This document shows positions 1 through 64,000 of a DNA stretch of 64,000 bases, in pieces. A program made the position numbers and the translations under genes. Numbering within the stretch: position 1 is the stretch's first letter; each line of letters begins with the position of its first letter. The DNA lies in NCBI RefSeq assembly GCF_001650025.1, contig NZ_LVVY01000094.1, positions 1-64,000 on the forward strand, given 5' to 3'. Below the pieces are notes generated by a model, which saw only the letters and a program-made list of their open reading frames with translations, was not told where the DNA came from and ran no database searches. Source of the DNA: Devosia elaeis. Lineage in GTDB: Bacteria > Pseudomonadota > Alphaproteobacteria > Rhizobiales > Devosiaceae.

Positions 1-75
1 AAATCAGTAAACCACACTTCCTCCACACAAGCCCGAGGGTGACGAGCGGTGGGTGGGGGTGGTGCAGTGATCCGC

Positions 76-124
76 TGATGGACCCCCACCCTCATTCCCT
101 CCCCTCAAGGGGGAGGGAGGCGAC
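76..124. repeat. intergenic C-rich/G-rich inverted repeat
   Basis: A run of CCCCCACCCTCATT type sequence is followed by CCTCCCC, a short loop and GGGGGAGGG. Related C-rich to G-rich inverted stretches recur at about 49825-49920 and 63301-63412. It lies just downstream of the autotransporter gene (minus strand) and could act as a hairpin at its 3' end. The rest of positions 1-156 shows no gene. Confidence 0.4.
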
Positions 125-156
125 GGGGCCGGGATTCCAGCTCAATGTGGACCGCT

Positions 157-3135
157 CTAGAACCTGACCTTGAGCCCGGCCGTGCCGGCGAGGTTGTAGC
201 TGCCGCCGAAATTGACGAGGCTGGTATTGACGCCGACCTGGCCATGGACGGCGTATTCGTCGTCGCCCCAGGCATAGGTGCCGCCGATGCCGAGGCCGCC
301 CCAGAGATTGTCCTGGGTGTTGACGAGCTCCACCCCCGAAACGTCGGTCCTGCTGTCGGGCAGAACGTCATAATAGAGATTGGCGATGCCGTAGGCATGG
401 AGGCGGCTGGTCTCGCCGGCGGCATCGGTCCAGCTGTCCTGGTAATCGGCCGAAAGGCCCAGCCGGATAGCAAGGTCATTGCCCTCGGCCAGCGAAACGG
501 CGGCGCCATAGGCGTCGGTAAAGCCGTCATAGCGGACATCGGAATAGGTTATCTGCGCCTGTGGCGTGATCGACCAGTTCGGCGCCAGCGCGATCCGCTG
601 CCCGGCCTCGACGCCCAGGGCATAACCGAAGCCATTATTGCCCGAAACCAGGCTGGTGCCGGCGGTGGAGGACGAAAGAGCGCTGTCGTACCAGGTCACG
701 TTCGCCTGGGCATCGAGGTAGAAGCCGCCCGAACCATACCAGGTCAGCGTGCCCCCCAGGCCATAGCCGGTGCTGCTGATCGAGCCGTTGCCGAACGTCG
801 AGGTGACGTCGCCGGCAATAGAGCCCAATCGCGCCGAAACCCCGCCGACCAGATCGCCTTGCTCGGAGGAATGCAGCGGCCGGTCGACGCCGGCCTGCAA
901 TTGCCAGGTGCCGACATCGAAATCCGTGCCGGTGGTGGAGAACCGGGAATCGAGACTGGCGTGACGGCCGACCATGCGGCCCCAGATGCCGCTATCGGCC
1001 CCGGCCACCGCGGGCACGGCGCCGGTTTCGATCACACCGGTGGTCCAGGCGCGATTGCCAACACGCTGCTGCAGGGTTTCGAGCTCATTGAAACCTTGCA
1101 GCACGCCGGCATAGACCTCGTAGATCGGGGCGCCGGCCTGATAGAGCGGCCCGGTCGGCGTGGTTCCTTTGATCAGGGTCGACCGGAGATACCAGTCGCC
1201 GTCGGCCGGCGTGGTGACGCCGCCCTGGTGAAGACGATAGGCATAGGCGCCGGCGACCAAAGCCTGGTCCCCTTCGAAAATATAATCCCCCAGCAGCGAG
1301 AAATCGCCGCCGGAAAGGCCGCCGACTTCGACGATCTTGATGCCTTCATTGGTCTGCGCGCCGGCGCCGCCGAGATTGATGACGCGCACATTGGTGCTGC
1401 CGGCCGTATTGCCGGTGACGACCAAGAGGTCGGCGTCCGAATTGTCGTCACCCAGCACCGCCTCGATTTCGAGCAGGCCGCCATTGCCGAGATAATTGCC
1501 GGCGACGGTCAGCGTTCCGATAGAATTGCCCGGGGCGATCGTGCCGCCGCCAAAATTCGTCGTCGTTCCCACCCGGCCGATACCCTGCAATCTGCCGCCT
1601 ATGGCCTCGAACGATCCGCCGAGCGTGCCATCGACCGAAAGAATGCCGTCATAAACCCTGGAGACGCCCGACAGGCCTGAACTATCGGCGCTGAGCGTGG
1701 TCTGCCCGGTGCCGACCTGCCAGACGCCACCCGTCCCGCTGACCGTGCCGCCAAAACCGACCGCGTCCGAGCGGTTGAAGGCCAAGACGCTACTATTGGC
1801 GACATCGCCCAGAATGCTGCCGCTCGTACCGCCATTGCCCAGTTGCAGGATGCCGTCGGCGATCGCCGTGCCGCCGCCATAATCATTGGCGCCGGTGATC
1901 GTCAGCGTGCCCAGCCCTTCCTTGATCAGGCCGCCCGCCCCGGTCAGGACGGGGGCGATGCCAATATCATGGCCATTGGTATCGATGAAACCGCCGCCGG
2001 TGCCGAGGGTGACCTGCTGGTTGCCGTAATTGGCGAAGAAATTACCATTGCTGCGGATGGCCCGAACCACGCCACCATCCACGGTGACATTTGCGGTGCC
2101 CATGCCGCCCAGGAAACCGCTGGTCTCCAGAACCCCGCGCGACCCCGGCGTACCCAGCACGTCCAGCGTGCCGCTGGCCGCGGCGTTCGATGTGCCGAGA
2201 TAGACGCCGGCATTGGCATAGACCCGGCCGCCATCGTCGATGATCATCGCGCCAGCGCCATGATTGCCCAGGCTCAGGTTGTGGTCGGTCATCTCCCAGC
2301 TCGACGCCGGCCCAGACACGGTGACACTGCCGCGGCCGCCGGCCTCGGAGCCCACATAGCCCTAGTTGCTGACGACGCTGGCGCCGTCTTCGATGCGCAG
2401 AACGCCTTCGTCACCCCAGCCGACCGTCAACTGGCCTGGCATGGTCCAGGATGCGCCCGACTTGAGGATCACTTCGCCGCGGTCATAGAGGCCGATTACC
2501 GCATCGTCGCTCGCCAGAGTGGCACCGTACGAGGCCTCGACATAGCCAAGCCCGTCAATACCGACATTGATCCGCGCGCCGACCGCGACGTGACCGCCTG
2601 CCTCGACATTGAGCGTTCCCGTCCCCGGATATCCGATGTTCAGGCTTTCCCGGAGCGAGAGGGTGGACGCCGTGCCCGAACCATCCGCGCCCGTAACGGT
2701 CACGACGCCGACGCCGCCCGGGCCGGCCCCGATAGAGCCTGTCCCGCCGCTGACGAGCCCGCCAGCCTCAACATCGAGCGTTCCATGGCCTTCCTGCCCG
2801 ATGACGACGTCACCACGATTGTCCCAGTGCGAATCCTGGCCGGAAACCGTCACGACGCCGACGCCAGCCCCATAAAGTCCCACGTAAGCGTTGGCATTGG
2901 CCAAGGTCGCGCCATTGAGGATGGTCAGGGTGCCGCTACCGGGACCGTTCACACCGATTTGCAGGTCGTCATCGCCATCGATCAAAGCGGGATCCGAAGG
3001 CGCGGCATCCCCGTTGATGGTGACTTGCGCCGATGCCGGCGAGAGCGTTGCCAGCGCCAGAACGAAGGGCGCGGCGGACAGGAGCAGAGATTGCCGAGAC
3101 GGCAAAACTGCTCGCGACAAATGGCGTCTTTGCAT
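157..3135 (-). pseudogene. autotransporter adhesin-like gene interrupted by an in-frame TAG stop
   Basis: Read through, this frame encodes about 991 residues of a type V autotransporter. It starts with a cleavable signal peptide (MQRRHLSRAV..., hydrophobic core, ASAQ cleavage region). A long beta-helical passenger follows, made of recurring 'TVSG..S.W..' and 'G.GTL.V..GG.V' units. The last ~300 residues form an outer-membrane beta-barrel (from about GIWGRMVGRH) ending in KVRF, with the terminal Phe expected for BAM recognition. The two parts are separated by one TAG at 2362-2364, between VVSN and GYVGSEAGG, inside a passenger repeat and with no frame change. Without readthrough the product stops after about 257 residues and lacks the barrel. 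A GTG at 2355 could only start a signal-less fragment. Start chosen at ATG 3135; a TTG at 3156 is possible. Neither has a good ribosome binding site. Confidence 0.8.
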
Positions 3136-3311
3136 GGAGACCGGGCTGAAATGCAATCAAACAATGCCCGATGGTGGGAAGACTATGTTTAATTATCCAT
3201 TAAATTCCTGCTCGGACCGTATGGATATTTTAGAAATTGCCACGGTTTCGAGGGATTAGAGTATTTCGGGCATTGACGGAGGCGTTGCCGCTCTCACTCA
3301 ATTTCGCTGTC

Positions 3312-3391
3312 ATTGCCGGTCCTGTCCTGGCTATCCCGTCAGACCCGCCGCATCCCATGGACCACCGGGACAAGCCCGGTGGTGACGATGG
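3312..3391. repeat. dispersed palindromic repeat, family A (CCGGGACAAGCCCGG type)
   Basis: The element contains a perfect-arm palindrome, ACCACCGGGACAAGCCCGGT, preceded by a degenerate CATTGCCGG half. Related copies are at 12718-12780, 26831-26907 and 39083-39159. It sits in the 324 bp between the autotransporter and aapP; nothing else is seen in that gap. Function is unknown; REP-like elements often stabilise transcripts or terminate them. Confidence 0.7.
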
Positions 3392-3459
3392 TGGGAACAG
3401 CCCTTGCGCGGCCGATCTTCGTTTCGGATGCCGCTCGGCATTTCAGCGCGCATGGACGC

Positions 3460-4260
3460 CTAATGCAGGATCTGGCTGAGGAACAGCTTGGTGCGTTCGT
3501 GCTGGGGATTGGAGAAGAAGGCCTCGGGCTCGTTCTGCTCGATGATCTGGCCCTGGTCCATGAAGATCACGCGGTTGGCGACCTGGCGTGCGAAACCCAT
3601 TTCATGGGTGACGCAGATCATGGTCATGCCTTCCTCGGCGAGGCTGATCATCACTTCCAGCACTTCCTTGACCATTTCCGGATCGAGGGCCGAAGTCGGC
3701 TCGTCGAACAGCATGATCCGGGGCTGCATGCAGAGCGAGCGGGCAATGGCCACGCGCTGCTGCTGCCCACCCGAGAGCTGGCCGGGATATTTGTTGGCCT
3801 GCTCGGGGATCTTCACCCGCTCCAGATAATGCATGGCCGTCGCTTCCGCCTCGACCTTGGGAATGCCGCGCACCCAGATGGGCGCGAGGGTCAGGTTCTG
3901 CAGGATGGTCAGGTGCGGGAACAGGTTGAAATGCTGGAACACCATGCCCACCTCGCGGCGCACCTCGTCGATGCGCTTGAGATCGGCGGTCAGCTCGGTG
4001 CCGTTGACGATGATCTGGCCTTCCTGGTGTTCTTCCAGGCGGTTGATGCAGCGGATCAGCGTCGACTTGCCCGAGCCCGACGGCCCGGCGATGACGATGC
4101 GCTCGCCCTTCATCACGCGCAGATTGATGTCGCGCAGCACGTGGAAATCGCCATACCATTTGTGCATGTCGATGACGTCGATGGCCACTTCGGTCGTGGA
4201 GACCTGCATATGGCGGGTATCGATGGAACGGTCGATCGTGGTTTCGGAAACCTGAGACAT
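3460..4260 (-). CDS. aapP: general L-amino acid ABC transporter ATP-binding protein AapP
   Basis: This is the cytoplasmic ATPase of a polar amino acid uptake system, 266 residues, the usual size for AapP/BztD. It shows Walker [10 protein letters not shown], the signature LSGGQQQRV, Walker B with [12 protein letters not shown] and the switch histidine in THEMGFA. The frame stays open upstream to 4560, but the start [10 protein letters not shown] at 4260 matches the family and leaves 5 bp after the stop of aapM (4266). It is the last gene of aapJQMP. The family generally takes up a broad range of L-amino acids; the exact substrates cannot be read from this subunit. Confidence 0.95.
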
Positions 4261-4265
4261 GGACG

Positions 4266-5393
4266 CTACCTCTTGTAGCCAGTGTTGAGACGGCGCTCCA
4301 TGAAGATGGAGTAGCGGGACATGCCGAAGCAGAAGACCCAGAACACCATGCCGGCGAACAGATAGCCGGTGGTGGCCATATTGGCCGATTGCCATTCGAT
4401 GGCGGAATCGTTCTTGGTCTTGACCGCTTCGAGCAGGTCTCTCATGCCGACGATGTAGACGAGCGACGTATCCTTGAACAGCGCGATGAAATTGTTCACG
4501 ATGCCCGGGATTACGTGCTTGAGGGCCTGGGGCAGGATGATGAACCACATCCGCCGCCAATAGCCCAGGCCAAGCGCCGCCGCCGCTTCATATTGCCCCC
4601 GCGGAATGGCCTGGAGCCCGCCGCGCACCACTTCGGCCACATAGGCGGAGGTGAAGAGCGTGACGCCGACCAGGGCGCGCAGGAATTTGTCCACCGTGGT
4701 GCCCTGCGGCATGAACAGCGGCAGCATGACCGACGCCATGAACAGGATGGTGATCAGCGGCACGGCCCGGATCAGCTCGATGAACATCACGCAGGCCGTC
4801 TTGATGATCGGCAAGCTCGATTGCCGCCCCAGGGCCAGGACGATGCCTATGGGGAAGGACAGCGTGATGCCCACCACCGAGATGATGAGGGTGACGAGCA
4901 GCCCGCCCCATTGCTCGGTCGGCACCACGCGCAGCCCGAACATGCCCCCGGCCAGCAGGATATAGCTGACCACCGGATAGGCTATGAGCAGCAGCACGGC
5001 ATTGAGCCGCTTATAGGGCACTTTGGGGATCAGCAGCGGCGCCAGGAGCAACGCGCCCAGCGCGAAGACCAGGTTGGGGCGCCAGAATTCCTGGGCGGGA
5101 TAGAAGCCGTAAATGAAGAACTCCATCTCCGCGGCGATATAGGCCCAGCAGGCCCCCGCCGTTTCCACGCGGCAATCCTCCACCGTGCCCCCGGCCCAGA
5201 CGGCATTGCCGAAGAAGAAGCCGTAGAGCGGCGGCACCACCCAGAGCAGGAAGGCGACGCCGAACACGGTGAGCACGGAATCGAGCGGGGTGGCGAAGAG
5301 GTTCTTCTTCATCCACGCGACGGCGCCGCTGGTGCGGACCGGCGCGGGCCGGGCCTCGACCATTTCGGATCGGACGAAACCAATGTCTGTCAT
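4266..5393 (-). CDS. aapM: general L-amino acid ABC transporter permease AapM
   Basis: Inner-membrane permease of 375 residues with several hydrophobic segments. A conserved EAA loop, [20 protein letters not shown], contacts the ATPase. Near the C-terminus [19 protein letters not shown] is the typical His/Glu/Gln-type permease ending. An extra N-terminal part with a periplasmic stretch ([17 protein letters not shown]) is characteristic of AapM/BztC and absent from shorter HisM-type permeases. It lies 9 bp after aapQ and would form a heterodimer with AapQ. Confidence 0.94.
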
Positions 5394-5402
5394 GGCATCC
5401 TC

Positions 5403-6593
5403 CTACCGTTCCACCAGCTTCACCCGGGCATTGTACCAATTCATGATCGCCGAGGTGAGCAGGGAGAAAGTGAGATAGACCAGCATGACGATGGCGATGC
5501 ATTCGATCGCGCGGCCGGTCTGGTTGAGCGAGGTGCCCGCGAAGACATTGACCAGCTCCGGATAGCCGATGGCCGCCCCGAGCGAGGAATTCTTCGTCAG
5601 GTTGAGATATTGGCTGGTCAGCGGCGGGATGATGACCCGCATGGCCTGGGGCACGATGACCAGGCGCAGGCGGTCCGCATCCTTGAGCCCGAGCGAAGCG
5701 GCCGCCTCGGTCTGGCCGTGATTGACCGCCTGGATGCCGGCGCGCACCGTCTCGGCGATGAAGGCCGCCGTATAGATGGTGAGCCCGAAGGCCAGCGCCA
5801 CGAATTCCGGCGGCAATTGCAGCCCGCCGCGGAAATTGAAGCGCTCCAGGACCGGGATCTCGAAGGCGACGCTGGCGCCGCTGATCCAGAACACGAAAGC
5901 GGTGACGCCGAAGAGAATGGCAACCGAGGTCAAAAAGACCGGAAACCGCTGGCCGGTGGCTTCAAGGCGCTTCTTGGCCCAGTAGCGCAGCACCACGACG
6001 CCGATCACGGCCAGGGCGAGGCCAAGCCAGACGAAGCCGAACTGCTCGTCCGGTATCGGCCTGGGGATCATGATCCCGCGCTGGTTGATGAAGGAATCGA
6101 AGGGCAGCTCGAACGAGTTGCGCACGGCCGGCATGGCCTTGAGCACCGCGAAATACCAGAAGAAGAGCTGCAGCAGCAGCGGGATATTGCGGATGACTTC
6201 GATATAGATCGTCGCCAGGCTCGACACGATGAAATTGGTGCTGAGGCGGGCTATGCCGATGGTGAAGCCCAGAATGGTGGCGAAGAAGATGCCAACCACG
6301 GCCACCAGGACCGTATTGAGCAGGCCGACCAGGAAGGCTTCCCAATAATAGGAAGCCCGCGACCATGGCAGCAGCGAGAAGGAAATGTCGAAGCCGGCGG
6401 TGCGCCACAGGAAATCGAAGCCCGTGGTCTTGTTCTGCGCAGCCAGATTGGCCGCCGTATTGCCGATGATCCAGAGAATGAAGCTGATGATCAGGGCTGC
6501 GACCACGACCTGGTAGATGACCCCTCGGATCACCGGATCGTTGAAGAAGCTCGCCCTTGGGGCAGTTTGCTGCCCCGTATCGAGTGTCGTCAT
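5403..6593 (-). CDS. aapQ: general L-amino acid ABC transporter permease AapQ
   Basis: Inner-membrane permease, 396 residues from the chosen start MTTLDTGQQT at 6593. An upstream in-frame ATG at 6659 would add 22 residues that overlap the stem-loop after aapJ and do not look like permease. The EAA loop is TEAAASLGLKDADRLRLVI, followed by TKNSSLGAAIGYPELV. The long periplasmic loop between early and late membrane segments is typical of AapQ/BztB. It pairs with AapM. A terminator-like hairpin precedes it, so its expression probably depends on partial readthrough from aapJ. Confidence 0.93.
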   Translation of the reverse strand: MTTLDTGQQTAPRASFFNDPVIRGVIYQVVVAALIISFILWIIGNTAANLAAQNKTTGFDFLWRTAGFDISFSLLPWSRASYYWEAFLVGLLNTVLVAVVGIFFATILGFTIGIARLSTNFIVSSLATIYIEVIRNIPLLLQLFFWYFAVLKAMPAVRNSFELPFDSFINQRGIMIPRPIPDEQFGFVWLGLALAVIGVVVLRYWAKKRLEATGQRFPVFLTSVAILFGVTAFVFWISGASVAFEIPVLERFNFRGGLQLPPEFVALAFGLTIYTAAFIAETVRAGIQAVNHGQTEAAASLGLKDADRLRLVIVPQAMRVIIPPLTSQYLNLTKNSSLGAAIGYPELVNVFAGTSLNQTGRAIECIAIVMLVYLTFSLLTSAIMNWYNARVKLVER

Positions 6594-6655
6594 ATGAAAC
6601 TGTCCCTTAGCCGCAAAGAGCCGCTGCACGCCTGACCGGCGCGGCACGCGACGGA

Positions 6656-6689
6656 ACAAAAAGACCGGCGCTCCATGTGGGAGCGCCGG
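6656..6689 (-). terminator. stem-loop with U-tract between aapJ and aapQ
   Basis: The 10-bp perfect arms CCGGCGCTCC (6665-6674) and GGAGCGCCGG (6680-6689) enclose a 5-base loop. On the minus strand the stem is followed by TCTTTTTG. It sits 16 bp past the aapJ stop, inside the operon, so it is read as a partial terminator/attenuator. Such elements lower permease and ATPase levels relative to the periplasmic binding protein. Confidence 0.8.
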
Positions 6690-6704
6690 CTCAATTCGTT
6701 CGGC

Positions 6705-7721
6705 CTAGCGGATCGGCGGGGCGTACTGGATGCCGCCGTCTCTCCAGAGCGCGTTCAGGCCGCGTTCCAGCCCGATCGGGGTGTCGGGACCGACATTGCG
6801 TTCATAGGTCTCGGCATAATTGCCGACCAGCTTGATGATCTGGTAGGCCCAGGCATTGTCGAGGCCGAGCGGGGCGCCGAATTCGCCTTCAACGCCGAGC
6901 AGGCGCTTGATGGCCGGGTTGTCGGAGCCGAGCTGCTCATCGACATTGGCCGAGCTGACGCCGAGCTCTTCGGCTTCGAGCAGCGCGAAATAGGTCCAGC
7001 GGGCAATGTTGAACCATTGCGTATCGCCAGCGCGCACCACGGGGCCGAGCGGCTCCTTGGAGATGATTTCGGGCAGGATGATGTGATCGTCCGGATTGGC
7101 GAACTTAGAGCGTTCGGCGGCCAGGGCCGAGGAATCGGTGGTGTAGACGTCGCAGCGGCCGTCTTCATAGGCCTTCACCACTTCGTCCTGGTCGACGAAG
7201 ACCACGGTGTTGAATTCCATGCCATTGGCGGCGAAGTAGTCCGCCGCGTTCAGCTCGGTGGTGGTGCCGGATTCGATACAGATGGCGGCGCCGCTGAGGT
7301 CGAGCGCGGATTCGATGCCGTCTTCCACGCGGACCATGAAGCCCTGGCCGTCATAGAACATGGTGCCGACAAAGCTGATGCCCAATTGGGTATCGCGGCT
7401 CATCGTCCAGGTCGTGGTGCGCGAGAGCACGTCCACTTCGCCGGCGGACAGGGCGGTGAACCGCTCCTGGCTGGTGAGCGAGGTGAAACGGACGGCATCG
7501 GCATCGTTGAAGATGGCGGCGGCCATGGCGCGGCAATAGTCGACTTCGATGCCGGTCCACACATTGTTGGAATCGGGAGCGGAGAAGCCGGCCACACCGC
7601 CGGTCACGCCGCACTGGATGTATCCCTTGGCCTTCACGTCATCGAGAATGGCCGCTTGTGCGGCCGTCGCGCCGAGGCCCAGCGAGGCCGCGACTGCGAT
7701 CGATACGAACGCTTTTTGCAT
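6705..7721 (-). CDS. aapJ: general L-amino acid ABC transporter periplasmic binding protein AapJ
   Basis: Secreted binding protein of 338 residues. A Sec signal peptide (MQKAFVSIAVAASLGLGATAAQA) is followed by ILDDVKAKGYIQCGVTGGVAGFS and WTGIEVDYCRAMAAAIF, the AapJ/BztA pattern of the SBP_bac_3 fold. It is the promoter-proximal gene of aapJQMP. The ATG at 7721 is preceded by an AAGGC-containing site. The promoter must lie in the 218-bp gap (7722-7939) shared with the divergent metC-like gene; no clear sigma-70 boxes were identified there. Confidence 0.95.
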   Translation of the reverse strand: MQKAFVSIAVAASLGLGATAAQAAILDDVKAKGYIQCGVTGGVAGFSAPDSNNVWTGIEVDYCRAMAAAIFNDADAVRFTSLTSQERFTALSAGEVDVLSRTTTWTMSRDTQLGISFVGTMFYDGQGFMVRVEDGIESALDLSGAAICIESGTTTELNAADYFAANGMEFNTVVFVDQDEVVKAYEDGRCDVYTTDSSALAAERSKFANPDDHIILPEIISKEPLGPVVRAGDTQWFNIARWTYFALLEAEELGVSSANVDEQLGSDNPAIKRLLGVEGEFGAPLGLDNAWAYQIIKLVGNYAETYERNVGPDTPIGLERGLNALWRDGGIQYAPPIR

Positions 7722-7939
7722 TTATTTGCCTTTTTGTTTCCTGACCCAGTGTTCGGAGCCTATCTCGTTTGCCGAGGCTCCGACCGCACCACCGCTTTGT
7801 TGACGGTTTGGATGCTGCTAAGCATGCAAACCTCTATCGTCGCACAACGTCAAGGGTGTTTGGCGCGTTGGGACAGGAAAGCTGTCGCTTTATTAGACAG
7901 ACTTCCTCAAATGATTTCTTTTTGAGCATCGAGCTTCCC

Positions 7940-9127
7940 ATGAATGACCACAAAATCAGCAATTCGCCGGCCTCTTCCATTGAAACACTACTGACTCATG
8001 ACGGCCGGGAGCCCGATGAGCAATTTGGATTTGTGAACACGCCGGTCTATCGCGGCTCCACAATTCTGTTCAAAACGCTGGCCGACCTGGAGAGCGCGCA
8101 GCAGCGTTTCCTCTATGGCCGCGCCGGCAATCCCACGACGGAAAGCGTGGAAGCGGTGGTGAACGCGCTGGAAGGCGCCCATCGCACCAAGCTGGTGCCG
8201 TCCGGCCTGGCGGCGATCACCATCGCCCTTCTGGCCTGCGTCAAGACCGGCGACGACGTGCTGATCACCGACAGCGCCTATGAGCCGGGTCGCAAATTCG
8301 CTGACGGCTACCTGGAGCGCATGGGGGTCAGCGTCCGCTATTTCGATCCCCATATCGGCACCGGGCTGACCGAATTGATGCGGCCCAATACCAGGGCCGT
8401 GCTGGCCGAAAGCCCCGGTTCGCTGACCTTCGAAGTGCAGGACATCGCCGTGCTGGCCGAAGCGGCGCATGCCGGCGGGGCGCGGCTTATCGTGGACAAT
8501 AGCTGGGCCACCCCGCTCTATCACCGTCCGCTGGCGCTGGGCGCCGATATCGTCGTTCATGCGGCGACCAAGATGTTCGTGGGCCATTCCGACGTCATGG
8601 CCGGCACCATTTCGACCACGGAGGAAGCCTGGCCCGATGTGGACCGCATCCGCACCCTGCTCGGCTTCTTCGCCTCGGGTGACGACGCCTTTCTCGTCGC
8701 GCGCGGCCTGCGCACGCTGTCCATCCGCATGGCGGCACACCAGGAGCGGGCCCTGGACATCGCGGCCTGGCTCGAAACGCAGGATGCGGTGACCCAGGTG
8801 CTGCACCCTGCCTTGCCCAGCCATCCCGACCATGCCATCTGGAAAAAGAACTTCACCGGTTCGGGCAGCCTGTTCGGCTTCGTGCTGAAGCCCGCGTCCC
8901 GGGATGCGGTGGCCGCCTTCGTCGACCATCTGCAGCTCTTCGGCATGGGCTATTCCTGGGGAGGCTACGAGAGCCTCTGCCTGCCGGTAAAGCCGGGCAA
9001 GGCGCGCACGGTCAACCCCTGGACGCGGGACGGCAATCTGTTCCGGGTCCATATCGGCCTCGAGGGCGTGGACGATCTCAAGGCCGACCTGTCCGCCGCG
9101 CTCGAGCGCTATTCGGCCGTCCGCTGA
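7940..9127 (+). CDS. metC: cystathionine beta-lyase / trans-sulfuration PLP enzyme
   Basis: PLP-dependent enzyme of the Cys/Met metabolism family, 395 residues, cytoplasmic. Known members cleave cystathionine to homocysteine, pyruvate and ammonia. The substrate-side motif FVNTPVYRGST is near residue 30 and the PLP lysine lies in HAATKMFVGHSDVMAGT. SWGGYESL near the C-terminus is the usual MetC ending. The ATG at 7940 (MNDHKISNSP) was chosen; the frame is open upstream to 7769 but that part has no family similarity. Its 3' end overlaps the convergent PAP2 gene by 19 bp. Other activities of the family cannot be excluded from sequence alone. Confidence 0.88.
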   Translation: MNDHKISNSPASSIETLLTHDGREPDEQFGFVNTPVYRGSTILFKTLADLESAQQRFLYGRAGNPTTESVEAVVNALEGAHRTKLVPSGLAAITIALLACVKTGDDVLITDSAYEPGRKFADGYLERMGVSVRYFDPHIGTGLTELMRPNTRAVLAESPGSLTFEVQDIAVLAEAAHAGGARLIVDNSWATPLYHRPLALGADIVVHAATKMFVGHSDVMAGTISTTEEAWPDVDRIRTLLGFFASGDDAFLVARGLRTLSIRMAAHQERALDIAAWLETQDAVTQVLHPALPSHPDHAIWKKNFTGSGSLFGFVLKPASRDAVAAFVDHLQLFGMGYSWGGYESLCLPVKPGKARTVNPWTRDGNLFRVHIGLEGVDDLKADLSAALERYSAVR

Positions 9128-9846
9128 AACAATTGGCGCAGGCCGCCCAGCGGCTTGCGCACAATGCGGCCATCGGGCTGCCGCTCGAAGAGCCAGCCTT
9201 TGCGGGCGAAGAAATTGCGCACCAGGTAGGCTCCCAGCATGCCCACCACGATGCCGGCGAACACATCGGTGGGATAATGCGCGCCAACCGGCACCCGCGA
9301 CATGGCCACCACCACCCCGATCACCAGCAGGACGGGAAAGAGACGCGGCCAGACAAAGCCGAAGGCAAAGGCGGTGGCGACGGCCGTGGCGGAATGGCCG
9401 CTGGGAAAGCTCTGGAACGTCCAGTCGTTGAAGATGTTTTCGAACGAGAAGGCGCCAGCCGCATCGAATTCGCTCGGCCGGCCGCGCCCGATAATGCGCT
9501 TGAGCAGATTGGTCATGAGGCCCGGCACGCCCACCCCGAGAAAGATGAAGGCCGACACCAGGGCCGCTTCGCCACTGGCCTGCCGCCACACGCCCCGCAT
9601 CGGAAACATGGCCAGCCGCAGCAGGATCATCAGCGCCAGGCTGGGAATCAGGACCCAGTCCGACAGGCCATAATCGGTGATGAAGAAGAAGGGCGCGCGC
9701 CACTGATCCGGCCAGCCTATGGCCCCGCGCGAGGCGGCGACGTCAATGGTGGCGAGCAGGCCCAATATGGCCAGCATCGCCACCAGGAAAAGTGGCCAGG
9801 AGGAGCGGCTGAGGCCGAGCGGCCAGGGTTTTTGCAGGTCGAACAT
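9109..9846 (-). CDS. PAP2-family membrane phosphatase
   Basis: Integral membrane phosphatase of the PAP2/haloperoxidase fold, 245 residues. All three signature motifs are present: KRIIGRGRP (KX6RP), FPSGHSATA (PSGH) and SRVPVGAHYPTD (SRX5HX3D). They carry the catalytic histidines and phosphate-binding Arg/Lys. Hydrophobic segments surround them. Likely substrates are lipid phosphates such as undecaprenyl diphosphate or phosphatidate, which is inference. The start ATG at 9846 (MFDLQKPWPL) is preferred over a TTG at 9882. The gene converges on metC with a 19-bp overlap. Confidence 0.9.
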   Translation of the reverse strand: MFDLQKPWPLGLSRSSWPLFLVAMLAILGLLATIDVAASRGAIGWPDQWRAPFFFITDYGLSDWVLIPSLALMILLRLAMFPMRGVWRQASGEAALVSAFIFLGVGVPGLMTNLLKRIIGRGRPSEFDAAGAFSFENIFNDWTFQSFPSGHSATAVATAFAFGFVWPRLFPVLLVIGVVVAMSRVPVGAHYPTDVFAGIVVGMLGAYLVRNFFARKGWLFERQPDGRIVRKPLGGLRQLFQRTAE

Positions 9847-9949
9847 GGCGTTTCTTGTCCCCTGCCCCAGGAGCCTCGTCAAGTGCGGGGAGACGCCGCA
9901 ACCGGCCTTGCCCTTTCACCCCGAACGCGCTAACGGAAAGGCGCGACGT

Positions 9950-10026
9950 CGGAGTGTAGCTCAGCCTGGTAGAGCACCGGTTTTGGGAACCGGGGGTCCA
10001 AAGTTCGAATCTTTGTACTCCGACCA
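9950..10026 (+). tRNA. tRNA-Pro (anticodon TGG)
   Basis: The acceptor arm CGGAGTG pairs with TACTCCG. The anticodon stem CCGGT/ACCGG encloses TTTGGGA, giving anticodon TGG. A TTCGAAT T-loop is present, and CCA is encoded at 10024-10026. Confidence 0.97.
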
Positions 10027-10050
10027 TTCGCATCGTGTTGAGGACCTTGC

Positions 10051-10356
10051 ATGAAAGCCCGCATCTATCGCCCCGCCCGCAATGCCATGCAGTCCGGCAA
10101 GGGCAAGTCCAGGAGCTGGCTTCTGGTGTTCGAGCCGGAAGTGCCGCGCAGCATCGATCCGCTCATGGGCTATACGAGCAGCACCGACATGGCCCAGCAG
10201 GTCCGGCTCTCCTTCGAGACGCAGGAAGAAGCCGAGGCCTATGCGCAGCGCAACGGCATTCCCTATGACGTGCAGCCCGCCCATGATCCCACGCCCAAGC
10301 GCGTGAGCTATCCGGACAATTTCCGCTCCGACCGCAAGACGCCCTGGACGCATTAG
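10051..10356 (+). CDS. NDUFS4-like complex I accessory protein (ETC_C1_NDUFS4)
   Basis: Small cytoplasmic protein of 101 residues, MKARIYRPARNAMQSGKGKS..., matching the bacterial homologue of the mitochondrial 18-kDa complex I subunit NDUFS4. Conserved blocks are the N-terminal RIYRPA..AMQSG, W.L.FEPE in the middle, DPLMGYTSS, and the C-terminal YPDNFRSDRKTPWTH. In alphaproteobacteria it is encoded apart from the nuo operon, as here. It lies 24 bp after tRNA-Pro and is followed by a strong terminator, so it is a short transcription unit. It probably associates with the peripheral arm of NADH:quinone oxidoreductase. Confidence 0.93.
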   Translation: MKARIYRPARNAMQSGKGKSRSWLLVFEPEVPRSIDPLMGYTSSTDMAQQVRLSFETQEEAEAYAQRNGIPYDVQPAHDPTPKRVSYPDNFRSDRKTPWTH

Positions 10357-10387
10357 GCCACCCGTTCTCACGATTTGATTCCGTTTG

Positions 10388-10419
10388 GCGCCGCAAGAGA
10401 TTGCGGCGCTTTGCTTTTT
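10388..10419 (+). terminator. rho-independent terminator after the NDUFS4-like gene
   Basis: Perfect 9-bp stem GCGCCGCAA/TTGCGGCGC (10388-10396, 10401-10409) with loop GAGA, followed by TTTGCTTTTT. It separates the NDUFS4-like gene from the TraB/GumN gene. Confidence 0.92.
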
Positions 10420-10459
10420 GGCATTACCTTTCCCGCCGAGTGTAGAAGAAAGGCACGAC

Positions 10460-11326
10460 ATGCATTCCCGCCGACTGATTGCCTCTCTGGCCGCGCTGCT
10501 GCTGAGCGCCGGCTCCGCCCACGCCGCCCCGGCAATGTGGAAGATCAGCGACGGAGACAGCGCCGTCTGGCTGTTCGGATCCGTGCATCTGTTGCCGCCC
10601 TGGGCAGAATGGCGCACGGGCAATCTGGACAAGGTCATGTCCAAGGTCGACCGCGTCTATTTCGAGACCGATATCAGCGTCGAAGCCCAGATGGGCATCG
10701 CCGATCTCAGCTATGAACTCGGGTTCAGCCGCGATGGACGCCTGCTGAGCGAAAAGATCGGGCCTGAACTGACCGATGCCTTGCGGGAGAAAGCTGCGCA
10801 ATACGACATGCCCATGCCGATGCTGCTGACCATGGAGCCCTGGTTGGCCGCAACCACCATTTCGATGGGCGTCGCCGCGGCCATCGGCTACGAACCTGCT
10901 CTCGGGGTCGAAATGGTTCTGAGCGAAGAACTATCGGCCGAGCGCAAAGGCTTCCTGGAAACGCCGGAGGAGCAGCTCGGCTTCCTCGCCGGCGGTGACC
11001 TGGACGCGCAAATCGCCATGTTGCGGGCGACATTGGAGACCATGGACGTGATGTCCAGCGACATTGGCGCCATGGTCAATGCCTGGATCGCGGGGGAGCC
11101 GGAGCTGCTGGGCGACATTTTCAATGCACAGATGGGCGATTACGACGCTGGCATGGTCGAGCAGCTGATCGACATGCGCAATCACAATTGGGTCGAGCAG
11201 ATCGAAGCCATGCTCGAGCGCAATGAATCGGCGCTGCTGGTGGTGGGCGCGGCCCATCTGGCGGGCGATGTCAGCGTGGTAAAATTGCTGGAAGAGCGTC
11301 GATTTACCAGCGAGCGGGTGCAGTAG
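10460..11326 (+). CDS. TraB/GumN family exported protein
   Basis: Protein of 288 residues with an N-terminal signal peptide (MHSRRLIASLAALLLSAGSAHA). The family motifs follow: AVWLFGSVHLLPP near residue 35 and LLVVGAAHLAGDVSVVKLLEE near the C-terminus, each with a conserved His. The TraB/GumN (Tiki-like) fold includes putative metal-dependent proteases; the role of bacterial members is mostly unproven. ATG 10460 follows a GAAGAAAGG-like site and the signal peptide begins there. The gene stands alone after a terminator. Confidence 0.88.
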   Translation: MHSRRLIASLAALLLSAGSAHAAPAMWKISDGDSAVWLFGSVHLLPPWAEWRTGNLDKVMSKVDRVYFETDISVEAQMGIADLSYELGFSRDGRLLSEKIGPELTDALREKAAQYDMPMPMLLTMEPWLAATTISMGVAAAIGYEPALGVEMVLSEELSAERKGFLETPEEQLGFLAGGDLDAQIAMLRATLETMDVMSSDIGAMVNAWIAGEPELLGDIFNAQMGDYDAGMVEQLIDMRNHNWVEQIEAMLERNESALLVVGAAHLAGDVSVVKLLEERRFTSERVQ

Positions 11327-11385
11327 AAGCGGTTCGCTCAAGAGACAGCGCTTGTTTAGGCATCAATGCCTGAATTCCCCGCGAG

Positions 11386-11461
11386 GTCATCCCCGCGAAA
11401 GCGGGGACCTCTGTTACAGATGTAAGGATGGCAACAGGGTTCCCGCTTTCGCGGGAATGAC
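11386..11461. repeat. dispersed inverted repeat, family C (CCCCGCGAAAGCGGGG type)
   Basis: Two hairpin units, CCCCGCGAAAGCGGGG and TTCCCGCTTTCGCGGGAA, stand in opposite orientation and frame about 35 bp of unrelated sequence. A second copy is at 63186-63263. It occupies the 206-bp gap between convergent genes, where nothing else is seen. Confidence 0.75.
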
Positions 11462-11532
11462 CTGGTGGATGGGAAAGCGCCAAATAGGCGCTTCCCTCAG
11501 AAGGAAGGGCGAGAAGCAACCGCCCTGACCGC

Positions 11533-12684
11533 TCAGACGTCGCTGAGCCTGGTCCACTTGCTGTCGTTCTGGCTCGACTGCACCGAAGCCACGATGAACT
11601 GCATGCCTTCCACGCCATCGGCCAGGCTCGGGAGCAGGGCTTCGAAATCGCCACCCTCGCCGCGGATGACGGCGGCGAACTGGCTGTAGATGGTGGCGAA
11701 GGCTTCCAGATACCCTTCCGGATGGCCCGACGGAATGCGGACATTCATGGAGGCGGCCGGCGGCACCGAGATGGAACCGCCACGGGTCAGCAATTGCTTG
11801 GGCTTACCGAATTCGGTGAACCACATGTAGTTCGGATTGTCCTGGCGCCATTCCAGACCGCCCTTGTCGCCATAAACGCGCAATTGCAGCCCGTTCTCGC
11901 AACCGACGGCCACCTGGCTGGCCCAGAGCATGCCCTTGGCCCCGCCCTCGAAGCGCAGCATGATATGGACATTGTCGTCCAGTTGGCGGCCCGGCACGAA
12001 GGCGGTGAGGTCGGCCGAAACCGCCTCGGTCTTGAGGCCGGTGACGAAGCGGGCGAGATTATAGGCATGGGTGCCGATATCGCCGATGGCGCCGCCGGCG
12101 CCGGAACGGGCCGGGTCGGTGCGCCAGGACGCCTGCTTGTTCTCTTCGCCGGTGGCCTCGGTGAGCCAATCCTGCGGATATTCGGCCTGGACGACCCGGA
12201 TTTTGCCGAGCGCGCCGGACGCCACCAGTTCACGCGCCTGCCGGATCAGTGGATAGCCGGTATAATTGTGAGTCAGCAGGAATTTCGCGCCATTCTTCGG
12301 CTGGATCTGCGCCAGCTTGCGGGCATCATCCAGCGTCGAGGTCAGCGGCTTGTCGCAGATGACGTGGATGCCCGCTTCGAGGAAAGCCTTTGCGGGCCCG
12401 AAATGCATATGGTTCGGCGTCACGATGGAAACGGCCTGGATGCCGTCCGGACGGGCCGCCTCGGCCTTGGCCATCTCTTCGTAGGACGTATAGATGCGGT
12501 CCTCGGCCAGGCCCAGGTTCTTGCCGGATTCTTTGGCCACGTCGGGGCGCGACGACAGGGCGCCGGCCACCAGTTCGTAATCCCCGTCCAGCCGGGCGGC
12601 GATGCGGTGCACATAGCCGATAAAGGCCCCCGTGCCGCCACCGACCATGCCCAGGCGAATGCGCTTCGCGCCATTTTCAGCCAT
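11533..12684 (-). CDS. Gfo/Idh/MocA family NAD(P)-dependent sugar dehydrogenase (copy 1)
   Basis: Oxidoreductase of 383 residues. The N-terminal Rossmann motif is LGMVGGGTGAFIG. An EKP-like motif reads CDKPLTS near residue 110. In the C-terminal substrate domain IGDIGTHAYNLARF carries the catalytic His position. GMLWASQVAVGCENGLQLRVYG is typical of the glycoside/inositol dehydrogenase branch. It is the last gene of the sugar operon, after a TIM-barrel isomerase with a palindromic repeat between them. It likely oxidises a sugar or glycoside hydroxyl, perhaps to a keto-sugar; the substrate is not determined. Confidence 0.9.
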   Translation of the reverse strand: MAENGAKRIRLGMVGGGTGAFIGYVHRIAARLDGDYELVAGALSSRPDVAKESGKNLGLAEDRIYTSYEEMAKAEAARPDGIQAVSIVTPNHMHFGPAKAFLEAGIHVICDKPLTSTLDDARKLAQIQPKNGAKFLLTHNYTGYPLIRQARELVASGALGKIRVVQAEYPQDWLTEATGEENKQASWRTDPARSGAGGAIGDIGTHAYNLARFVTGLKTEAVSADLTAFVPGRQLDDNVHIMLRFEGGAKGMLWASQVAVGCENGLQLRVYGDKGGLEWRQDNPNYMWFTEFGKPKQLLTRGGSISVPPAASMNVRIPSGHPEGYLEAFATIYSQFAAVIRGEGGDFEALLPSLADGVEGMQFIVASVQSSQNDSKWTRLSDV

Positions 12685-12717
12685 TTTTATTTCCTCTTCC
12701 CGTGCTCTCGTCCACCG

Positions 12718-12780
12718 TCATTGCCCGGCTTGTCCGGGCAATCCATGGACCACCGGGACAAGCCCGGTGGTGACGATGAA
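12718..12780. repeat. dispersed palindromic repeat, family A
   Basis: Two nested palindromes, ATTGCCCGGCTTGTCCGGGCAAT and ACCACCGGGACAAGCCCGGT, joined by CCATGG. It lies inside the sugar operon between the 352-residue isomerase and dehydrogenase copy 1. It could form a strong intercistronic stem-loop and reduce readthrough into the last gene. Confidence 0.75.
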
Positions 12781-12794
12781 CTGGACATTTACGA

Positions 12795-13853
12795 TTACGA
12801 AAGGCCCAGCATCTTGCGATTGGCCGCCTGATCGGTGCCGCCCGAGGCGAAATCGTCGAAGGCCTTTTCGGTGACGCGGATGATATAGCTCTGGATGAGC
12901 TCGGCGCCCTCGCGGGCCCCGTCCTCGGGATGCTTGAGCGCGCATTCCCATTCCAGCACGGCCCAGCCCTTGAAATCATTGGCCGCCATCTTGGCGAAAA
13001 TGGCCGGGAAATCGACCTGGCCGTCGCCGATGGAACGGAAGCGCCCTGCCCGGTTCACCCAGGACTGGAAGCCGCCATAGACGCCCTGCCGGCCCGTGGG
13101 ATTGAACTCGGCATCCTTCACGTGGAAGGCCTTGATGCGATCCTTGTAGATGTCGATGTAGTCGAGATAATCGAGCTGCTGCAGCACGAAATGGCTCGGA
13201 TCGTAGAGCAGGTTGGCGCGCGGATGGTTCTTCACGCGGTCAAGGAACATTTCGTAGGAAATGCCGTCGTGCAGGTCCTCGCCCGGATGGATTTCGTAGC
13301 AGACATCGACCCCGGCCTCGTCGAAGGCATTGAGGATCGGGGTCCAGCGGCGGGCAAGCTCGTCGAAGGCTTCCTCGACCAGGCCCGCGGGGCGCTGCGG
13401 CCAGGGATAGATATAGGGCCAGGCCAGCGAGCCGGAGAAGGTGGCATGGGCGTTGAGGCCGAGATTCTTCGATGCCTTGGCGGCATTCATCAGGGTCTGC
13501 ACGGCCCATTCCTGCCGCGCCTTGGGATTGTTGTGCACCGAGGCCGGGGCAAAACCGTCGAAGGCGGTGTCATAGGCGGGATGCACGGCGACGAGCTGGC
13601 CCTGGAGATGGGTCGAAAGCTCGGTGATCTCCAGCCCATGGCTGTTGACGATCCCCTTGATCTCGTCGGCATAGGTCTTTGAATTCGCGGCCTTTTCGAG
13701 ATCGATGAAGCTCGATACCCAGGTCGGGATCTGGACGCCCTTATAGCCGAGCCCAGCGGCCCAGCGACAGATATTGTCGAGATTGTCGAATGGCGCCGTG
13801 TCGCCCGCGAACTGGGCGAGAAAAATGGCGGGGCCCTTGAGCGTGGTGGCCAT
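12795..13853 (-). CDS. sugar phosphate isomerase/epimerase-like TIM-barrel protein, long form
   Basis: Xylose isomerase-like TIM barrel of 352 residues. Candidate metal ligands fall in the usual order: Glu in CYEIHPGED, Asp/His in LLYDPSHF, His/Asp in AFHVKDAEF, and Glu in VLEWECALKHPEDG. The start ATG 13853 (MATTLKGPAI) follows a clear GAGGAG site 7 bases away; the frame is open to 14003 but without a better start. It is larger than the 249-residue paralogue in the same operon. Related proteins isomerise sugars or cleave 3-keto-glycosides. The exact reaction is unknown; pairing with the next dehydrogenase suggests consecutive steps. Confidence 0.88.
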   Translation of the reverse strand: MATTLKGPAIFLAQFAGDTAPFDNLDNICRWAAGLGYKGVQIPTWVSSFIDLEKAANSKTYADEIKGIVNSHGLEITELSTHLQGQLVAVHPAYDTAFDGFAPASVHNNPKARQEWAVQTLMNAAKASKNLGLNAHATFSGSLAWPYIYPWPQRPAGLVEEAFDELARRWTPILNAFDEAGVDVCYEIHPGEDLHDGISYEMFLDRVKNHPRANLLYDPSHFVLQQLDYLDYIDIYKDRIKAFHVKDAEFNPTGRQGVYGGFQSWVNRAGRFRSIGDGQVDFPAIFAKMAANDFKGWAVLEWECALKHPEDGAREGAELIQSYIIRVTEKAFDDFASGGTDQAANRKMLGLS

Positions 13854-14016
13854 AGATTTCTCCTCATGTGGCCCCGCGCACCGCATCTGCCGGGGCTTGT
13901 TCTTGTGGCTGCGGAACGGGTGTCCGCATGAATGACGGGCGGCGATCGCTCGCCGCCCTGACATGTTACGCACTAGTGTTGACCGGCGCAAAGAGCCTGT
14001 CAATGAGGTACGTCCA

Positions 14017-15159
14017 TCAGGCCTTGAGCAAGGCCTGGGCGTCCTCGATGCCGAGGGCGCGGGGCCGCTCGCAACTGGTCTGCAGGGTCAGCACCTGTCC
14101 GGTCTCGCCCGCCTTGAGCAGGCCGGTCATCACCTCGACCACGTGCAGCGCCACGTCGAGGTCGCAACGGGCGACCTGTCCGGTTTCCAGCGACTGCATC
14201 ATGTCGGCCAGGCCGGCGCAGCGGTAATTGGCGCGCGGATTGTCCTTGTCGAGATCCTGGTTCGGCTTACCGAAGGGATGGTTCCAGGGAGTGACCGGGC
14301 TGCGGGCGCCGTCGATGGCCGCCGTCACCAGGTCGCCGCCGAAGAAATTCGGATCGGGAACGAAGATGGAGCCGTCAGTGCCGTAAAGCTCGATATTGTG
14401 GTGGCCATGGGCCGCCACGTCCCAACTCGCGCCGATGGTGATGATGGCGCCGGAATGGAATTCGAGCACACCATGGATCGTGGTCGGGGTGCCGACCTTG
14501 ATGACGCTGCCCTTATAGGGGCCCTCGGCGGTGACGACGCGCTCGCTGCGCGCCATGTTGGTGAAAGCCGAGAGGCGCTTGACCGGGCCGAGCAGATGCA
14601 CGAGGTCGGTGATGTAATAGGGACCGAGATCGAGGATCGGCCCGCCGCCCGGCTGGAAGAAGAAATCCGGGTTCGGATGCCAATGCTCCATGCCTCGGCT
14701 CATCACGTGCGTGGTGCCGCTCATGATCTTGCCCAGCTTGCCGCTATCGATGATCTCGCGGGCCTGCTGATGGGCGCCGCCCAGGAAGGTATCCGGCGCC
14801 GAGCCCACCTTGAGGCCGCGCTCGACCGCCGCCTTGCGCAGGGCCAGCCCCTCCTCCACGCTCAGCACGAAGGGCTTTTCCGAATAGGAATGCTTGCCCG
14901 CCGAGATGATGTCCATCGACACCTTGTAATGGGTCGAGGGGATGGTGAGGTTGACGATGACGTCCAGCTCGCTGTTCTTGAGCAATTCGTCCGGGGTCTG
15001 GGCCGCCACGCCGAATTCCTCGGCGCGCTTCTGGGCCGCCTCGGGAATGATATCGGCGACGGCGCGCACCTCGATCCCCTTGAACAGGGGCGCGAGGCGC
15101 AGATAGGCAGCCGAAATATTGCCGGCACCCATGATGCCGACGCCATAGGTCTTTGCCAT
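14017..15159 (-). CDS. Gfo/Idh/MocA family NAD(P)-dependent sugar dehydrogenase (copy 2)
   Basis: Oxidoreductase of 380 residues, MAKTYGVGIMGAGNISAAYL. It has the GxGxxxA dinucleotide motif, an EKP motif in SYSEKPFVLS near residue 95, and GGGPILDLGPYYITDLVHLLGP, the canonical block of this family. It is clearly diverged from copy 1. It lies 3 bp downstream of the 249-residue isomerase. The two-gene pair isomerase + dehydrogenase occurs twice in the operon. Probable role: oxidation of the imported sugar or of a derived glycoside. Confidence 0.91.
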   Translation of the reverse strand: MAKTYGVGIMGAGNISAAYLRLAPLFKGIEVRAVADIIPEAAQKRAEEFGVAAQTPDELLKNSELDVIVNLTIPSTHYKVSMDIISAGKHSYSEKPFVLSVEEGLALRKAAVERGLKVGSAPDTFLGGAHQQAREIIDSGKLGKIMSGTTHVMSRGMEHWHPNPDFFFQPGGGPILDLGPYYITDLVHLLGPVKRLSAFTNMARSERVVTAEGPYKGSVIKVGTPTTIHGVLEFHSGAIITIGASWDVAAHGHHNIELYGTDGSIFVPDPNFFGGDLVTAAIDGARSPVTPWNHPFGKPNQDLDKDNPRANYRCAGLADMMQSLETGQVARCDLDVALHVVEVMTGLLKAGETGQVLTLQTSCERPRALGIEDAQALLKA

Positions 15160-15162
15160 CTT

Positions 15163-15912
15163 TTAGGCTCCGAAGCTCTTGAGGGTGTCCATGGAGCGGC
15201 GAGCAAAGCGGATGGCATCGCTCGGCTTGTCGTGCTCCAGCACGAAGAAGCGGGCCTTGGTCTTGGCCTTGACGTCGGCGATCAGCGTCTTCCAATCCAG
15301 CGTGCCATGGCCGACATCGGCCCAGCCGTCTTCGTCGGCGTTCTGGCCGGCCGGCGCGATGTCCTTCACATGGACGGCGGTGATCCGGCTGCCGAGCTTG
15401 TCGAGCCAGGCGATCGGATCTTCATTGGCCTTCACCACCCAGGCGAGGTCCATTTCCCATTGCAGGTCCGGCGACGCGTCGAGAATGATCTCCATCGGCG
15501 TCTTGCCATTGGCGTCCTTGACGAATTCCCAGTGATGGTTGTGGTAGCCGAAGCCCTTGCCCGCCGCCTTGAACGCGGCCGCGATGCGGGCCAGGCCCTG
15601 CGCGAATCCGGCCCAGTCGCCCTTGCCGTTGCGATAATCTTCGGAGGGCGGCGCCGGGCAGTAGACCGTCTCGATGCCCACCTGCTCGACAATGCGCAGC
15701 GCGGCATCGGTGTCTTCAAGCTGGCCGTAGCCCATATGGGCGGTCGGCATGGTCAGGCCGGCATTGCGGAGGCTCTGCGACAGCGCGGCCGGATCGGCGA
15801 ACTGGCCGCCCCAGCCTTCGACCTGCTTGTAGCCCAGGCCAGCAAGCGTCTTGAGGGTGTCATCCAGCGACGCCTCGTTGCGCGCGCTGTACATCTGATA
15901 GGAATAGTCCAT
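15163..15912 (-). CDS. sugar phosphate isomerase/epimerase-like TIM-barrel protein, short form
   Basis: TIM-barrel protein of 249 residues, MDYSYQMYSARNEASLDDTL. Motifs GYHNHHWEF, WEMDLAWVVKANEDP, ITAVHVKDIAP and FFVLEHDKPSD supply the His/Glu/Asp metal site of the AP-endonuclease-2/xylose isomerase superfamily. The length is normal for IolE/hydroxypyruvate isomerase-like members. It starts a tight pair with dehydrogenase copy 2. The substrate is not readable from sequence. Confidence 0.9.
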   Translation of the reverse strand: MDYSYQMYSARNEASLDDTLKTLAGLGYKQVEGWGGQFADPAALSQSLRNAGLTMPTAHMGYGQLEDTDAALRIVEQVGIETVYCPAPPSEDYRNGKGDWAGFAQGLARIAAAFKAAGKGFGYHNHHWEFVKDANGKTPMEIILDASPDLQWEMDLAWVVKANEDPIAWLDKLGSRITAVHVKDIAPAGQNADEDGWADVGHGTLDWKTLIADVKAKTKARFFVLEHDKPSDAIRFARRSMDTLKSFGA

Positions 15913-16031
15913 TTCGGCCTCGTTGTGTTGGGATGCGGCCCCGCATCGGCCACCCGAGTAAACCGTTCGATCGGCTTAGTCGCGCAGCTTCGTCAGGCCC
16001 ATCACCGCAAAGGTAAGTTTGTCGGAGGGCA

Positions 16032-16054
16032 GGACGGCGCGGAGGGCGCCGTCC
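16032..16054 (-). other. stem-loop downstream of the UgpC-type ATPase gene
   Basis: Stem GGACGGCG/CGCCGTCC (16032-16039, 16047-16054) with an additional C-G closing pair. No U-tract follows on the minus strand, so it is more likely an mRNA processing or stability element than a full terminator. The 152-bp gap 15913-16064 holds nothing else I can name. Confidence 0.5.
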
Positions 16055-16064
16055 GCCAGAATGA

Positions 16065-17147
16065 TCAGAGCCGGCTTTCGCTCTCTGCGTCGAACAGCGA
16101 GCCCCGCGCGATGTCGAAGCCGACAACGACCTTGTCCCCGGCGGCCAGCGGAATATCGCTGCTGCAGCGGAAGGTGACGGGAATGCCGGCAACCTTGGTC
16201 CAGGCCAGGGTTTCCGAGCCCATCGGCTCGACGATTTCGATCTCGGCATCGGCCTTGAACGGCATGCCCTCGGCAGCCTCGCCGATGAAGATATGCTCGG
16301 GACGAACCCCCAGAACCGCCTTGGCCGCGCCGGTGCGCGCGCCACCGAATTCATAGGCGCCCACCGGAATCCTGGTGCCGTCCTCGGCGGTGAAGATTTC
16401 ACCATCCAGCGTGCCATTGATGAAATTCATCGACGGCGAACCGATGAAGCCGGCGACATAGAGATTGACCGGCTTGTTGTAGATGGTGTGCGGATCGGCC
16501 AATTGCTGGATCACGCCATTCTTCATGATGGCGATGCGGTCGGCCAGGGTCAGCGCCTCGATCTGGTCGTGGGTCACGTAGATCATGGTGTTCTTGAGCC
16601 GCGCATGCAGCCGCTTGATCTCGACGCGCAGGTCCGAGCGGAGCTTGGCGTCGAGATTGGACAGCGGCTCGTCGAACAGGAACACGTCCACATCCCGCAC
16701 CAGGGCGCGCCCGATGGCGACGCGCTGGCGCTGGCCGCCGGACAGATTGGCCGGCTTGCGCTGCAATAGCGGCTCGATCTGGAGGATTTCCGCCGCACGC
16801 TTGACCCGCTGGTCGATCTCGGCCCGCTTCATGCCGGCGACCCGCAGCCCGAAGCTGAGGTTCTTTTCCACCGACATCTGCGGATAGAGCGCATAGGACT
16901 GGAACACCATGCCGATGCCGCGATCCTTGGGCTCTTCCCAGGTGACGTTCTTGCCGTTGATGAAAATCTGCCCGTCCGACACGTCCAGCAGGCCGGCAAT
17001 GCAATTGAGCAGGGTGGATTTGCCGCAGCCCGAGGGCCCGAGCAGCACGATGAACTCGCCCTGGGCAATGTCGAGATTGAGGTGCTCAAGCACCTTCACC
17101 GACCCGAAATTGAGCGACAGATCCTTAATGGAAACGCTGGGTTGCAT
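16065..17147 (-). CDS. ugpC: sugar ABC transporter ATP-binding protein, UgpC/MsmX type
   Basis: ATPase of 360 residues for a CUT1-class importer. Walker A is GPSGCGKST, the signature LSGGQRQRV, Walker B with FLFDEPLSNLDAKLR, and the switch His in YVTHDQIEALTL. A C-terminal OB-like regulatory domain follows (from about residue 240, PSMNFINGTL to IARGSLFD). Such ATPases often serve several sugar permeases. It is 6 bp from the second permease gene. A perfect 12-bp palindrome, ATAATCGATTAT (17146-17157), covers its start codon. The symbol marks family type, not glycerol-3-phosphate specificity. Confidence 0.92.
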   Translation of the reverse strand: MQPSVSIKDLSLNFGSVKVLEHLNLDIAQGEFIVLLGPSGCGKSTLLNCIAGLLDVSDGQIFINGKNVTWEEPKDRGIGMVFQSYALYPQMSVEKNLSFGLRVAGMKRAEIDQRVKRAAEILQIEPLLQRKPANLSGGQRQRVAIGRALVRDVDVFLFDEPLSNLDAKLRSDLRVEIKRLHARLKNTMIYVTHDQIEALTLADRIAIMKNGVIQQLADPHTIYNKPVNLYVAGFIGSPSMNFINGTLDGEIFTAEDGTRIPVGAYEFGGARTGAAKAVLGVRPEHIFIGEAAEGMPFKADAEIEIVEPMGSETLAWTKVAGIPVTFRCSSDIPLAAGDKVVVGFDIARGSLFDAESESRL

Positions 17148-17153
17148 AATCGA

Positions 17154-18086
17154 TTATCCCTTCACGGCGCCGGCGGCGACGCCGCGTACGAACAGCTTGC
17201 CGGAGACAAAGTAGATGATCAGGGGCACGAGGCCGGTCAGCACGGTCGCGGCCATGTTGACATTGTATTCCGGCGTCCCCTGAGCCGAGTTGACGATATT
17301 GTTGAGCTGCACGGTCATCGGCAGGTTCTGCGTGCCGGCGAAGACGACGCCGAACAGGAAGTCGTTCCAGATGCCGGTGACCTGCAGGATGAGCGCAACG
17401 ACGAAGATCGGCAGCGACATGGGCAGCATGATCTCGAAGAAAATGCGCCAGAACCCTGCGCCATCGACGCGCGCGGCCTTGAACAATTCCTGGGGCAGCG
17501 AGGCGAAGTAATTGCGGAACAGCAGGGTCAGGATCGGCATCCCGAAAATGGTGTGGATCAGGATAACCGCCGGAAGCGTACCGAAAATGCCCATTTCCCG
17601 AGTGATCATCACCAGCGGATAGAGCATCACCTGATAGGGGATGAACGAGCCGAAAATCAGGATCGAGAAGAAGATTTCCGACCCCTTGAAGCGCCAGTTG
17701 ACCAGGGCGTAGCCGTTTACCGCCGCGATGAAGATCGAGACGATCGTGGACGGAATGGTGATCTTCACCGAGTTCCAGAAGCCCGGGGACAGACCGTTAC
17801 AGGTCAGGCCCGTACAGGCGCTGGTCCAGGCACGGCCCCAGGCATCGAAGTTCAGCGCGCTCGGCAGCGCGAAGATATTGCCGAAACGGATTTCGGGCAT
17901 GGTCTTCATCGAGGTGACGACCATGATGTAGAGCGGGAACAGGAAGTAGAGGCTGAAGAAAACCAGCGTCGTGTAGATGATGATCCTCTTCGGCGTGAAG
18001 AACGGCTTAGGCTTGGGCCCGCGCGGTCCTGCCTCCGGGACGGGCGCAGAAGCGGGCGCACCGGACATGGTTGCGGTCTGGCTCAT
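17154..18086 (-). CDS. CUT1 sugar ABC transporter permease, MalG-like
   Basis: Inner-membrane permease of 310 residues with about six hydrophobic segments. The EAA loop is NYFASLPQELFKAARVDGAGFWRIF, in which EELxxAAxxDG-type residues contact the ATPase. It ends GKLFVRGVAAGAVKG, the usual MalG-type terminus. A Pro-rich cytoplasmic N-terminus (PASAPVPEAGPRGPKPKP) precedes the first membrane segment. It overlaps the upstream permease gene by 4 bp, so translation is probably coupled. Confidence 0.92.
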   Translation of the reverse strand: MSQTATMSGAPASAPVPEAGPRGPKPKPFFTPKRIIIYTTLVFFSLYFLFPLYIMVVTSMKTMPEIRFGNIFALPSALNFDAWGRAWTSACTGLTCNGLSPGFWNSVKITIPSTIVSIFIAAVNGYALVNWRFKGSEIFFSILIFGSFIPYQVMLYPLVMITREMGIFGTLPAVILIHTIFGMPILTLLFRNYFASLPQELFKAARVDGAGFWRIFFEIMLPMSLPIFVVALILQVTGIWNDFLFGVVFAGTQNLPMTVQLNNIVNSAQGTPEYNVNMAATVLTGLVPLIIYFVSGKLFVRGVAAGAVKG

Positions 18087-19024
18087 GAGCGGCGCCCCTT
18101 CCCACCGAATTCAAGATAGGCCCAGGGGACCATGATGATCAGCACGGTCAGCAGCATCATCGTCGAGGCCGCAAGGCCCTGGCCGATATTGCCGCCGCCA
18201 AACATGTAATCGTAAACGTATTTCGCCGGCACTTCGGACGAGATGCCCGGCCCGCCATTGGTCAGCGCCACCACGAGGTCATAGAGCCGGACGATACCGG
18301 ACCCGATGATGACCACGGCCGTCACGAGCACACCGCGCATCATCGGCAGAACGACCGAAATATAGGTGCGCCAGGTGGGGATGCCGTCCACGCGGGCGGC
18401 CTTCCAGATTTCCTCGTCGACGCCGCGCAGGCCGGCCAGCATCAGGATCATGCAGAAACCGACGCCCTGCCAAAGCCCGGCAATCAGCAGCGCAAACAAC
18501 ACCATGCGCGGATTGCTGATCCAGTCGAAGGTGAATCCCGCCCAGCCCAGACCGCGCATCGTGCCCTGCAAGCCCAGCGTCGGGTTCATGATCCACTGCC
18601 AGACAAGGCCCGTCACGATGAACGACAGGGCAAAGGGATAGAGCATGATGGTGCGGAAGGCGCTTTCGAAACGCACCTTCTGGTCCATCAGAACCGCCAG
18701 CAGGAAACCCAGCGTCAATGTCAGGACAAGCGACATCGAGCCGTAAAGAAGCAGGTTGGTGATCGAGACATTCCAGCGGGATGTCGCAAACAGGCGCTCA
18801 TATTGGTCGAAACCAACAAAGTCATTGCGCGGCAACAACCGGGAATTGGTGAATGAGTAATAGACCGTCCAGATCGTGCAGCCCACGAAGATGATGAGAA
18901 CCGTGGCGACCATCGGGATGGCGGCTATCTTGGCCGACAGATTGTGCAAGAAAAGCCGGCGGAATGGACCTGGCCGGGATGAATCTCCGGCAACCTGGTC
19001 GGATTGGGTGGCGATATCCGCCAT
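18083..19024 (-). CDS. CUT1 sugar ABC transporter permease, MalF-like
   Basis: Inner-membrane permease of 313 residues with six predicted membrane segments and the EAA loop DEEIWKAARVDGIPTWRTYI. Both permeases are of GtsB/GtsC size (glucose/mannose-type importers), which with the binding protein suggests a monosaccharide or small glycoside; this is inference. It follows the binding-protein gene after an 89-bp gap with a strong stem-loop. Confidence 0.92.
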   Translation of the reverse strand: MADIATQSDQVAGDSSRPGPFRRLFLHNLSAKIAAIPMVATVLIIFVGCTIWTVYYSFTNSRLLPRNDFVGFDQYERLFATSRWNVSITNLLLYGSMSLVLTLTLGFLLAVLMDQKVRFESAFRTIMLYPFALSFIVTGLVWQWIMNPTLGLQGTMRGLGWAGFTFDWISNPRMVLFALLIAGLWQGVGFCMILMLAGLRGVDEEIWKAARVDGIPTWRTYISVVLPMMRGVLVTAVVIIGSGIVRLYDLVVALTNGGPGISSEVPAKYVYDYMFGGGNIGQGLAASTMMLLTVLIIMVPWAYLEFGGKGRRS

Positions 19025-19045
19025 TTATGCCTCTCCATAGAGATG

Positions 19046-19074
19046 TGGCCGGCCTTGGCAAACAAGGCCGGCCA
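19046..19074 (-). other. strong intercistronic stem-loop after the sugar-binding protein gene
   Basis: Perfect 12-bp stem TGGCCGGCCTTG/CAAGGCCGGCCA with a 5-base loop, about 40 bp past the binding-protein stop and about 20 bp before the permease start. There is no U-run, so 3' protection of the binding-protein mRNA is more likely than termination. Confidence 0.8.
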
Positions 19075-19113
19075 TCGCTTTACGTGGAGCGCCGGTACCG
19101 ACGCCGGACCAGA

Positions 19114-20352
19114 TTAGTCGGCCTGATCGATGATCGTGGCATAACGCTCAACATAGTCATCCACCGAGATATTGTCGTCGGCGATGAACTCGAGGTTGAG
19201 GTCTTCAAGCTGCTTCTGCGTATCGCTCGAGAGCGAGAAGTCGCCGGAAGGCAGCAGGCCATTGTCCAGCAGAGCAAGAGCCTTGGTCATGCAGGCATTG
19301 GCGCCCGACAGGTCGATGTCGGTGCGGATCGGCATGGAGCCCTTGACCAGGTTGAACTTCAGCTGGGCTTCGGGCGAGATCAGGATGCGGGCAAGCTGCT
19401 CCTGAGCTTCGATCACAGCCGGATCGGTGCCTTCGGGCAGAACCGGGAAGTAGAAGCTGTCGCCACCGCCGGTGAGCTGGGTGCCCAGGCCGAGCGCCGG
19501 GAGACATTCATAGTCTTCGCCGGGAACGCCGCCTGCAATCTGCAGGTCGCCCTGCAGCCAGTCGCCGTGGATATTGCCGGCCGCATCGCCCGACAGGAGC
19601 TGATTGCCCGCATCGCCGAACGAAGGAACCATGGTTTCCGGAGAAACAACGCTGCGCAGCATGTCCATGGCTTCCGCGACCTTGCGGAATTCGGGACCGC
19701 GAACGGCGTCGGCGTTCTTGTCGCGATTGACCTGCATCACCAGGTCGGTGCCGCCGATACCGGCCATCAGCACGCCCGGAATGCCGTTGATCGGCCAGCC
19801 GGTGCCCAGGGCGAACGGCAGGATGCCGGCTTCTTCCAGGGCAGGCCAGGACGCGACATATTCATTCCAGTTGGTCGGAACCGGCTGGCCGATCTTTTCG
19901 TAAGCGGCAGTGGAGAGCCACAGCCAGTCCCACGAGTGGATGTTGATCGGCAGACAATAGAGACCGCCTTCGTAGCGGCAGGGCTCGAGCAGTTCCTGGT
20001 CGACATAGAAGGAGTCGATGTCGAGATCGGCGACGATGTCGGTCAGGTCGCGCATCAGGCCGGCCTGGATGAGCTCCTCGGCATCGCGGCCGGTATTCAT
20101 CTGGGTGGCGCCCATCGGGTTGCCGCCGATGATGCGGCTGATGATGACCGGGTTGGCGCCGGTGCCCGAGCCGGCCAGGGCGCTGTCGACCCAGGTATTG
20201 CCGGTTTCTTCTTCGAAGACCTTGGCGAATTCGGCGATAGCGGCCGCTTCACCGGCCGACGTCCACCAATGGGTCACTTCCAGCTCGGCAGCATAGGCCG
20301 TGGAGCCGAGGAAAGCGGTTGCCATAGCGGCAACCACTGCAAATTTCTTCAT
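19114..20352 (-). CDS. CUT1 sugar ABC transporter periplasmic substrate-binding protein
   Basis: Binding protein of 412 residues with a Sec signal peptide MKKFAVVAAMATAFLGSTAYA. The mature start is AELEVTHWWTSAGEAAAIAEF, as in GtsA/MalE-like glucose-type binding proteins. Trp-rich stretches (HSWDWLWLSTAAY, NIHGDWLQGDLQ) are suited to sugar stacking. Start ATG 20352 follows GGGAGGA; the upstream ATG-like start at 20409 gives no signal peptide. It is the first gene of the operon and faces the LacI regulator. Likely a monosaccharide or small glycoside carrier; exact ligand unknown. Confidence 0.92.
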   Translation of the reverse strand: MKKFAVVAAMATAFLGSTAYAAELEVTHWWTSAGEAAAIAEFAKVFEEETGNTWVDSALAGSGTGANPVIISRIIGGNPMGATQMNTGRDAEELIQAGLMRDLTDIVADLDIDSFYVDQELLEPCRYEGGLYCLPINIHSWDWLWLSTAAYEKIGQPVPTNWNEYVASWPALEEAGILPFALGTGWPINGIPGVLMAGIGGTDLVMQVNRDKNADAVRGPEFRKVAEAMDMLRSVVSPETMVPSFGDAGNQLLSGDAAGNIHGDWLQGDLQIAGGVPGEDYECLPALGLGTQLTGGGDSFYFPVLPEGTDPAVIEAQEQLARILISPEAQLKFNLVKGSMPIRTDIDLSGANACMTKALALLDNGLLPSGDFSLSSDTQKQLEDLNLEFIADDNISVDDYVERYATIIDQAD

Positions 20353-20443
20353 AGGTTGTCCTCCCAACGAACACGAGGAGCTTGCGCTCCAGCGATGCAC
20401 CGGCTGCATACCCGTCTTTACCGGAGCGCAGGTCGCAGCCGTG

Positions 20444-20457
20444 TGTAATCGATTGCA
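20444..20457. promoter_or_regulatory. predicted LacI-type operator O1
   Basis: Near-perfect 14-bp palindrome TGTAATCGATTGCA with the central CG typical of LacI-family sites. It lies just past the predicted -10 of the sugar operon. It matches operator O2 in the core AATCGATT with TG/CA ends. Confidence 0.75.
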
Positions 20458-20483
20458 CTACACGTTCCAAAATGGTTGTGCAA
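20455..20483 (-). promoter_or_regulatory. predicted promoter of the sugar operon
   Basis: On the minus strand a -35-like TTGCAC (20478-20483) is followed after 17 bp by TAGTGC (20455-20460), a weak -10. The -35 overlaps operator O2 and the -10 abuts O1, a repression layout. The -10 match is poor, so the call is tentative. Confidence 0.4.
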
Positions 20484-20492
20484 TCGATTTCA
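20479..20492. promoter_or_regulatory. predicted LacI-type operator O2
   Basis: 14-bp near palindrome TGCAATCGATTTCA, sharing the AATCGATT core and TG/CA ends with O1. The centres are 35 bp apart. Both sites lie between the divergent binding-protein and LacI genes. Confidence 0.75.
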
Positions 20493-20576
20493 GGAGTTTC
20501 GTACGAGCCTTGCGGACCTGTCAAGATCGATTTAGACCGATGCGGGGGCTGACAGCTTGAGGGGGCGCTGCCAGAG

Positions 20577-21620
20577 ATGATTCAGTCGAGAAAAACGCCG
20601 ACAATTCAGGATGTTGCGCGATTCGCGAATGTATCCGCCGCCACCGTGAGCCGCGCGCTGTCGCGTCCGGATCGGGTCAGCGAGGGCACGCGGGCGCGGA
20701 TCGCCGAAGCCATCCATGTAACCGGTTACACGCTGAACCAGGCGGCGCGCTCCCTGCGCCAGCGCAGCGCCCATACGATCCTCGTGGCCCTGCCCGACAT
20801 CCGCAATCAGTTCTTCTCCTCCATCCTGGACGCGATCGAGCGGGAAGCCACCGGGCGCGGTTATGGCGTCCTGGTGGCGAACCTCTATTTCGGGCACGAA
20901 ACGGCGCGGCGCCTGCAGGATTACATGCTGTCCAACCGGGCCGACGGATTGCTGCTGCTGGATGGATCGCTCAATCCCGAAACCCTCAAGGCGATCACCC
21001 TGCCGCCCTATTCCGTGCCGCTGGTGGTGGCCTGCGAGGAAATTCCCGATCACGGCTTCCATACGGTCGTCACCGACAATGCCCAGGCCGCGGAGCGCGT
21101 CACCCGGCATCTGCTGGATCTGGGGCACACACGTATCGGCCATATCATGGGGCCCGAAACCAATGTGGTCGCGCGCGACCGGCTGGCGGGGTTTCAACGC
21201 ACCATGCAGCAGGAGGGTCATCCGGTGCCGGCCGAGTGGGTATTCCGCGGCAATTTCGAGATGGCGAGCGGTTTCGCCGCCGCCGCGCGTTTCGTCTCGC
21301 TGACGGAACGGCCGACGGCCATGTTCGCCGCCAATGACGAATCGGCCATCGGCTTCCTGTCCGGCCTGCGCCAGCACGGGATCGAATGTCCGCGCGATAT
21401 TTCCGTGGTGAGCTTCGACGACCTGAGCGTCGCCGCTCACTACACCCCGCCCCTCACCACGATGCGCCAGCCCCGCGAAACCCTGGGGCGGCTGGCGGCG
21501 GAAATGCTGATCGACATCCTCGAAGGGACCGAACCGCAGCGCGGCCCCCTTCGAATCGTGCTGAATTCCGAACTGATCGTGCGCGAGAGTACCGGGCACC
21601 CTGCCCCGCAATCGCATTGA
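20577..21620 (+). CDS. LacI family transcriptional regulator of the sugar operon
   Basis: Repressor-type regulator of 347 residues. The N-terminal HTH reads PTIQDVARFANVSAATVSRA, with the hinge helix NQAARSLRQR near residue 60. A periplasmic-binding-protein-like effector domain follows (from TILVALPDIRNQFF), including FAANDESAIGFLSGLRQHGI and VSFDDLSVAAHYTPPLTT. It is divergent from the sugar operon and separated by 224 bp that hold the two operators. It most likely represses the operon and is relieved by the sugar or a metabolite, the common mode for this family. Confidence 0.93.
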   Translation: MIQSRKTPTIQDVARFANVSAATVSRALSRPDRVSEGTRARIAEAIHVTGYTLNQAARSLRQRSAHTILVALPDIRNQFFSSILDAIEREATGRGYGVLVANLYFGHETARRLQDYMLSNRADGLLLLDGSLNPETLKAITLPPYSVPLVVACEEIPDHGFHTVVTDNAQAAERVTRHLLDLGHTRIGHIMGPETNVVARDRLAGFQRTMQQEGHPVPAEWVFRGNFEMASGFAAAARFVSLTERPTAMFAANDESAIGFLSGLRQHGIECPRDISVVSFDDLSVAAHYTPPLTTMRQPRETLGRLAAEMLIDILEGTEPQRGPLRIVLNSELIVRESTGHPAPQSH

Positions 21621-21690
21621 TCTGCCACCGCGCGGCCCATGGATTGGGGGGGCAACGTTGATATGGACCTGCGGACAATCGCAGAAAAGC

Positions 21691-21767
21691 TGGCGATCCC
21701 GACAGGATTCGAACCTGTGACCAACAGCTTAGAAGGCTGCTGCTCTATCCAGCTGAGCTACGGGACC
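21691..21767 (-). tRNA. tRNA-Arg (anticodon TCT)
   Basis: On the minus strand the acceptor GGTCCCG pairs with CGGGATC. The anticodon stem GCAGC/GCTGT encloses CTTCTAA (anticodon TCT), the T-loop is TTCGAAT, and CCA is encoded at 21691-21693. Confidence 0.97.
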
Positions 21768-21965
21768 GCGACGGCTCTCCTTTACAACATTTTTCCGCCA
21801 AGGCCACACCGGTTGACGGGCTTCCCGCTCGAATCCGTGCCGGAAATCGCCTTTTGCGGCGTGTGGATAAGGCCCCTTGCACCCGCCGGATCACGGTCTG
21901 CTTACCGAAGGATTTACCATATCGGCTTGCCCGGACCGGCGAATTAGGCCACTTTGTCGCCATAA

Positions 21966-22709
21966 ATGGGGACTGATCCACTGGCTGAGAACGCGATCCG
22001 ACCAACCATCGTGCTCTTCGATCTCGATGGGACATTGGTGCACCACGTCAATCCGCGTGTGTTGCAGATGCTCGAATTCCTGGACGATTGTTCGCACCGG
22101 GGCGCCAGGCTCGCGGCCCGCTTCCGCCTGATGCGCCGCAACTGCGTTTCCGAGCGCACGCCCAAGCTCCTGGTGCACAAGGCCATCCACAAGGTGCGTC
22201 GCAAATCCGTCGAGGAAATGCTGGAGCCCTGCGAGACGATGCGCGGCGTTCTCGAGCGCCTGCGCGCCGAAGGCGTGGCCCTGGGCGTGGTCAGCAACGG
22301 GCTGGGTCGCGGCTATGGCCATGACGTGCTCGGCGCCTTCGATCTGCAGAAATATTTCAGCGCCGCCGTGTTCCGCGAGGACGTCTCGCGCGGCAAGCCC
22401 TGGCCCGATTCCATCATCACCGCCCTGCGCGGCCTGGGGCGGGATCTGCGGGCCAACGATGTCATCTGGTATATCGGCGATCAGCGCAAGGATATCGCGG
22501 CGGCGCAGGCTGCCTCGGCGGCCCTGGGCCGGGCCATCCGCCCCTTCGCGCTCGGCGCCCGGGCCGCCCTCGGCACGGTGGAAGCGCGCATTTCGCCGAC
22601 GCAGATCATGTGGAGCGCCGCCGATTTCGAGCGCACCGTTTCGGCCACCTTCGAGACGGATTACCGGGGCCGGTCGCTGGTCGACCCCCTGCCCGCACCA
22701 CTGCTCTAG
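21966..22709 (+). CDS. HAD-superfamily hydrolase
   Basis: Phosphatase-like protein of 247 residues. Motif I is VLFDLDGTLVHH (nucleophile Asp near residue 19), motif II GVVSNGLGRG, a Lys in VSRGKPWPDS, and motif IV WYIGDQRKDIAAAQAA. The cap region includes RRNCVSERTPKLLVHKAIHKVRRKS. The order matches phosphoglycolate phosphatase-like HADs. Substrate unknown. Its stop shares the sequence CTAG with the stop of the convergent ArsR gene. Confidence 0.88.
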   Translation: MGTDPLAENAIRPTIVLFDLDGTLVHHVNPRVLQMLEFLDDCSHRGARLAARFRLMRRNCVSERTPKLLVHKAIHKVRRKSVEEMLEPCETMRGVLERLRAEGVALGVVSNGLGRGYGHDVLGAFDLQKYFSAAVFREDVSRGKPWPDSIITALRGLGRDLRANDVIWYIGDQRKDIAAAQAASAALGRAIRPFALGARAALGTVEARISPTQIMWSAADFERTVSATFETDYRGRSLVDPLPAPLL

Positions 22710-23194
22710 AAATCGAATCCCATCTGCGTCGCGGCCTTTTCGGGCGCCGGCGCGGCCGGCTTCGCCCGCTTGCGGGCCGGCGCAGGCTCATCTGGAGCCG
22801 CCGCAACGGTTTCGATGGCCGCCGGCGGCAGGATGATCGCCGACTCCGGCGGCTGGACCATGATGGGCGCGGCCAATTCGGCCTCCCCATTCTCTTCCAC
22901 CCTGTCCGCTTCCCGCTCCGCCGCCGAAAACGCCTCGATCCAGCCGAGCGCCTTGTTCAGCTTGCGGGCACGGAAAGCATAGAGATTTTCCCGGCCCTTC
23001 TTCACCTCGGCCACCAGCCCCGCCTCCTTGAGCACCCGCAGATGCCGGGAGATGGCCGGACGGCTGATGGTGAAGGAATCGGCCAGGCGATGCACGGGAA
23101 TCGGCCCGTCGGCCAGGATTTCGATGATCCGGCAACGGGTGGTGTCCGCAAGGGCGGAATAGAGGATAACGGGCGGCTTGATCTTCCGGGTCAT
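22706..23194 (-). CDS. ArsR family winged-helix transcriptional regulator
   Basis: Regulator of 162 residues. The HTH spans about residues 10-90: LYSALADTTRCRIIEILADG, FTISRPAISRHLRVLKEAGL and the wing VKKGRENLYAF. A C-terminal Ala/Pro/Glu-rich tail of about 60 residues replaces the usual short end. No ArsR/SmtB cysteine metal site is visible, so it is probably not a metal sensor. It converges on the HAD gene with a 4-bp overlap. Targets unknown. Confidence 0.88.
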   Translation of the reverse strand: MTRKIKPPVILYSALADTTRCRIIEILADGPIPVHRLADSFTISRPAISRHLRVLKEAGLVAEVKKGRENLYAFRARKLNKALGWIEAFSAAEREADRVEENGEAELAAPIMVQPPESAIILPPAAIETVAAAPDEPAPARKRAKPAAPAPEKAATQMGFDF

Positions 23195-23359
23195 GCGCCG
23201 GTTAAAGTAACACCAGCGTTACCCGTCAAGGCCCCGGAAAAGCCGGCAAGCACTTGTTCACCAGGAAAGTTGCCCACCGCTTTACGCTCGCACGCAAATG
23301 TCGGGCTCCGGCAAGGATCCGGTCATATCCAGGCCACACCATGGGGGCATGGAGGACCG

Positions 23360-24034
23360 ATGACGAGCGCAGCCATGACCGAAGGCCGGCAACGCCGGGC
23401 CTATTCCATTGCCGAACTGGTGGCCGATGCCGCCGTGCATATTGTCGGCCTGGTCGTCGCCATAGCGGCCGGCTCGACCCTGCTGGTCCTCGCGCTGCTG
23501 CATACCGCGCCCGAGGCCTTTCCGGCGCTCGTGGTCTATGTGGCGACGCTGATCGTGGTGCTGGGCGTATCGCTGGCCTATAATCTCTATCCGGCCTCGC
23601 CGGTGAAACATTACCTGGCGCGGCTCGACCAGGCGGCCATTTTCCTGTTCATCGCTGGCTCTTACACGCCGTTCCTCGCCGTGCTTGGCGGAACGCCCGT
23701 TGCCACGATCATGATGAGCCTGGTCTGGGGCGCCTCGCTGCTCGGCGTGGCGCTGAAACTGATCGTACCGCAGCGCTTCGGGCGGGTCGCCATCCTGCTC
23801 TACCTGGCCATCGGCTGGAGCGGCGTCCTGGTCTTTCAGGCGCTGGGCCAGGCCCTGCCCGCCTCCACGCTCTGGCTATTGCTGGCGGGCGGCCTGACCT
23901 ATTCGGCCGGGATCGTCTTCCACCTGTGGGAAAAGCTGCGCTTCCAGAACGCGCTCTGGCACGTCTTCGTGGTGGCGGGCGCGAGCCTTCACCTCTGGGC
24001 CGTGATCGACTGCATGGTCGTCGCCCGCCTCTAA
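23360..24034 (+). CDS. hemolysin III family (PAQR) membrane protein
   Basis: Seven-segment membrane protein of 224 residues. HlyIII/PAQR motifs are the Glu in SIAELVADAAVHIVG, SPVKHYLARLDQAAIFLFIAGSYTPF, and the C-terminal W H V F V V A G A S L H block with metal-binding histidines. Start ATG 23360 has a textbook GGAGGA site; the open frame back to 22610 is antisense to ArsR. Bacterial members resemble the YqfA/TrhA group linked to membrane lipid homeostasis; hemolysis is not implied. Confidence 0.9.
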   Translation: MTSAAMTEGRQRRAYSIAELVADAAVHIVGLVVAIAAGSTLLVLALLHTAPEAFPALVVYVATLIVVLGVSLAYNLYPASPVKHYLARLDQAAIFLFIAGSYTPFLAVLGGTPVATIMMSLVWGASLLGVALKLIVPQRFGRVAILLYLAIGWSGVLVFQALGQALPASTLWLLLAGGLTYSAGIVFHLWEKLRFQNALWHVFVVAGASLHLWAVIDCMVVARL

Positions 24035-24035
24035 G

Positions 24036-24521
24036 CTATTGAGCAGGCCTGATCCTATCATGCTCGACCCGGTCGCCGGCCGCGATGCCGAGCTCGACCG
24101 ACCGGCCGCCGGGGATTTCCAGCACATATTGCACCGGACCGTCCGACGGGATCGAGGTCTCGTCATGCGGACGAGCATTGACGTGGATGTTCCTCACCAT
24201 GCCGTCACTGCCGATGAACAGCATGTCGAGCGGGATGAAGGTATTGCGCATCCAGAAGGAAACCGGGCGTTCCTCCTTAAAATCAAACAGCATGCCCGCG
24301 TCCGGCGCCAATTCCTGCACATACATCAACCCCTGCGCCCGGCTCTCCGCCGTATCGACGACCTCGACCGTAAAGGCGTGTTCGCCGCCCTCGGAATGGA
24401 TGACGAGGCGGGAATCGTCGCTGCAGGCCGCGAGCGGCATGCTGACCAGCATGGCCGCGAGGGCGCCGGCAAACAGACGCCTGCGCGGCGTTCTGGGGAG
24501 CGGAATATTGGCACTGGACAC
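24036..24521 (-). CDS. DUF192 lipoprotein
   Basis: About 161 residues from a GTG start at 24521. The N-terminus has a basic region (RTPRRR), a hydrophobic core and a lipobox LAAC, so a periplasm-facing lipoprotein is likely. The DUF192 core is clear: AESRAQGLMYVQEL, GMLFDF, VSFWMRNTFIPLDMLFI and GPVQYVLEIPGG. An ATG at 24596 would add 25 residues with no signal logic; the start is uncertain. Function of DUF192 proteins is not established. It converges on the hemolysin III gene with 1 bp between stops. Confidence 0.85.
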   Translation of the reverse strand: MSSANIPLPRTPRRRLFAGALAAMLVSMPLAACSDDSRLVIHSEGGEHAFTVEVVDTAESRAQGLMYVQELAPDAGMLFDFKEERPVSFWMRNTFIPLDMLFIGSDGMVRNIHVNARPHDETSIPSDGPVQYVLEIPGGRSVELGIAAGDRVEHDRIRPAQ

Positions 24522-24638
24522 GGAATAACGATCTTTCTGTTGCGAGGCGGCTGGCGGCCGATAGACCGCAAAGCGCCCGTGCCCGCCGGGCAACATCGTC
24601 CTTGCGGAAAGCCGGATCGCGGCCTTCCGCCCGATGCC

Positions 24639-25259
24639 CTAATGCGAGGACGGCGCTTCGCCCCAACCATCAGGACGAATTTCGGCGACCATGAGGCCCT
24701 TTGGACCATTGCCATAGCGCACGAGCACGAATTGGCCGGGCCGCAGCTCGGTGATGCCGAAACGCCGCAGCGTTTCCATATGGACGAAAACGTCGGGCGT
24801 GCCCTCGCCGGCCGAGAGGAAACCGAAGCCGCGAATGCGGTTGAACCATTTCACTTCCAGCCGGACCATGCCCGAAGTCGGCTCGACCACCACATGGGTG
24901 CGCGGGGCCGGCATCTGCGATGGATGCAGCGCGGTGGATTCGTCCATGGAAACGATGCGGAAGGCCTGCAGTCCACCGGGCCGGTTCAGCGCCTCGACGA
25001 CGATGCGGGCACCCTCATAGGCGGTCTGGTAGCCATCGCGGCGCAGGCAGGTGACATGCAGCAGCACGTCGGCCATGCCGTTGTCCGGCACGATGAAACC
25101 GAATCCCTTGCCGGCATCGAACCATTTGATGGTCCCGGCCACCTCGATCACGTCCACCGACGCGTTCTGGCCAACGGGCGCGCTGGTATCGCGCCTGCTC
25201 TCTCCGTTTTCTGACGGATTGACGGACTTGCCGTCCTCGCCGTTGACCTTGGCCCCCAT
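24639..25259 (-). CDS. double cold-shock domain protein
   Basis: Protein of 206 residues with two cold-shock domains. The first (about residues 40-105) has GTIKWFDAGKGFGFIVPD and DVLLHVTCL. The second (about 130-200) has EVKWFNRIRGFGFLSAGEG and DVFVHMETL. These are the RNP1/RNP2-like aromatic motifs that bind single-stranded nucleic acid. A 35-residue polar N-terminus precedes. Start ATG 25259 (MGAKVNGEDG) was chosen over 25307. Two-domain members are common in alphaproteobacteria; a role as RNA chaperone is likely but not shown by sequence. Confidence 0.92.
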   Translation of the reverse strand: MGAKVNGEDGKSVNPSENGESRRDTSAPVGQNASVDVIEVAGTIKWFDAGKGFGFIVPDNGMADVLLHVTCLRRDGYQTAYEGARIVVEALNRPGGLQAFRIVSMDESTALHPSQMPAPRTHVVVEPTSGMVRLEVKWFNRIRGFGFLSAGEGTPDVFVHMETLRRFGITELRPGQFVLVRYGNGPKGLMVAEIRPDGWGEAPSSH

Positions 25260-25445
25260 TATCCCCAACGCCCTCTTACACGCCCGCAAAACGCGGGTAC
25301 TCCACACAAGACCAAATCAGTCTGGCCGATTCAACGGCAAAAGTTAAGAAGGTCTTGCGATTTTGTCGACAGTGCAGATCTGCGGCCATTGCCGCGCCCG
25401 GCCGAGCTTGTTAGGCCAGTGCCCGGACGAAACAGGAGGATTGCC

Positions 25446-25862
25446 ATGAAATATCTGCACACCATGGTGCGCGTCACCAATATCGAGGACAGCCTCCGCT
25501 TCTATTGCGAAGGGCTGGGCCTGGAGGAAGTGCGCCGCATCGAGAACGAAAAGGGCCGCTTCACCCTGATCTTCCTGCGCGCACCGGGCGACGAGGGCGG
25601 CCAGGTCGAACTGACCTATAATTGGGACCCCGAGGATTATACCGGCGGCCGCAATTTCGGACACCTGGCCTATCGCGTCCAGGACATCTACGCACTGTGC
25701 CAGCACCTGCAGGACATGGGCGTGGTCATCAACCGCCCGCCCCGCGATGGCCACATGGCCTTCGTCAAATCCCCCGACGGCATTTCGGTGGAGCTGATCC
25801 AGGACGGCCATCTCGATCCGCAGGAGCCCTGGGCCTCGATGCCGAATACCGGCACCTGGTAA
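25446..25862 (+). CDS. gloA: lactoylglutathione lyase (glyoxalase I)
   Basis: Cytoplasmic enzyme of 138 residues that converts the methylglyoxal-glutathione hemithioacetal to S-lactoylglutathione. The four metal ligands of the GloA family are in place: His5, Glu55, His73 and Glu116. The signature NIEDSLRFYCEGLGLEEVRR and VELTYNWDPEDYTGGRNFGH are typical. ATG 25446 is preceded by AGGAGG. A 14-bp stem-loop follows the stop by 18 bp. Confidence 0.95.
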   Translation: MKYLHTMVRVTNIEDSLRFYCEGLGLEEVRRIENEKGRFTLIFLRAPGDEGGQVELTYNWDPEDYTGGRNFGHLAYRVQDIYALCQHLQDMGVVINRPPRDGHMAFVKSPDGISVELIQDGHLDPQEPWASMPNTGTW

Positions 25863-25880
25863 CCGCCCGCGCCCAACCTT

Positions 25881-25917
25881 TAACCGCCCGCTAACCCTGT
25901 TGCTTAGCGGGCGGTTA
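25881..25917. other. 14-bp perfect inverted repeat after gloA
   Basis: Arms TAACCGCCCGCTAA and TTAGCGGGCGGTTA (25881-25894, 25904-25917) flank a 9-base loop. It lies between gloA and the M15 peptidase gene. No T-run follows on either side, so it may be a terminator of unusual type, an mRNA-protecting stem or a protein site. Confidence 0.7.
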
Positions 25918-26000
25918 GCGAAACCGATCTAATTTTAACGACCGAACCCACATGCCCATTGCCTGTTGCAGCTTTGCGACAGAGGCCCGGGAAGGTCGAT

Positions 26001-26477
26001 ATGCCCCGCCTGCTTCGCTCCATCGCCGCCATCGCGCTGACCGCCATCGTCCTGGCGGGCTGCCTGCCCATGGCCATGTTCGCCAGCGGCAGCGGCTCGG
26101 GCTATTCCGGCCTGCGCCAGGACTGGGGCACCTATGTCAGCTCCGGCAATGTCAACGCGCTCTGCATCTCGCCCAAGCTGCGCTTCGTCATCTGGGAATT
26201 CGAAGGCCATTTCGGCAAGCGCATCGTGATGAATTCGGGCTATCGCAACGCCTTCCACAATGCCTCGGCCGGTGGCGCGGACAATTCCTATCACACCAAG
26301 TGCATGGCGGCCGATTTCTACATTCCGGGCGTGCCCAAGCAGGAGCTGATCGCCTTCGCCATGCGCACGGACAGCGTCGGCGGGCTGGGCTGCTATCCGG
26401 GCCGCAACTTCATCCATGTGGACGTGCGCGACCGTCCGCGCGGCCGCCGGACGCCGGTGACCTTCTCGGGCTGTTGA
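26001..26477 (+). CDS. M15-type (DUF882/YcbK-like) peptidase lipoprotein
   Basis: Protein of 158 residues with a lipoprotein signal (MPRLLRSIAAIALTAIVLAGC). The peptidase_M15 core shows SGYRNAFHNASAGGADNSYH, KCMAADFYIPGV and NFIHVDVRDRPRG. The His in NSYH, Asp in AADF and His in IHVDV form the expected zinc site of D-Ala-D-Ala carboxypeptidase-like enzymes. It probably trims peptidoglycan peptides in the periplasm. Start 26001 follows GGGAAGG; an upstream ATG at 25959 lacks a signal peptide. Confidence 0.87.
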   Translation: MPRLLRSIAAIALTAIVLAGCLPMAMFASGSGSGYSGLRQDWGTYVSSGNVNALCISPKLRFVIWEFEGHFGKRIVMNSGYRNAFHNASAGGADNSYHTKCMAADFYIPGVPKQELIAFAMRTDSVGGLGCYPGRNFIHVDVRDRPRGRRTPVTFSGC

Positions 26478-26570
26478 AAACTCGCTCCCGAGAAATTTCC
26501 TCACAGGATCAACGCAAAATGGGGTTGCGCAATCAGGCACACCCCACTATACGACGGCCATCGCGCAGAT

Positions 26571-26645
26571 GCGCCCTTCGTCTATCGGTTAGGACGGCAC
26601 CCTTTCACGGTGCAGAGAGGGGTTCGATTCCCCTAGGGCGTACCA
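26571..26645 (+). tRNA. tRNA-Glu (anticodon TTC)
   Basis: Acceptor GCGCCCT/AGGGCGT, anticodon stem GCACC/GGTGC around CTTTCAC (anticodon TTC), T-loop TTCGATT, encoded CCA. Confidence 0.97.
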
Positions 26646-26695
26646 CCCTCCCCTTGCTTTTATGGCAGGCGGATGGCTTTTATAGCGCGGACCGT

Positions 26696-26770
26696 GCGCC
26701 CATCGTCTAGCGGTCAGGACACCGCCCTCTCACGGCGGGAACAGGGGTTCGATTCCCCTTGGGCGTACCA
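26696..26770 (+). tRNA. tRNA-Glu (anticodon CTC)
   Basis: Acceptor GCGCCCA/TGGGCGT, anticodon stem CCGCC/GGCGG around CTCTCAC (anticodon CTC), encoded CCA. It lies 50 bp after the TTC isoacceptor, so the pair is probably co-transcribed. Confidence 0.97.
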
Positions 26771-26830
26771 ATCTCCCCTCTCGCATCATAGGTTTGGTCT
26801 GCGCGCTCGTTCCGCGCCGTATTCCCTTCG

Positions 26831-26907
26831 TCATTGCCGGGCTTGTCCCGGCAATCCAGTTTCGGGCCAGCAATTCATGGACCACCCGGACAAACCGGGT
26901 GGTGACG
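26831..26907. repeat. dispersed palindromic repeat, family A
   Basis: CATTGCCGGGCTTGTCCCGGCAAT is followed, after 24 bp, by a slightly decayed ACCACCCGGACAAACCGGGTGGT. It sits downstream of the tRNA-Glu pair and directly before a family B element. Confidence 0.75.
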
Positions 26908-26932
26908 TTTGCCCTTGCAGCAAGCTCTTGGA

Positions 26933-27025
26933 AGACCTCATGGTGAGCCTGTCGAACCACGAGATCGGGCACGCCTACGCTTTGGTGCCACGCCCTCACC
27001 CTTCGACGAGCTCAGGATGAGGTCT
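26933..27025. repeat. dispersed inverted repeat, family B (AGACCTCA...TGAGGTCT)
   Basis: Outer arms AGACCTCATGGTGAGC and GCTCAGGATGAGGTCT are about 60 bp apart, with inner complementary TGTCGAACCACGAG-type segments. Compared with other copies the element is inverted. It ends 13 bp before the stop of the convergent Gre-factor gene. Confidence 0.75.
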
Positions 27026-27038
27026 ACCAAGATACAGC

Positions 27039-27521
27039 TCAGCCGATCCCGACGATCTCCACGTCACCGCCGACGAAACTCGCTCCTTCGCCGACGCCCT
27101 TGCCCATAAGGGCGCGCGCAATCGGCGAGGCGAAGGAGATGGAGCCCGCTTTGGGATCGGCCTCGTCCTCGCCGACGATTCGATAGGTCTGCACCCGCCC
27201 GTCGTCGCGCTCGAAGGTCACGCGGCTGCCGAAAGCGACGACATCCTGACCCTCGGGCGGTGGAACCAGCTGCGCGGTGCGCAGGCGCTCGGTGTAATAA
27301 CGCAGGTCGCGGAACGGGTTGGCGGCCTGCCGCCGGCGCTCGTTGACGTCCTCGACCGCCATTGCCGCATCATAGGCGGTGCGCGCCTCGGCCAATTGCC
27401 GCTCCAATGCTGCCAGCCCTGCTTCCGTCACCAGGTTCGGGCCTTCCGGCACCGGGCGGTCGGGCAGCATGGTTTCCGAAGCCGTTTCGGCACTGTCTTC
27501 CTTGGTGAAGGCGACGCTCAC
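27039..27521 (-). CDS. GreA/GreB-family transcription factor homologue
   Basis: Protein of 160 residues. An N-terminal coiled-coil segment (about residues 30-85, VTEAGLAALERQLAEARTAY...) is followed by the FKBP-like C-terminal domain: FGSRVTFERDDGRVQTYRIVGEDEADPKAGSISFASPIARALMGKGVGE. The SPIARALLGK-type block is diagnostic of Gre factors. The N-terminal 28 residues are an acidic extension. Bona fide GreA reactivates backtracked RNA polymerase through acidic residues at the coiled-coil tip; here the tip reads DAAMAVEDVNERR, so cleavage ability is uncertain. Confidence 0.85.
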   Translation of the reverse strand: MSVAFTKEDSAETASETMLPDRPVPEGPNLVTEAGLAALERQLAEARTAYDAAMAVEDVNERRRQAANPFRDLRYYTERLRTAQLVPPPEGQDVVAFGSRVTFERDDGRVQTYRIVGEDEADPKAGSISFASPIARALMGKGVGEGASFVGGDVEIVGIG

Positions 27522-27595
27522 GGGCGATTCCTCAAATGCTTCTGTTGGTCATGGCATATTTGGGCGGCAGGAACGAATACCCGCCCCGGACGACC

Positions 27596-27826
27596 TCAAA
27601 CCTCGGCGCAATTGCCTTCCGTGCCGTCGGTCTCGCCGCGTTCGCGCGCTTCGAGACAATCGCATTGCGTTTCGAAACGGCTGGTCTCGTCCTCGGTCAG
27701 CTTTTCCCCCGATTGCAACAGGTCGAGCTGGGCCCTGCACAATTCGGAATCGAGGGCCGGCCGCTGGGCATGGGCAGGCAGGACGGAAAGGGCCAACAGG
27801 AGGGCGACGGTGGAAAGGTATTTCAT
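27596..27826 (-). CDS. small secreted protein with cysteines, unknown function
   Basis: Protein of 76 residues with a clear signal peptide MKYLSTVALLLALSVLPAHA. The mature part of about 56 residues carries four cysteines (ELCRAQ, TQCDCLEARE, GNCAEV) and is acidic. No family recognised. ATG 27826 lies after a GAGCGCC stretch; the frame extends upstream without signal features. Probably periplasmic with disulfides. Confidence 0.7.
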   Translation of the reverse strand: MKYLSTVALLLALSVLPAHAQRPALDSELCRAQLDLLQSGEKLTEDETSRFETQCDCLEARERGETDGTEGNCAEV

Positions 27827-27898
27827 AAGGCGCTCCGTTTGCGGGTCGGGGCGGGTTCGACCACGCAAAAGCGGAGAGAACGTGTCATTGCGGGGAAA

Positions 27899-28621
27899 CT
27901 AGCCCCGCCCCACACGCTCCAGCAGCAGATCGCGGGCCTCGTTGATCTTGGCCGCGAGGAATTCCGAGCCGCCCCGATCCGGATGCACGCCTTTCATCAG
28001 TTCGCGGTGCGCGGCCTTGATCTCCTCGGCATTGGCGCCGGGCTGGAGCCCCAGCACGGCATAGGCCTCGGCCACCGGATCGCGCGATCCGCCCGAGGGC
28101 GCTTCGCCGCCCGGCCCGCCTCCCGCATCCTGTTCGGCGAAATATTCGCGCCACCCGGCGCGATTGGTATCAAGCCAGCTTTCGAGCAGGTTGACGCTTT
28201 CCGCATCGTGCCCGATCTCGCCGATCAGCACCCGGGTTTCGTATTCGCCCAGGTCCAGCAGGTCCCAGCCGGCAAATTGCCCATCCAGCACCCGGCCGGA
28301 CAATTCGCCGGTATCGTGATCGAGCTCCATGGCCAGGTAACGGCTGCGCACCTTGGATGTATTGGCATTGCCCCCGGCGACGCTATCGAAGGAAAACTGG
28401 CCGATCCGCCCGCGCAGCAGCACCGAGGCGGCGAGCGCGCCCACGATCATGGCGATGTCGATGCGCCGGAACAGCAGGGCCGCCAGCGCGACCAGGCCCG
28501 CAAAGCCGCCCACAATCCAGCGCAGGCTGCGCATCAGCACGCGCCGGTCCATGTTCCGCATCGCCTGCAACAGCCAGAGCGCGGCCAACAGGCCCAGGCC
28601 TCCAAGAAAAATCCAGCTCAT
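27899..28621 (-). CDS. membrane-anchored J-domain protein
   Basis: Protein of 240 residues. The N-terminus has one or more hydrophobic segments ([18 protein letters not shown], then [15 protein letters not shown] and [16 protein letters not shown]). A middle domain follows ([23 protein letters not shown]). The C-terminal J-domain is [33 protein letters not shown] with the HPD tripeptide. The C-terminal J-domain on a membrane anchor resembles TIM14/DjlA-type DnaK co-chaperones. It overlaps the upstream VWA gene by 4 bp (ATGA), suggesting a joint role. Confidence 0.9.
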
Positions 28622-29340
28622 CTGCCCTCGATCTGCGCCAGCAGCGCCCGCGCTTCGCCATTCTGCTGCAGGCGCAGATGCGCCCTCCCGCCGCTCGCAA
28701 AGGCGGCCACAGCCTTCAGTAGCGCCGCCAATTGTCCCGGCGCCGAATTGTCGAACCGGGCATAGGCGCCCTTGGACAGCCGCGCGAATTCGCGGAACGC
28801 CGCTTCGACGCGGGCATCGCGCCCTTCCTGGAACACGAAGATCGGCAATCCCAGCAGGCCCAGCTCCCCGGCCTTGGCGCAGAGCGCATCGACATCTTCC
28901 TCGATGGCATCCCCGACAAAGACCATGGCATTGATCCGCCGCTTCTTATGCTCGTCCCGGGCATGGTTGAACACCTTGCCGATCTGCGTATTGCCGCCCT
29001 GGCAGGCTATGCCGCTCATCAATCGCGCCAGGGCCGAGGCATCCTTGACCCATTTGGAAGCGCGGCATTCGCCCAGCCCGCGGAAATAGAGCAATTGCAC
29101 CTGCAGATGCGCGTCGTCCGGAATCGCCTCGAACATGCCGGCCTGCAGGGACACGGCCATGTCCCAGGTGGGCTGGCGGCTCATCGTGGCATCCATGGCG
29201 AAGAGCAGCCGGCCGTCCTCGGCGGCATTGGGTCGCGCGAGCTTGCCCACCTTCTCCACGAAGCTGGCGATTTCGTCGCGAACCGCGCCCTGCTGCTGCA
29301 CGACGCCATCCCGGCGGGTCGTCGGATTCTTCTCACTCAT
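28618..29340 (-). CDS. VWA domain-containing protein
   Basis: Cytoplasmic protein of 240 residues with no signal peptide. The VWA core starts at [18 protein letters not shown], a D-x-T-x-S metal-binding (MIDAS-like) motif. Later motifs are [13 protein letters not shown] and [17 protein letters not shown]. The front of about 40 residues ([13 protein letters not shown]) resembles the VWA proteins often found near J-domain proteins in alphaproteobacteria. Start 29340 has an ATG; a longer antisense frame continues upstream. Coupled by a 4-bp overlap to the J-domain gene. Role unknown, probably metal-dependent protein binding. Confidence 0.87.
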
Positions 29341-29463
29341 GGTTCGAATATGTGGGGCGATCACCGCCCCGGCAAGGGATTGACGAAATTCTGCTTGTCT
29401 TGGTCGAAATGCGGGCGCCTCATTCGTCATGGCAGGAGAAATCCTGTTAGGAGGGAAATCCAA

Positions 29464-30687
29464 ATGGAACGGCATTACGGCTGGGTCATCGTGGCCGCCG
29501 GCGCGGTGATCACCTGTCTGGCAATGGGCGCGATGTTCGCCCTGCCCGTCTACCTGCAACCGATCTCGGACGAAACCGGCTGGACCCGGGCCGGCATTTC
29601 CGGAGCGATGACGGTGGGCTTCATCGTCATGGGCGTGGCCGGCTTTCTCTGGGGCACGCTGACCGACCGCATCGGCGCCCGCCCCGTGGTGCTCATCGCC
29701 GCCGTGCTTCTGGGCCTGGGCCTCTTCGTCGCCAGCCGGGCCGACAATCTCTTCATCTTCCAGTTTGCCTATGGCGGGCTGGTGGGGGCCTCGGGCGGCG
29801 CCTTCTTCGCCCCGCTGATCGCCACCACCCTGGGCTGGTTCGACAAGCATCGGAGCCTGGCCGTCTCGCTGGTCTCGCTGGGCGGCGGCATCGCGCCCAT
29901 GACCATTACCCCGCTGGCCACCGTGCTGATCCAGACCTTCGGCTGGCGCGACGCGATGATGATGACGGCCATCGGCGCCACGCTCTTCATCGTGCCCGCC
30001 GCCTTCCTGATCCGCCGCGCGCCCGAGGCCGTGGCGGCCGCGCCGAGCCCGGCCAGCGACGTGGCCCCGGCCGAACCGCGCCCAACCAATATGGGCGCCA
30101 TTTTCCGCACGCCGCAATTCTTCGTTCTGGCCGGCGTGTTCTTCCTCTGCTGCGCCGCCCATTCCGGGCCGATCTTCCATACGGTGAGCTATGCCATGCT
30201 CTGCGGCGCCTCGGCGCTGGCGGCGGCCAGCATCTATAGCGTCGAGGGCTTTGCGGGCCTGTTCGGCCGCGTCTTCTTCGGCGTGCTGGCTGACCGCATC
30301 GGCGTCAAGCGGGTCATCGTCGCCGGCCTCGTGCTCCAGGCCGTGGGCATCTATCTCTATATCTATGTCAGCGAATTGCCCCATTTCTACATGCTGGCCG
30401 TGGTGCTGGGCCTGGTCTATGGCGGCGTCATGCCGCTCTATTCGGTGCTGGCGCGCGACTATTTCGGCCCCAAGGTCATGGGCACGGTGCTGGGCGGCAT
30501 CACCATGACCTCCTCCATCGGCATGGCCTTCGGCCCGGTCGGCGGCGGCTGGCTGTTCGACACCTTCGGCGACTACCACTGGCTCTACGTCGCTTCGGCC
30601 GGCGTGGGCCTGGCGGCGGCAGCCCTGGCGCTGGCCTTCCCGCCCAAGACGCAGGACGAAACGCCGACCGCAGCGCAGCCGGCGTAA
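29464..30687 (+). CDS. MFS transporter, monocarboxylate/oxalate:formate antiporter-like
   Basis: Membrane protein of 407 residues with about 12 hydrophobic segments, starting MERHYGWVIVAAGAVITCLAMG. The A-loop GTLTDRIGARPVVLI is the MFS signature, and FGVLADRIGVKRVIV repeats it in the second half. N-terminal HYGWVIV.AG.......GA.FALPVYL and FGW..RWR-like elements place it with MCT-like MFS proteins. ATG 29464 follows AGGAGGG. Substrate unknown, perhaps an organic anion. It is divergent from VWA and convergent with the next MFS gene. Confidence 0.9.
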   Translation: MERHYGWVIVAAGAVITCLAMGAMFALPVYLQPISDETGWTRAGISGAMTVGFIVMGVAGFLWGTLTDRIGARPVVLIAAVLLGLGLFVASRADNLFIFQFAYGGLVGASGGAFFAPLIATTLGWFDKHRSLAVSLVSLGGGIAPMTITPLATVLIQTFGWRDAMMMTAIGATLFIVPAAFLIRRAPEAVAAAPSPASDVAPAEPRPTNMGAIFRTPQFFVLAGVFFLCCAAHSGPIFHTVSYAMLCGASALAAASIYSVEGFAGLFGRVFFGVLADRIGVKRVIVAGLVLQAVGIYLYIYVSELPHFYMLAVVLGLVYGGVMPLYSVLARDYFGPKVMGTVLGGITMTSSIGMAFGPVGGGWLFDTFGDYHWLYVASAGVGLAAAALALAFPPKTQDETPTAAQPA

Positions 30688-30709
30688 CGGGTAAGGCTCC
30701 GATTACCGA

Positions 30710-32056
30710 TCAGGCGGGGCTCGCCACGGCGGCCCCGCCATTTTCATCATCGTCCTTGCCTGCCGCATAGGCGGCCGACAAATCCCGGTAATAGCGGGAA
30801 TTGAAGGCCAGGATGGTGATGATCACCCCAATGAAGCCGGCAATGGTGAAGACCAGGGCAATGCCTCGATCCGGCCCGGTGCCGAACCAGGAGCCGATCG
30901 TGTCGGCGCCCGCCCCATCAGTCATGAAGGGGATGACGATGAACTGCGTCAGCGGCCCGATCAGGAAGGCCGTGAGCGGGGATGCCGATTGCTCCACCGA
31001 TTGGGCAAAGCCGAAGACGCGCCCCTGCCGCTCCAGCGGCACCACCTTCTGCAATGTCGTATGCTCGGCCGCCTCGGCATAGGGGCCCAGCAGCATCCAG
31101 ATGAAACAACCGCCCGCCAGCAGCCAGATCGACGGCTGGATGGTGAAGACGCAGCACACCGACCAGGTGATGAGATTGACCAGGAGCAGCGTGCGCAGCG
31201 GGTTCTTGCCCAGGCCAGTACGCGAAATGATGATGCCGCTGGCGATGAAGGCGGTGGAGAGCACGCCGAACAGCAGGCCCCAGACCTCCACGGAAACCAG
31301 CGACAGCCCATAGGCGTCGAGCAGGGCCATGAAGACGCCGCCCAGGAAATTGTTGAAGCAGGCGAAGAAGATCAGCGCGAACAGCCCCGGCACCGCGGCG
31401 ATGACGCGAATGGTGCCGGCAATATCGACGCGCTTGGGCTCTTGGGGCACGTCCGGACTCGGTGCCGGGCGGCCCTCGTCGATCCGCACCAGGCTCAGAT
31501 GCAGCAGGACCAGGATGGTGGCGCCCAGCGCCAGGGCCAGCACGCCCAGCATGCCGGTATAGGCCACCAGGAAACCGGAAATCACCGAGGTGGTGAGAAA
31601 ACCGATGCCGCTGACCATGCCCACAAGGCCATTGGCCTTGTCGCGCTGGTCCTCGGGAATGAGGATGGTCACCAGGGTCGGCAGCGCGATGGAGCGGATA
31701 TTACCGGCAATGACGCCCAGCATGACCACCAGCACGAAGAGCCAGAGATAAGGCCCGAAGGGATCGGTGAAGGCGCCCTCGGGCTCGATCAGCACCAGGA
31801 CAATTGCGGCCGCATAGAGCGCCGCCGACACCACGCTTGACCCCATCATCGCCAGTTTCTTGCCATTGTGGTCGACGATGGAGCCGAACCAGAAACCGAA
31901 GCCGGCCGTGAAGACCAGATAGACGCCCGCGATCATGCCCGTGGCGAAGACCGAATGCGTCTCGAGAAAAATCCAGAAGGTGATGGCGAACCACACCGTG
32001 AAATTGGTGACATTGGCCACAAGGTTGTTGGCCAGGATTTGGTGAAACGGCTTCAT
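30710..32056 (-). CDS. MFS transporter, efflux-like
   Basis: Membrane protein of 448 residues starting MKPFHQILANNLVANVTNF, with about 12 membrane segments. The A-loop is FGSIVDHNGKKLAMMG, and DQRDKANGLVGMVSGIGF and ERQGRVFGFAQSVEQSASPLTAFLIGP resemble MefA/EntS-type efflux MFS proteins. A charged C-terminal tail (GKDDDENGGAAV) is cytoplasmic. The chosen ATG has GGGAAAG upstream; an in-frame start at 32122 is less likely. Substrate unknown. Confidence 0.88.
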   Translation of the reverse strand: MKPFHQILANNLVANVTNFTVWFAITFWIFLETHSVFATGMIAGVYLVFTAGFGFWFGSIVDHNGKKLAMMGSSVVSAALYAAAIVLVLIEPEGAFTDPFGPYLWLFVLVVMLGVIAGNIRSIALPTLVTILIPEDQRDKANGLVGMVSGIGFLTTSVISGFLVAYTGMLGVLALALGATILVLLHLSLVRIDEGRPAPSPDVPQEPKRVDIAGTIRVIAAVPGLFALIFFACFNNFLGGVFMALLDAYGLSLVSVEVWGLLFGVLSTAFIASGIIISRTGLGKNPLRTLLLVNLITWSVCCVFTIQPSIWLLAGGCFIWMLLGPYAEAAEHTTLQKVVPLERQGRVFGFAQSVEQSASPLTAFLIGPLTQFIVIPFMTDGAGADTIGSWFGTGPDRGIALVFTIAGFIGVIITILAFNSRYYRDLSAAYAAGKDDDENGGAAVASPA

Positions 32057-32212
32057 CGAACTTTCCCGCTCGGAATGCGCGGGCGCATCCCGTTTCTCTG
32101 AATGTACAATCTCGCGGACCACCCTGACGAGGGGTGTCAGTAGCCCGCAGCATTCAGACGAACGGCACCATTCCGGTTCGACATGGGGCGGGGCGATTGC
32201 TCCGCTGCGCCG

Positions 32213-32494
32213 CTACCAGCAGCGCGGCCAATAGATATCGTCGCGAAAATCTTCCGGAATCCGGGACATGCGCGACAGCGCGCCGGCGGCGAGATCGATC
32301 TGTTCGCAGAGCTGGTGGATGCGGGCGGGCACCGGGGTGCCGGAGACATATTCGCGCATCCGCCATTCATCCAGCCCCAGCGCGTCCTTGCGCCGCCGCG
32401 CCTCGGCCTCGATGTCCATGGGGCGAACCGCGCCGGAATGGCCGATGGCCTGGTCCGGTTCACTCCATTCCCTGCTCTCTATCGCGAAACGCAT
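32213..32494 (-). CDS. hypothetical protein
   Basis: Reading of 93 residues, no family recognised, soluble and charged (MDIEAEARRRKDALGLDEWRMREYVSGTPVPARIHQLCEQI in the middle). It ends IYWPRCW. Start is uncertain: ATG 32494 (weak GGCCGGA site) or internal ATG 32419, which would give 68 residues. Position-specific codon choice looks coding from 32419 on. It sits between the MFS gene and the divergent nucleosidase. Confidence 0.55.
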   Translation of the reverse strand: MRFAIESREWSEPDQAIGHSGAVRPMDIEAEARRRKDALGLDEWRMREYVSGTPVPARIHQLCEQIDLAAGALSRMSRIPEDFRDDIYWPRCW

Positions 32495-32618
32495 TCCGGC
32501 CGCCTTGCGGGTCGCGCCGCAAATCGGCGGACCACTGGTTCAAATTTAATCGATATCGGTTACGGAAGCGCAAAGAATTGGGCGGCCTACACCGCCCTGC
32601 CCGTGCTAAAGGACCATC

Positions 32619-33206
32619 ATGTCGATCCTCTATCTCATGGCCGCAGAATCCGAATATGGCCCGCATCTGCGCGCCCGCATCAACCCGGTCATGGTCGGAA
32701 TCGGCCCGGTGGAAGCCGCCGTCAACACCACGCGCATCCTGGCCGAAGCCAATGAACGGCCGCGCCTCGTCGCATCCCTAGGCTCGGCGGGTTCGCGCCT
32801 GCTGGACCATTGCGGCGTCTACCAGGCCATCTCGGTCTCCTATCGCGACATGGACGCGTCCCCGCTCGGTTTCATCCGGGGCGAAACGCCGCTGACCGGC
32901 CTGCCCGTCACCCTGCCGCTGGAACCGCTTGTGCCCGGGCTTGTCCCCGCCACGCTCTCCACCGGCGCCAATGTGGTTTCCGGCGCCGCCTATGACGGGA
33001 TCGCCGAGGACATGGTGGATATGGAAACCTTTGCCATCCTGCGCGCCTGCCAGGCCTTCGGCCTGCCGCTTCTGGCGCTGCGCGGCATTTCCGACGGCAA
33101 GAGCGAACTGCGCCAGCTCTCGGACTGGACGGACTATCTCCACGTCATCGACGAGAAGCTGGCCGTGGCGGTGGATCTGGTGGAAGCGGCCTACGCGACG
33201 CGCTAG
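32619..33206 (+). CDS. MTA/SAH nucleosidase-like phosphorylase-superfamily protein
   Basis: Cytoplasmic protein of 195 residues of the PNP_UDP_1 superfamily. Shared motifs: GIGPVEAAVNTTRIL near residue 27, the central Gly-rich VASLGSAGSRLL, EDMVDMETFAILRACQAFGLP (substrate Glu/Met-Glu) and the catalytic RGISDGKSEL. It is shorter than MtnN (about 230), but all motifs are present. Most likely hydrolyses a nucleoside such as methylthioadenosine or S-adenosylhomocysteine. Its stop shares CTAG with the convergent membrane-protein gene. Confidence 0.82.
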   Translation: MSILYLMAAESEYGPHLRARINPVMVGIGPVEAAVNTTRILAEANERPRLVASLGSAGSRLLDHCGVYQAISVSYRDMDASPLGFIRGETPLTGLPVTLPLEPLVPGLVPATLSTGANVVSGAAYDGIAEDMVDMETFAILRACQAFGLPLLALRGISDGKSELRQLSDWTDYLHVIDEKLAVAVDLVEAAYATR

Positions 33207-33544
33207 GCGCCGCGATCGCCCTGCCCCTGCTGCTTCTTCTTGTCCCGGCGGGCGCGCTGCCAGCTGGTCCATTTGCGGCTGCCGCGCAGGATGGCCATGT
33301 TCACCGGGCCTTGCAAAAAGATCAGGTCGACGGCCAGCAGCAGCAGGCCCAGCGGCAACATCCAGATGCCGAGCACCGGCAGGAAGCTGAAAATGCCGCC
33401 CAGCACCAGTAGGATGCCGAGCGGTATCCGCACCCAGCGCGCCTCAGGCCGGCGCACGCGGGAAAGCCAATTCGCCGCCAGGGCGGGAATCCGGCGCTCC
33501 AATCGATCGAACAGGCGATTCAGCCGTTCCGTGCTTTTGCTCAT
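33203..33544 (-). CDS. small membrane protein, unknown function
   Basis: Protein of 113 residues. A basic N-terminal half (RLNRLFDRLERRIPALAANWLSR) leads to a hydrophobic hairpin, GILLVLGGIFSFLPVLGIWMLPLGLLLLAVDLIFL, and a Lys/Arg/Gln-rich tail. The pattern LP.LG.WMLPLGL.LLA.D is recurrent in small alphaproteobacterial membrane proteins without assigned function. ATG 33544 is 8 bases after GGAGAAA. It ends in a 4-bp overlap with the nucleosidase gene. Confidence 0.78.
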   Translation of the reverse strand: MSKSTERLNRLFDRLERRIPALAANWLSRVRRPEARWVRIPLGILLVLGGIFSFLPVLGIWMLPLGLLLLAVDLIFLQGPVNMAILRGSRKWTSWQRARRDKKKQQGQGDRGA

Positions 33545-33655
33545 CGAGGCTTTCTCCAGCATGAGCAGTAAATGGCTGCCACAAGGCGGCGGATCAAGGG
33601 CAAAACGGAACCCGGGCCGGAGATATTTCGTTGATCGGCAAACAGGAGCGTCCCC

Positions 33656-33973
33656 ATGTCTCTCGACCATGTCCTTGCCAGCCTCGGCCTGGCCCATCGC
33701 GACCCCAACAGCCTTGAAGCGCGGATCGAGTCCCTGCAGCGCGACATGCGCCGCATCGGCCGCCGGCTTTCCAGCCAGGCCGAACACACCGCAGAGGATT
33801 GGGGCGATCACCTCTCCGATTTCGGGCGCGAAGCGGCGCGACAAAGCCGGCACCTGGCCGAGGCCGCCGGCACCCAGGCTTGGCGCGGCGCCAGGGCCGT
33901 GCGACGCGACCCGCTGCCGGCCATTGCCGTGATCGGCACAGCATTCCTGCTGGCGCGGCTGCTGCGGCGGTAA
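33656..33973 (+). CDS. DUF883-like membrane-tethered protein
   Basis: Protein of 105 residues. A helical, charged front (residues 1-75, RIESLQRDMRRIGRRLSSQAEHTAED) is followed by a single C-terminal hydrophobic helix AIAVIGTAFLLARLL with a terminal RR. This layout is that of the ElaB/YqjD/DUF883 group, but the match is only by architecture. ATG 33656 has an AGGAG site. Possibly an inner-membrane-anchored stress protein. Confidence 0.68.
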   Translation: MSLDHVLASLGLAHRDPNSLEARIESLQRDMRRIGRRLSSQAEHTAEDWGDHLSDFGREAARQSRHLAEAAGTQAWRGARAVRRDPLPAIAVIGTAFLLARLLRR

Positions 33974-34065
33974 CCTTCCGCTTACCGTCCTTCTGAGGCA
34001 TTCCTTAAGGCTGCGGGCGCATTTTCAGGCGCAGAGACATCTTTGTCACAGCCTGGAATGCCCCC

Positions 34066-34539
34066 ATGTCCCGCTCTGCCGGCGCCCTGCTGCGCCTCGC
34101 CATTGTCGCCGTCGCCGCCACCAGCCTCGGCGGCTGTTCCTTTCTCGGGATGAATTTCGGCTTCAACCGCCTGACCGAGAAGGAATGCATGATGCGGGCG
34201 ATGTATTTCGAATCCAACCGCTCCAGCGCCGATGGTATGCTGGCCGTCGGCACGGTGGTGATGAACCGCCTCAACGATCCGCGCTACCCCAAGACGGTTT
34301 GCGAGGTCGTGGGCCAGAAAAACCAGTTTGCCCAGGGCGTCCTGACCAAGCCGATGACCGATAGCGGCGCGGTGCTCGCCTCCCAGGTTGCCGATCAGGT
34401 CCTGCGCGGCTCCCGCCATCCCGGCGTGCAGAATGCCCAGCATTTCCACACCGCCGGCCTGCGCTTCCCCTATAACAACATGTTCTATGTGCTCGAAGCG
34501 GGCGGCAACGAATTCTACGAAAAGCGCTCGGTGCGGTAG
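34066..34539 (+). CDS. SleB-family (Hydrolase_2) cell wall hydrolase lipoprotein
   Basis: Protein of 157 residues with a lipoprotein signal ending LGGC. The SleB/CwlJ hydrolase domain (from about residue 38) begins CMMRAMYFESNRSSADGMLAVGTVVMNRLND, with catalytic Glu in YFES. It ends HFHTAGLRFPYNNMFYVLEAGGNEFYEK. The family are lytic transglycosylase- or amidase-type peptidoglycan enzymes, widespread in non-spore-forming alphaproteobacteria. Likely periplasmic or outer-membrane bound, function in wall turnover. Confidence 0.9.
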   Translation: MSRSAGALLRLAIVAVAATSLGGCSFLGMNFGFNRLTEKECMMRAMYFESNRSSADGMLAVGTVVMNRLNDPRYPKTVCEVVGQKNQFAQGVLTKPMTDSGAVLASQVADQVLRGSRHPGVQNAQHFHTAGLRFPYNNMFYVLEAGGNEFYEKRSVR

Positions 34540-34657
34540 GTATTTTAGCCTTCTCACTTCTCCCACCGGCAAGCTGGATTGCGGGGACAAGCCTGACAAT
34601 GGCGAGGGGTGGAATTCAAGCCGCCCAATAGCCCAACAGACGCTATCTGCCTCCGGT

Positions 34658-34750
34658 AGACCTCATTCTGAGCCTGTCGAAGGAGGAGGTCGTGGCGCAC
34701 GAGCCTCAACGTTCCCGACCTCATGGTTCGACTGGCTCACCATGAGGTCT
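34658..34750. repeat. dispersed inverted repeat, family B, with a decayed family A unit before it
   Basis: Starts AGACCTCATTCTGAGCCTGT and ends CACCATGAGGTCT, in the standard orientation. About 50 bp earlier (34566-34606) a degenerate GCAAGCTGGATTGCGGGGAC unit resembles family A. The 218-bp gap 34540-34757 contains nothing else. Confidence 0.75.
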
Positions 34751-34757
34751 CCGGGTC

Positions 34758-35303
34758 CTAAAAATCCCCGCCGATATCGAAGCCGCCACCTCCGCCCCAA
34801 TCATCACCGCCGCCCCAGTCGTCACCACCATCAGATGGCTCGTCGGGCGCGGGATTGTCGACATTCTCGGCTGCCGATGCGGGCGTGCCGAACATGCCGG
34901 CAATGGCCGAGCCGAGCAGCAGGCCGCCAGTGACGCCAAGCGCGGTCTGTGCCGCGCCAGCCAGAAAGCCGCCTTCGGCCGGGCGGTCCCAGGGGCCGGA
35001 CCGGCGCTGGGGCTGCGGCTGGCGCCGCTCCGGCCTGTCCTGGCCGAAAATACCGCCCAGAAAGCCCGAATCCTGACGCTCGGCCCGCTCTTCGAGTTCG
35101 GCGAGGCGCTGCTGCTGTTCACGCAAGGCCGCTTCCTGCACGATGATCGTCTGGGCCATGTAATAGGCCGCCGCAGGGTGCTGGCGCAGGCGTTCGCGGA
35201 TCAGCGCCTCCGCGTCGACATCGCGGGGGCCGCTATGGCGCTCGACATTGGCCAGGCGCTCGAACAAGTCCTCGATGGCGCGTTCATCTTCCGGTCTCAG
35301 CAT
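34758..35303 (-). CDS. DUF2076 domain protein
   Basis: Protein of 181 residues. Residues 1-70 are helical (PEDERAIEDLFERLANVE, AAYYMAQTIIVQEAALREQQQRLAELE). A Gly/Ala segment follows (FLAGAAQTALGVTGGLLLGSAIAGMFG) that could be membrane-associating, and the tail is Gly/Asp/Trp-rich with a WGGGDDWGGGGGFDIGGDF end. The order matches DUF2076 proteins of alpha- and betaproteobacteria. No signal peptide. Function unknown. Confidence 0.85.
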   Translation of the reverse strand: MLRPEDERAIEDLFERLANVERHSGPRDVDAEALIRERLRQHPAAAYYMAQTIIVQEAALREQQQRLAELEERAERQDSGFLGGIFGQDRPERRQPQPQRRSGPWDRPAEGGFLAGAAQTALGVTGGLLLGSAIAGMFGTPASAAENVDNPAPDEPSDGGDDWGGGDDWGGGGGFDIGGDF

Positions 35304-35372
35304 GGCGCTCTCCTCTGTGTGCTTGTCTGCACATGGGAAGCCGCCGGGGACCGCGCAAGGCCGCGCCCGAAA

Positions 35373-35651
35373 TCAGGGACGCCCGCGAGTCTGGCGCAGC
35401 ACATAGCCGATCACCACCGCCATCGCCTCGTAAAGCTCGAGTGGAATGGTCTCGTCCAGCTCCACCCCACTCAGTGCCTCCGCAAGCACGGGATTGGCCT
35501 CGATGACTACGCCGTTCTCTTCGGCCAGAGCGATGATCTTCTCGGCCAGCAGCCCCCTGCCCTTGGCGACGACGCGCGGCGCCTCGCGCGAGCCGTTTTC
35601 ATAATGCAGCGCCACCGCCAGCGCCCGTTCATCGCGAGGGTCCTGGCTCAT
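35373..35651 (-). CDS. FlhB C-terminal domain-like (EscU/YscU/HrcU switch) protein
   Basis: Protein of 92 residues corresponding to the cytoplasmic C-terminal domain of the flagellar switch FlhB. Motifs ALHYENGSREAPRVVAKGRGLLAEKIIALAEENGVVI and LDETIPLELYEAMAVVIGYVL are as in FlhB_C. The self-cleavage NPTH loop is absent, as expected for short FlhB-like proteins. No membrane part is present. It overlaps fliK-like gene upstream by 4 bp, so the two are coupled. Probable role in export switching or as an FlhB substitute; no flagellar operon is in the window. Confidence 0.9.
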   Translation of the reverse strand: MSQDPRDERALAVALHYENGSREAPRVVAKGRGLLAEKIIALAEENGVVIEANPVLAEALSGVELDETIPLELYEAMAVVIGYVLRQTRGRP

Positions 35652-37246
35652 CCCATTGCATCCACGATATGGCCCGCCGTCGTGGCCGGATGGGCCGGCG
35701 CGCTGGGCGCCCCCGCCCGCACGACCAGCGCGCCGGGAACAAGCCCCAGGCCTTCGATCTCCTGCCGTAAGGCATCGATGCCGGCATCGAGCAAGGCCGC
35801 GATCTCTGCCCGCTCGGCCCAGAGCAACACGCCGGTGCCGCTGCCCCGCAGCGAGATTTGCGCGCCGATCTCGCCCATATCGCTAAGATTGATGGCGAAG
35901 CGCACCTGCCAGCCGCGATCCTCCGGCCGCTCGGGATCGGCATCGCGGTCGCGATGGATATGCAGATGCAGCAGGCTTTGCTGTCCGCCCATCACCACCG
36001 GCAAATCCATGCTCCATTGCGCCTCGTGCCGCGCGGCGGGTTCGGGCAGGGAAGCGTGCTGATGCAGGCGCAGCCGCGACAGAGCGGCCTCGGTCCGGTC
36101 GAAGAGCACCTTGCCGGCCAGATTCGGATCGTCCGGCAGGTCGGCTGGTGGAGCGTCCCCGCCCCGGGCGCGCGGCATCGCCCCGCGCAACGGCGGCGGA
36201 ATGGCGCGCACCGGATCCAGCGCCGGCTGCTCGCCCAGCCAGGCGCCGAGCTGCCGCTGCAATCCCAATAGCGCCGTCTTCATGTCGCCGCCCGCCGCCC
36301 TGCCCTGGCCGGCGGCCAGCATGGCTTCCTGAAAAATCCCCGAATTGCGGATCGCCTTCTGCAGGCCGGCGGCGCTGGGGCCGCCATTGTCCAGCGCCAG
36401 GCTCTGGCCCAGAACCTGCTGCGCCGCCTTGGCCACTTCGGCCGGCAGGGCCAGCCGGCCCACCGCCTGGGTCAGGGCAGTGGTCAGCCCCACCACGCTG
36501 TCCTGACGCGCCAGCGCCTGTTGCACCATCTGCCCCAAGGCAGCCTGCGGAGCAGGCGCCGCCATTGCCGGCGCTGGCGACCGGGCAACAGGCGTGGCTA
36601 CTTGCGGAGCCGGCCCATTCGGCGCGGCCTGATGCTGGCCCACGGGCGCAGCCCCAGCCGATTGCGCCACGGGCGGCAAGGCGGTCGTCGCCGATCCCAT
36701 ATTGGCCACCGCCGGCCCCGGCGCCACGACCGGCGCCGCGACGGCATAGGGAATGGCGGGCCGGCCGGTGGCCGTAGCAGCAACCGCTGGCGAAGCTGCG
36801 GACGCCGGCGTCCGTTCGCCCGGCACCGCGGCAGCGCCGGACGACGGGGCGGCCATTGCGGTGTTCGTCGCCGGCTGCGGATTGACGGGGGGCGCCGCAT
36901 TCGGCCCACGTTGCCCGGACAGCGCCGCGGCGGAGAGCTGCACCGAGGTCGCCGGGGTCTCGACGGGCGCAGAGCCGGCGGCCCTGGGCGGCTGGACGGA
37001 GAGGAGCGCCATGCGCACCTGCCCCTCGCCCTGCTGCACGGCCAGCGTCAATGTCGTGCCGATGGGTTGCGGAGCGGGCAATTGCAGGTTCATCACCTGC
37101 CGGCCGATCTGCACCTGCGTCGTGCCATTGGCCAATTGCGCCAGGACCCGCGCTTCCACGTTCTGGTCCCCGGCATGGGCCATGGCGCGCAGCATCGCGC
37201 TGGCCTGCGCCAGGGGAATAGGCGGCAATTGCGACGATATGCTCAT
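35648..37246 (-). CDS. fliK: flagellar hook-length control protein FliK-like
   Basis: Protein of 532 residues from ATG 37246 (MSISSQLPPI); an in-frame ATG at 37273 adds 9 residues, and neither has a strong site. A long Pro/Ala/Gln-rich low-complexity middle (about residues 80-250) acts as the ruler. The C-terminal Flg_hook domain (about 400-500) includes MDLPVVMGGQQSLLHLHIHRDRD and WQVRFAINLSDMGEIGAQIS, followed by ALLDAGIDALRQEIEGLGL. The family is secreted by the flagellar type III system and fixes hook length. Pairing with a FlhB-like switch protein supports this. Confidence 0.82.
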   Translation of the reverse strand: MSISSQLPPIPLAQASAMLRAMAHAGDQNVEARVLAQLANGTTQVQIGRQVMNLQLPAPQPIGTTLTLAVQQGEGQVRMALLSVQPPRAAGSAPVETPATSVQLSAAALSGQRGPNAAPPVNPQPATNTAMAAPSSGAAAVPGERTPASAASPAVAATATGRPAIPYAVAAPVVAPGPAVANMGSATTALPPVAQSAGAAPVGQHQAAPNGPAPQVATPVARSPAPAMAAPAPQAALGQMVQQALARQDSVVGLTTALTQAVGRLALPAEVAKAAQQVLGQSLALDNGGPSAAGLQKAIRNSGIFQEAMLAAGQGRAAGGDMKTALLGLQRQLGAWLGEQPALDPVRAIPPPLRGAMPRARGGDAPPADLPDDPNLAGKVLFDRTEAALSRLRLHQHASLPEPAARHEAQWSMDLPVVMGGQQSLLHLHIHRDRDADPERPEDRGWQVRFAINLSDMGEIGAQISLRGSGTGVLLWAERAEIAALLDAGIDALRQEIEGLGLVPGALVVRAGAPSAPAHPATTAGHIVDAMG

Positions 37247-37309
37247 CTGCCACACCGAATCCGGCCACATCATGCGGCCGGAAAAGTCTAGCGCATCATC
37301 GCCGCCGCG

Positions 37310-38050
37310 TCAGGAGCGGATATCATTGTACTCTTTGGTGACCGGCTTGCCCCGGAACGTCACCCAGAAGAAATTGAGCGTATAGGTGCCCGCGGTGCGG
37401 AATACGCCTTCCTTTTCCAGCCGCCGGCCCGAGGTCTTCATCTTGAGCGCGAAAGTCCATTTGACCCCGCCGACCTTGGACAGGCGCACCGCCACATCGG
37501 TGTCCTCGCCGAAAAAGTCGATGGACCGGTCATAGCCGCCCACGGCGGCCCAGGCGGCGCGCTTGAAGACGAAATTGCCCCCCTGCACCACCGAGCCCAC
37601 GCGCAGAACGAAGCGGTTGAGCAGGTAGATGAGATAGGTCAGCCCATAGAACATGCCGACCAGGAACCGGTTATGGGCCGCCATGTCGTAATAGATATAG
37701 GGCCCCGAGACACAGACCAGCTTGGGATCCTTGTCGAATTCGCGATAGACCACGTCGAGCCAGCCTTCGGGCACGATGGTGTCGCTGTCGATATTGGCGA
37801 CCAGCTCATAGCCTTCGCTGGCGGCAAAGCCGGCATCGCGCGCATTCACCAGCCCCTTCTTGGGCTCGTCCACCACCCTGACGCCATCGAAGGATCGGGC
37901 GATTTCGCCGGTGCGGTCGGTCGAGGCATTGTTGACCACGATGACATCGGCCGGAACGCCGGAGCGCCGGATTTCCGCCAGCACCGAGGCGAGGCATTTC
38001 CCGATCAGCGCCTCTTCGTTATAGGCGGGAATGACAAAGGCAAGTTTCAT
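37310..38050 (-). CDS. family 2 glycosyltransferase
   Basis: Protein of 246 residues. GT-A fold motifs are MKLAFVIPAYNEEALIGKCLASVL, VIVVNNASTDRTGEIA, NIDSDTIVPEGW (DxD) and VVQGGNFVFKRAAWAAVGGYDRSIDFFGEDTDVAVRLSKVGGV (acceptor/catalytic ED). A hydrophobic patch (FLVGMFYGLTYLIYLLNRFVL) suggests membrane association. The ATG at 38050 has GAGGATCG; the frame open to 38281 is antisense. Substrate unknown, probably cell-surface glycan synthesis. Confidence 0.92.
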   Translation of the reverse strand: MKLAFVIPAYNEEALIGKCLASVLAEIRRSGVPADVIVVNNASTDRTGEIARSFDGVRVVDEPKKGLVNARDAGFAASEGYELVANIDSDTIVPEGWLDVVYREFDKDPKLVCVSGPYIYYDMAAHNRFLVGMFYGLTYLIYLLNRFVLRVGSVVQGGNFVFKRAAWAAVGGYDRSIDFFGEDTDVAVRLSKVGGVKWTFALKMKTSGRRLEKEGVFRTAGTYTLNFFWVTFRGKPVTKEYNDIRS

Positions 38051-38237
38051 TGCGATCCTCACGCGGCTCGGGCCGGCTCCGTCTGGGGTGCATGCACATA
38101 GCGCGCACGGGCCGCCGCGGCAACCGTCCCGCGCCGATGCGCCGCCTTGCCGGTTTCGGCGCGATCGGCCTTGAATGTCGCGGCGGAATGGGCCCTCCTT
38201 ACCTGCCGGCAACGGCGCGACTCGGAAGCGGCAGGCC

Positions 38238-39056
38238 ATGGCAGATGCGACGAAACCACCGGCGGACGACGAAAACGGCACGGAAAAGGGCCTGGCCGGC
38301 CTGCGCTCCAGGCTGCGGCTGCTCTATCACGGCCAATCGCCCAAGGCCCTGCGCTTCCAGGCGACGATCCTGGTGGTCGACCTCGCCATCATCGCTTTCT
38401 TCATCGCCTCCCCGCTGCTGCGCGATTCGGCGAGTTTCCTGTGGATCGACTATTCCATCGCCGCCATCCTGGCGCTGGACCTGACGGCGCGAGGCCTGGC
38501 CTCCACCCATCCGCTGCGCTGGCTGCGGCAATTGCCGGTGATCGTGGATATCTTCATCCTCATCACCCTGCTGGCGCCCACCTGGTTCTTCAATCTGGGT
38601 TTCCTGCGCATCCTGCGGCTCTGGACGCTGTCGCGGTCCAGCATCGTCTGGCGCCCGCTGGAAAAGCGCGGCCTGGGCAGCTACCGCGACACGATCCAGG
38701 CGGTGATCAACCTCCTGGTCTTCCTCTTCGTGGTCACCGGCTTCGTCTATACCGCCTTCGCCCAGCGTGACGCCGGCATTGCCGGCTATGTCGACGCGCT
38801 CTATTTCACCGTCACCACCATGACCACGACCGGCTTCGGCGATATCGTCCTGCCGGGTACGTTCGGCAAGCTGGTGTCGATAATCATCATGATCATCGGC
38901 ATTTCGCTGTTCGTGCGACTGGCTCAGCTGGTCTTCCGGCCCAACAAGGTCACCTTCCCCTGCCCCCAATGCGGCCTCTCCCGCCACGAGCCGGACGCCG
39001 TCCATTGCAAGGCCTGTGGACACCTGCTGAAGATTCCGGATGAGGGGGTGCATTAG
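38238..39056 (+). CDS. potassium channel-like protein with C-terminal zinc ribbon
   Basis: Membrane protein of 272 residues. Residues 43-130 contain several membrane segments with a weak S4-like helix (FLRILRLWTLSR). Residues 158-235 form the S5-pore-S6 module. The filter reads TMTTTGFGDI (residues 195-203) where most channels have T-V/I-G-Y-G. A C-terminal zinc ribbon follows directly: Cys242, Cys245, Cys257 and Cys260 in FPCPQCGLSRHEPDAVHCKACGH. The TGFGD filter is used by some K+ channels, so K+ conduction is plausible. ATG 38238 is preceded by a weak GGAAGCGGCAGG site. The ribbon may sense metal or redox state. Confidence 0.85.
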   Translation: MADATKPPADDENGTEKGLAGLRSRLRLLYHGQSPKALRFQATILVVDLAIIAFFIASPLLRDSASFLWIDYSIAAILALDLTARGLASTHPLRWLRQLPVIVDIFILITLLAPTWFFNLGFLRILRLWTLSRSSIVWRPLEKRGLGSYRDTIQAVINLLVFLFVVTGFVYTAFAQRDAGIAGYVDALYFTVTTMTTTGFGDIVLPGTFGKLVSIIIMIIGISLFVRLAQLVFRPNKVTFPCPQCGLSRHEPDAVHCKACGHLLKIPDEGVH

Positions 39057-39082
39057 TCATTCACGCCTCAACGTCCCCCACC

Positions 39083-39159
39083 ATCGTCACCACCGGGCTT
39101 GTCCCGGTGGTCCATGCTTGCGGCAAGATGGATTGCCGGGACAAGCCCGGCAATGACGA
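39083..39159. repeat. dispersed palindromic repeat, family A (inverted)
   Basis: CGTCACCACCGGGCTTGTCCCGGTGGT is followed by ATTGCCGGGACAAGCCCGGCAAT. It lies between the convergent channel and histidine kinase genes. Confidence 0.75.
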
Positions 39160-39183
39160 CAGAGCGCGAGAGCGGCCGCCCGC

Positions 39184-39214
39184 GTGGTTCGACAGGCTCA
39201 CCATGAGGTCTTCT
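39184..39214. repeat. dispersed repeat, family B, half element
   Basis: Only the second half of a family B element is present, GTGGTTCGACAGGCTCACCA then TGAGGTCTTCT, ending 9 bp before the kinase stop. The rest of the gap 39057-39223 is the family A element. Confidence 0.7.
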
Positions 39215-39223
39215 GGAACGGCC

Positions 39224-41935
39224 CTACGATTCCCGCCCCACCACCGGCAGGCGCACGCGGAAGCAGGCGCCCGGCAGCGGGCCCTGCACCAGTTCCAGCA
39301 CCCCGTTCATGCGGGCGATGATCTGGCGGCTGATCGCCAGGCCCAGTCCCGCACCGCCCTGGTCACCCGCACCCGAAACGCCGCGCCAGAACTTCTCGAA
39401 GATCAGCTTGCGCTCGGTCTTGCCGATCCCCGGGCCGTTATCGGCCACCTCCACCACATAGGTGCCCGAGCGCACCGAAGAGCTGACATGGACGACCGGC
39501 TGGTCGGCATCGTTATATTTGACCGCGTTGGAAATGAGATTGATGAACACCTGGCAGAGCCGGTCGGCATCGCCCTCCACCATGGTCGTATGCGCCCGCT
39601 CGCCGAATTCCACCCGCATGCCCCGCTGGCGTAGCAAGGCATCGCAGACGCTGACCGCCCGGTTGAGCGCGTCCTCGGCGTCGACCGGCTCGTTCTGCCA
39701 GGTCCGCTCGCCCCGCTCCAGCGCGCTGAGATCGAGGATTTCGTCGAGCAGCTTGGTCAGCCGCATGCTTTCCTGGTGGATGGTGGAGATGAAGCGCTGC
39801 CGCTGCCCCTCGTTGAGCCCGGCCGGCTCGAGCAGGATTTCCGAAAAGGAGCGGATGGAGGTCATCGGCGTGCGCACTTCGTGGCTCACCTGGCTGAGGA
39901 ATTCGTCCTTCTGGCTGTCCAGCTCCCGCAATTGCGCATTGGCCTCCTCCAGCTTGTGCGCCGTCAGCCGCAGCTCGGCCGAGGTCTTTTCCAATTGCTG
40001 GGAATATTCGATGACCTGCTGGGTTTCGTCGGCCATCTGCATCATTTCCTCAAGCGACACGTCGCCGCCCGCTACCACCTTGGAGAGCATGACATGGGCC
40101 GATGAGGCCCCGATGGAGCCGGCCAGTTCGCGCTCCAGCCGGCCGATAAAGGCCGGCGTCGGCTCCAGCAGCGCCGGATCGACGCCCCGCTCGCGTGCCG
40201 CCGCCTCGAACAAGGCCGCCGCCCGCTTCTCCCCCAGCACGCGCTCGGCCACGAAATAGAGATCGTTCGCCGTAGCCGAGCCCGGCACGAAATTGCGCTG
40301 CGGCAGGCCATGGCGCCGGAACACGTCCACAAAGGCCGTCGCCTGGATGCGCTCCAGCGCCGAGGGGCTGGTCAGCAGCGAGCCCAGCGTCAGGATCAGC
40401 ACATTGATCGAAAGGCTCCAGAAGGCCGCATGCGCCAGCGGATCCCAGCCTTCAAGACCGAACATCGCCTCCGGCCGCAGCCAAAGAACGCCCCAGGGCC
40501 CCTCCTCCAGCAGCGTCGAGACCAGCGGCGACACCGAGGCGAGCGAGGGCAGGAAGCACGACCACGCCCAGATGACGAAACCGACCGAAATCGCCGCCGT
40601 CACCGCCTTGAGCGAGGCATCTTTCCAGAAGATCGCCGCCAGCAATGCCGGCAGGAATTGCGCGATCGCCGTGAAGGAAATGAGCCCGATCGGTGCCAGC
40701 GCGTCGGAATCGCGCGTGAACAGGAAATAGAAGAAGCCCAGCGACAGGATCAGCACGATGGCGAAGCGCCGCGCCACCAGCAGCACGCTGCTCACCCCCT
40801 GCCCGTCCCCGCCTTGCGGCGCCGCGCCGAACTTGAGCACCAGCGGCATCATGATGTGGTTCGACACCATGATCGACAGGGCGATGGATTCGAGGATGAT
40901 CATTGATGTGGCGGATGAAAAACCGCCGATAAAGGCAAAGAGTGCCAATGCATTCTGTCCTGCCGATAGCGGCAGGGTCAGTGCGAACATGTCGGGATTG
41001 GCATCGTCTGGCATCACCGTCAGCCCATAGACGGCGATGGGGATGATGAAGATGCTCATCAGCATCATATAGGCCGGAAAGGCCCAGCCGGCGACGCGCA
41101 GATGGTTCTCGTTGGAATTCTCCACCACCGTCACCTGGAACTGGCGCGGCAGGCAGATGATGGCGGCGATGGAGAGGACCAGCGTGGTGATCCAGCGGCT
41201 GTCGAAACTGGCCGAGGTGTCGAAAACCACGCCCTTTTCCGCCGCCTGGCTGAAAATACCCTCGATGCCGCCGCCTAGATAGATGACGAAGACCCCCACC
41301 GCCACCAGGGCGGCGAGCTTCACCACGGCCTCGAAGGCGATGGCGGCGACGACGCCGTGATGCTGCTCCTTGGCGTCCACGTGGCGCGTGCCGAAGAGGA
41401 TGGTGAACAGCGCCATTGCCGCCGCCACGCCCAGGGCCAGCCCCACATCGTCGATGCCGGTGAGGCTGCCGCGCCCGAATTCGGAAGCCCCCGCCACTGC
41501 CTGGATCGAGGACGTCACCGCCTTGAGCTGGAGCGCGATATAGGGCGCGATGCCGATCACCGCGATGCAGGTCACCAACACGCCCAGCCGGCTGGACTTG
41601 CCGAAGCGCGAAGACAGGAGGTCGGCCACAGAGGTGATGCGATGCAGGTGGCTGATGCGCACCAGCCGGCGCAGTACGAAATACCAGCCCACGAAAACCA
41701 GCGTCGGCCCGAGATAGATGGTGAGGAATTCCAGCCCGCTGCGCGCCGCATTGCCCACCGCGCCGTAAAAGGTCCAGCTGGTGCAATAGACCGAGATGGA
41801 CAGCGTGTAGACCGCCGGCGAATTCAGCCAGGAACGCTTGTTGGCCTTGGCGCGCCTGTCCCCGAAATAGGCAAGCACGAAGAGCAGGCCGACATAGGCG
41901 ACAGAGGTGGCGATGACGAAATCGGCCGACAGCAT
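39224..41935 (-). CDS. sodium/solute symporter-histidine kinase hybrid (CrbS-like)
   Basis: Protein of 903 residues. Residues 1-520 form an SSS-family transporter with about 13 membrane segments, starting MLSADFVIATSVAYVGLLFV, with RRLVRISHLHRITSVADLLSSRFGKS and LPRQFQVTVVENSNENHLRVAGWAFP, as in PutP/CrbS. A cytosolic linker/coiled coil follows (about 600-670, MMQMADETQQVIEYSQQLEKT). HisKA carries the phosphoacceptor His685 in LSQVSHEVRTPMTSIRSF. HATPase motifs are NLISNAVKYND, VEVADNGPGIGKTE and GGAGLGLAISRQI. Last of the cluster regulator - receiver - small protein - kinase, with a 1-bp overlap to the small gene. Probably senses or imports a small organic acid; substrate unknown. Confidence 0.93.
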   Translation of the reverse strand: MLSADFVIATSVAYVGLLFVLAYFGDRRAKANKRSWLNSPAVYTLSISVYCTSWTFYGAVGNAARSGLEFLTIYLGPTLVFVGWYFVLRRLVRISHLHRITSVADLLSSRFGKSSRLGVLVTCIAVIGIAPYIALQLKAVTSSIQAVAGASEFGRGSLTGIDDVGLALGVAAAMALFTILFGTRHVDAKEQHHGVVAAIAFEAVVKLAALVAVGVFVIYLGGGIEGIFSQAAEKGVVFDTSASFDSRWITTLVLSIAAIICLPRQFQVTVVENSNENHLRVAGWAFPAYMMLMSIFIIPIAVYGLTVMPDDANPDMFALTLPLSAGQNALALFAFIGGFSSATSMIILESIALSIMVSNHIMMPLVLKFGAAPQGGDGQGVSSVLLVARRFAIVLILSLGFFYFLFTRDSDALAPIGLISFTAIAQFLPALLAAIFWKDASLKAVTAAISVGFVIWAWSCFLPSLASVSPLVSTLLEEGPWGVLWLRPEAMFGLEGWDPLAHAAFWSLSINVLILTLGSLLTSPSALERIQATAFVDVFRRHGLPQRNFVPGSATANDLYFVAERVLGEKRAAALFEAAARERGVDPALLEPTPAFIGRLERELAGSIGASSAHVMLSKVVAGGDVSLEEMMQMADETQQVIEYSQQLEKTSAELRLTAHKLEEANAQLRELDSQKDEFLSQVSHEVRTPMTSIRSFSEILLEPAGLNEGQRQRFISTIHQESMRLTKLLDEILDLSALERGERTWQNEPVDAEDALNRAVSVCDALLRQRGMRVEFGERAHTTMVEGDADRLCQVFINLISNAVKYNDADQPVVHVSSSVRSGTYVVEVADNGPGIGKTERKLIFEKFWRGVSGAGDQGGAGLGLAISRQIIARMNGVLELVQGPLPGACFRVRLPVVGRES

Positions 41936-42168
41936 CAGCCCTCGCCCTCTTCTTCGCGCTCCACCGGATCGGGCGGCAGGTGCCGCGTCAGCGCGACCGT
42001 GCCGACGATCAGCAGCAGCCAGACGGTGAACAGATAGAACACGATCTGCGGCATGCCGAGAAAGGTCACGTCGCGATTGAACAGGCCCACAACGGGCGGC
42101 ACGAATAGCACCAGGCCCAGCACGGTCAGCATGAACAAGCCGCCGACGACCCGCCGCCGGTCAGTCAT
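41935..42168 (-). CDS. small membrane protein associated with the symporter-kinase
   Basis: Protein of 77 residues, MTDRRRVVGGLFMLTVLGLVLFVPPVVGL, with two hydrophobic segments (residues 8-30 and 40-60) and an acidic tail (PDPVEREEEGEG). Size and place match the small integral membrane partners found next to SSS transporters. It overlaps the receiver gene by 8 bp and the kinase gene by 1 bp, so the three are likely co-translated. Confidence 0.8.
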   Translation of the reverse strand: MTDRRRVVGGLFMLTVLGLVLFVPPVVGLFNRDVTFLGMPQIVFYLFTVWLLLIVGTVALTRHLPPDPVEREEEGEG

Positions 42169-42535
42169 TCTCGCCCAGCAATTGGCGCACCGCCCCCACC
42201 ACTTCGGCATTGGAATAGGGCTTGGTCACGAAGCCATCCGCCCCCAATTCCTCGGCGATGCGCCGGTCCTGCTGCTGGCCCTTGGCGGTGAGGATCAGCA
42301 CCGGCAGGTCGCGGGTTTCGACATCGGCGCGCAATTGCTTGAGCACGTCGAAGCCGCTGCGCCTGGGCAGCATGACATCGAGCACCAATACGCGCGGCGG
42401 CGCCCGGCGCACCCGTTCGAGCACCGCTTCGCCATCCGTAACCGACTCGATGCTCCAGCCCGCGCGGCGCAGGATGAAGTCCAGTGATTCAAGAATGCTC
42501 GGCTCGTCTTCGGCGATCAGGACATCGATGCCCAA
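42161..42535 (-). CDS. single-domain response regulator (CheY-like receiver)
   Basis: Protein of 124 residues made of a receiver domain only. Acidic pocket VLIAEDEPS, phosphoacceptor Asp in RVLVLDVMLPRRSG, Thr in VLILTAKGQ and Lys in GFVTKPYS are all present. No DNA-binding output domain follows. Start chosen at TTG 42535, placed 4 bases after GGAGGGGG, because upstream residues are not receiver-like; a start at 42589 is the alternative. It is the probable partner of the symporter-kinase. Confidence 0.9.
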   Translation of the reverse strand: MGIDVLIAEDEPSILESLDFILRRAGWSIESVTDGEAVLERVRRAPPRVLVLDVMLPRRSGFDVLKQLRADVETRDLPVLILTAKGQQQDRRIAEELGADGFVTKPYSNAEVVGAVRQLLGEND

Positions 42536-42589
42536 AATTCCCCCTCCGTCCGCGATCTCCCCTCCGCGAACCGCAGTAATAAAGCCCAA

Positions 42590-44215
42590 TCAATTGTGTT
42601 CGCCAAGGCCAAATTCGCTGGGGATCAGCGGCAGGCGCGTTACCGAGCGCGGCCCGCCAGGCGAAAGCATCTCCTCCTGCCGGGCCGAACATTCCCGCCG
42701 CGGGCACAGCCGGCAACTGGGCCCCACCGGCACATCGGCGCTCTGGTCGTTGAGATCGAGCCCCGCCGCATAGACGGTGCGGTCGGCATGGAGCACGTCG
42801 CAGGCCAGCATCACCGAAATCGAAATGGGCTGGTCGCGGAACGATCCGGCGCGGTGTTGCAGGGTCCGGGCGATGAACAGATAGCGCGAACCGTCGGAAA
42901 ACCGCACCACTTGGCGCAAAATAGCGCCCGGCTGCCGGAAGGCCCCATAGATCGCCCAGAGTGGGCAGGCATGCCCGGAATTGGGCAGCAACAGGCCCGG
43001 CAGCGGAAAATGCTTGGTCAGCCGCCCCGCCGGGTCCGAGCGCAGGAAGCCGAAAGGAATGCCCTCCTCCCCCGGCCGCCGCAGCGAAACCAGCCGATGG
43101 GCGACCTGCTCGAAGCTGCCCCCGAAGGTCTCGCGCAGATAATCGGCGTCATAGGCGGATGCCTCGGCCTCCGCCAGAAACCGCGAATAGGGGAAGACGA
43201 TGGCCCCGGCGAGATAGGAGCCCAGCGCCCGCGCGGCCAGTCGCCGCGAGGTTTCGTTGGTCAGCATCGCCCCGTCGAGAATATCGCGCAGCACATCGGC
43301 GGCCACCAATTCCCCGAGCAGCCGCGCCAGCTGGAATTGCCGCGTCGCCAGCGTCGTCGTGCCCTGGAACCACATGACGCCGCGCTCCGGCTCGTAGCGG
43401 TATTGCCCGGGAAAATCCGCCGGTCCCGGCCGCCCGCCGATGCGCGTCACCACACCGAACTGGCGCTCCAGCATCTCGACCAGCGCAGCGAGACCGAAAT
43501 GGCCGTGCTGCGCTTCGATTCGCGCCCGCAATTGCGCTGCGACGGCTTCGAGCTGCGGGAAATAATTCTGCCGCTCGATGATCAGGTCATCGATTTCCCG
43601 CCGCGTCGATACGGTGCGCGCCGCCTGGCTGGTCACTTCGAACTGGCCGATCAGGCTCCGCGCGACATCGCCCAGGATGCGCGCCTCTCGGCCGATGGCG
43701 ACGAGGAATTTCTGCCGCTCGTCCTCATCGAGATCGGCCACGTCCTCGAGGATTTCCGCGCTGGAGCGCACGGCGGTGATGCCCGAGAGAATCTGGTGCA
43801 GCAATTGGCTCAGGAGCGGGTCCGAGCGCAGCCGGTCCGCATAGGCATCGGCATTGTCCCGCGCATCGGAATAGGCCCGGTGCAGCCGCGCCATGGCCGT
43901 GGCGCTGGCCGGATATTGCGCCACCAATTGCCGCCTTTCATCCGGCTGGAACGGCAGCGACTCGACCATGGGGTCGGCATAGGCCTCTTCCAACTCATGC
44001 ATCAGTTTCTGCTCGGCCTGACCGGTCAGGTCGTCGATTGCGATCTGCAGATGATGCGCCACGCGCTGCAGGAGCGCGCCGCCGACATCGCGTTTATTGT
44101 TTTCGATGAGGTTGAGATAGCTCGGCGAAATGCCCACCAGCCGCGCCAGTGCCGCCTGGGAAATCTTCAACGATTTCCGCCTGTTGCTGATCCGGAATCC
44201 GATCGGCGCCCGCAT
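42590..44215 (-). CDS. ScfR/RamB-like short-chain fatty acyl-responsive XRE regulator
   Basis: Protein of 541 residues. An N-terminal Cro/C1-type HTH (residues 5-65: GFRISNRRKSLKISQAALARLVGISPSYLNLIE). A coiled-coil linker (about 75-230). A DUF955/IrrE-like block (about 280-340, TTTLATRQFQLARLLGEL) lacks the metal-binding HExxH. A C-terminal DUF2083-type region with a Cys pair (CRLCPRREC) and FDLRPxQL-like ends. Family members (RamB, PrpR, ScfR) control acetate or propionate metabolism and bind acyl-CoA or related ligands. Divergent from the HAAT operon and 54 bp upstream of the receiver gene. Confidence 0.88.
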   Translation of the reverse strand: MRAPIGFRISNRRKSLKISQAALARLVGISPSYLNLIENNKRDVGGALLQRVAHHLQIAIDDLTGQAEQKLMHELEEAYADPMVESLPFQPDERRQLVAQYPASATAMARLHRAYSDARDNADAYADRLRSDPLLSQLLHQILSGITAVRSSAEILEDVADLDEDERQKFLVAIGREARILGDVARSLIGQFEVTSQAARTVSTRREIDDLIIERQNYFPQLEAVAAQLRARIEAQHGHFGLAALVEMLERQFGVVTRIGGRPGPADFPGQYRYEPERGVMWFQGTTTLATRQFQLARLLGELVAADVLRDILDGAMLTNETSRRLAARALGSYLAGAIVFPYSRFLAEAEASAYDADYLRETFGGSFEQVAHRLVSLRRPGEEGIPFGFLRSDPAGRLTKHFPLPGLLLPNSGHACPLWAIYGAFRQPGAILRQVVRFSDGSRYLFIARTLQHRAGSFRDQPISISVMLACDVLHADRTVYAAGLDLNDQSADVPVGPSCRLCPRRECSARQEEMLSPGGPRSVTRLPLIPSEFGLGEHN

Positions 44216-44283
44216 GGCCCACCCCCTCCCCGAGAAGACCGCCTGTCAACACATTCACAAATAATGCGTCACGACAGATCAAC

Positions 44284-44296
44284 AATTTACAAAATT
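44284..44296. promoter_or_regulatory. candidate operator between ScfR-like and HAAT genes
   Basis: 13-bp perfect inverted repeat AATTT-ACA-AAATT in the 191-bp divergent region 44216-44406. It is AT-rich against a GC-rich background. The flanking promoter elements could not be defined. Confidence 0.35.
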
Positions 44297-44406
44297 CTGG
44301 TGGTATTACAATGCTCTATTGAAGCCGTTTTCAAATGTGTCGAATACTGGGCAGGCGGTGAAGTCCCGACAATGTATCGGAACTCCCGCGCCAAAGGAGG
44401 AGATCA

Positions 44407-45765
44407 ATGACACTTTTGAAGCGCGGGCTGACCCGCCGCAGAGTTATGCAGACCGGCATGGCCGGCATCATCGGCGCCGGTGTCGCACCCATAATGTTCA
44501 CCAGGGGCGCCTGGGCGCAGGAGGATTTCTGCAACAACCCGACCGGCGACACCGTCACCATCGGCCTCAACCTGCCGCTGACCGGCGCCTATGCCGAGGA
44601 AGGCGCCGACGAACAGAAGGCTTATGAGCTCGCCATTGCCCACCTCAACGGCGAAGGCGATGGCGGCCTTCTCAACGTGCTCGCCCCCTCCGCGCTCAAG
44701 GGCAACGGCATCCTGGGCAAGAAGGTCGGCTATGTGTCCTCGGACAGCCAGACCAAGTCCGACGTGGCCCGCGCCGGCGCCACCCGCATGATCGAGCGCG
44801 ACGGCGCCATCATGATCACCGGCGGCTCGTCCTCGGGCGAAGCCATTGCCGTTCAGGGCCTGTGCCAGGAAAAGGGCATCATCTTCATGGCCGGCCTGAC
44901 GCACTCCAACGACACGACCGGCAAGGACAAGCGCCGCTACGGCTTCCGCCATTTCTTCAACGCCTATCAGTCCGGCATCGCCCTGGGCCCGGTTCTGGGC
45001 CAGGAATACGGCGCAGACCGCCGCGCCTATCACCTCACCGCCGATTATACCTGGGGCTGGACGCAGGAAGAGTCGATCAAGGCTGCCACCGAAGCCCTCG
45101 GCTGGGAAACCGTGGCCGCCGTGCGCACCCCGCTCGGCTCCACCGATTATTCCCAGTACCTGACGCCGATCCTCAATTCCGGCGCCGACGTGCTGATCCT
45201 CAACCATTACGGCCTCGACATGGTGAACTCCCTGCCCCAGGCCGTGCAGTTCGGCCTGCGCGACCGCCAGGCCAATGGCAAGCAGTTCCAGATCGTCACC
45301 CCGCTGGTGTCGGAACTGATGGCCAAGGGCGCCGGCGAAGCCATGCAGGGTGTGTTCGGTACCTCCAACTGGCACTGGAACCTGCAGGATCCGGGCTCCA
45401 TCGCCTTCACCAAGTCCTTCGGCGCCGCCTATGGCTCCCCGCCGTCCCAGGCCGCCCACACCGCCTATGTGCAGATGCTGCTCTACGCGGATGCGGTCGA
45501 ACGCGCCGGCACCTTCTACCCCCCCGAGGTCATCAAGGCGCTGGAAGGCCACGAATTCGACGGCATGGGCAATGGCAAGACGCTCTACCGTGCCGAGGAC
45601 CATCAGTGCATGAAATCGGTTCTGGTGGTGCAGGGCAATGAAGCCCCGACCAGCGAATTCGACGTGCTGAACGTGGTCCAGGAAGTGGACCGCGAGACCA
45701 CGACCTACGATCCGTCGATCTTCGGCGGCGAACTCGGCCCCGCAGAACCGGCGCCGCTGTGCTGA
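44407..45765 (+). CDS. HAAT-family ABC transporter substrate-binding protein (Tat signal)
   Basis: Binding protein of 452 residues with a twin-arginine signal: TRRRVMQTGMAGIIGAGVAP, AWA cleavage region. The mature protein is of the branched-chain amino acid/urea/amide type (Peripla_BP_6): NNPTGDTVTIGLNLPLTGAYAEEGADEQKAYELAI, GGSSSGEAIAVQGLCQEKGI and ADYTWGWTQEESI. Four cysteines are present in the mature part. ATG 44407 is preceded by GGAGGAG. It heads the operon with livHMGF-like genes. The ligand cannot be assigned; branched-chain amino acids, urea or short-chain amides are the typical range. Confidence 0.9.
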   Translation: MTLLKRGLTRRRVMQTGMAGIIGAGVAPIMFTRGAWAQEDFCNNPTGDTVTIGLNLPLTGAYAEEGADEQKAYELAIAHLNGEGDGGLLNVLAPSALKGNGILGKKVGYVSSDSQTKSDVARAGATRMIERDGAIMITGGSSSGEAIAVQGLCQEKGIIFMAGLTHSNDTTGKDKRRYGFRHFFNAYQSGIALGPVLGQEYGADRRAYHLTADYTWGWTQEESIKAATEALGWETVAAVRTPLGSTDYSQYLTPILNSGADVLILNHYGLDMVNSLPQAVQFGLRDRQANGKQFQIVTPLVSELMAKGAGEAMQGVFGTSNWHWNLQDPGSIAFTKSFGAAYGSPPSQAAHTAYVQMLLYADAVERAGTFYPPEVIKALEGHEFDGMGNGKTLYRAEDHQCMKSVLVVQGNEAPTSEFDVLNVVQEVDRETTTYDPSIFGGELGPAEPAPLC

Positions 45766-45781
45766 TCGCTTGATCCCTTTG

Positions 45782-45808
45782 GCTCGCCCCTCGCGGGGCG
45801 GGCTTTCT
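45782..45808 (+). terminator. stem-loop after the HAAT binding-protein gene
   Basis: 9-bp stem GCTCGCCCC/GGGGCGGGC with loop TCGC and a short TTTCT, 17 bp past the stop. It lies inside the operon, so partial termination is likely. Confidence 0.75.
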
Positions 45809-45812
45809 CAGT

Positions 45813-45907
45813 AGACCTCATCCTGAGCCCGTCGAAGGACGAGGTCGTGCCCCGATTGTTCGAGCCTTGTACCACGCGCTCGTGGTTCGACAGGCTCACC
45901 ATGAGGG
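45813..45907. repeat. dispersed inverted repeat, family B
   Basis: AGACCTCATCCTGAGCCCGT opens and GACAGGCTCACCATGAGG closes the element. It lies inside the HAAT operon between the binding-protein terminator and livH, ending about 30 bp before the livH start. Confidence 0.8.
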
Positions 45908-45936
45908 CTACGGAAGCGAGCTCAGCGGAGCCATCC

Positions 45937-46968
45937 ATGTTCGAAGTCATCTTTCTGCAATTTCTCAACGGGCTCGACAAAGGCGCCGCCTATGCGCTGA
46001 TCGCCCTTGGCCTCACCCTGGTGTTCGGCACGCTGGGCGTGGTCAATTTCGCCCATGGTGCCCTGTTCATGCTCGGCGCCTTCTGCGCCGTCACCGTGCG
46101 CATGTTCCTCACCATGGAAACGGTCACGGTCGATCCGACCCAGCTCTCCCCTTGGGGCGCGCCGCTGGAAATCCGCGAGCCGCTGGTCCAGGCCTGGCTC
46201 GGCGATTTCGGCGCGGTGCTGGTCAATTACTCGGTGCCGTTCTCGATCCTCATCACCATCCCCATCATGCTGCTGGTCGGCATCGGGCTGGAACGTGGCA
46301 TCATCAAGCATTTCTACAAGCGCCCCCATGCCGAGCAGATCCTGGTGACCTTCGGCCTGGCCATCGTGGCCCAGGAAGTCATCAAGTCGATCTTCGGCCC
46401 CAATCCCATTCCCCAGCCGATGCCCACCGATCTGCGCGGTGCCGCCGATATCGGCGCCTGGCTGGGCATGCAGGCCAATGTCATCACCTATCCGATCTGG
46501 CGCCTGGTCTATTTCCTGTTCGCCGGCGTAGTCATCGGCGCGGTCTTCGCCTTCCTCCAGTTCACCACCTTCGGCATGGTGGTGCGCGCCGGCATGGCCG
46601 ATCGCGAGACGGTGGGCCTGCTCGGCATCAATATCGATCGCCGCTTCACCATCATGTTCGGCCTTGCCGCCGTCGTCGCCGGCGTGGCGGGCGTCATGTA
46701 CACGCCGCTCCTGCCGCCGAACTATCATATCGGCATGGACTTCCTGGTGCTCAGTTTCGTGGTGGTCGTGGTGGGCGGCATGGGCTCGCTGCCCGGCGCC
46801 GTCGCCGCCGGCTTCCTGCTCGGGATTCTCCAGAGCTTCGCCTCCATGAACCAGGTGAAAGCCATCTTCCCCGGCATCGACCAGATCATCATCTATCTCG
46901 TCGCCGTCGTCATTCTACTCGTTCGTCCGCGTGGCCTGCTCGGCCGGCGCGGTGTCATGGAGGCCTGA
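45937..46968 (+). CDS. livH: HAAT-family ABC permease LivH-like
   Basis: Inner-membrane permease of 343 residues. Start motif [40 protein letters not shown] is diagnostic of Liv[21 protein letters not shown] is the ATPase-contact loop. ATG 45937 has a CGGAG site. The LivM gene follows after 1 bp. Gene symbol marks family position, not proven leucine transport. Confidence 0.92.
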
Positions 46969-46969
46969 C

Positions 46970-48106
46970 ATGAATCCCGCTCTCATGTCCCGCAACGACC
47001 TCTTCCTGCTGCTCGGCTTCACCCTGGTGGTGCTGGCCATGCCGATCTGGCTGGCGCCTTTCGGCGCCGGCTATCCGGACCTGCTGCAGCGTTTCATGAT
47101 CTACGGCATCTTCGCCGTCGGCTTTAACATCCTCTTCGGCCTCACCGGCTATCTCAGCTTCGGCCATGCCGCCTTTTTCGGCGTCGGTTCCTACACCGCC
47201 GTCTGGTCGCTGAAGCTGCTGACCCTGGACGCCATCCCGGCCCTGTTCTTCGCTGTCATCATCTCGGGCCTCTTCGCCCTGGTCATCGGCTTCCTCTGCC
47301 TGCGCCGCTCGGGCATCTATTTCTCCATCCTCACCCTGGCCTTCGCCCAGATGAGCTACAATCTCGCCTATTCGGTGCTCACCCCGATCACCAATGGCGA
47401 AACCGGCCTGCAACTGACCCTTTCCGATCCGCGCGTCATCGACGCGGCCGTAGGCCATACTTTCGTGGGCCAGCCGATCCCGACCCTCCTGGGCACGCCG
47501 ATCGGCGGCTATGCCGGCTTCTATTTCTGCGCCGGCTTCCTCATCATCACCTTCTTCATCGCCCAGCGCATTGCCGGCTCGCCCTTCGGCATGATGCTCA
47601 AGGCGATCAAGTCCAACCAGACCCGCATGCAGTTCACCGGGTTCAATACCCGCCCCTATGCCCTCTCCGCCTTCGTGATCTCGGGCATGTATGCGGGCCT
47701 GGCCGGCGCCCTGCTCGCCGTCACCGACCCGCTGGCCGGCGCCGAGCGCATGCAATGGACCGCCTCGGGCGAAGTCGTGCTCATGACCATCCTGGGCGGC
47801 GTCGGCACCCTGGTGGGCCCGGTCATCGGCGCCTGGATCATCAAATATTTCGAGAACATCCTCTCGGCGCTCAACGACAATATCCTCGCCCGCTTTTTCG
47901 ACTTCCTGCCCGATGGCGTGGATACCTTCTTCGTCAAGGTCATCGGCAAGTTCGTGGGCGATGGCTGGCACCTGACACTGGGCCTGGTCTTCGTGATCAT
48001 CGTGATCTTCCTGCCGGGCGGCATCATGGAAGGCGTCCGCCGCGTCGCCGCCATGTTCGACCGCTCGGGCGGCAAGACCTCCACCCGCACGCAAGCCGCA
48101 GAATAG
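46970..48106 (+). CDS. livM: HAAT-family ABC permease LivM-like
   Basis: Inner-membrane permease of 378 residues. [28 protein letters not shown] and [25 protein letters not shown] match LivM, with [23 protein letters not shown] near the end. Start ATG 46970 lies just after the livH stop; the site GGAGG is inside livH. The TM count is about 8-10. Confidence 0.92.
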
Positions 48107-48116
48107 GACCCCGGCC

Positions 48117-48881
48117 ATGGCACAAAACAATGTTGTCCTGCATGTCGCGGACGTCCACAAAAGGTTCGGCGGCCTGCACGCCCTGGCCGACATCGATCTG
48201 CAGATCGAGGAAGGCAAGACCCATGCGATCATCGGCCCCAACGGAGCCGGTAAATCGACCCTGCTCAACGTCATCATCGGCAAGCTGCCGCCCACCAGCG
48301 GCCAGGTGGTGTTCGACGGCACGATCCTGACCGGAAGAAAACCCTATCAGATCAACCAGCTCGGCATTGCCCGGGTGTTCCAGACGCCCGAGATTTTCGC
48401 CGATCTTTCAGTGCTCCATAACGTCATGATCCCGGCACTCGCCAAGCGCGACGGCATGTTCAGGCTCAACATGCTGCGCACGCTGGACAGCGAGACCGGC
48501 ATCCGCGCCGAGGCCGAACACATGCTGGAGGATGTGGGGTTGATCAACCGCCGCCACATGCAGGCCGGCTCGCTCTCGCGCGGCGACAAGCGCCGCATGG
48601 AACTGGCCATGTGCCTCATCCAGCATCCGCGCCTCTTGCTGCTGGACGAACCCACGGCCGGCATGAGCCGCCATGACACCAACACCACCATCGACCTGCT
48701 CAAGAAGATCAAGGCCCGCGGCATGACCAAGGTGATCATCGAGCACGACATGCATGTCGTGTTCTCGCTGGCCGACAAGATTTCGGTGCTCGCCCAGGGG
48801 CGGATCATCGCCGATGGCATGCCCGATCAGGTGCGTGGCAATCCCAAAGTGCAGGAAGCCTATCTCGGAGGAGCCCATTGA
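48117..48881 (+). CDS. livG: HAAT-family ABC ATP-binding protein LivG-like
   Basis: ATPase of 254 residues. Walker A is GPNGAGKST, the signature is LSRGDKRRME instead of LSGGQ, and Walker B LLLLDEPTAGMSRHDT is followed by the switch His in IIEHDMHVVFSL. LivG-typical RVFQTPEIFADLSVLHNV is present. It overlaps livF by 1 bp (TGATG). Confidence 0.93.
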   Translation: MAQNNVVLHVADVHKRFGGLHALADIDLQIEEGKTHAIIGPNGAGKSTLLNVIIGKLPPTSGQVVFDGTILTGRKPYQINQLGIARVFQTPEIFADLSVLHNVMIPALAKRDGMFRLNMLRTLDSETGIRAEAEHMLEDVGLINRRHMQAGSLSRGDKRRMELAMCLIQHPRLLLLDEPTAGMSRHDTNTTIDLLKKIKARGMTKVIIEHDMHVVFSLADKISVLAQGRIIADGMPDQVRGNPKVQEAYLGGAH

Positions 48882-49648
48882 TGAGTTCCATCGCCATGAC
48901 CACCGAAACCATCGTCAGCCAGGCCGCCGAAGTGGAAACCAGCCGTCCCTTCTTCTCGGTGCGCGATATCCACGCCTATTACGGCGAAAGCTATATCGTG
49001 CAGGGCGTGTCGCTCGATATCCGCAAGGGCGAAATCCTGGCCCTGCTCGGCCGCAACGGCGCCGGCAAGACCTCTACCCTGCGCACCATTGCCCGCACCG
49101 GCAATCCGGAAATGCGCCAGGGCGAAATCTGGCTCGACGGCCAGGCCGTGCACCAGATGAAGAGTTTCGAGGCCGCCCGCGCCGGTATCCAGCTCGTGCC
49201 CGAGGACCGCCGCATCATCCAGGGCCTGAGCGTCGAGGAAAACCTCAACCTCGCCCGCGTCGCCCCCGGCCACGGCTGGAGCCTCGAGCAGATTTACGAG
49301 AGCTTTCCGCGCCTCGCCGAGCGCCGCACCCAGGATGGTGTCACCCTGTCGGGGGGCGAGCAGCAGATGCTGGCCATTGCCCGCGCCCTCGCCCGCGACC
49401 TCAAGCTCCTGCTGCTCGACGAGCCCTATGAGGGCCTGGCCCCGGTCATCGTGCAGGAAATCGAACGCATCCTGCATTCGATCAAGCCGCTGGGCATCAC
49501 CACCATCATCGTCGAACAGAACGCCGTGGCGGCCCTGAAACTCGCCGACCGCGCCGTCATCCTCGACACCGGCGAGGTCGTCTTCTCCGGCACCGCCAAG
49601 GAGGTCCTCGACAACGCCGAACTTCGTCACGAATATTTGGCGATTTAG
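48881..49648 (+). CDS. livF: HAAT-family ABC ATP-binding protein LivF-like
   Basis: ATPase of 255 residues. Walker A GRNGAGKTS, signature LSGGEQQML, Walker B LLLLDEPYEGLAPVI and IIVEQNAVAAL are LivF-type. The ATG used is 48881 (MSSIAMTTE), directly overlapping the livG stop; a GTG/TTG start one codon earlier is less likely. A 20-residue lead precedes the usual LivF start SVRDIHAYYGESYIVQGVSL. Confidence 0.93.
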   Translation: MSSIAMTTETIVSQAAEVETSRPFFSVRDIHAYYGESYIVQGVSLDIRKGEILALLGRNGAGKTSTLRTIARTGNPEMRQGEIWLDGQAVHQMKSFEAARAGIQLVPEDRRIIQGLSVEENLNLARVAPGHGWSLEQIYESFPRLAERRTQDGVTLSGGEQQMLAIARALARDLKLLLLDEPYEGLAPVIVQEIERILHSIKPLGITTIIVEQNAVAALKLADRAVILDTGEVVFSGTAKEVLDNAELRHEYLAI

Positions 49649-49668
49649 GCCTTCAACCGAACTTTCAT

Positions 49669-49753
49669 AGACCTCATCCTGAGCCTGTCGAAGGACGAGG
49701 TCGCGGCCACCGAGTAACCGATCTCGTGGTTCGACAGGCTCACCATGAGGTCT
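49669..49753. repeat. dispersed inverted repeat, family B
   Basis: AGACCTCATCCTGAGCCTGT to CACCATGAGGTCTCC, 21 bp after the livF stop. The 477-bp gap 49649-50125 between the convergent livF and pxpA holds this and the next two repeat blocks; no gene is seen in it. Confidence 0.8.
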
Positions 49754-49824
49754 CCGAGAGTTCAGAAATCCGGCCCCAGGCCGCAAACGCTACCCTGGGT
49801 CCTTCAGGTAAAGGCATGATGCCG

Positions 49825-49920
49825 ATCTCACCCTCTCCCCCCTGAAGGCCCCAGGGTTCACCTTTCTTACCTCTCCTTTTGGGGGAGAGGTCGGCTCGCA
49901 GCGCCGAGTGAGGGGGCCTT
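49825..49920. repeat. C-rich/G-rich intergenic repeat
   Basis: CTCACCCTCTCCCCC is followed after about 50 bp by GGGGGAGAGG and GCGCCGAGTGAGGGGG. It forms an imperfect large inverted repeat and is related to those at 76-124 and 63301-63412. Confidence 0.55.
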
Positions 49921-50009
49921 GCAATCGGCTCCACAAGCAAAATCCCACCCCATTCCGAATCGTCACTCTCCGGCTTGCCCCAACGGCTCTTGCACCGCAG
50001 CCGTCCGCC

Positions 50010-50100
50010 CCGGATCGTCACCCTCAGGCTCGACCTGAGGGCGTTTGCGACAAGCGCCACAAACAAAGACCCTCGGGTCGATCCCGAGAATGACAAGCAT
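50010..50100. repeat. CCTCAGGCTCGACCTGAGGG palindromic repeat
   Basis: Two small palindromes, CCTCAGGCTCGACCTGAGGG and CTCGGGTCGATCCCGAG, about 45 bp apart and flanked by GTCA/TGAC. No second copy is seen in the window. It lies just before the pxpA 3' end. Confidence 0.55.
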
Positions 50101-50125
50101 TGGGCGGATGGCGGATGAGGGGTTT

Positions 50126-50884
50126 TTACCCCTCCACCTCCGGCGCCCCCGCCGCAATGGTCACGCCCTCGCCTTCCAGCGCGTCGCGCACTTCGCGCGC
50201 TAGGTCGACCGCGCCCGGCGTATCGCCATGCAGGCATATCGAGCGCGCCGCCGATTTCAGCACCGAGCCGTCGATGGCCTCGATTTCCCCATGCAGCGCC
50301 AGCCGCAGGCACCGCGCGATCACCGCATCGACATCGTGGATCACCGCGCCCTCCCGGTCGCGCGGCACCAGCAGGCCATCCGCGCTATAGGCCCTGTCGG
50401 CATAGGCCTCGCGGATCAGCGGCATGCCCACGGCCTTGGCCGCCCGCACCTGCTCGCTATTGTCGAGCGCCAGCACCGCCATATGCGGGTCCATGGCCCG
50501 GATGGAGGCGAAGACACCCACGGCAAAGGCCAGTTCCTCCGCCGTCTGGTTGGCCAGCGCGCCATGCAGCTTCACATAGGCCAGCGGTACCCCGACTTCC
50601 CGGGCGATGTGCCGCACCAAGAACATCTGCTCGCGGATTTGCCCCAGCAATTGCTCGAGCGGCATGACCACGCGGAAGCGCCCGAACCGTTTCTTGTCGG
50701 CATAGCCCGGATGCGCCCCCGCCCGCGCGCCGCGCGCCTTGCACACCTTGAGGATATGCCGGATCGTCGCCGCGTCGCCCGCATGGCCTCCACAGGCGAT
50801 CGAGGCGCTGGAGACGATGCCGAGCAGGTCTTCGTCCGTCCCCATGCCTTCGCCGAGATCGGCGTTGAGATCGATGCTGGTCAT
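50126..50884 (-). CDS. pxpA: 5-oxoprolinase subunit PxpA (LamB/YcsF family)
   Basis: Cytoplasmic protein of 252 residues, MTSIDLNADLGEGMGTDEDL, with SSASIACGGHAGDAATI, GAHPGYADKKRFGRF and VKLHGALANQT, the LamB/YcsF pattern. With PxpB and PxpC it hydrolyses 5-oxoproline to glutamate with ATP. It overlaps pxpC by 4 bp and is last in the operon. A small hairpin GAGGGGT/ACCCCTC spans its stop. Confidence 0.93.
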   Translation of the reverse strand: MTSIDLNADLGEGMGTDEDLLGIVSSASIACGGHAGDAATIRHILKVCKARGARAGAHPGYADKKRFGRFRVVMPLEQLLGQIREQMFLVRHIAREVGVPLAYVKLHGALANQTAEELAFAVGVFASIRAMDPHMAVLALDNSEQVRAAKAVGMPLIREAYADRAYSADGLLVPRDREGAVIHDVDAVIARCLRLALHGEIEAIDGSVLKSAARSICLHGDTPGAVDLAREVRDALEGEGVTIAAGAPEVEG

Positions 50885-51783
50885 GTCTGTCCGCTCCGCA
50901 ACAAGCGATGCGCATGGTCCACCGAGACCGGCTCAAAGGCAAGAACGCTGCCGGGCCGCATCTGCGCGAAGCGGTCGAGATCGGCGCCGATGATCGTGCC
51001 AATGCGCGGATAGCCGCCGGTGGGCTGATGATCGCGCATCAGCACGATGGGCGTGCCATCGCCCAGGATTTGGATATCCCCCGGCAGCACCGGATCGGAA
51101 ACCAGCGACAGGATGCTTTGGCCGCCGAACACGCCGTCCTCGTCGGCCAGCCGCACCCCCATGCGGTCCATGGCGGGGCTGATCCGGAACCGCGCGCCAA
51201 CGAACTGGCTCTGCACTTGCACCGAAAACCGCTCCCAATGCAGGCCCCGGATAAAGCGGATCGGTCCGTCCTCGACAGGCGCGGTCGCAATCGGGCCGGG
51301 CTCACCCGCCCCGTCCTCGAACCGCAGGCGATCTCCCGCCGCCAATGCCCGGCCCTCCAGCCCGCCGAGCCGGGCTCGCATATTGGTGGATAGGCTCCCC
51401 AGCACGTCGGGCAGGTCCAGCCGGGCGCCGAAGCGCAGATAGCCGTAATTGCCGGCGGACCCGGGAGTCACCGACAGAAGATCGCCTGCCGACAGCCGGG
51501 CCGCGCCCGGCCAGCCCAATGCCGCCCCATTGATCCGCACGGCGAAGGCCCCTCCGGCCCAACCGATCCGCACCGCGCCCGTTTCGATCACCAGGTCGAG
51601 CCCAGCCCGGGTCATCTCGATCCCCGCCCCCGATCCTGCGCCGGCCAAGGCACCAGCCTGCCGGAACGCGCCCTGATCCATCGGCCCCGACGCGCTGATT
51701 CCATGCGCCAGAAGCCCATGCCGCCCCGCATCCTGAATGGTCGCCAGCGGGCCGGCCCGCACGATCCGCACCAGGGCGCTCAT
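50881..51783 (-). CDS. pxpC: 5-oxoprolinase subunit PxpC
   Basis: Protein of 300 residues of the biotin-dependent carboxyltransferase/allophanate hydrolase subunit 2 type, MSALVRIVRAGPLATIQDAG. Motifs: GRHGLLAHGISASGPMDQGAF near residue 20, FGGQSILSLVSDPVLPGDIQILGDGTPIVLMRDHQPTGGYP near 225-265. It overlaps pxpB by 4 bp. Start ATG 51783 chosen; the open frame to 52455 is antisense-like extension. Confidence 0.93.
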   Translation of the reverse strand: MSALVRIVRAGPLATIQDAGRHGLLAHGISASGPMDQGAFRQAGALAGAGSGAGIEMTRAGLDLVIETGAVRIGWAGGAFAVRINGAALGWPGAARLSAGDLLSVTPGSAGNYGYLRFGARLDLPDVLGSLSTNMRARLGGLEGRALAAGDRLRFEDGAGEPGPIATAPVEDGPIRFIRGLHWERFSVQVQSQFVGARFRISPAMDRMGVRLADEDGVFGGQSILSLVSDPVLPGDIQILGDGTPIVLMRDHQPTGGYPRIGTIIGADLDRFAQMRPGSVLAFEPVSVDHAHRLLRSGQT

Positions 51784-52439
51784 GCCAGCGCCTCGAACGA
51801 GACCAGGTCGCCGGCCTGCAATCGCGTCGGCGGCAGGCGCGCCGCATCGAAATTGCGGAAATCGGTCTGCCCGATCACATGCCAGCCCGTGGGAATATCG
51901 CTTGCCGCGATGGCGGTCTGCCCCGCCGCGAACAGCACGCTGCCCGCCGACACCAGCGGCCGCACCTGCTGTCGCCGCGGCAGCGTCAGGTCCGCACCGT
52001 GAAAACCGCAATAGACGAAGCCGGGTGCAAAGCCGGTCGCCAGCACCCTCAGGGGCGCCGCGCAATGCCGGGCGATGAAATCGGCAATGGTCAACCCGAG
52101 CGCGGCCGCCACCTCCGCGAGGTCCGGCCCATCGAATCGCACCCCGATCCGATGCGAGCCTGCCGGCTTCTCCGCCGGCCGCGACAGGCGTAGCGCGATT
52201 TCGCCGGCCAGCCGGAAGGGCTCGGTAGCGGCCGGATCGTAGCGCAGCAGGACCGAAACCAGGCTCGGCACCACCTCGACCACGCCGGCGATCGGATCGG
52301 CGTCCAGCGCCGCCGCCAGCGCCTGGGCGGCCCGGTTGGCGCCGTCCTCGAGGCTGTCCCCGAACCGCACCAGCAGGGCGCAATCGCCCAGCGGCACGAT
52401 CAGCAATCCTTCCCGCCCGCTCCGGCTCGTTTCGATCAT
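51780..52439 (-). CDS. pxpB: 5-oxoprolinase subunit PxpB
   Basis: Protein of 219 residues of the allophanate hydrolase subunit 1 type. VVPSLVSVLLRYDP, FDGPDLAEVAAALGLTIADFI, GFAPGFVYCGFHGADLTLPRR and GQTAIAASDIPTGWHVIG are family blocks. First gene of the pxpBCA operon. ATG 52439 (MIETSRSGRE) used; a GTG 6 bases earlier or a TTG at 52475 are alternatives. Confidence 0.92.
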   Translation of the reverse strand: MIETSRSGREGLLIVPLGDCALLVRFGDSLEDGANRAAQALAAALDADPIAGVVEVVPSLVSVLLRYDPAATEPFRLAGEIALRLSRPAEKPAGSHRIGVRFDGPDLAEVAAALGLTIADFIARHCAAPLRVLATGFAPGFVYCGFHGADLTLPRRQQVRPLVSAGSVLFAAGQTAIAASDIPTGWHVIGQTDFRNFDAARLPPTRLQAGDLVSFEALA

Positions 52440-52562
52440 CTCCACCCGGTCCCATGGCAACGGAGCGCAGTCCAAGGGATTGGACCGCGCTCCGTCAAGC
52501 CGTCGGCAGCCATAAATGGCCGGAAATGGAAATGTCTGTTCAGTTCAGGAGCGCATCTGCAT

Positions 52563-52739
52563 CTAATTGGGGTCGCGGCCCTCCTGCTCAACCACCGCCT
52601 CGAACAATTCGCGGGCATTGCCCGCCCCGATGGCCTCGATGGCCACGGCGGCGATGGCGGCAAACAGCTCAGCGATTTCCTGGGGATCGGTGATTTCGGC
52701 GTCGTCTTCTTCGGCGTCGGCGTTGATCAGGGTGAACAT
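52563..52739 (-). CDS. small acidic protein of 58 residues, unknown function
   Basis: Encodes MFTLINADAEEDDAEITDPQ, then an Ala/Ile-rich helix EIAELFAAIAAVAIEAIGAG and NARELFEAVVEQEGRDPN. The charge pattern and third-position GC support coding. A GGAGG site is 10 bases before ATG 52739. No family recognised; the composition suggests two amphipathic helices. It lies 5' of pxpB on the same strand, 123 bp away, and could be its own unit. Confidence 0.65.
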   Translation of the reverse strand: MFTLINADAEEDDAEITDPQEIAELFAAIAAVAIEAIGAGNARELFEAVVEQEGRDPN

Positions 52740-52941
52740 GAGGAACGCGCCTCCACACTAAGGCGGGCTGCGGATGTAGGAGCAGGTTCCGCAGAAATCC
52801 CGCGACAAAAGAGAAGTCCGAAGCGATGGGCTGCCCCGAACGAGCCTACACAGGGAGTGTGCGGCGATTCCCGTTACGTTTTAAATAATGGATTGTGGCC
52901 GCGGGCCGCACAACGCCGCTTGCCTCGCTGCGCGACGCGGC

Positions 52942-53184
52942 CTACTCTTCGCCCGCTTCCAGCCGCTCCAGATAGGCCTCGATGTCGTCGAGCGATGCCG
53001 AGAACGGCTTGGGCGCATCCCCGTACACCACCTTGAAGCTCTCGTCGTCCCTGAGGGCATGGCCGCCCGGCTGGCCGAGCACCTTGATCTTCTCGGAGGT
53101 CAGGATGGTCAGCCCATAGCGCGCCGCCACCCGTTTCATGCGCCGCATGCGCGAAGCGTCGAATTCCTTGCGGCTCATCTGCAT
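52942..53184 (-). CDS. hypothetical protein of 80 residues
   Basis: Soluble, basic at the front (MQMSRKEFDASRMRRMKRVAARYGLTILTSEKIKV) and acidic at the end (DDIEAYLERLEAGEE). No family recognised. ATG 53184 or 53178 are possible. It lies 11 bp downstream of tRNA-Ser on the same strand and may be cotranscribed. The 202-bp gap 52740-52941 has no gene I can see. Confidence 0.65.
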   Translation of the reverse strand: MQMSRKEFDASRMRRMKRVAARYGLTILTSEKIKVLGQPGGHALRDDESFKVVYGDAPKPFSASLDDIEAYLERLEAGEE

Positions 53185-53195
53185 ATCCCAAGATT

Positions 53196-53285
53196 TGGCG
53201 GGCAGGGAGGGATTCGAACCCCCGGAAGGCTTGCACCTTCGCCGGTTTTCAAGACCGGAGCAATCAACCGCTCTGCCACCTGCCC
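53196..53285 (-). tRNA. tRNA-Ser (anticodon TGA)
   Basis: Acceptor GGGCAGG/CCTGCCC, anticodon stem CCGGT/ACCGG around CTTGAAA (TGA), a long variable arm (GAAGGTGCAAGCCTTC), T-loop TTCGAAT, encoded CCA at 53196-53198. Confidence 0.97.
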
Positions 53286-53415
53286 GTTGCCAGTGCCTTT
53301 AGCGGCGGCCGGGCGGGCTGTCCAGAGGCTACGATATCTCCGCCGATGTCGGGATCGTAAAGACTAAGGGGCCGGAGCAACCGGCCGCCCGGGAGGGCGA
53401 ATGCCCCGGCCCGGA

Positions 53416-53440
53416 AAAGAAAAACCCGGCTATTGCCGGG
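53416..53440 (-). terminator. terminator of the PRC-barrel gene
   Basis: 6-bp stem CCCGGC/GCCGGG (53425-53430, 53435-53440) with loop TATT. On the minus strand it is followed by TTTTTCTTTT. It lies 9 bp past the stop. Confidence 0.9.
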
Positions 53441-53449
53441 CTTTCTTTC

Positions 53450-53737
53450 TTAGTGGTGATGTTCAGGCATTTCCTTGAGCTGGTCCTTGGTCCAGGCCGT
53501 TACAGCGTGGACATCGCCGTTTTCGTCTCGCATGAACTCCAGATCGCTCAGCGGAACGGCAACTGGCTTTGCACCGATGCCGAGAAAACCGCCGACATCG
53601 ATGATGACATTGTCGAGGCCATGCATGTGGTCCACCTTGCCGATCTTGTGGTCATCGGCACCATAGATCGTCGCGCCCTCAAGAATGGCGGGGGTCAGCT
53701 CGGCCGCGCCGAGGCGAACGTGATTAATATGGTCCAT
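53450..53737 (-). CDS. PRC-barrel domain protein
   Basis: Protein of 95 residues, MDHINHVRLGAAELTPAILE. The PRC-barrel core GATIYGADDHKIGKVDHMHGLDNVIIDVGGFLGIGAKPVAVPLSDLEFMRDENGDV is complete; it ends in EMPEHHH. Such stand-alone PRC proteins are cytoplasmic, of unclear function. ATG 53737 with AGGAG site. Followed by its terminator. Confidence 0.88.
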   Translation of the reverse strand: MDHINHVRLGAAELTPAILEGATIYGADDHKIGKVDHMHGLDNVIIDVGGFLGIGAKPVAVPLSDLEFMRDENGDVHAVTAWTKDQLKEMPEHHH

Positions 53738-53816
53738 GATGGGACTCCTTCTGGTTGTGCCAGACCAACCCTTGAGAGCCCCAACTGTTCCAGGACAATT
53801 CAGCGACGCCCTGCCC

Positions 53817-54788
53817 TTACGGCACCAGCACCACCGAGCCGGTGGTTTCGCGCCCTTCCAGCGCCCGATGCGCCGCGGCGGCGTCTTCCAGGGCGAAGGT
53901 GCGGTTGATCTCCACCTTGATCGCCCCCGACTGCACCGCCTCGAACAGCGCTCGCGCGCCTTCCAGCAGGTCTTCCCGACGGGAGAAGTAATGCACGCCC
54001 GTGGGCCGGGTGACGAAAAGCGACCCCTTGCGCGCCAGGATGCCCAGATCGGGCACGCTGACCACGCCCGAGGCATTGCCGAAGCTGGCGAGCAGCCCGC
54101 GCGGCCGCAGGCAATCGAGCGAGCCTTCGAATGTCGCCTTGCCGACACCGTCATAGACGACGTCGACGCCCCTGCCCCCGGTCAGTTCCTTCACCCGTGC
54201 CGGAAAATCCTCTTTCTTGTAGTCAATGGCATGGTCGCAGCCATGCCGCAGCGCCAGCGCCACCTTTTCCGGGCTGCCGGCCGTGCCGATCACGGTCGCG
54301 CCCAGCGCATGCGCCCATTGGGTGGCGATCAGCCCGGTGCCGCCCGCCGCCGCATGCCAGAGAATGGTCTCGCCCTTCTGCACCGGCCAGGTCTTGAACA
54401 GCAGGTAATAGGCCGTCAGCCCCTTGAGCAGCACCGCCGCGGCGACCCGGTCTTCCACTCCGTCGGGAATGGGCACCAGCTTGGCCGCCGGCACCAGGCG
54501 CTCCTCGGCATAGGCGCCGGGCGTGCCCTGGTAACAGACGCGGTCGCCGACCTTGACCTCGCTCACCCCCTCGCCCACGGCCTCGACGATGCCGGCAGCC
54601 TCGTTGCCCGCCACGAAGGGCATCGGCAGCGGATAGAGCCCGGAGCGCTGATAGGTGTCGATGAAATTGAGCCCGATCGCCGTCTGGCGGATGCGCGCCT
54701 GGCCGGGACCTGGGGCCGCGACGGGCCAATCCTCGCTGCGGAGGACTTCGGGCCCTCCCGGTTCGTGAACGGCGATAACCCGGGTCAT
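53817..54788 (-). CDS. qor: NADPH:quinone oxidoreductase (zeta-crystallin type)
   Basis: Cytoplasmic medium-chain dehydrogenase/reductase of 323 residues without zinc ligands. GLNFIDTYQRSGLYP, GNEAAGIVEAVGEGVSEVKVGDRV, HAAAGGTGLIATQWAHALGATVIGTAGS (NADPH Rossmann) and VYDGVGKATFEGSLDCLRPRG are Qor-type. It overlaps the upstream TerC gene by 4 bp. Confidence 0.93.
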   Translation of the reverse strand: MTRVIAVHEPGGPEVLRSEDWPVAAPGPGQARIRQTAIGLNFIDTYQRSGLYPLPMPFVAGNEAAGIVEAVGEGVSEVKVGDRVCYQGTPGAYAEERLVPAAKLVPIPDGVEDRVAAAVLLKGLTAYYLLFKTWPVQKGETILWHAAAGGTGLIATQWAHALGATVIGTAGSPEKVALALRHGCDHAIDYKKEDFPARVKELTGGRGVDVVYDGVGKATFEGSLDCLRPRGLLASFGNASGVVSVPDLGILARKGSLFVTRPTGVHYFSRREDLLEGARALFEAVQSGAIKVEINRTFALEDAAAAHRALEGRETTGSVVLVP

Positions 54789-55750
54789 TTCGATCCTTTC
54801 GGCTTGCGGGGCGCGGATTTGGGGCGCGATTGGGCGCGGGCGGCGGGGCCGGTACGAGCGCGGGGCCGGGTCGCCGCCGGCGCGCCGTCTGCATTGGCCC
54901 GTGTCGCCGCGACGGCACCGCCGCCCATGGCGGCGAGGGCGGCATCGGACGAGACGGCACCGGTGTCACCCGTGAAGGGCGTGAACTCGGCCTTGCCGGC
55001 CGCCTTGCCCGCCCGCTTCTGCTTGCGCTGCTTGGCGATGATGTTGACGGCCTCGACCAGCACCGAGAAGGCCATGGCCGAATAGATATAGCCCTTTTCG
55101 ATATGGAACCCGGTGCCTTCGGCCACCAGCGTGGTGCCGATCAGCAGCAGGAAGGCCAGGGCCAGGATTTTCGTGGTCGGATGCGCCGCGACGAACCGCG
55201 CGATCGGGCCGGAGGCCAGGAACATCACCGTCACCGCGATGAGCACCGCCGCCACCATGATGCCGACCCGCACCGGATAATCCAGAGTCGAGGGCACCAT
55301 GCCCACGGCGGTGATGATCGAGTCGATGGAGAACACCATGTCGATGACCACGATCTGTTCCAGGATGGCCTGCAGCGTGGCGCCGACCTTGCTGTCGACC
55401 TTGGTTTCGTGCGGCTCCTCGATGGCCGCATGCATTTCATGGGTCGCCTTGTAGATGAGGAAGCCCCCGCCCACGACCAGGATGATGTCCTTCCAGGAGA
55501 AGCCATGATCGAACAGCGTGATCACCGGCTGGTCGAGCTGCACGATCACCGAGATCAGCAACAAGAGGATGATGCGGAACACCAGGGCCAGCCCGATGCC
55601 CAGCTTGCGGGCGAATTCCGCCTGCTCGCGCGGCAGGCGCGAGACCAGCACGGAGATGAACACGATATTGTCGATGCCGAGTACGATTTCCATTGCCGTC
55701 AGGGTCAGGAAGGCCGCCCAGACGGCGGGATCTGACAGAAACTCAAACAT
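54785..55750 (-). CDS. TerC family integral membrane protein
   Basis: Membrane protein of 321 residues. TerC motifs: MEIVLGIDNIVFISVLVSRLP, ALVFRIILLLLISVIV, IILVVGGGFLIYKATHEMH and VIDMVFSIDSIITAVGM. The last 80 residues (from about 240) are a cytoplasmic tail rich in Ala/Arg/Lys/Pro. ATG 55750 (MFEFLSDPAV) has GGAG 7 bases before; 55762 is alternative. TerC-type proteins are linked to tellurite resistance or to metal ion handling; the role here is open. Confidence 0.9.
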   Translation of the reverse strand: MFEFLSDPAVWAAFLTLTAMEIVLGIDNIVFISVLVSRLPREQAEFARKLGIGLALVFRIILLLLISVIVQLDQPVITLFDHGFSWKDIILVVGGGFLIYKATHEMHAAIEEPHETKVDSKVGATLQAILEQIVVIDMVFSIDSIITAVGMVPSTLDYPVRVGIMVAAVLIAVTVMFLASGPIARFVAAHPTTKILALAFLLLIGTTLVAEGTGFHIEKGYIYSAMAFSVLVEAVNIIAKQRKQKRAGKAAGKAEFTPFTGDTGAVSSDAALAAMGGGAVAATRANADGAPAATRPRARTGPAARAQSRPKSAPRKPKGSK

Positions 55751-55793
55751 CGAATGCTCCATTGTCCGAGTCGGATATGTGCGCCAATTTAGA

Positions 55794-55832
55794 GCATCGC
55801 GGAAAAGTGGGAACCGGTTTTCCGTGCGATGC
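55794..55832. repeat. RIME-like palindromic repeat
   Basis: Arms GCATCGC/GCGATGC and GGAAAA/TTTTCC enclose GTGGGAACCGG. The GGAAAAGTGGGAACCGGTTTTCC core is known from rhizobial repeats. It lies between the divergent TerC and YeeE genes, in the 197-bp gap. Confidence 0.75.
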
Positions 55833-55947
55833 CAGCGGAAAGATTGGGGCGACACCTGGCCATCGGGATGATGCTGCCTCGTGTCGCGCTGGTAACGCGG
55901 CAATGGCCGATGCTAAACTCCGGTTCCAAAGATCAGCGAGTTTTCCG

Positions 55948-56400
55948 ATGGAATCCTTCTCTCCGCTCACCGCTTCCCTCGGCGGCGTCCTTATTGGCCT
56001 GGCCGCCGCCGTGCTGTGGCTGGGCAATGGCCGCATCGCCGGCATTGCCGGCATATTCGGCCATCTCCTGCCCCCCGGCCGGGCCATGCTCTGGCGTCTG
56101 ATCTTTCTCACTGCCCTGATTGCCGCCGCCTGGGCCAGCGCCCGCCTGTTCCCGCAATTGGGCGCCGGCGGCGTCGAGCCCTCGCGCCTGGCGCCGCCAC
56201 CTGAGGGCTGGGCCGTGCCCATGCCCGTCTGGCTGGTCATTGCCGGCCTGCTCACCGGTTTCGGCACCCGCATCGGCAATGGCTGCACCTCGGGCCACGG
56301 CGTCTGCGGGCTGGCGCGCCTGTCGCCGCGTTCGCTGGTCGCCGTGCTGGTCTTCTTCTCGGTGGCCATCCTCACCGTCACCGTCACGGGGATCGTCTGA
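55948..56400 (+). CDS. YeeE/YedE family membrane protein, first half
   Basis: Protein of 150 residues with about four membrane segments, starting MESFSPLTASLGGVLIGLAAA. The motif FGTRIGNGCTSGHGVCGLARLSPRS contains the conserved Cys of the sulfur-transport (YeeE/TsuA-like) family. It overlaps the next gene by 1 bp. Two short halves replace one long YeeE. Confidence 0.9.
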   Translation: MESFSPLTASLGGVLIGLAAAVLWLGNGRIAGIAGIFGHLLPPGRAMLWRLIFLTALIAAAWASARLFPQLGAGGVEPSRLAPPPEGWAVPMPVWLVIAGLLTGFGTRIGNGCTSGHGVCGLARLSPRSLVAVLVFFSVAILTVTVTGIV

Positions 56401-56870
56401 TGTCTCTGCGCCTCCCCTATTTCGCCACGGCCGCGCTCAGCGGCGCCCTGTTCGGGGCCGGCCTCTATGTCTCGCAGATGGTCGATCCGCTGAAAGTCCT
56501 GCGCTTTCTCGATTTCACCGCCATTCCCGCCGGTGGCTGGGACCCGAGCCTGGCCTTTGTCATCGTTCCGGCCATCCTCGTCATGTTCGTCGCGCTGCGC
56601 ATCGGCAAGACCCGGCAGGCGCCGCTTTTCGACACCAGCTTTCATGAGCCGGGCCAGAAGCAGATCGATGCCCGCCTCGTCGGCGGCGCGGCCCTGTTCG
56701 GCATCGGCTGGGGCATGTCGGGCATCTGCCCCGGCCCGGCCATCTCGCTGATCGCCTTCCAGCCCGACGGGCTCTGGTTCTTCCTCGTCGCCATGTTCGT
56801 CGGCTCCCTGGCCGGCGGCCTGCTTTCTCCCGGTGGGAGCCAGCGCCGCCCCGAGGAGGCCGTGGCATGA
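56400..56870 (+). CDS. YeeE/YedE family membrane protein, second half
   Basis: Protein of 156 residues, with DTSFHEPGQKQIDARLVGGAALFGIGWGMSGICPGPAISLIAF carrying the GxCPGPA Cys motif. Together with the upstream gene it gives both halves of a thiosulfate/sulfur permease-like protein. It overlaps the UbiH-type gene by 4 bp. Confidence 0.9.
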   Translation: MSLRLPYFATAALSGALFGAGLYVSQMVDPLKVLRFLDFTAIPAGGWDPSLAFVIVPAILVMFVALRIGKTRQAPLFDTSFHEPGQKQIDARLVGGAALFGIGWGMSGICPGPAISLIAFQPDGLWFFLVAMFVGSLAGGLLSPGGSQRRPEEAVA

Positions 56871-58024
56871 AGCCGGACGCCGACATCATCGTGGTCGGCG
56901 GCGGGCTTGCCGGCCTGGCCGCCGCCGCCGGCCTGGCCCGGCTGGGTCTCTCCATCATCCACCTGGCCCCTGCCGCCCCGCCCGACCGGCGCACCTCGGC
57001 ACTGATGATGCCCAGCGTCGATTTCCTGCGCCGCAGCGGCCTGGTCGAGGATCCGTCGGCCATCGGCCACGCGCTCACCGCCATCCGCATCATCGACGCA
57101 ACTCCGCGCCTCATCCGCGCTCCCGAAACCCTGTTCGAGGCCGCCGAAATCGGCCTTCCCGCCTTTGGCTGGAATTTCGCCAATGCCGTGCTGCTCGACC
57201 GTTTCCAGGCCGCCGCGCCGGCCGGCGGCATCGACACCCGCAACCAGCCGGTAACCGATTATGCCCGCCAGGGCGATGTCGGCGCCGTCACCCTGGCCGA
57301 TGGCACCATGCTGCGTGCTCCCCTGATCGTGGGCGCCGACGGCAAGAAGTCGCTGATCCGCACCCGGGCCGGCATCGGCACGCGCGAACATGCCTTCGCC
57401 CAATCCGCCCTGGTCTGCGACCTGGAGCTGGCCCGCCCCATCGGCGGCACCTCGATCGAGTTCCACTATCCCAACGGCCCGTTCACCCTGGTGCCCGCGG
57501 GCGCAAACAGGGCCAATCTGGTCTGGATCGACGAGGAGCACATCCTGCGCCAGGCCCAGGCCGGCGGGGCCGAAACCCTCCTCCCCGCCCTCCTGGAAAA
57601 ATCCCAGCGCCTTTTCGGCGCGATCGAGCTGGTCTCGCCCAGCTTCATCTTCCCGTTGAGCACGCTCAGCGTCGCCACGGCCGGCCGCGACGGCGCGGCC
57701 CTGGTGGGGGAATCGGCCCATGCCTTCCCGCCCATCGGCGCCCAGGGGCTCAATCTGGGCCTCCGCGATGTCGCCGACCTGGTCGAAATCGTCGCGGCGA
57801 CCGGCCGCTCCCGGCCCGATTGGGGCCTTGCCGCCAGCCGCGACTATGCCGCGCGCCGCGCCGGCGACCTGGCGCGCACCGGCACCGTGGTCGATACCCT
57901 GTTCCGCTCGCTCCTGGCCGACATGCTCCCCAGCCAGACCCTGCGCGCCGGCGGCCTCTGGGCCCTCAAACTCCTCCCCGCCCTGCGCAAACAGGCCTTC
58001 TCCATCGGCATGGGCGCGCGGTAG
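56867..58024 (+). CDS. UbiH/COQ6-type FAD-dependent hydroxylase
   Basis: Flavoprotein of 385 residues. FAD motif DIIVVGGGLAGLAAAAGLARLG at the N-terminus, DG motif APLIVGADGKKSLIR near residue 150, and the second FAD block ALVGESAHAFPPIGAQGLNLGLRDVADLV near residue 285. Typical of ubiquinone C-hydroxylases. It is the last gene of the YeeE-YeeE-UbiH unit. Role in ubiquinone synthesis is likely, but other aromatic hydroxylations are possible. Confidence 0.88.
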   Translation: MKPDADIIVVGGGLAGLAAAAGLARLGLSIIHLAPAAPPDRRTSALMMPSVDFLRRSGLVEDPSAIGHALTAIRIIDATPRLIRAPETLFEAAEIGLPAFGWNFANAVLLDRFQAAAPAGGIDTRNQPVTDYARQGDVGAVTLADGTMLRAPLIVGADGKKSLIRTRAGIGTREHAFAQSALVCDLELARPIGGTSIEFHYPNGPFTLVPAGANRANLVWIDEEHILRQAQAGGAETLLPALLEKSQRLFGAIELVSPSFIFPLSTLSVATAGRDGAALVGESAHAFPPIGAQGLNLGLRDVADLVEIVAATGRSRPDWGLAASRDYAARRAGDLARTGTVVDTLFRSLLADMLPSQTLRAGGLWALKLLPALRKQAFSIGMGAR

Positions 58025-58059
58025 GGGCAAGAACCCAAGCCGTCTGCCTTTGTCCCGAA

Positions 58060-58154
58060 AACCTCATCCTGAGCCTGTCGAAGGACGAGGTCGGGTGCAG
58101 CCGAGCATCAGCGTTCTCGACCTCGTGGTTCGACAAGCTCACCATGAGGTCTCC
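58060..58154. repeat. dispersed inverted repeat, family B
   Basis: Opens ACCTCATCCTGAGCCTGTCG and closes CACCATGAGGTCTCC. It lies between the convergent UbiH-type and IalB genes. Confidence 0.8.
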
Positions 58155-58214
58155 TCAGCCCCCTGAGCCTTCTAGCGGCGGAGCGTCCCGCCCCTTCCGC
58201 ATAACAAATCGCCC

Positions 58215-58246
58215 CAAAACAAAACGGGCGCGGTTCCCCGCGCCCG
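58215..58246 (-). terminator. terminator of the ialB gene
   Basis: 9-bp stem CGGGCGCGG/CCGCGCCCG (58225-58233, 58238-58246) with loop TTCC; the minus strand continues TTTTGTTTT. It follows the IalB gene by about 26 bp. Confidence 0.9.
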
Positions 58247-58272
58247 TCTCGAAACTCTAAATCGGTTGCTCG

Positions 58273-59016
58273 TTACTGAGCCGGCGGCGCCGCGGGGGCT
58301 TCGCCTTCGGCCGGGGCCGGGGCAGCTTCGCCTTCGGTGGTGAGCTGCTGACGCAGCTGCTCGGCGCGGTCCTGCAGCACCTGCTCCAGGGCGTTCTCGC
58401 CCGATTCCTGCTGCTGCAACTGCTCGAAGGTCAGCGCCGCGTCGCCATCATAGGTGGCGGTGAAACCGGCCAGGTTGATGTCGATGGTCAGGTCCTGGTT
58501 CTGGCGGTTCTTGGCGGTCAGCTTCAGCGTATTGCCGCGCTTGAGCGAGTTCACATATTGCTCGTTGATCACCAGCTGCGTGGAGCACGAAGTGGTGTCA
58601 CACAGCATGTAGGGCACGCGCACCGGCTTGGCATTGTCGATCTGCCAGGTCAGGCCGAACGGCAGCAGGACCCCGAGCGGCACGGCGGCAACGGCCAGCA
58701 GGCGGCTTTCCTGGCCCGGATCGTCGCGCAGCAGGAAGGAGCCGAGGAACTGGCCATTGGCCAGCACCACCTGGCGCATCAGGCAGGCCTTCTGCCCATC
58801 GGGCAGCGGATCGCAGACCTTGAGCCAGTTCTGCGAGGCCAGGTTATCGACCGCGTTCGCAACTTCCTCGACGGCCGAACCCTCACCGGCTGCATCGGCG
58901 GCAGGCGCTTCGGCGGCCGGGGCTTCGGGAGCGGCGTCCTGGGCAAAGGCAGAGATGGGCGACATCATCATGGTGGCGGCAGCCACGCCGGCGACGAGGT
59001 TCTTGCTGAAGATCAT
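58273..59016 (-). CDS. ialB: IalB-family (invasion-associated locus B) exported protein
   Basis: Protein of 247 residues with a signal peptide (MIFSKNLVAGVAAATMMMSPISAFA). An Ala/Pro/Glu-rich linker, then the IalB domain (about 60-200): NWLKVCDPLPDGQKACLMRQVVLANGQFLGSF, PLGVLLPFGLTWQID, RVPYMLCDTTSCSTQLVIN. A Gln/Glu/Ala-rich tail (to about 247) includes EQLQQQESGENALEQVLQDRAEQ. First start used at 59016. Periplasmic; despite the name no invasion role is implied. Confidence 0.9.
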   Translation of the reverse strand: MIFSKNLVAGVAAATMMMSPISAFAQDAAPEAPAAEAPAADAAGEGSAVEEVANAVDNLASQNWLKVCDPLPDGQKACLMRQVVLANGQFLGSFLLRDDPGQESRLLAVAAVPLGVLLPFGLTWQIDNAKPVRVPYMLCDTTSCSTQLVINEQYVNSLKRGNTLKLTAKNRQNQDLTIDINLAGFTATYDGDAALTFEQLQQQESGENALEQVLQDRAEQLRQQLTTEGEAAPAPAEGEAPAAPPAQ

Positions 59017-59162
59017 AGAAATATCCTTGCCTTCCTTGGCAGTCCGGCGGCCGGTCGCCACCTTGCGAAACTGAATTGCCCTTCAAGGGCGCAAATCGGG
59101 CAATAACATGACCGATGACCCTTGCCAAAACATTATGACTTTGGTGCCGCCATTCGGCCACA

Positions 59163-62100
59163 TCAGGCCCCGCTTTCCGCCAGTTTGGCGAGCTTTGCGA
59201 GGATGGCGGCGGCCCCTTTGAGCCGGTGTTCGGCACTGGGCCAATTGCGCACGAACACGAGTTTCTGATCGGGCTTGATCCGCACCTGGTTTGCCGGGTC
59301 GCTCACCAGCTTCACCAGGCCCGCCGGATTGGGAAATTCGTTGTTCCGCAGGCTGATCACCGCGCCCTTGGGGCCGGCATCGACCTTTTCGACATTGGCC
59401 TGCCGGCACAGCGCCTTGACCAGGATGACCTTGAGCAGCGCCTCCACTTCCTCGGGCAGCGGCCCGAAGCGGTCGATCAGCTCGGCCCCCGCAGCATCGA
59501 TGTCGCGGATATCGTTGAGATCGCCCAGCTTGCGGTAGAGCTGCATGCGCAGCGTCAGGTCCGGCACGTAATGCTCGGGGATCATCACCGGCATGCCCAG
59601 CGAAATGGTCGGGCTCCACTCGTTGCGGTCCTCGTATTCCTCTTCGCCGCTCTTGAGCGCCGCCACCGCCTCTTCCAGCATTGCCTGGTAGAGTTCGTAG
59701 CCCACCTCGCGGATATGGCCCGATTGCTCGTCGCCCAGCAGATTGCCCGCGCCGCGGATATCGAGGTCGTGGCTGGCCAGCTGGAACCCTGCCCCCAGGC
59801 TTTCCAGCGATTGCAGCACGCCCAGGCGCCGCTCGGCCGTGTCGGTCAATTTTTTGTCAGGCGGCACGGTGAACAGCGCATAGGCCCGCTGCTTGCTCCG
59901 CCCGATGCGGCCGCGGATCTGGTACAATTGCGCCAGCCCGAACTGGTCGGCGCGATGCACGATCAGCGTATTGGCGTTCGGAATATCCAGCCCCGATTCC
60001 ACGATCGTCGTCGCCAGCAGCACGTCGAACTTGTTGTCGTAGAAGGCATTCATGATGTCGTCGAGCTCGCCCGGCGCCATCTGCCCATTGGCGATGACGA
60101 AGCTCACCTCCGGCACCTGCTGACGCAGGAATTCGGCGATATCGGGCTGGTCCTTGATGCGCGGCACCACATAGAAGCTCTGCCCGCCGCGATATTTCTC
60201 GCGCAGCAGCGCCTCGCGGATCGACAGCGGATCGAAGGGCGAGATGAAGGTGCGGATGGTCAGCCGGTCCACCGGCGGCGTCGCCAGGAGGCTCAGATCG
60301 CGCACCCCGGTCAGCGCCAATTGCAGCGTGCGCGGAATCGGCGTCGCCGTCAGCGTCAGCACGTGCACATTGGACTTCAGCTCCTTCAGCCGCTCCTTGT
60401 GCGCCACCCCGAAATGCTGCTCCTCGTCGATGATCAGCAAGCCCAGATCGTTGAACTTGATCGACTTGCTGAGCAGCGCATGCGTGCCCACCACGATATC
60501 GACCTGCCCATCGGCCAGCCCGTCCTTGGTCGCCTTGAGCTCGGCCGCCGGCACCATGCGCGAAGCGTGCCGCACGCGCACCGGCAGGCCCTTGAAGCGC
60601 TCCGAAAACGTCTTGAAATGCTGCCGCGCCAGCAGCGTCGTCGGCACCACCACGGCCACCTGCTTGCCGCTCAGCGCCACCGCGAAGGCCGCCCGCAGCG
60701 CCACTTCGGTCTTGCCGAAGCCCACGTCGCCGCAGACCAGCCGGTCCATCACCTTGCCCGAGGTCAGGTCGTCGAACACCGCCTCGATGGCGGTCAACTG
60801 GTCCTCGGTCTCCTCATAGGGGAAGCGCGCCGCGAATTCCTCATAGGCGCCGGGATTGAGGTCCACCACATCGGCCTTCACCAGCAGCCGCTGCGCCGCC
60901 AGCTTGATGAGCTGCTCGGCCATTTCGCGGATACGCTGCTTGAGCTTGCCCTTCTTGGCCTGCCAGGCCACCCCGCCCAGCTTGTCCAGCGCCACCGATG
61001 CATCGTCGGACCCATAGCGCGTGAGCAGCTCGATATTCTCCACCGGCAGGTAGAGCTTGGTGTCGCCGGCATATTGCAGCTCGACGCATTCATGCGGCGC
61101 CCCGCCCGCCTCGATCACCTTGAGGCCGACAAAGCGTCCGATGCCGTGATCGACATGCACCACCAGGTCGCCCGCCGCCAGCGAGGCCGCCTCGGTCAGC
61201 GCGTCCTGCGCCTTCTTGCGGCGCTGCGGCCGCAGGATGCGTTCGCCCAGAATGTCCTGCTCGGACAGGACCAGCAGGTCCTTGGTCTCGAACCCGGTTT
61301 CCAGCGGCAGCACGACCAGCGACGTCGTCGCCGGGCTCGTGGTCTCGGCGTCGCGCCAGTTTTCCGCAAGGCGCGGATTGGTCAGCCCGTGATCCTTGAG
61401 CACCTGCGCCATGCGATCGCGCGTTCCCGCGCTCCAGCAGGCAACGATCGCCCGCCGTCCGGCGCGGCGCTCCGCCAGGAGCCGGTCCACCACCGCCTGG
61501 AACAGGTTGACGTCCGAGGCCGCGCGTTCCGCCGCGAAGCTGGGCGCGATATGTCCGCCGGCATCGTCGCCCCGCGCCGTCTGCGGCGACAGGAACGGCG
61601 AAAGCTGGATCACCGATGCGCCCGCCAGCGCCGCCGGCGCCACGTCGAGGTCATAGAGCAGCTCGGGCTTGATCGGTTTGTACGGCGCCCCTGCCCCGGC
61701 CACCGCCGGCGCCAGCCGCGCCGCCTCGCGCGCCTCGTAATAATCGGAGATCTGCTCGACGCGCTCGGCATAGGCCTCATTGGCCTGGTCGTCGAAGACG
61801 AAGGGCGCGTCCCCGGTGTAATCGGCCAGCCGGTCGAGATGGTCGTAGAAGAAGGGCAGCCAATGCTCGGTGCCCGAATAGCGCGATCCGCCGCTGACCG
61901 AGGCATAGAGCGTGTCGTCCACCGTATTGCCGCCGAAGGCCGCGGTGTAGTTCTGCCGGAAGCGGCGAATGGTCTCCTCGTTGAGCACCACTTCGCTCAT
62001 CGGCGTCAGGTCCACGCGCTTGAGATTGCCTGTCGTGCGCTGGCTGTCCGGGTCGAAGGTGCGGATCGATTCGAGCTGGCTGCCGAAGAAATCGAAGCGC

Positions 62101-62651
62101 AGCGGCGCCTCCGCCCCGGCCGGATAGAGGTCGATGAGCCCGCCCCGCACCGCGAATTCGCCGCTCTCGCGCACGGTCGGCACGCGCAGATAGCCATTGT
62201 TGGCCGCCCAGGCCATCAGCTTGTCGCTGTCCACCACGCGCCCGACCACCGCCGAGAACGACATGGTTTCCACCAGGTCGCGCGGCGGCAATTTCTGGAT
62301 CAGCGCGTTCACCGCCGTCAGCACGATCGCACCCCTGGCCCCGCCGGTCAGCGCCGCCAGCGTATTCATCCGCGCCGCGATGGTCACATTGTTCGGCGAG
62401 ACCCGGTCATAGGGCAGGCAATCCCAGGCCGGCAGCGTCAATATGGCATGGCCGGGCAGCATCGCCCCCAGCACCTCGGCCATCCGCTGCAACCGCCGCC
62501 CGTCCCGCGCCACGAAGACCAGGCTGGCCGCATCTTCCGGGGCATCCTTGAGCCGCTGCTCGACCAGGCGGGCAAGCACCATGGGCTGCATGCCGTCCGG
62601 CACGTTGGAAATGGCGCGGACGGGCGGATTGATGCCGGAAAGGTCGTTCAT
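59163..62651 (-). CDS. mfd: transcription-repair coupling factor Mfd
   Basis: Protein of 1162 residues, normal size. UvrB-like region near the N-terminus (LTLPAWDCLPYDRVSPN, GGLIDLYPAGAEAPLRFDFFGSQLESIRTFD). RNA-polymerase-interaction domain (about 490-560, GDLVVHVDHGIGRFVGL). RecG-like translocase: Walker A DVGFGKTEVALRAAFAV, LLIIDEEQHFGVAHKERLKELK, TLTATPIPRTLQLAL, ATTIVESGLDIPNANTLIVHRAD, YQIRGRIGRS. C-terminal TRCF domain ELIDRFGPLPEEVEALLKV. It recognises stalled RNA polymerase, releases it and recruits UvrA. It overlaps sdhE by 4 bp. Confidence 0.97.
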   Translation of the reverse strand: MNDLSGINPPVRAISNVPDGMQPMVLARLVEQRLKDAPEDAASLVFVARDGRRLQRMAEVLGAMLPGHAILTLPAWDCLPYDRVSPNNVTIAARMNTLAALTGGARGAIVLTAVNALIQKLPPRDLVETMSFSAVVGRVVDSDKLMAWAANNGYLRVPTVRESGEFAVRGGLIDLYPAGAEAPLRFDFFGSQLESIRTFDPDSQRTTGNLKRVDLTPMSEVVLNEETIRRFRQNYTAAFGGNTVDDTLYASVSGGSRYSGTEHWLPFFYDHLDRLADYTGDAPFVFDDQANEAYAERVEQISDYYEAREAARLAPAVAGAGAPYKPIKPELLYDLDVAPAALAGASVIQLSPFLSPQTARGDDAGGHIAPSFAAERAASDVNLFQAVVDRLLAERRAGRRAIVACWSAGTRDRMAQVLKDHGLTNPRLAENWRDAETTSPATTSLVVLPLETGFETKDLLVLSEQDILGERILRPQRRKKAQDALTEAASLAAGDLVVHVDHGIGRFVGLKVIEAGGAPHECVELQYAGDTKLYLPVENIELLTRYGSDDASVALDKLGGVAWQAKKGKLKQRIREMAEQLIKLAAQRLLVKADVVDLNPGAYEEFAARFPYEETEDQLTAIEAVFDDLTSGKVMDRLVCGDVGFGKTEVALRAAFAVALSGKQVAVVVPTTLLARQHFKTFSERFKGLPVRVRHASRMVPAAELKATKDGLADGQVDIVVGTHALLSKSIKFNDLGLLIIDEEQHFGVAHKERLKELKSNVHVLTLTATPIPRTLQLALTGVRDLSLLATPPVDRLTIRTFISPFDPLSIREALLREKYRGGQSFYVVPRIKDQPDIAEFLRQQVPEVSFVIANGQMAPGELDDIMNAFYDNKFDVLLATTIVESGLDIPNANTLIVHRADQFGLAQLYQIRGRIGRSKQRAYALFTVPPDKKLTDTAERRLGVLQSLESLGAGFQLASHDLDIRGAGNLLGDEQSGHIREVGYELYQAMLEEAVAALKSGEEEYEDRNEWSPTISLGMPVMIPEHYVPDLTLRMQLYRKLGDLNDIRDIDAAGAELIDRFGPLPEEVEALLKVILVKALCRQANVEKVDAGPKGAVISLRNNEFPNPAGLVKLVSDPANQVRIKPDQKLVFVRNWPSAEHRLKGAAAILAKLAKLAESGA

Positions 62652-62926
62652 TTTTCTATCCGGGCCTGATGATCGGCGATGACGCGGTCGAGAAAATCCC
62701 GGTCCACATGCGCCGGCGGCACTTCCTGGCCCATCACCCATTTGAGCAGGGGCGGGTCTTCCTCGTTCATAAGCGCCTCGAGCCGATCCAGTTCCGCCTG
62801 GCCATAGCCTTCCACATTGGCATCGGCAAAGGGTCCTAGGATCAGGTCCATCTCCTTGGTGCCCCGATGCCAGGCGCGATAGCGCAGCCGCTTGCGGCGA
62901 ATGGCAATGTCTTCACCGGCCGTCAT
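62648..62926 (-). CDS. sdhE: succinate dehydrogenase flavinylation factor SdhE
   Basis: Small protein of 92 residues, MTAGEDIAIRRKRLRYRAWHRGTKEMDLILGPF, with the RGTKE (RGxxE) signature followed by a helical bundle (ALMNEEDPPLLKWVMGQ). It assists covalent FAD insertion into SdhA. Adjacent and coupled (4 bp overlap) to mfd, the common arrangement in Rhizobiales. Confidence 0.93.
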   Translation of the reverse strand: MTAGEDIAIRRKRLRYRAWHRGTKEMDLILGPFADANVEGYGQAELDRLEALMNEEDPPLLKWVMGQEVPPAHVDRDFLDRVIADHQARIEK

Positions 62927-63052
62927 TGGACACCCATGATTGAACTTTGTTCCCGATTTGGACGTGTTCTTACGCGCGTTAATGCCGCTTGTCAGCCCTC
63001 AATCCGGTCTCCGGCAGGCCAACCATTTCCCAGCACCTCACCAGTTCCCAGT

Positions 63053-63147
63053 AGACCTCATCCTGAGCCCGTCGAAGGGCGAGGTCGTGGCACACAGCTC
63101 GTAGCGTGCCCGACCTCGTGGTTCGACAGGCTCACCATGAGGTCTCC
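63053..63147. repeat. dispersed inverted repeat, family B
   Basis: AGACCTCATCCTGAGCCCGT to CACCATGAGGTCTCC. First of three repeat blocks in the 625-bp gap 62927-63551 between sdhE and the SDR; nothing else is recognised there. Confidence 0.8.
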
Positions 63148-63185
63148 GAAAGCATCGCACGGATGGACGCTTTCCTTACCCACGG

Positions 63186-63263
63186 GGTCATTCCCGCGAA
63201 AGCGGGAACCCCTGTTTGCGCGCTCGTATCGATAACGGAGGTCCCCGCTTTCGCGGGGATGAC
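63186..63263. repeat. dispersed inverted repeat, family C
   Basis: GGTCATTCCCGCGAAAGCGG and GTCCCCGCTTTCGCGGGGAT in inverted arrangement, about 40 bp apart. Copy of the element at 11386-11461 in the opposite order. Confidence 0.75.
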
Positions 63264-63300
63264 ACCCTGAAAAATCACGTATTGGTGGCCTCAATAACCT

Positions 63301-63412
63301 ACCCCCCACTGGATGCGGCACCTCCCCCTTGACGGGCTCCGACCCGTCCCGCAGGGCAAATCTCTCCGGTGGAGAGATTTGAGGCGAGGAGGATGGGAGG
63401 GGGTGCGGGAGC
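63301..63412. repeat. C-rich/G-rich intergenic repeat with internal hairpins
   Basis: ACCCCCCACTGGATGCGGCA opens and GGATGGGAGGGGGTGCGGG closes. In between are hairpins such as GGGCTCCGACCCGTCCC and AAATCTCTCCGGTGGAGAGATTT. Related to those at 76-124 and 49825-49920. Confidence 0.55.
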
Positions 63413-63551
63413 CCCGATATCAGTACCCGGCACCACCTGCTGGCTCGCCCCCATTCTTCACCCCAGCTTCACGGCACATGAAGCCCGCCCCGGCTTATCG
63501 CCGCGCCGGAGATCGCCAAAAATGCCGGCCAGCCAATCCCAAGGAGCGTCC

Positions 63552-64000
63552 ATGTCCGACCAACCCAATATGTCCCGCCGTCTTCTCCTGGGCTCCGCCA
63601 TTGCCGGAGCCGGCCTGCTCGGCGCCGCCGGCGGCGCGCTGGCCGTCGGCACTGGTTCCACCGATCCTCAAACCATCGCCATCCCCGGCGAGCGCCGGCG
63701 TTTCGTCGGCAAGTCGGTCACCATCACCGGCGCCACGTCCGGTATCGGCCGCGCCGCCGCTATCGCCTTTGCCGCCGAAGGCGCCCATGTCGCCTTTTGC
63801 GGCCGCCGCACCCGGCTTGGCGCCGAAGTCGAGGCCGCCATTCGCGAGGCCGGCGGCGAGGCCAGCTATATCGAGGCCGATGTGCGCGAACCCGATTCGG
63901 TCGCCGCCTTCGTCACCGCGGCAGCCGAGCGCTACGGCCCGCCCCGGATCGCCTTCAACAATGCCGGCATCAGCTTCAGCCGCCGCCTGCACGAAACCGG
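63552..64000 (+). CDS. Tat-exported short-chain dehydrogenase/reductase (3' end beyond window)
   Basis: Partial gene, 149 residues visible. A twin-arginine signal MSDQPNMSRRLLLGSAIAGAG is followed by an SDR Rossmann: GKSVTITGATSGIGRAAAIAFAAEGAHVAFCGRR (TGxxxGIG), an Asp for the adenine (IEADVREPDS) and the NNAG motif (FNNAGISFS). The catalytic YxxxK should be past the edge. ATG 63552 is preceded by AAGGAG. Periplasmic SDRs are unusual since NAD(P) is cytoplasmic; the signal is clear. Substrate unknown. Confidence 0.88.
   Translation, partial: MSDQPNMSRRLLLGSAIAGAGLLGAAGGALAVGTGSTDPQTIAIPGERRRFVGKSVTITGATSGIGRAAAIAFAAEGAHVAFCGRRTRLGAEVEAAIREAGGEASYIEADVREPDSVAAFVTAAAERYGPPRIAFNNAGISFSRRLHET

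Follow-up and report, generated by a model that had tools for sequence, protein, structure and literature searches.

A ScfR/PrpR-family regulator with a kinase-like DHp hairpin as the candidate output of an SLC5-STAC kinase and a single-domain receiver in Alphaproteobacteria

The four genes analyzed in this work, located in a 64,000-nucleotide stretch of the Devosia elaeis genome (the window; contig NZ_LVVY01000094.1), are one half of a conserved nine-gene cassette and are divergent from an operon for a Liv-type ABC transporter. They encode a sensor kinase, a small membrane protein, a receiver without an output domain and a ScfR/PrpR-family regulator that carries, between its helix-turn-helix (HTH) and its PrpR/ScfR-type acyl-CoA/FeS part, a DHp-like (HisKA) hairpin resembling that of the kinase in the same cassette. 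Judging from these features, the cassette is probably a carboxylate-responsive module in which a kinase-mimicking DNA-binding protein, separate from the receiver, serves as the two-component output.

Gene content of the locus

All four genes are on the minus strand, with the positions, the lengths and the H-box histidine of the kinase (His685) that had been assigned to them in a preliminary description of the window. The regulator gene (541 aa; 42590-44215) is followed by those for the single-domain receiver (124 aa, phospho-Asp53; 42161-42535), the two-helix membrane protein (77 aa; 41935-42168) and the SLC5-STAC-HisKA-HATPase sensor kinase (903 aa; 39224-41935). The receiver most likely starts with the TTG codon at 42535, after a GGAGGGGG stretch, and, given this start, the 54-bp gap previously reported between the regulator and receiver genes is reproduced. 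So are the tight overlaps, which amount to 8 bp between the membrane protein and receiver genes and to one base between the ATG of the kinase gene and the stop codon of the membrane protein gene. The original delineation of a four-gene cluster was accurate with respect to gene content but missed both the DHp-like domain of the regulator and the divergent ABC operon (44407-49648, plus strand), which consists of genes for a periplasmic substrate-binding protein (Peripla_BP_6; 44407-45765), permeases of the LivH/UrtB (45847-46968) and LivM/UrtC (46931-48106) types, and ATPases of the LivG/UrtD (48117-48881) and LivF/UrtE (48878-49648) types.

In Pfam searches, the kinase contains HisKA and HATPase_c domains and no REC domain, so it is not a hybrid kinase. 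The Pfam SSF model (PF00474) has no match anywhere in this genome, the kinase included; residues 7-617 of the kinase match chain 10ed (E-value 4.5e-72), the solved SLC5-STAC part of Pseudomonas CbrA (PMC13022988). The kinase accordingly has the composition of SLC5-STAC sensor kinases, with SLC5 and STAC joined to HisKA-HATPase, and the absence of REC from the kinase and of a DNA-binding output from the receiver sets the pair apart from CrbS/CrbR. The existence of a separate partner elsewhere in the genome had been considered in the preliminary description; no other SLC5-type kinase is encoded in this genome, and therefore there is no separate CrbS-type pair.

The 77-aa protein has two predicted helices and four invariant residues (P25, Y45, F47 and W50). 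In position, size, topology and gene overlap, it is similar to CbrX, a small two-helix protein that binds the SLC5 domain and whose gene overlaps the kinase start, its translation being coupled to that of cbrA (PMC6591292, PMC13022988). A search of the PDB sequence set, of which entry 10ed is a part, found no sequence match between the 77-aa protein and CbrX.

As described at the outset, the receiver has no output domain: a lone Response_reg domain was identified by Pfam here, and the same holds for all relatives examined. The phospho-Asp, the Lys and the Thr/Ser are each present in 70 of 70 receivers of the relatives. Another SLC5-type kinase paired with a single-domain receiver is encoded on plasmid 1 of Paracoccus denitrificans (7278-14178), adjoining genes for a nucleotidyltransferase-substrate-binding-domain protein and an exonuclease-domain protein, that is, other partners for a bare receiver.

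Two further features of the window were observed. A gene for a voltage-gated-like potassium channel with a C-terminal zinc ribbon (38175-39056) is convergent beside the kinase gene; among the 30 Hyphomicrobiales loci described below, this arrangement is kept in three loci of the same genus and not in other families. In addition, a 23-bp dispersed repeat (TGGTTCGACAGGCTCACCATGAG) occurs seven times, with no more than one mismatch, in the 64 kb, where none are expected (26937-26959, 34724-34746, 39185-39207, 45883-45905, 49727-49749, 58126-58148 and 63119-63141), several of them intergenic.

Conservation of the cassette

Co-conservation of the gene set, which had been named as a check of the putative module, was found in each of 30 Hyphomicrobiales loci from many families that were chosen on the regulator sequence alone: all 30 have the receiver and kinase genes beside the regulator gene. 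Liv/Urt-type ABC genes, transcribed away from the regulator, are present in 29 of these, the contig of the thirtieth ending just before, and the small membrane protein gene was detected in 22 at the BLAST level.

For a second set of 80 named loci, the ABC binding protein was the basis of selection. A DHp-type regulator is encoded in 44 of these, together with the kinase and the receiver, within the stretch covered, in 37 loci and, as detected by tblastn, in two more. Among the other five, three (L109, L118 and L121) stop at a contig edge, one (L065) is on a short contig with the receiver present, and one, from Aminobacter (L068), has the regulator but no kinase or receiver within ~8 kb. The gene order, conservation of which had also been proposed as a check, is strongly conserved, but it has changed in some lineages with the linkage retained: the receiver and kinase genes are on the other side of the regulator gene in Paracoccus solventivorans, Pseudaminobacter and Falsigemmobacter, and downstream of the ABC genes in Sneathiella and Magnetovibrio.

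Searching 385 Alphaproteobacteria with the DHp profile yielded, among the matches listed, 45 genomes with a regulator-size match; again among the matches listed, a match to a kinase of ~900 aa was located within 11 kb in 38 of these genomes and elsewhere in the genome in the remaining 7. In plasmid collections, there was one clear further relative with the regulator, kinase and ABC genes, in Neorhizobium SOG26. A different arrangement was observed in a SAR324 locus (L127), in which a bare receiver, a HisKA_2 protein and a receiver-PAS-LuxR protein are encoded upstream of the ABC genes (7453-9605) and an SLC5 kinase downstream of them, with no DHp-type regulator.

The regulator and its PrpR-like half

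The regulator contains an N-terminal HTH (HTH_3, E-value 1.9e-11; residues 11-63, 44027-44185), a Peptidase_M78 domain and a ScfRs domain (PF09856, E-value 2e-44). The combination of HTH and ScfRs that marks ScfR/PrpR/RamB regulators is present here and in 26 of 26 orthologues; against the RamB equivalog model NF038139, the regulator scores under the curated cut-off (314.7 vs 700 bits). It is similar to Mycobacterium tuberculosis PrpR both in sequence (E-value 4.8e-51) and in structure (Z 37). The [4Fe4S] ligands of M. tuberculosis PrpR are C363 and the cysteines of C447-X2-C450-X4-C455 (PMC6765138), and the corresponding residues of the regulator, C417, C501, C504 and C509, are invariant in 26 sequences. 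In several distant module regulators, the IrrE-like segment is shrunken, and the DHp insert is kept in all of them.

A DHp-like hairpin shared with the partner kinase

The hairpin comprises residues ~132-199 of the regulator (43619-43822, minus strand), with His140 encoded at 43796-43798. When profiles were compared with hhalign, the insert aligned with the DHp of the partner kinase over 61 columns (99%, E-value 9e-18), placing His140 on His685. With the Pfam HisKA model, the window regulator scores 13.4 bits, below the 26.9 cut-off, and 14 of the 26 orthologues are matched (best E-value 8.7e-6). AlphaFold2 models the insert, including the fragment on its own, as two long helices (residues 133-158 and 164-199). 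Foldseek searches with the DHp fragment retrieved HK853 first and DivL second, with E-values (0.26 and 0.42) that are weak, as a helical hairpin would be expected to give; searches with the whole model pick up the PrpR half and the HTH and are uninformative on the hairpin.

Run against its own genome, the HMM of the regulator DHp assigns 51.7 bits to the partner kinase and at most 8.4 bits to the other HisKA kinases. As a control, we collected 18 ScfR-family regulators of relatives by six-frame search. Neither DHp profile gives any of these paralogues, all from outside the cassette, more than 0.8 bits, compared to 28-38 and 92-104 bits for the module regulators with the two profiles, and, in the alignment, the segment is simply missing from the paralogues. 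The regulator DHps form one group (support 0.95) in a tree built from 162 DHp segments, and this group, together with the partner kinases, is apart from other kinases, with a support of 0.56 for the joint group. The mean identity of the regulator DHps is 0.36 to the partner kinases and 0.18 to other kinases. The simplest reading of these comparisons is that the kinase's own DHp was copied into a ScfR-type regulator in a single ancestral event.

Conserved and lost residues and the possible function of the hairpin

Across 75 regulators and 71 kinases, we compared the residues of the H-box and of the receiver-facing surface. Most of the regulators have lost the kinase-invariant Glu+1, Arg+3 and Pro+5, with Glu+1 found in 4 of 75, and no HATPase domain was detected in the regulator by Pfam, which is not the composition of an active histidine kinase. 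Because these H-box residues are lost and the ATPase domain is absent, the regulator DHp should not autophosphorylate. The receiver-facing positions, represented in the window regulator by T147, R150, S151, E154, I155 and L156, are kept: T+7 in 64, R+10 in 65, S+11 in 72, E/D+14 in 74, I+15 in all 75, and L+16 in 69 of the 75 regulators. The +7 residue of Caulobacter DivL is T557, and mutating it, like mutating R553 or Y562, disrupts the binding of DivK (PMC4211667).

Given the alignment of His140 with the phospho-His of the kinase, the receiver might pass its phosphate to this residue in a Spo0B/Hpt-like phosphorelay, with phospho-His switching DNA binding. His140 is present in 66 of the 75 regulators, and Ser or Thr occupies position +4 in 63, both of which speak for such a relay. 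We nevertheless find it unlikely: in the other nine regulators, which come from no fewer than three separate lineages, His140 is replaced by Phe, Tyr, Leu or Gln, the kinase and the receiver being retained where the contig reaches, and docking on DivL needs no histidine at this position, Y550 being dispensable for DivK binding (PMC4211667). In the Sneathiella/Magnetovibrio subclade, both His140 and R150 are lost and the module is still present. The residue pattern suits docking better than obligatory phosphotransfer, with a relay possible where the histidine is present. Apart from this weighing, we observed that loci L109, L110, L115, L116, L121, L125 and L139, mostly from Sneathiella and Magnetovibrio, have Phe or Tyr for His140 and a changed R150; the regulators with these residues parallel the Tyr of DivL and offer natural cases in which docking without phosphotransfer could be tested.

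The preliminary description had offered two roles for the regulator, a hidden output through protein contact or a parallel sensor of the same acid. In the strict form of the latter, the regulator would be only a parallel acyl-CoA/FeS sensor, the insert a dimerization hairpin, and the receiver would act elsewhere or serve as a phosphate sink. The PrpR-type Cys ligands are indeed invariant, clustering alone may reflect a common substrate, and DHp hairpins dimerize, so that the resemblance to DHp could in part reflect this use. However, the insert resembles the partner kinase specifically and not just any kinase, the insert is missing from the paralogues, and the receiver-facing residues are conserved whereas the catalytic residues of the H-box are lost, all of which makes a sensor of this kind, confined to a parallel role, improbable. 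High similarity to the kinase DHp would also permit the regulator to compete for the receiver or to hetero-dimerize with the kinase DHp, tuning the signaling by feedback instead of serving as the output; such a scheme would leave the receiver without an output, and the regulator has the only HTH of the cassette; we give the scheme very little credence. What we prefer is the hidden output, in that the regulator is likely the output by protein contact and the pseudo-DHp would be the contact device, with docking itself being our inference. The sensor part of the alternative also stands, given that the PrpR-type acyl-CoA/[4Fe4S] residues are kept, but it need not be an alternative to a hidden output.

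The divergent promoter

The predicted operator in the intergenic region consists of a TTCACAAA and a TTTACAAA box, 32 bp start to start (44254-44293), and a further TTTTCAAA box is located at 44328-44335. In 72 intergenic regions between the regulator and binding protein genes, TTTnCAAA was observed 87 times vs 3.1 in shuffles, these counts not being independent because the loci are related. The 32-bp spacing is the most common among box pairs (12 loci of distant families, compared to 4 loci for the next spacing), and the pair at 44254-44293 is the only one in this genome, even with one mismatch allowed. ScfR sites typically consist of two near-identical boxes (PMC10370305). Scans of the intergenic region for sigma-70 promoters and terminators found nothing.

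The ABC operon and its putative substrate

An acyl-CoA synthetase gene (acs) is the next gene after the ABC genes, in the same orientation, in 15 loci, and the five acs proteins tested score above the cut-off for AcsA (acetate-CoA ligase) and below that for propionate-CoA ligase. The presence of an acetate-CoA ligase gene after the ABC operon in these 15 relatives makes an acetate-like substrate likely; our best guess from the gene neighborhood is acetate or a near relative, lactate, propionate and pyruvate being less likely candidates. In the Devosia genome, acs is located elsewhere, not in the ABC operon, and there are no boxes upstream of it. Searches of solved binding-protein structures for the substrate gave distant matches only, with no clear ligand. 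A D-lactate ABC transporter of Phaeobacter is a possible relative.

The same ABC genes also occur near other SLC5-type kinases. Their neighbors in three gammaproteobacterial loci (L133, L123 and L135) are genes for an SLC5-type kinase and for a regulator of the NtrC type, and, in L133 (5072-17286), acs follows in line after the ABC genes. In three alphaproteobacterial loci, the ABC genes are near an SLC5-type hybrid kinase, the one that was scanned being NahK/ErcS-like.

Proposed mechanism and comparison with known systems

The mechanism we propose draws on what is seen in the sequences, namely, the parts of the cassette and their conservation, the DHp homology, the loss of H-box residues with retention of the docking face, and the enrichment of the boxes; phosphotransfer, docking, the sign of regulation and the ligand are what we infer from these. 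The SLC5-STAC kinase would sense a small acid, acetate or a closely related compound being the most likely, with the 77-aa protein probably acting as its CbrX-like subunit, and would phosphorylate the lone receiver on the conserved Asp. The receiver would then leave the kinase DHp and dock, preferentially when phosphorylated, on the pseudo-DHp of the regulator, altering the conformation or oligomeric state of the latter at the paired TTTnCAAA boxes and so controlling the divergent ABC importer operon (with acs in some relatives) as well as the regulator's own operon. Through receiver docking combined with its PrpR-like half, the regulator would read both the external acid and the internal acyl-CoA/iron status.

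On balance, we favor the view that the regulator acquired its DHp in one event, as a pseudo-kinase receptor for an output-less receiver, and belongs to a dual-input class present in Alphaproteobacteria and some Gammaproteobacteria. Such a class would offer an answer to the question, usually left open, of how some single-domain receivers reach a promoter, and would be an example of a two-component pathway taking over a one-component regulator into which a copy of the docking domain of the kinase has been grafted. One promoter would have two inputs, the acid outside and the acyl-CoA inside, with predictions at the level of single residues. The cassette also points to ABC-type uptake of acetate-like acids in bacteria without recognizable SSF-family symporters, with the caveat that Pfam SSF misses the kinase as well. 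Our searches of the open-licence literature revealed no prior account of either a transcription factor containing a DHp-like domain or a sensor wired to a gene switch via a kinase-mimicking regulator, which is not proof of novelty.

In the Spo0F-Spo0B phosphorelay, the partner to which a single-domain receiver hands its signal is likewise DHp-like; this partner, Spo0B, needs its histidine and lacks a DNA-binding domain. A close counterpart of the proposed docking is the DivK-DivL pair of Caulobacter: DivK, a receiver lacking an output, docks on a DHp that has no kinase role, in which Tyr or Phe can stand at the His position and the Thr at +7 is important for docking. The module regulators would parallel DivL in these respects; DivL, however, is a membrane PAS pseudokinase acting on CckA, whereas here the DHp is part of a cytosolic DNA-binding protein with no ATPase domain (PMC4211667). 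The CrbS/CrbR, RpuS/RpuR and CbrXA/CbrB systems (PMC5715377, PMC9100948, PMC13022988) employ an SLC5-STAC kinase, as does the cassette, and control the use of acetate, pyruvate or histidine. In contrast to CrbR and CbrB, in which the receiver is fused to a DNA-binding output, a bare receiver is combined here with a separate ScfR-type regulator, and the kinase, unlike CrbS, is not a hybrid. PrpR, RamB, MccR and PccR (PMC6765138, PMC10370305) share with the regulator the HTH, the IrrE-like and ScfRs domains and the CX2CX4C motif plus one Cys, and, likewise, combine paired boxes with short-chain acyl-CoA metabolism. Unlike the 18 ScfR-family paralogues, which have neither a DHp-like insert nor an input from a kinase and receiver, the module regulator adds to this architecture the hairpin through which such an input could be received.
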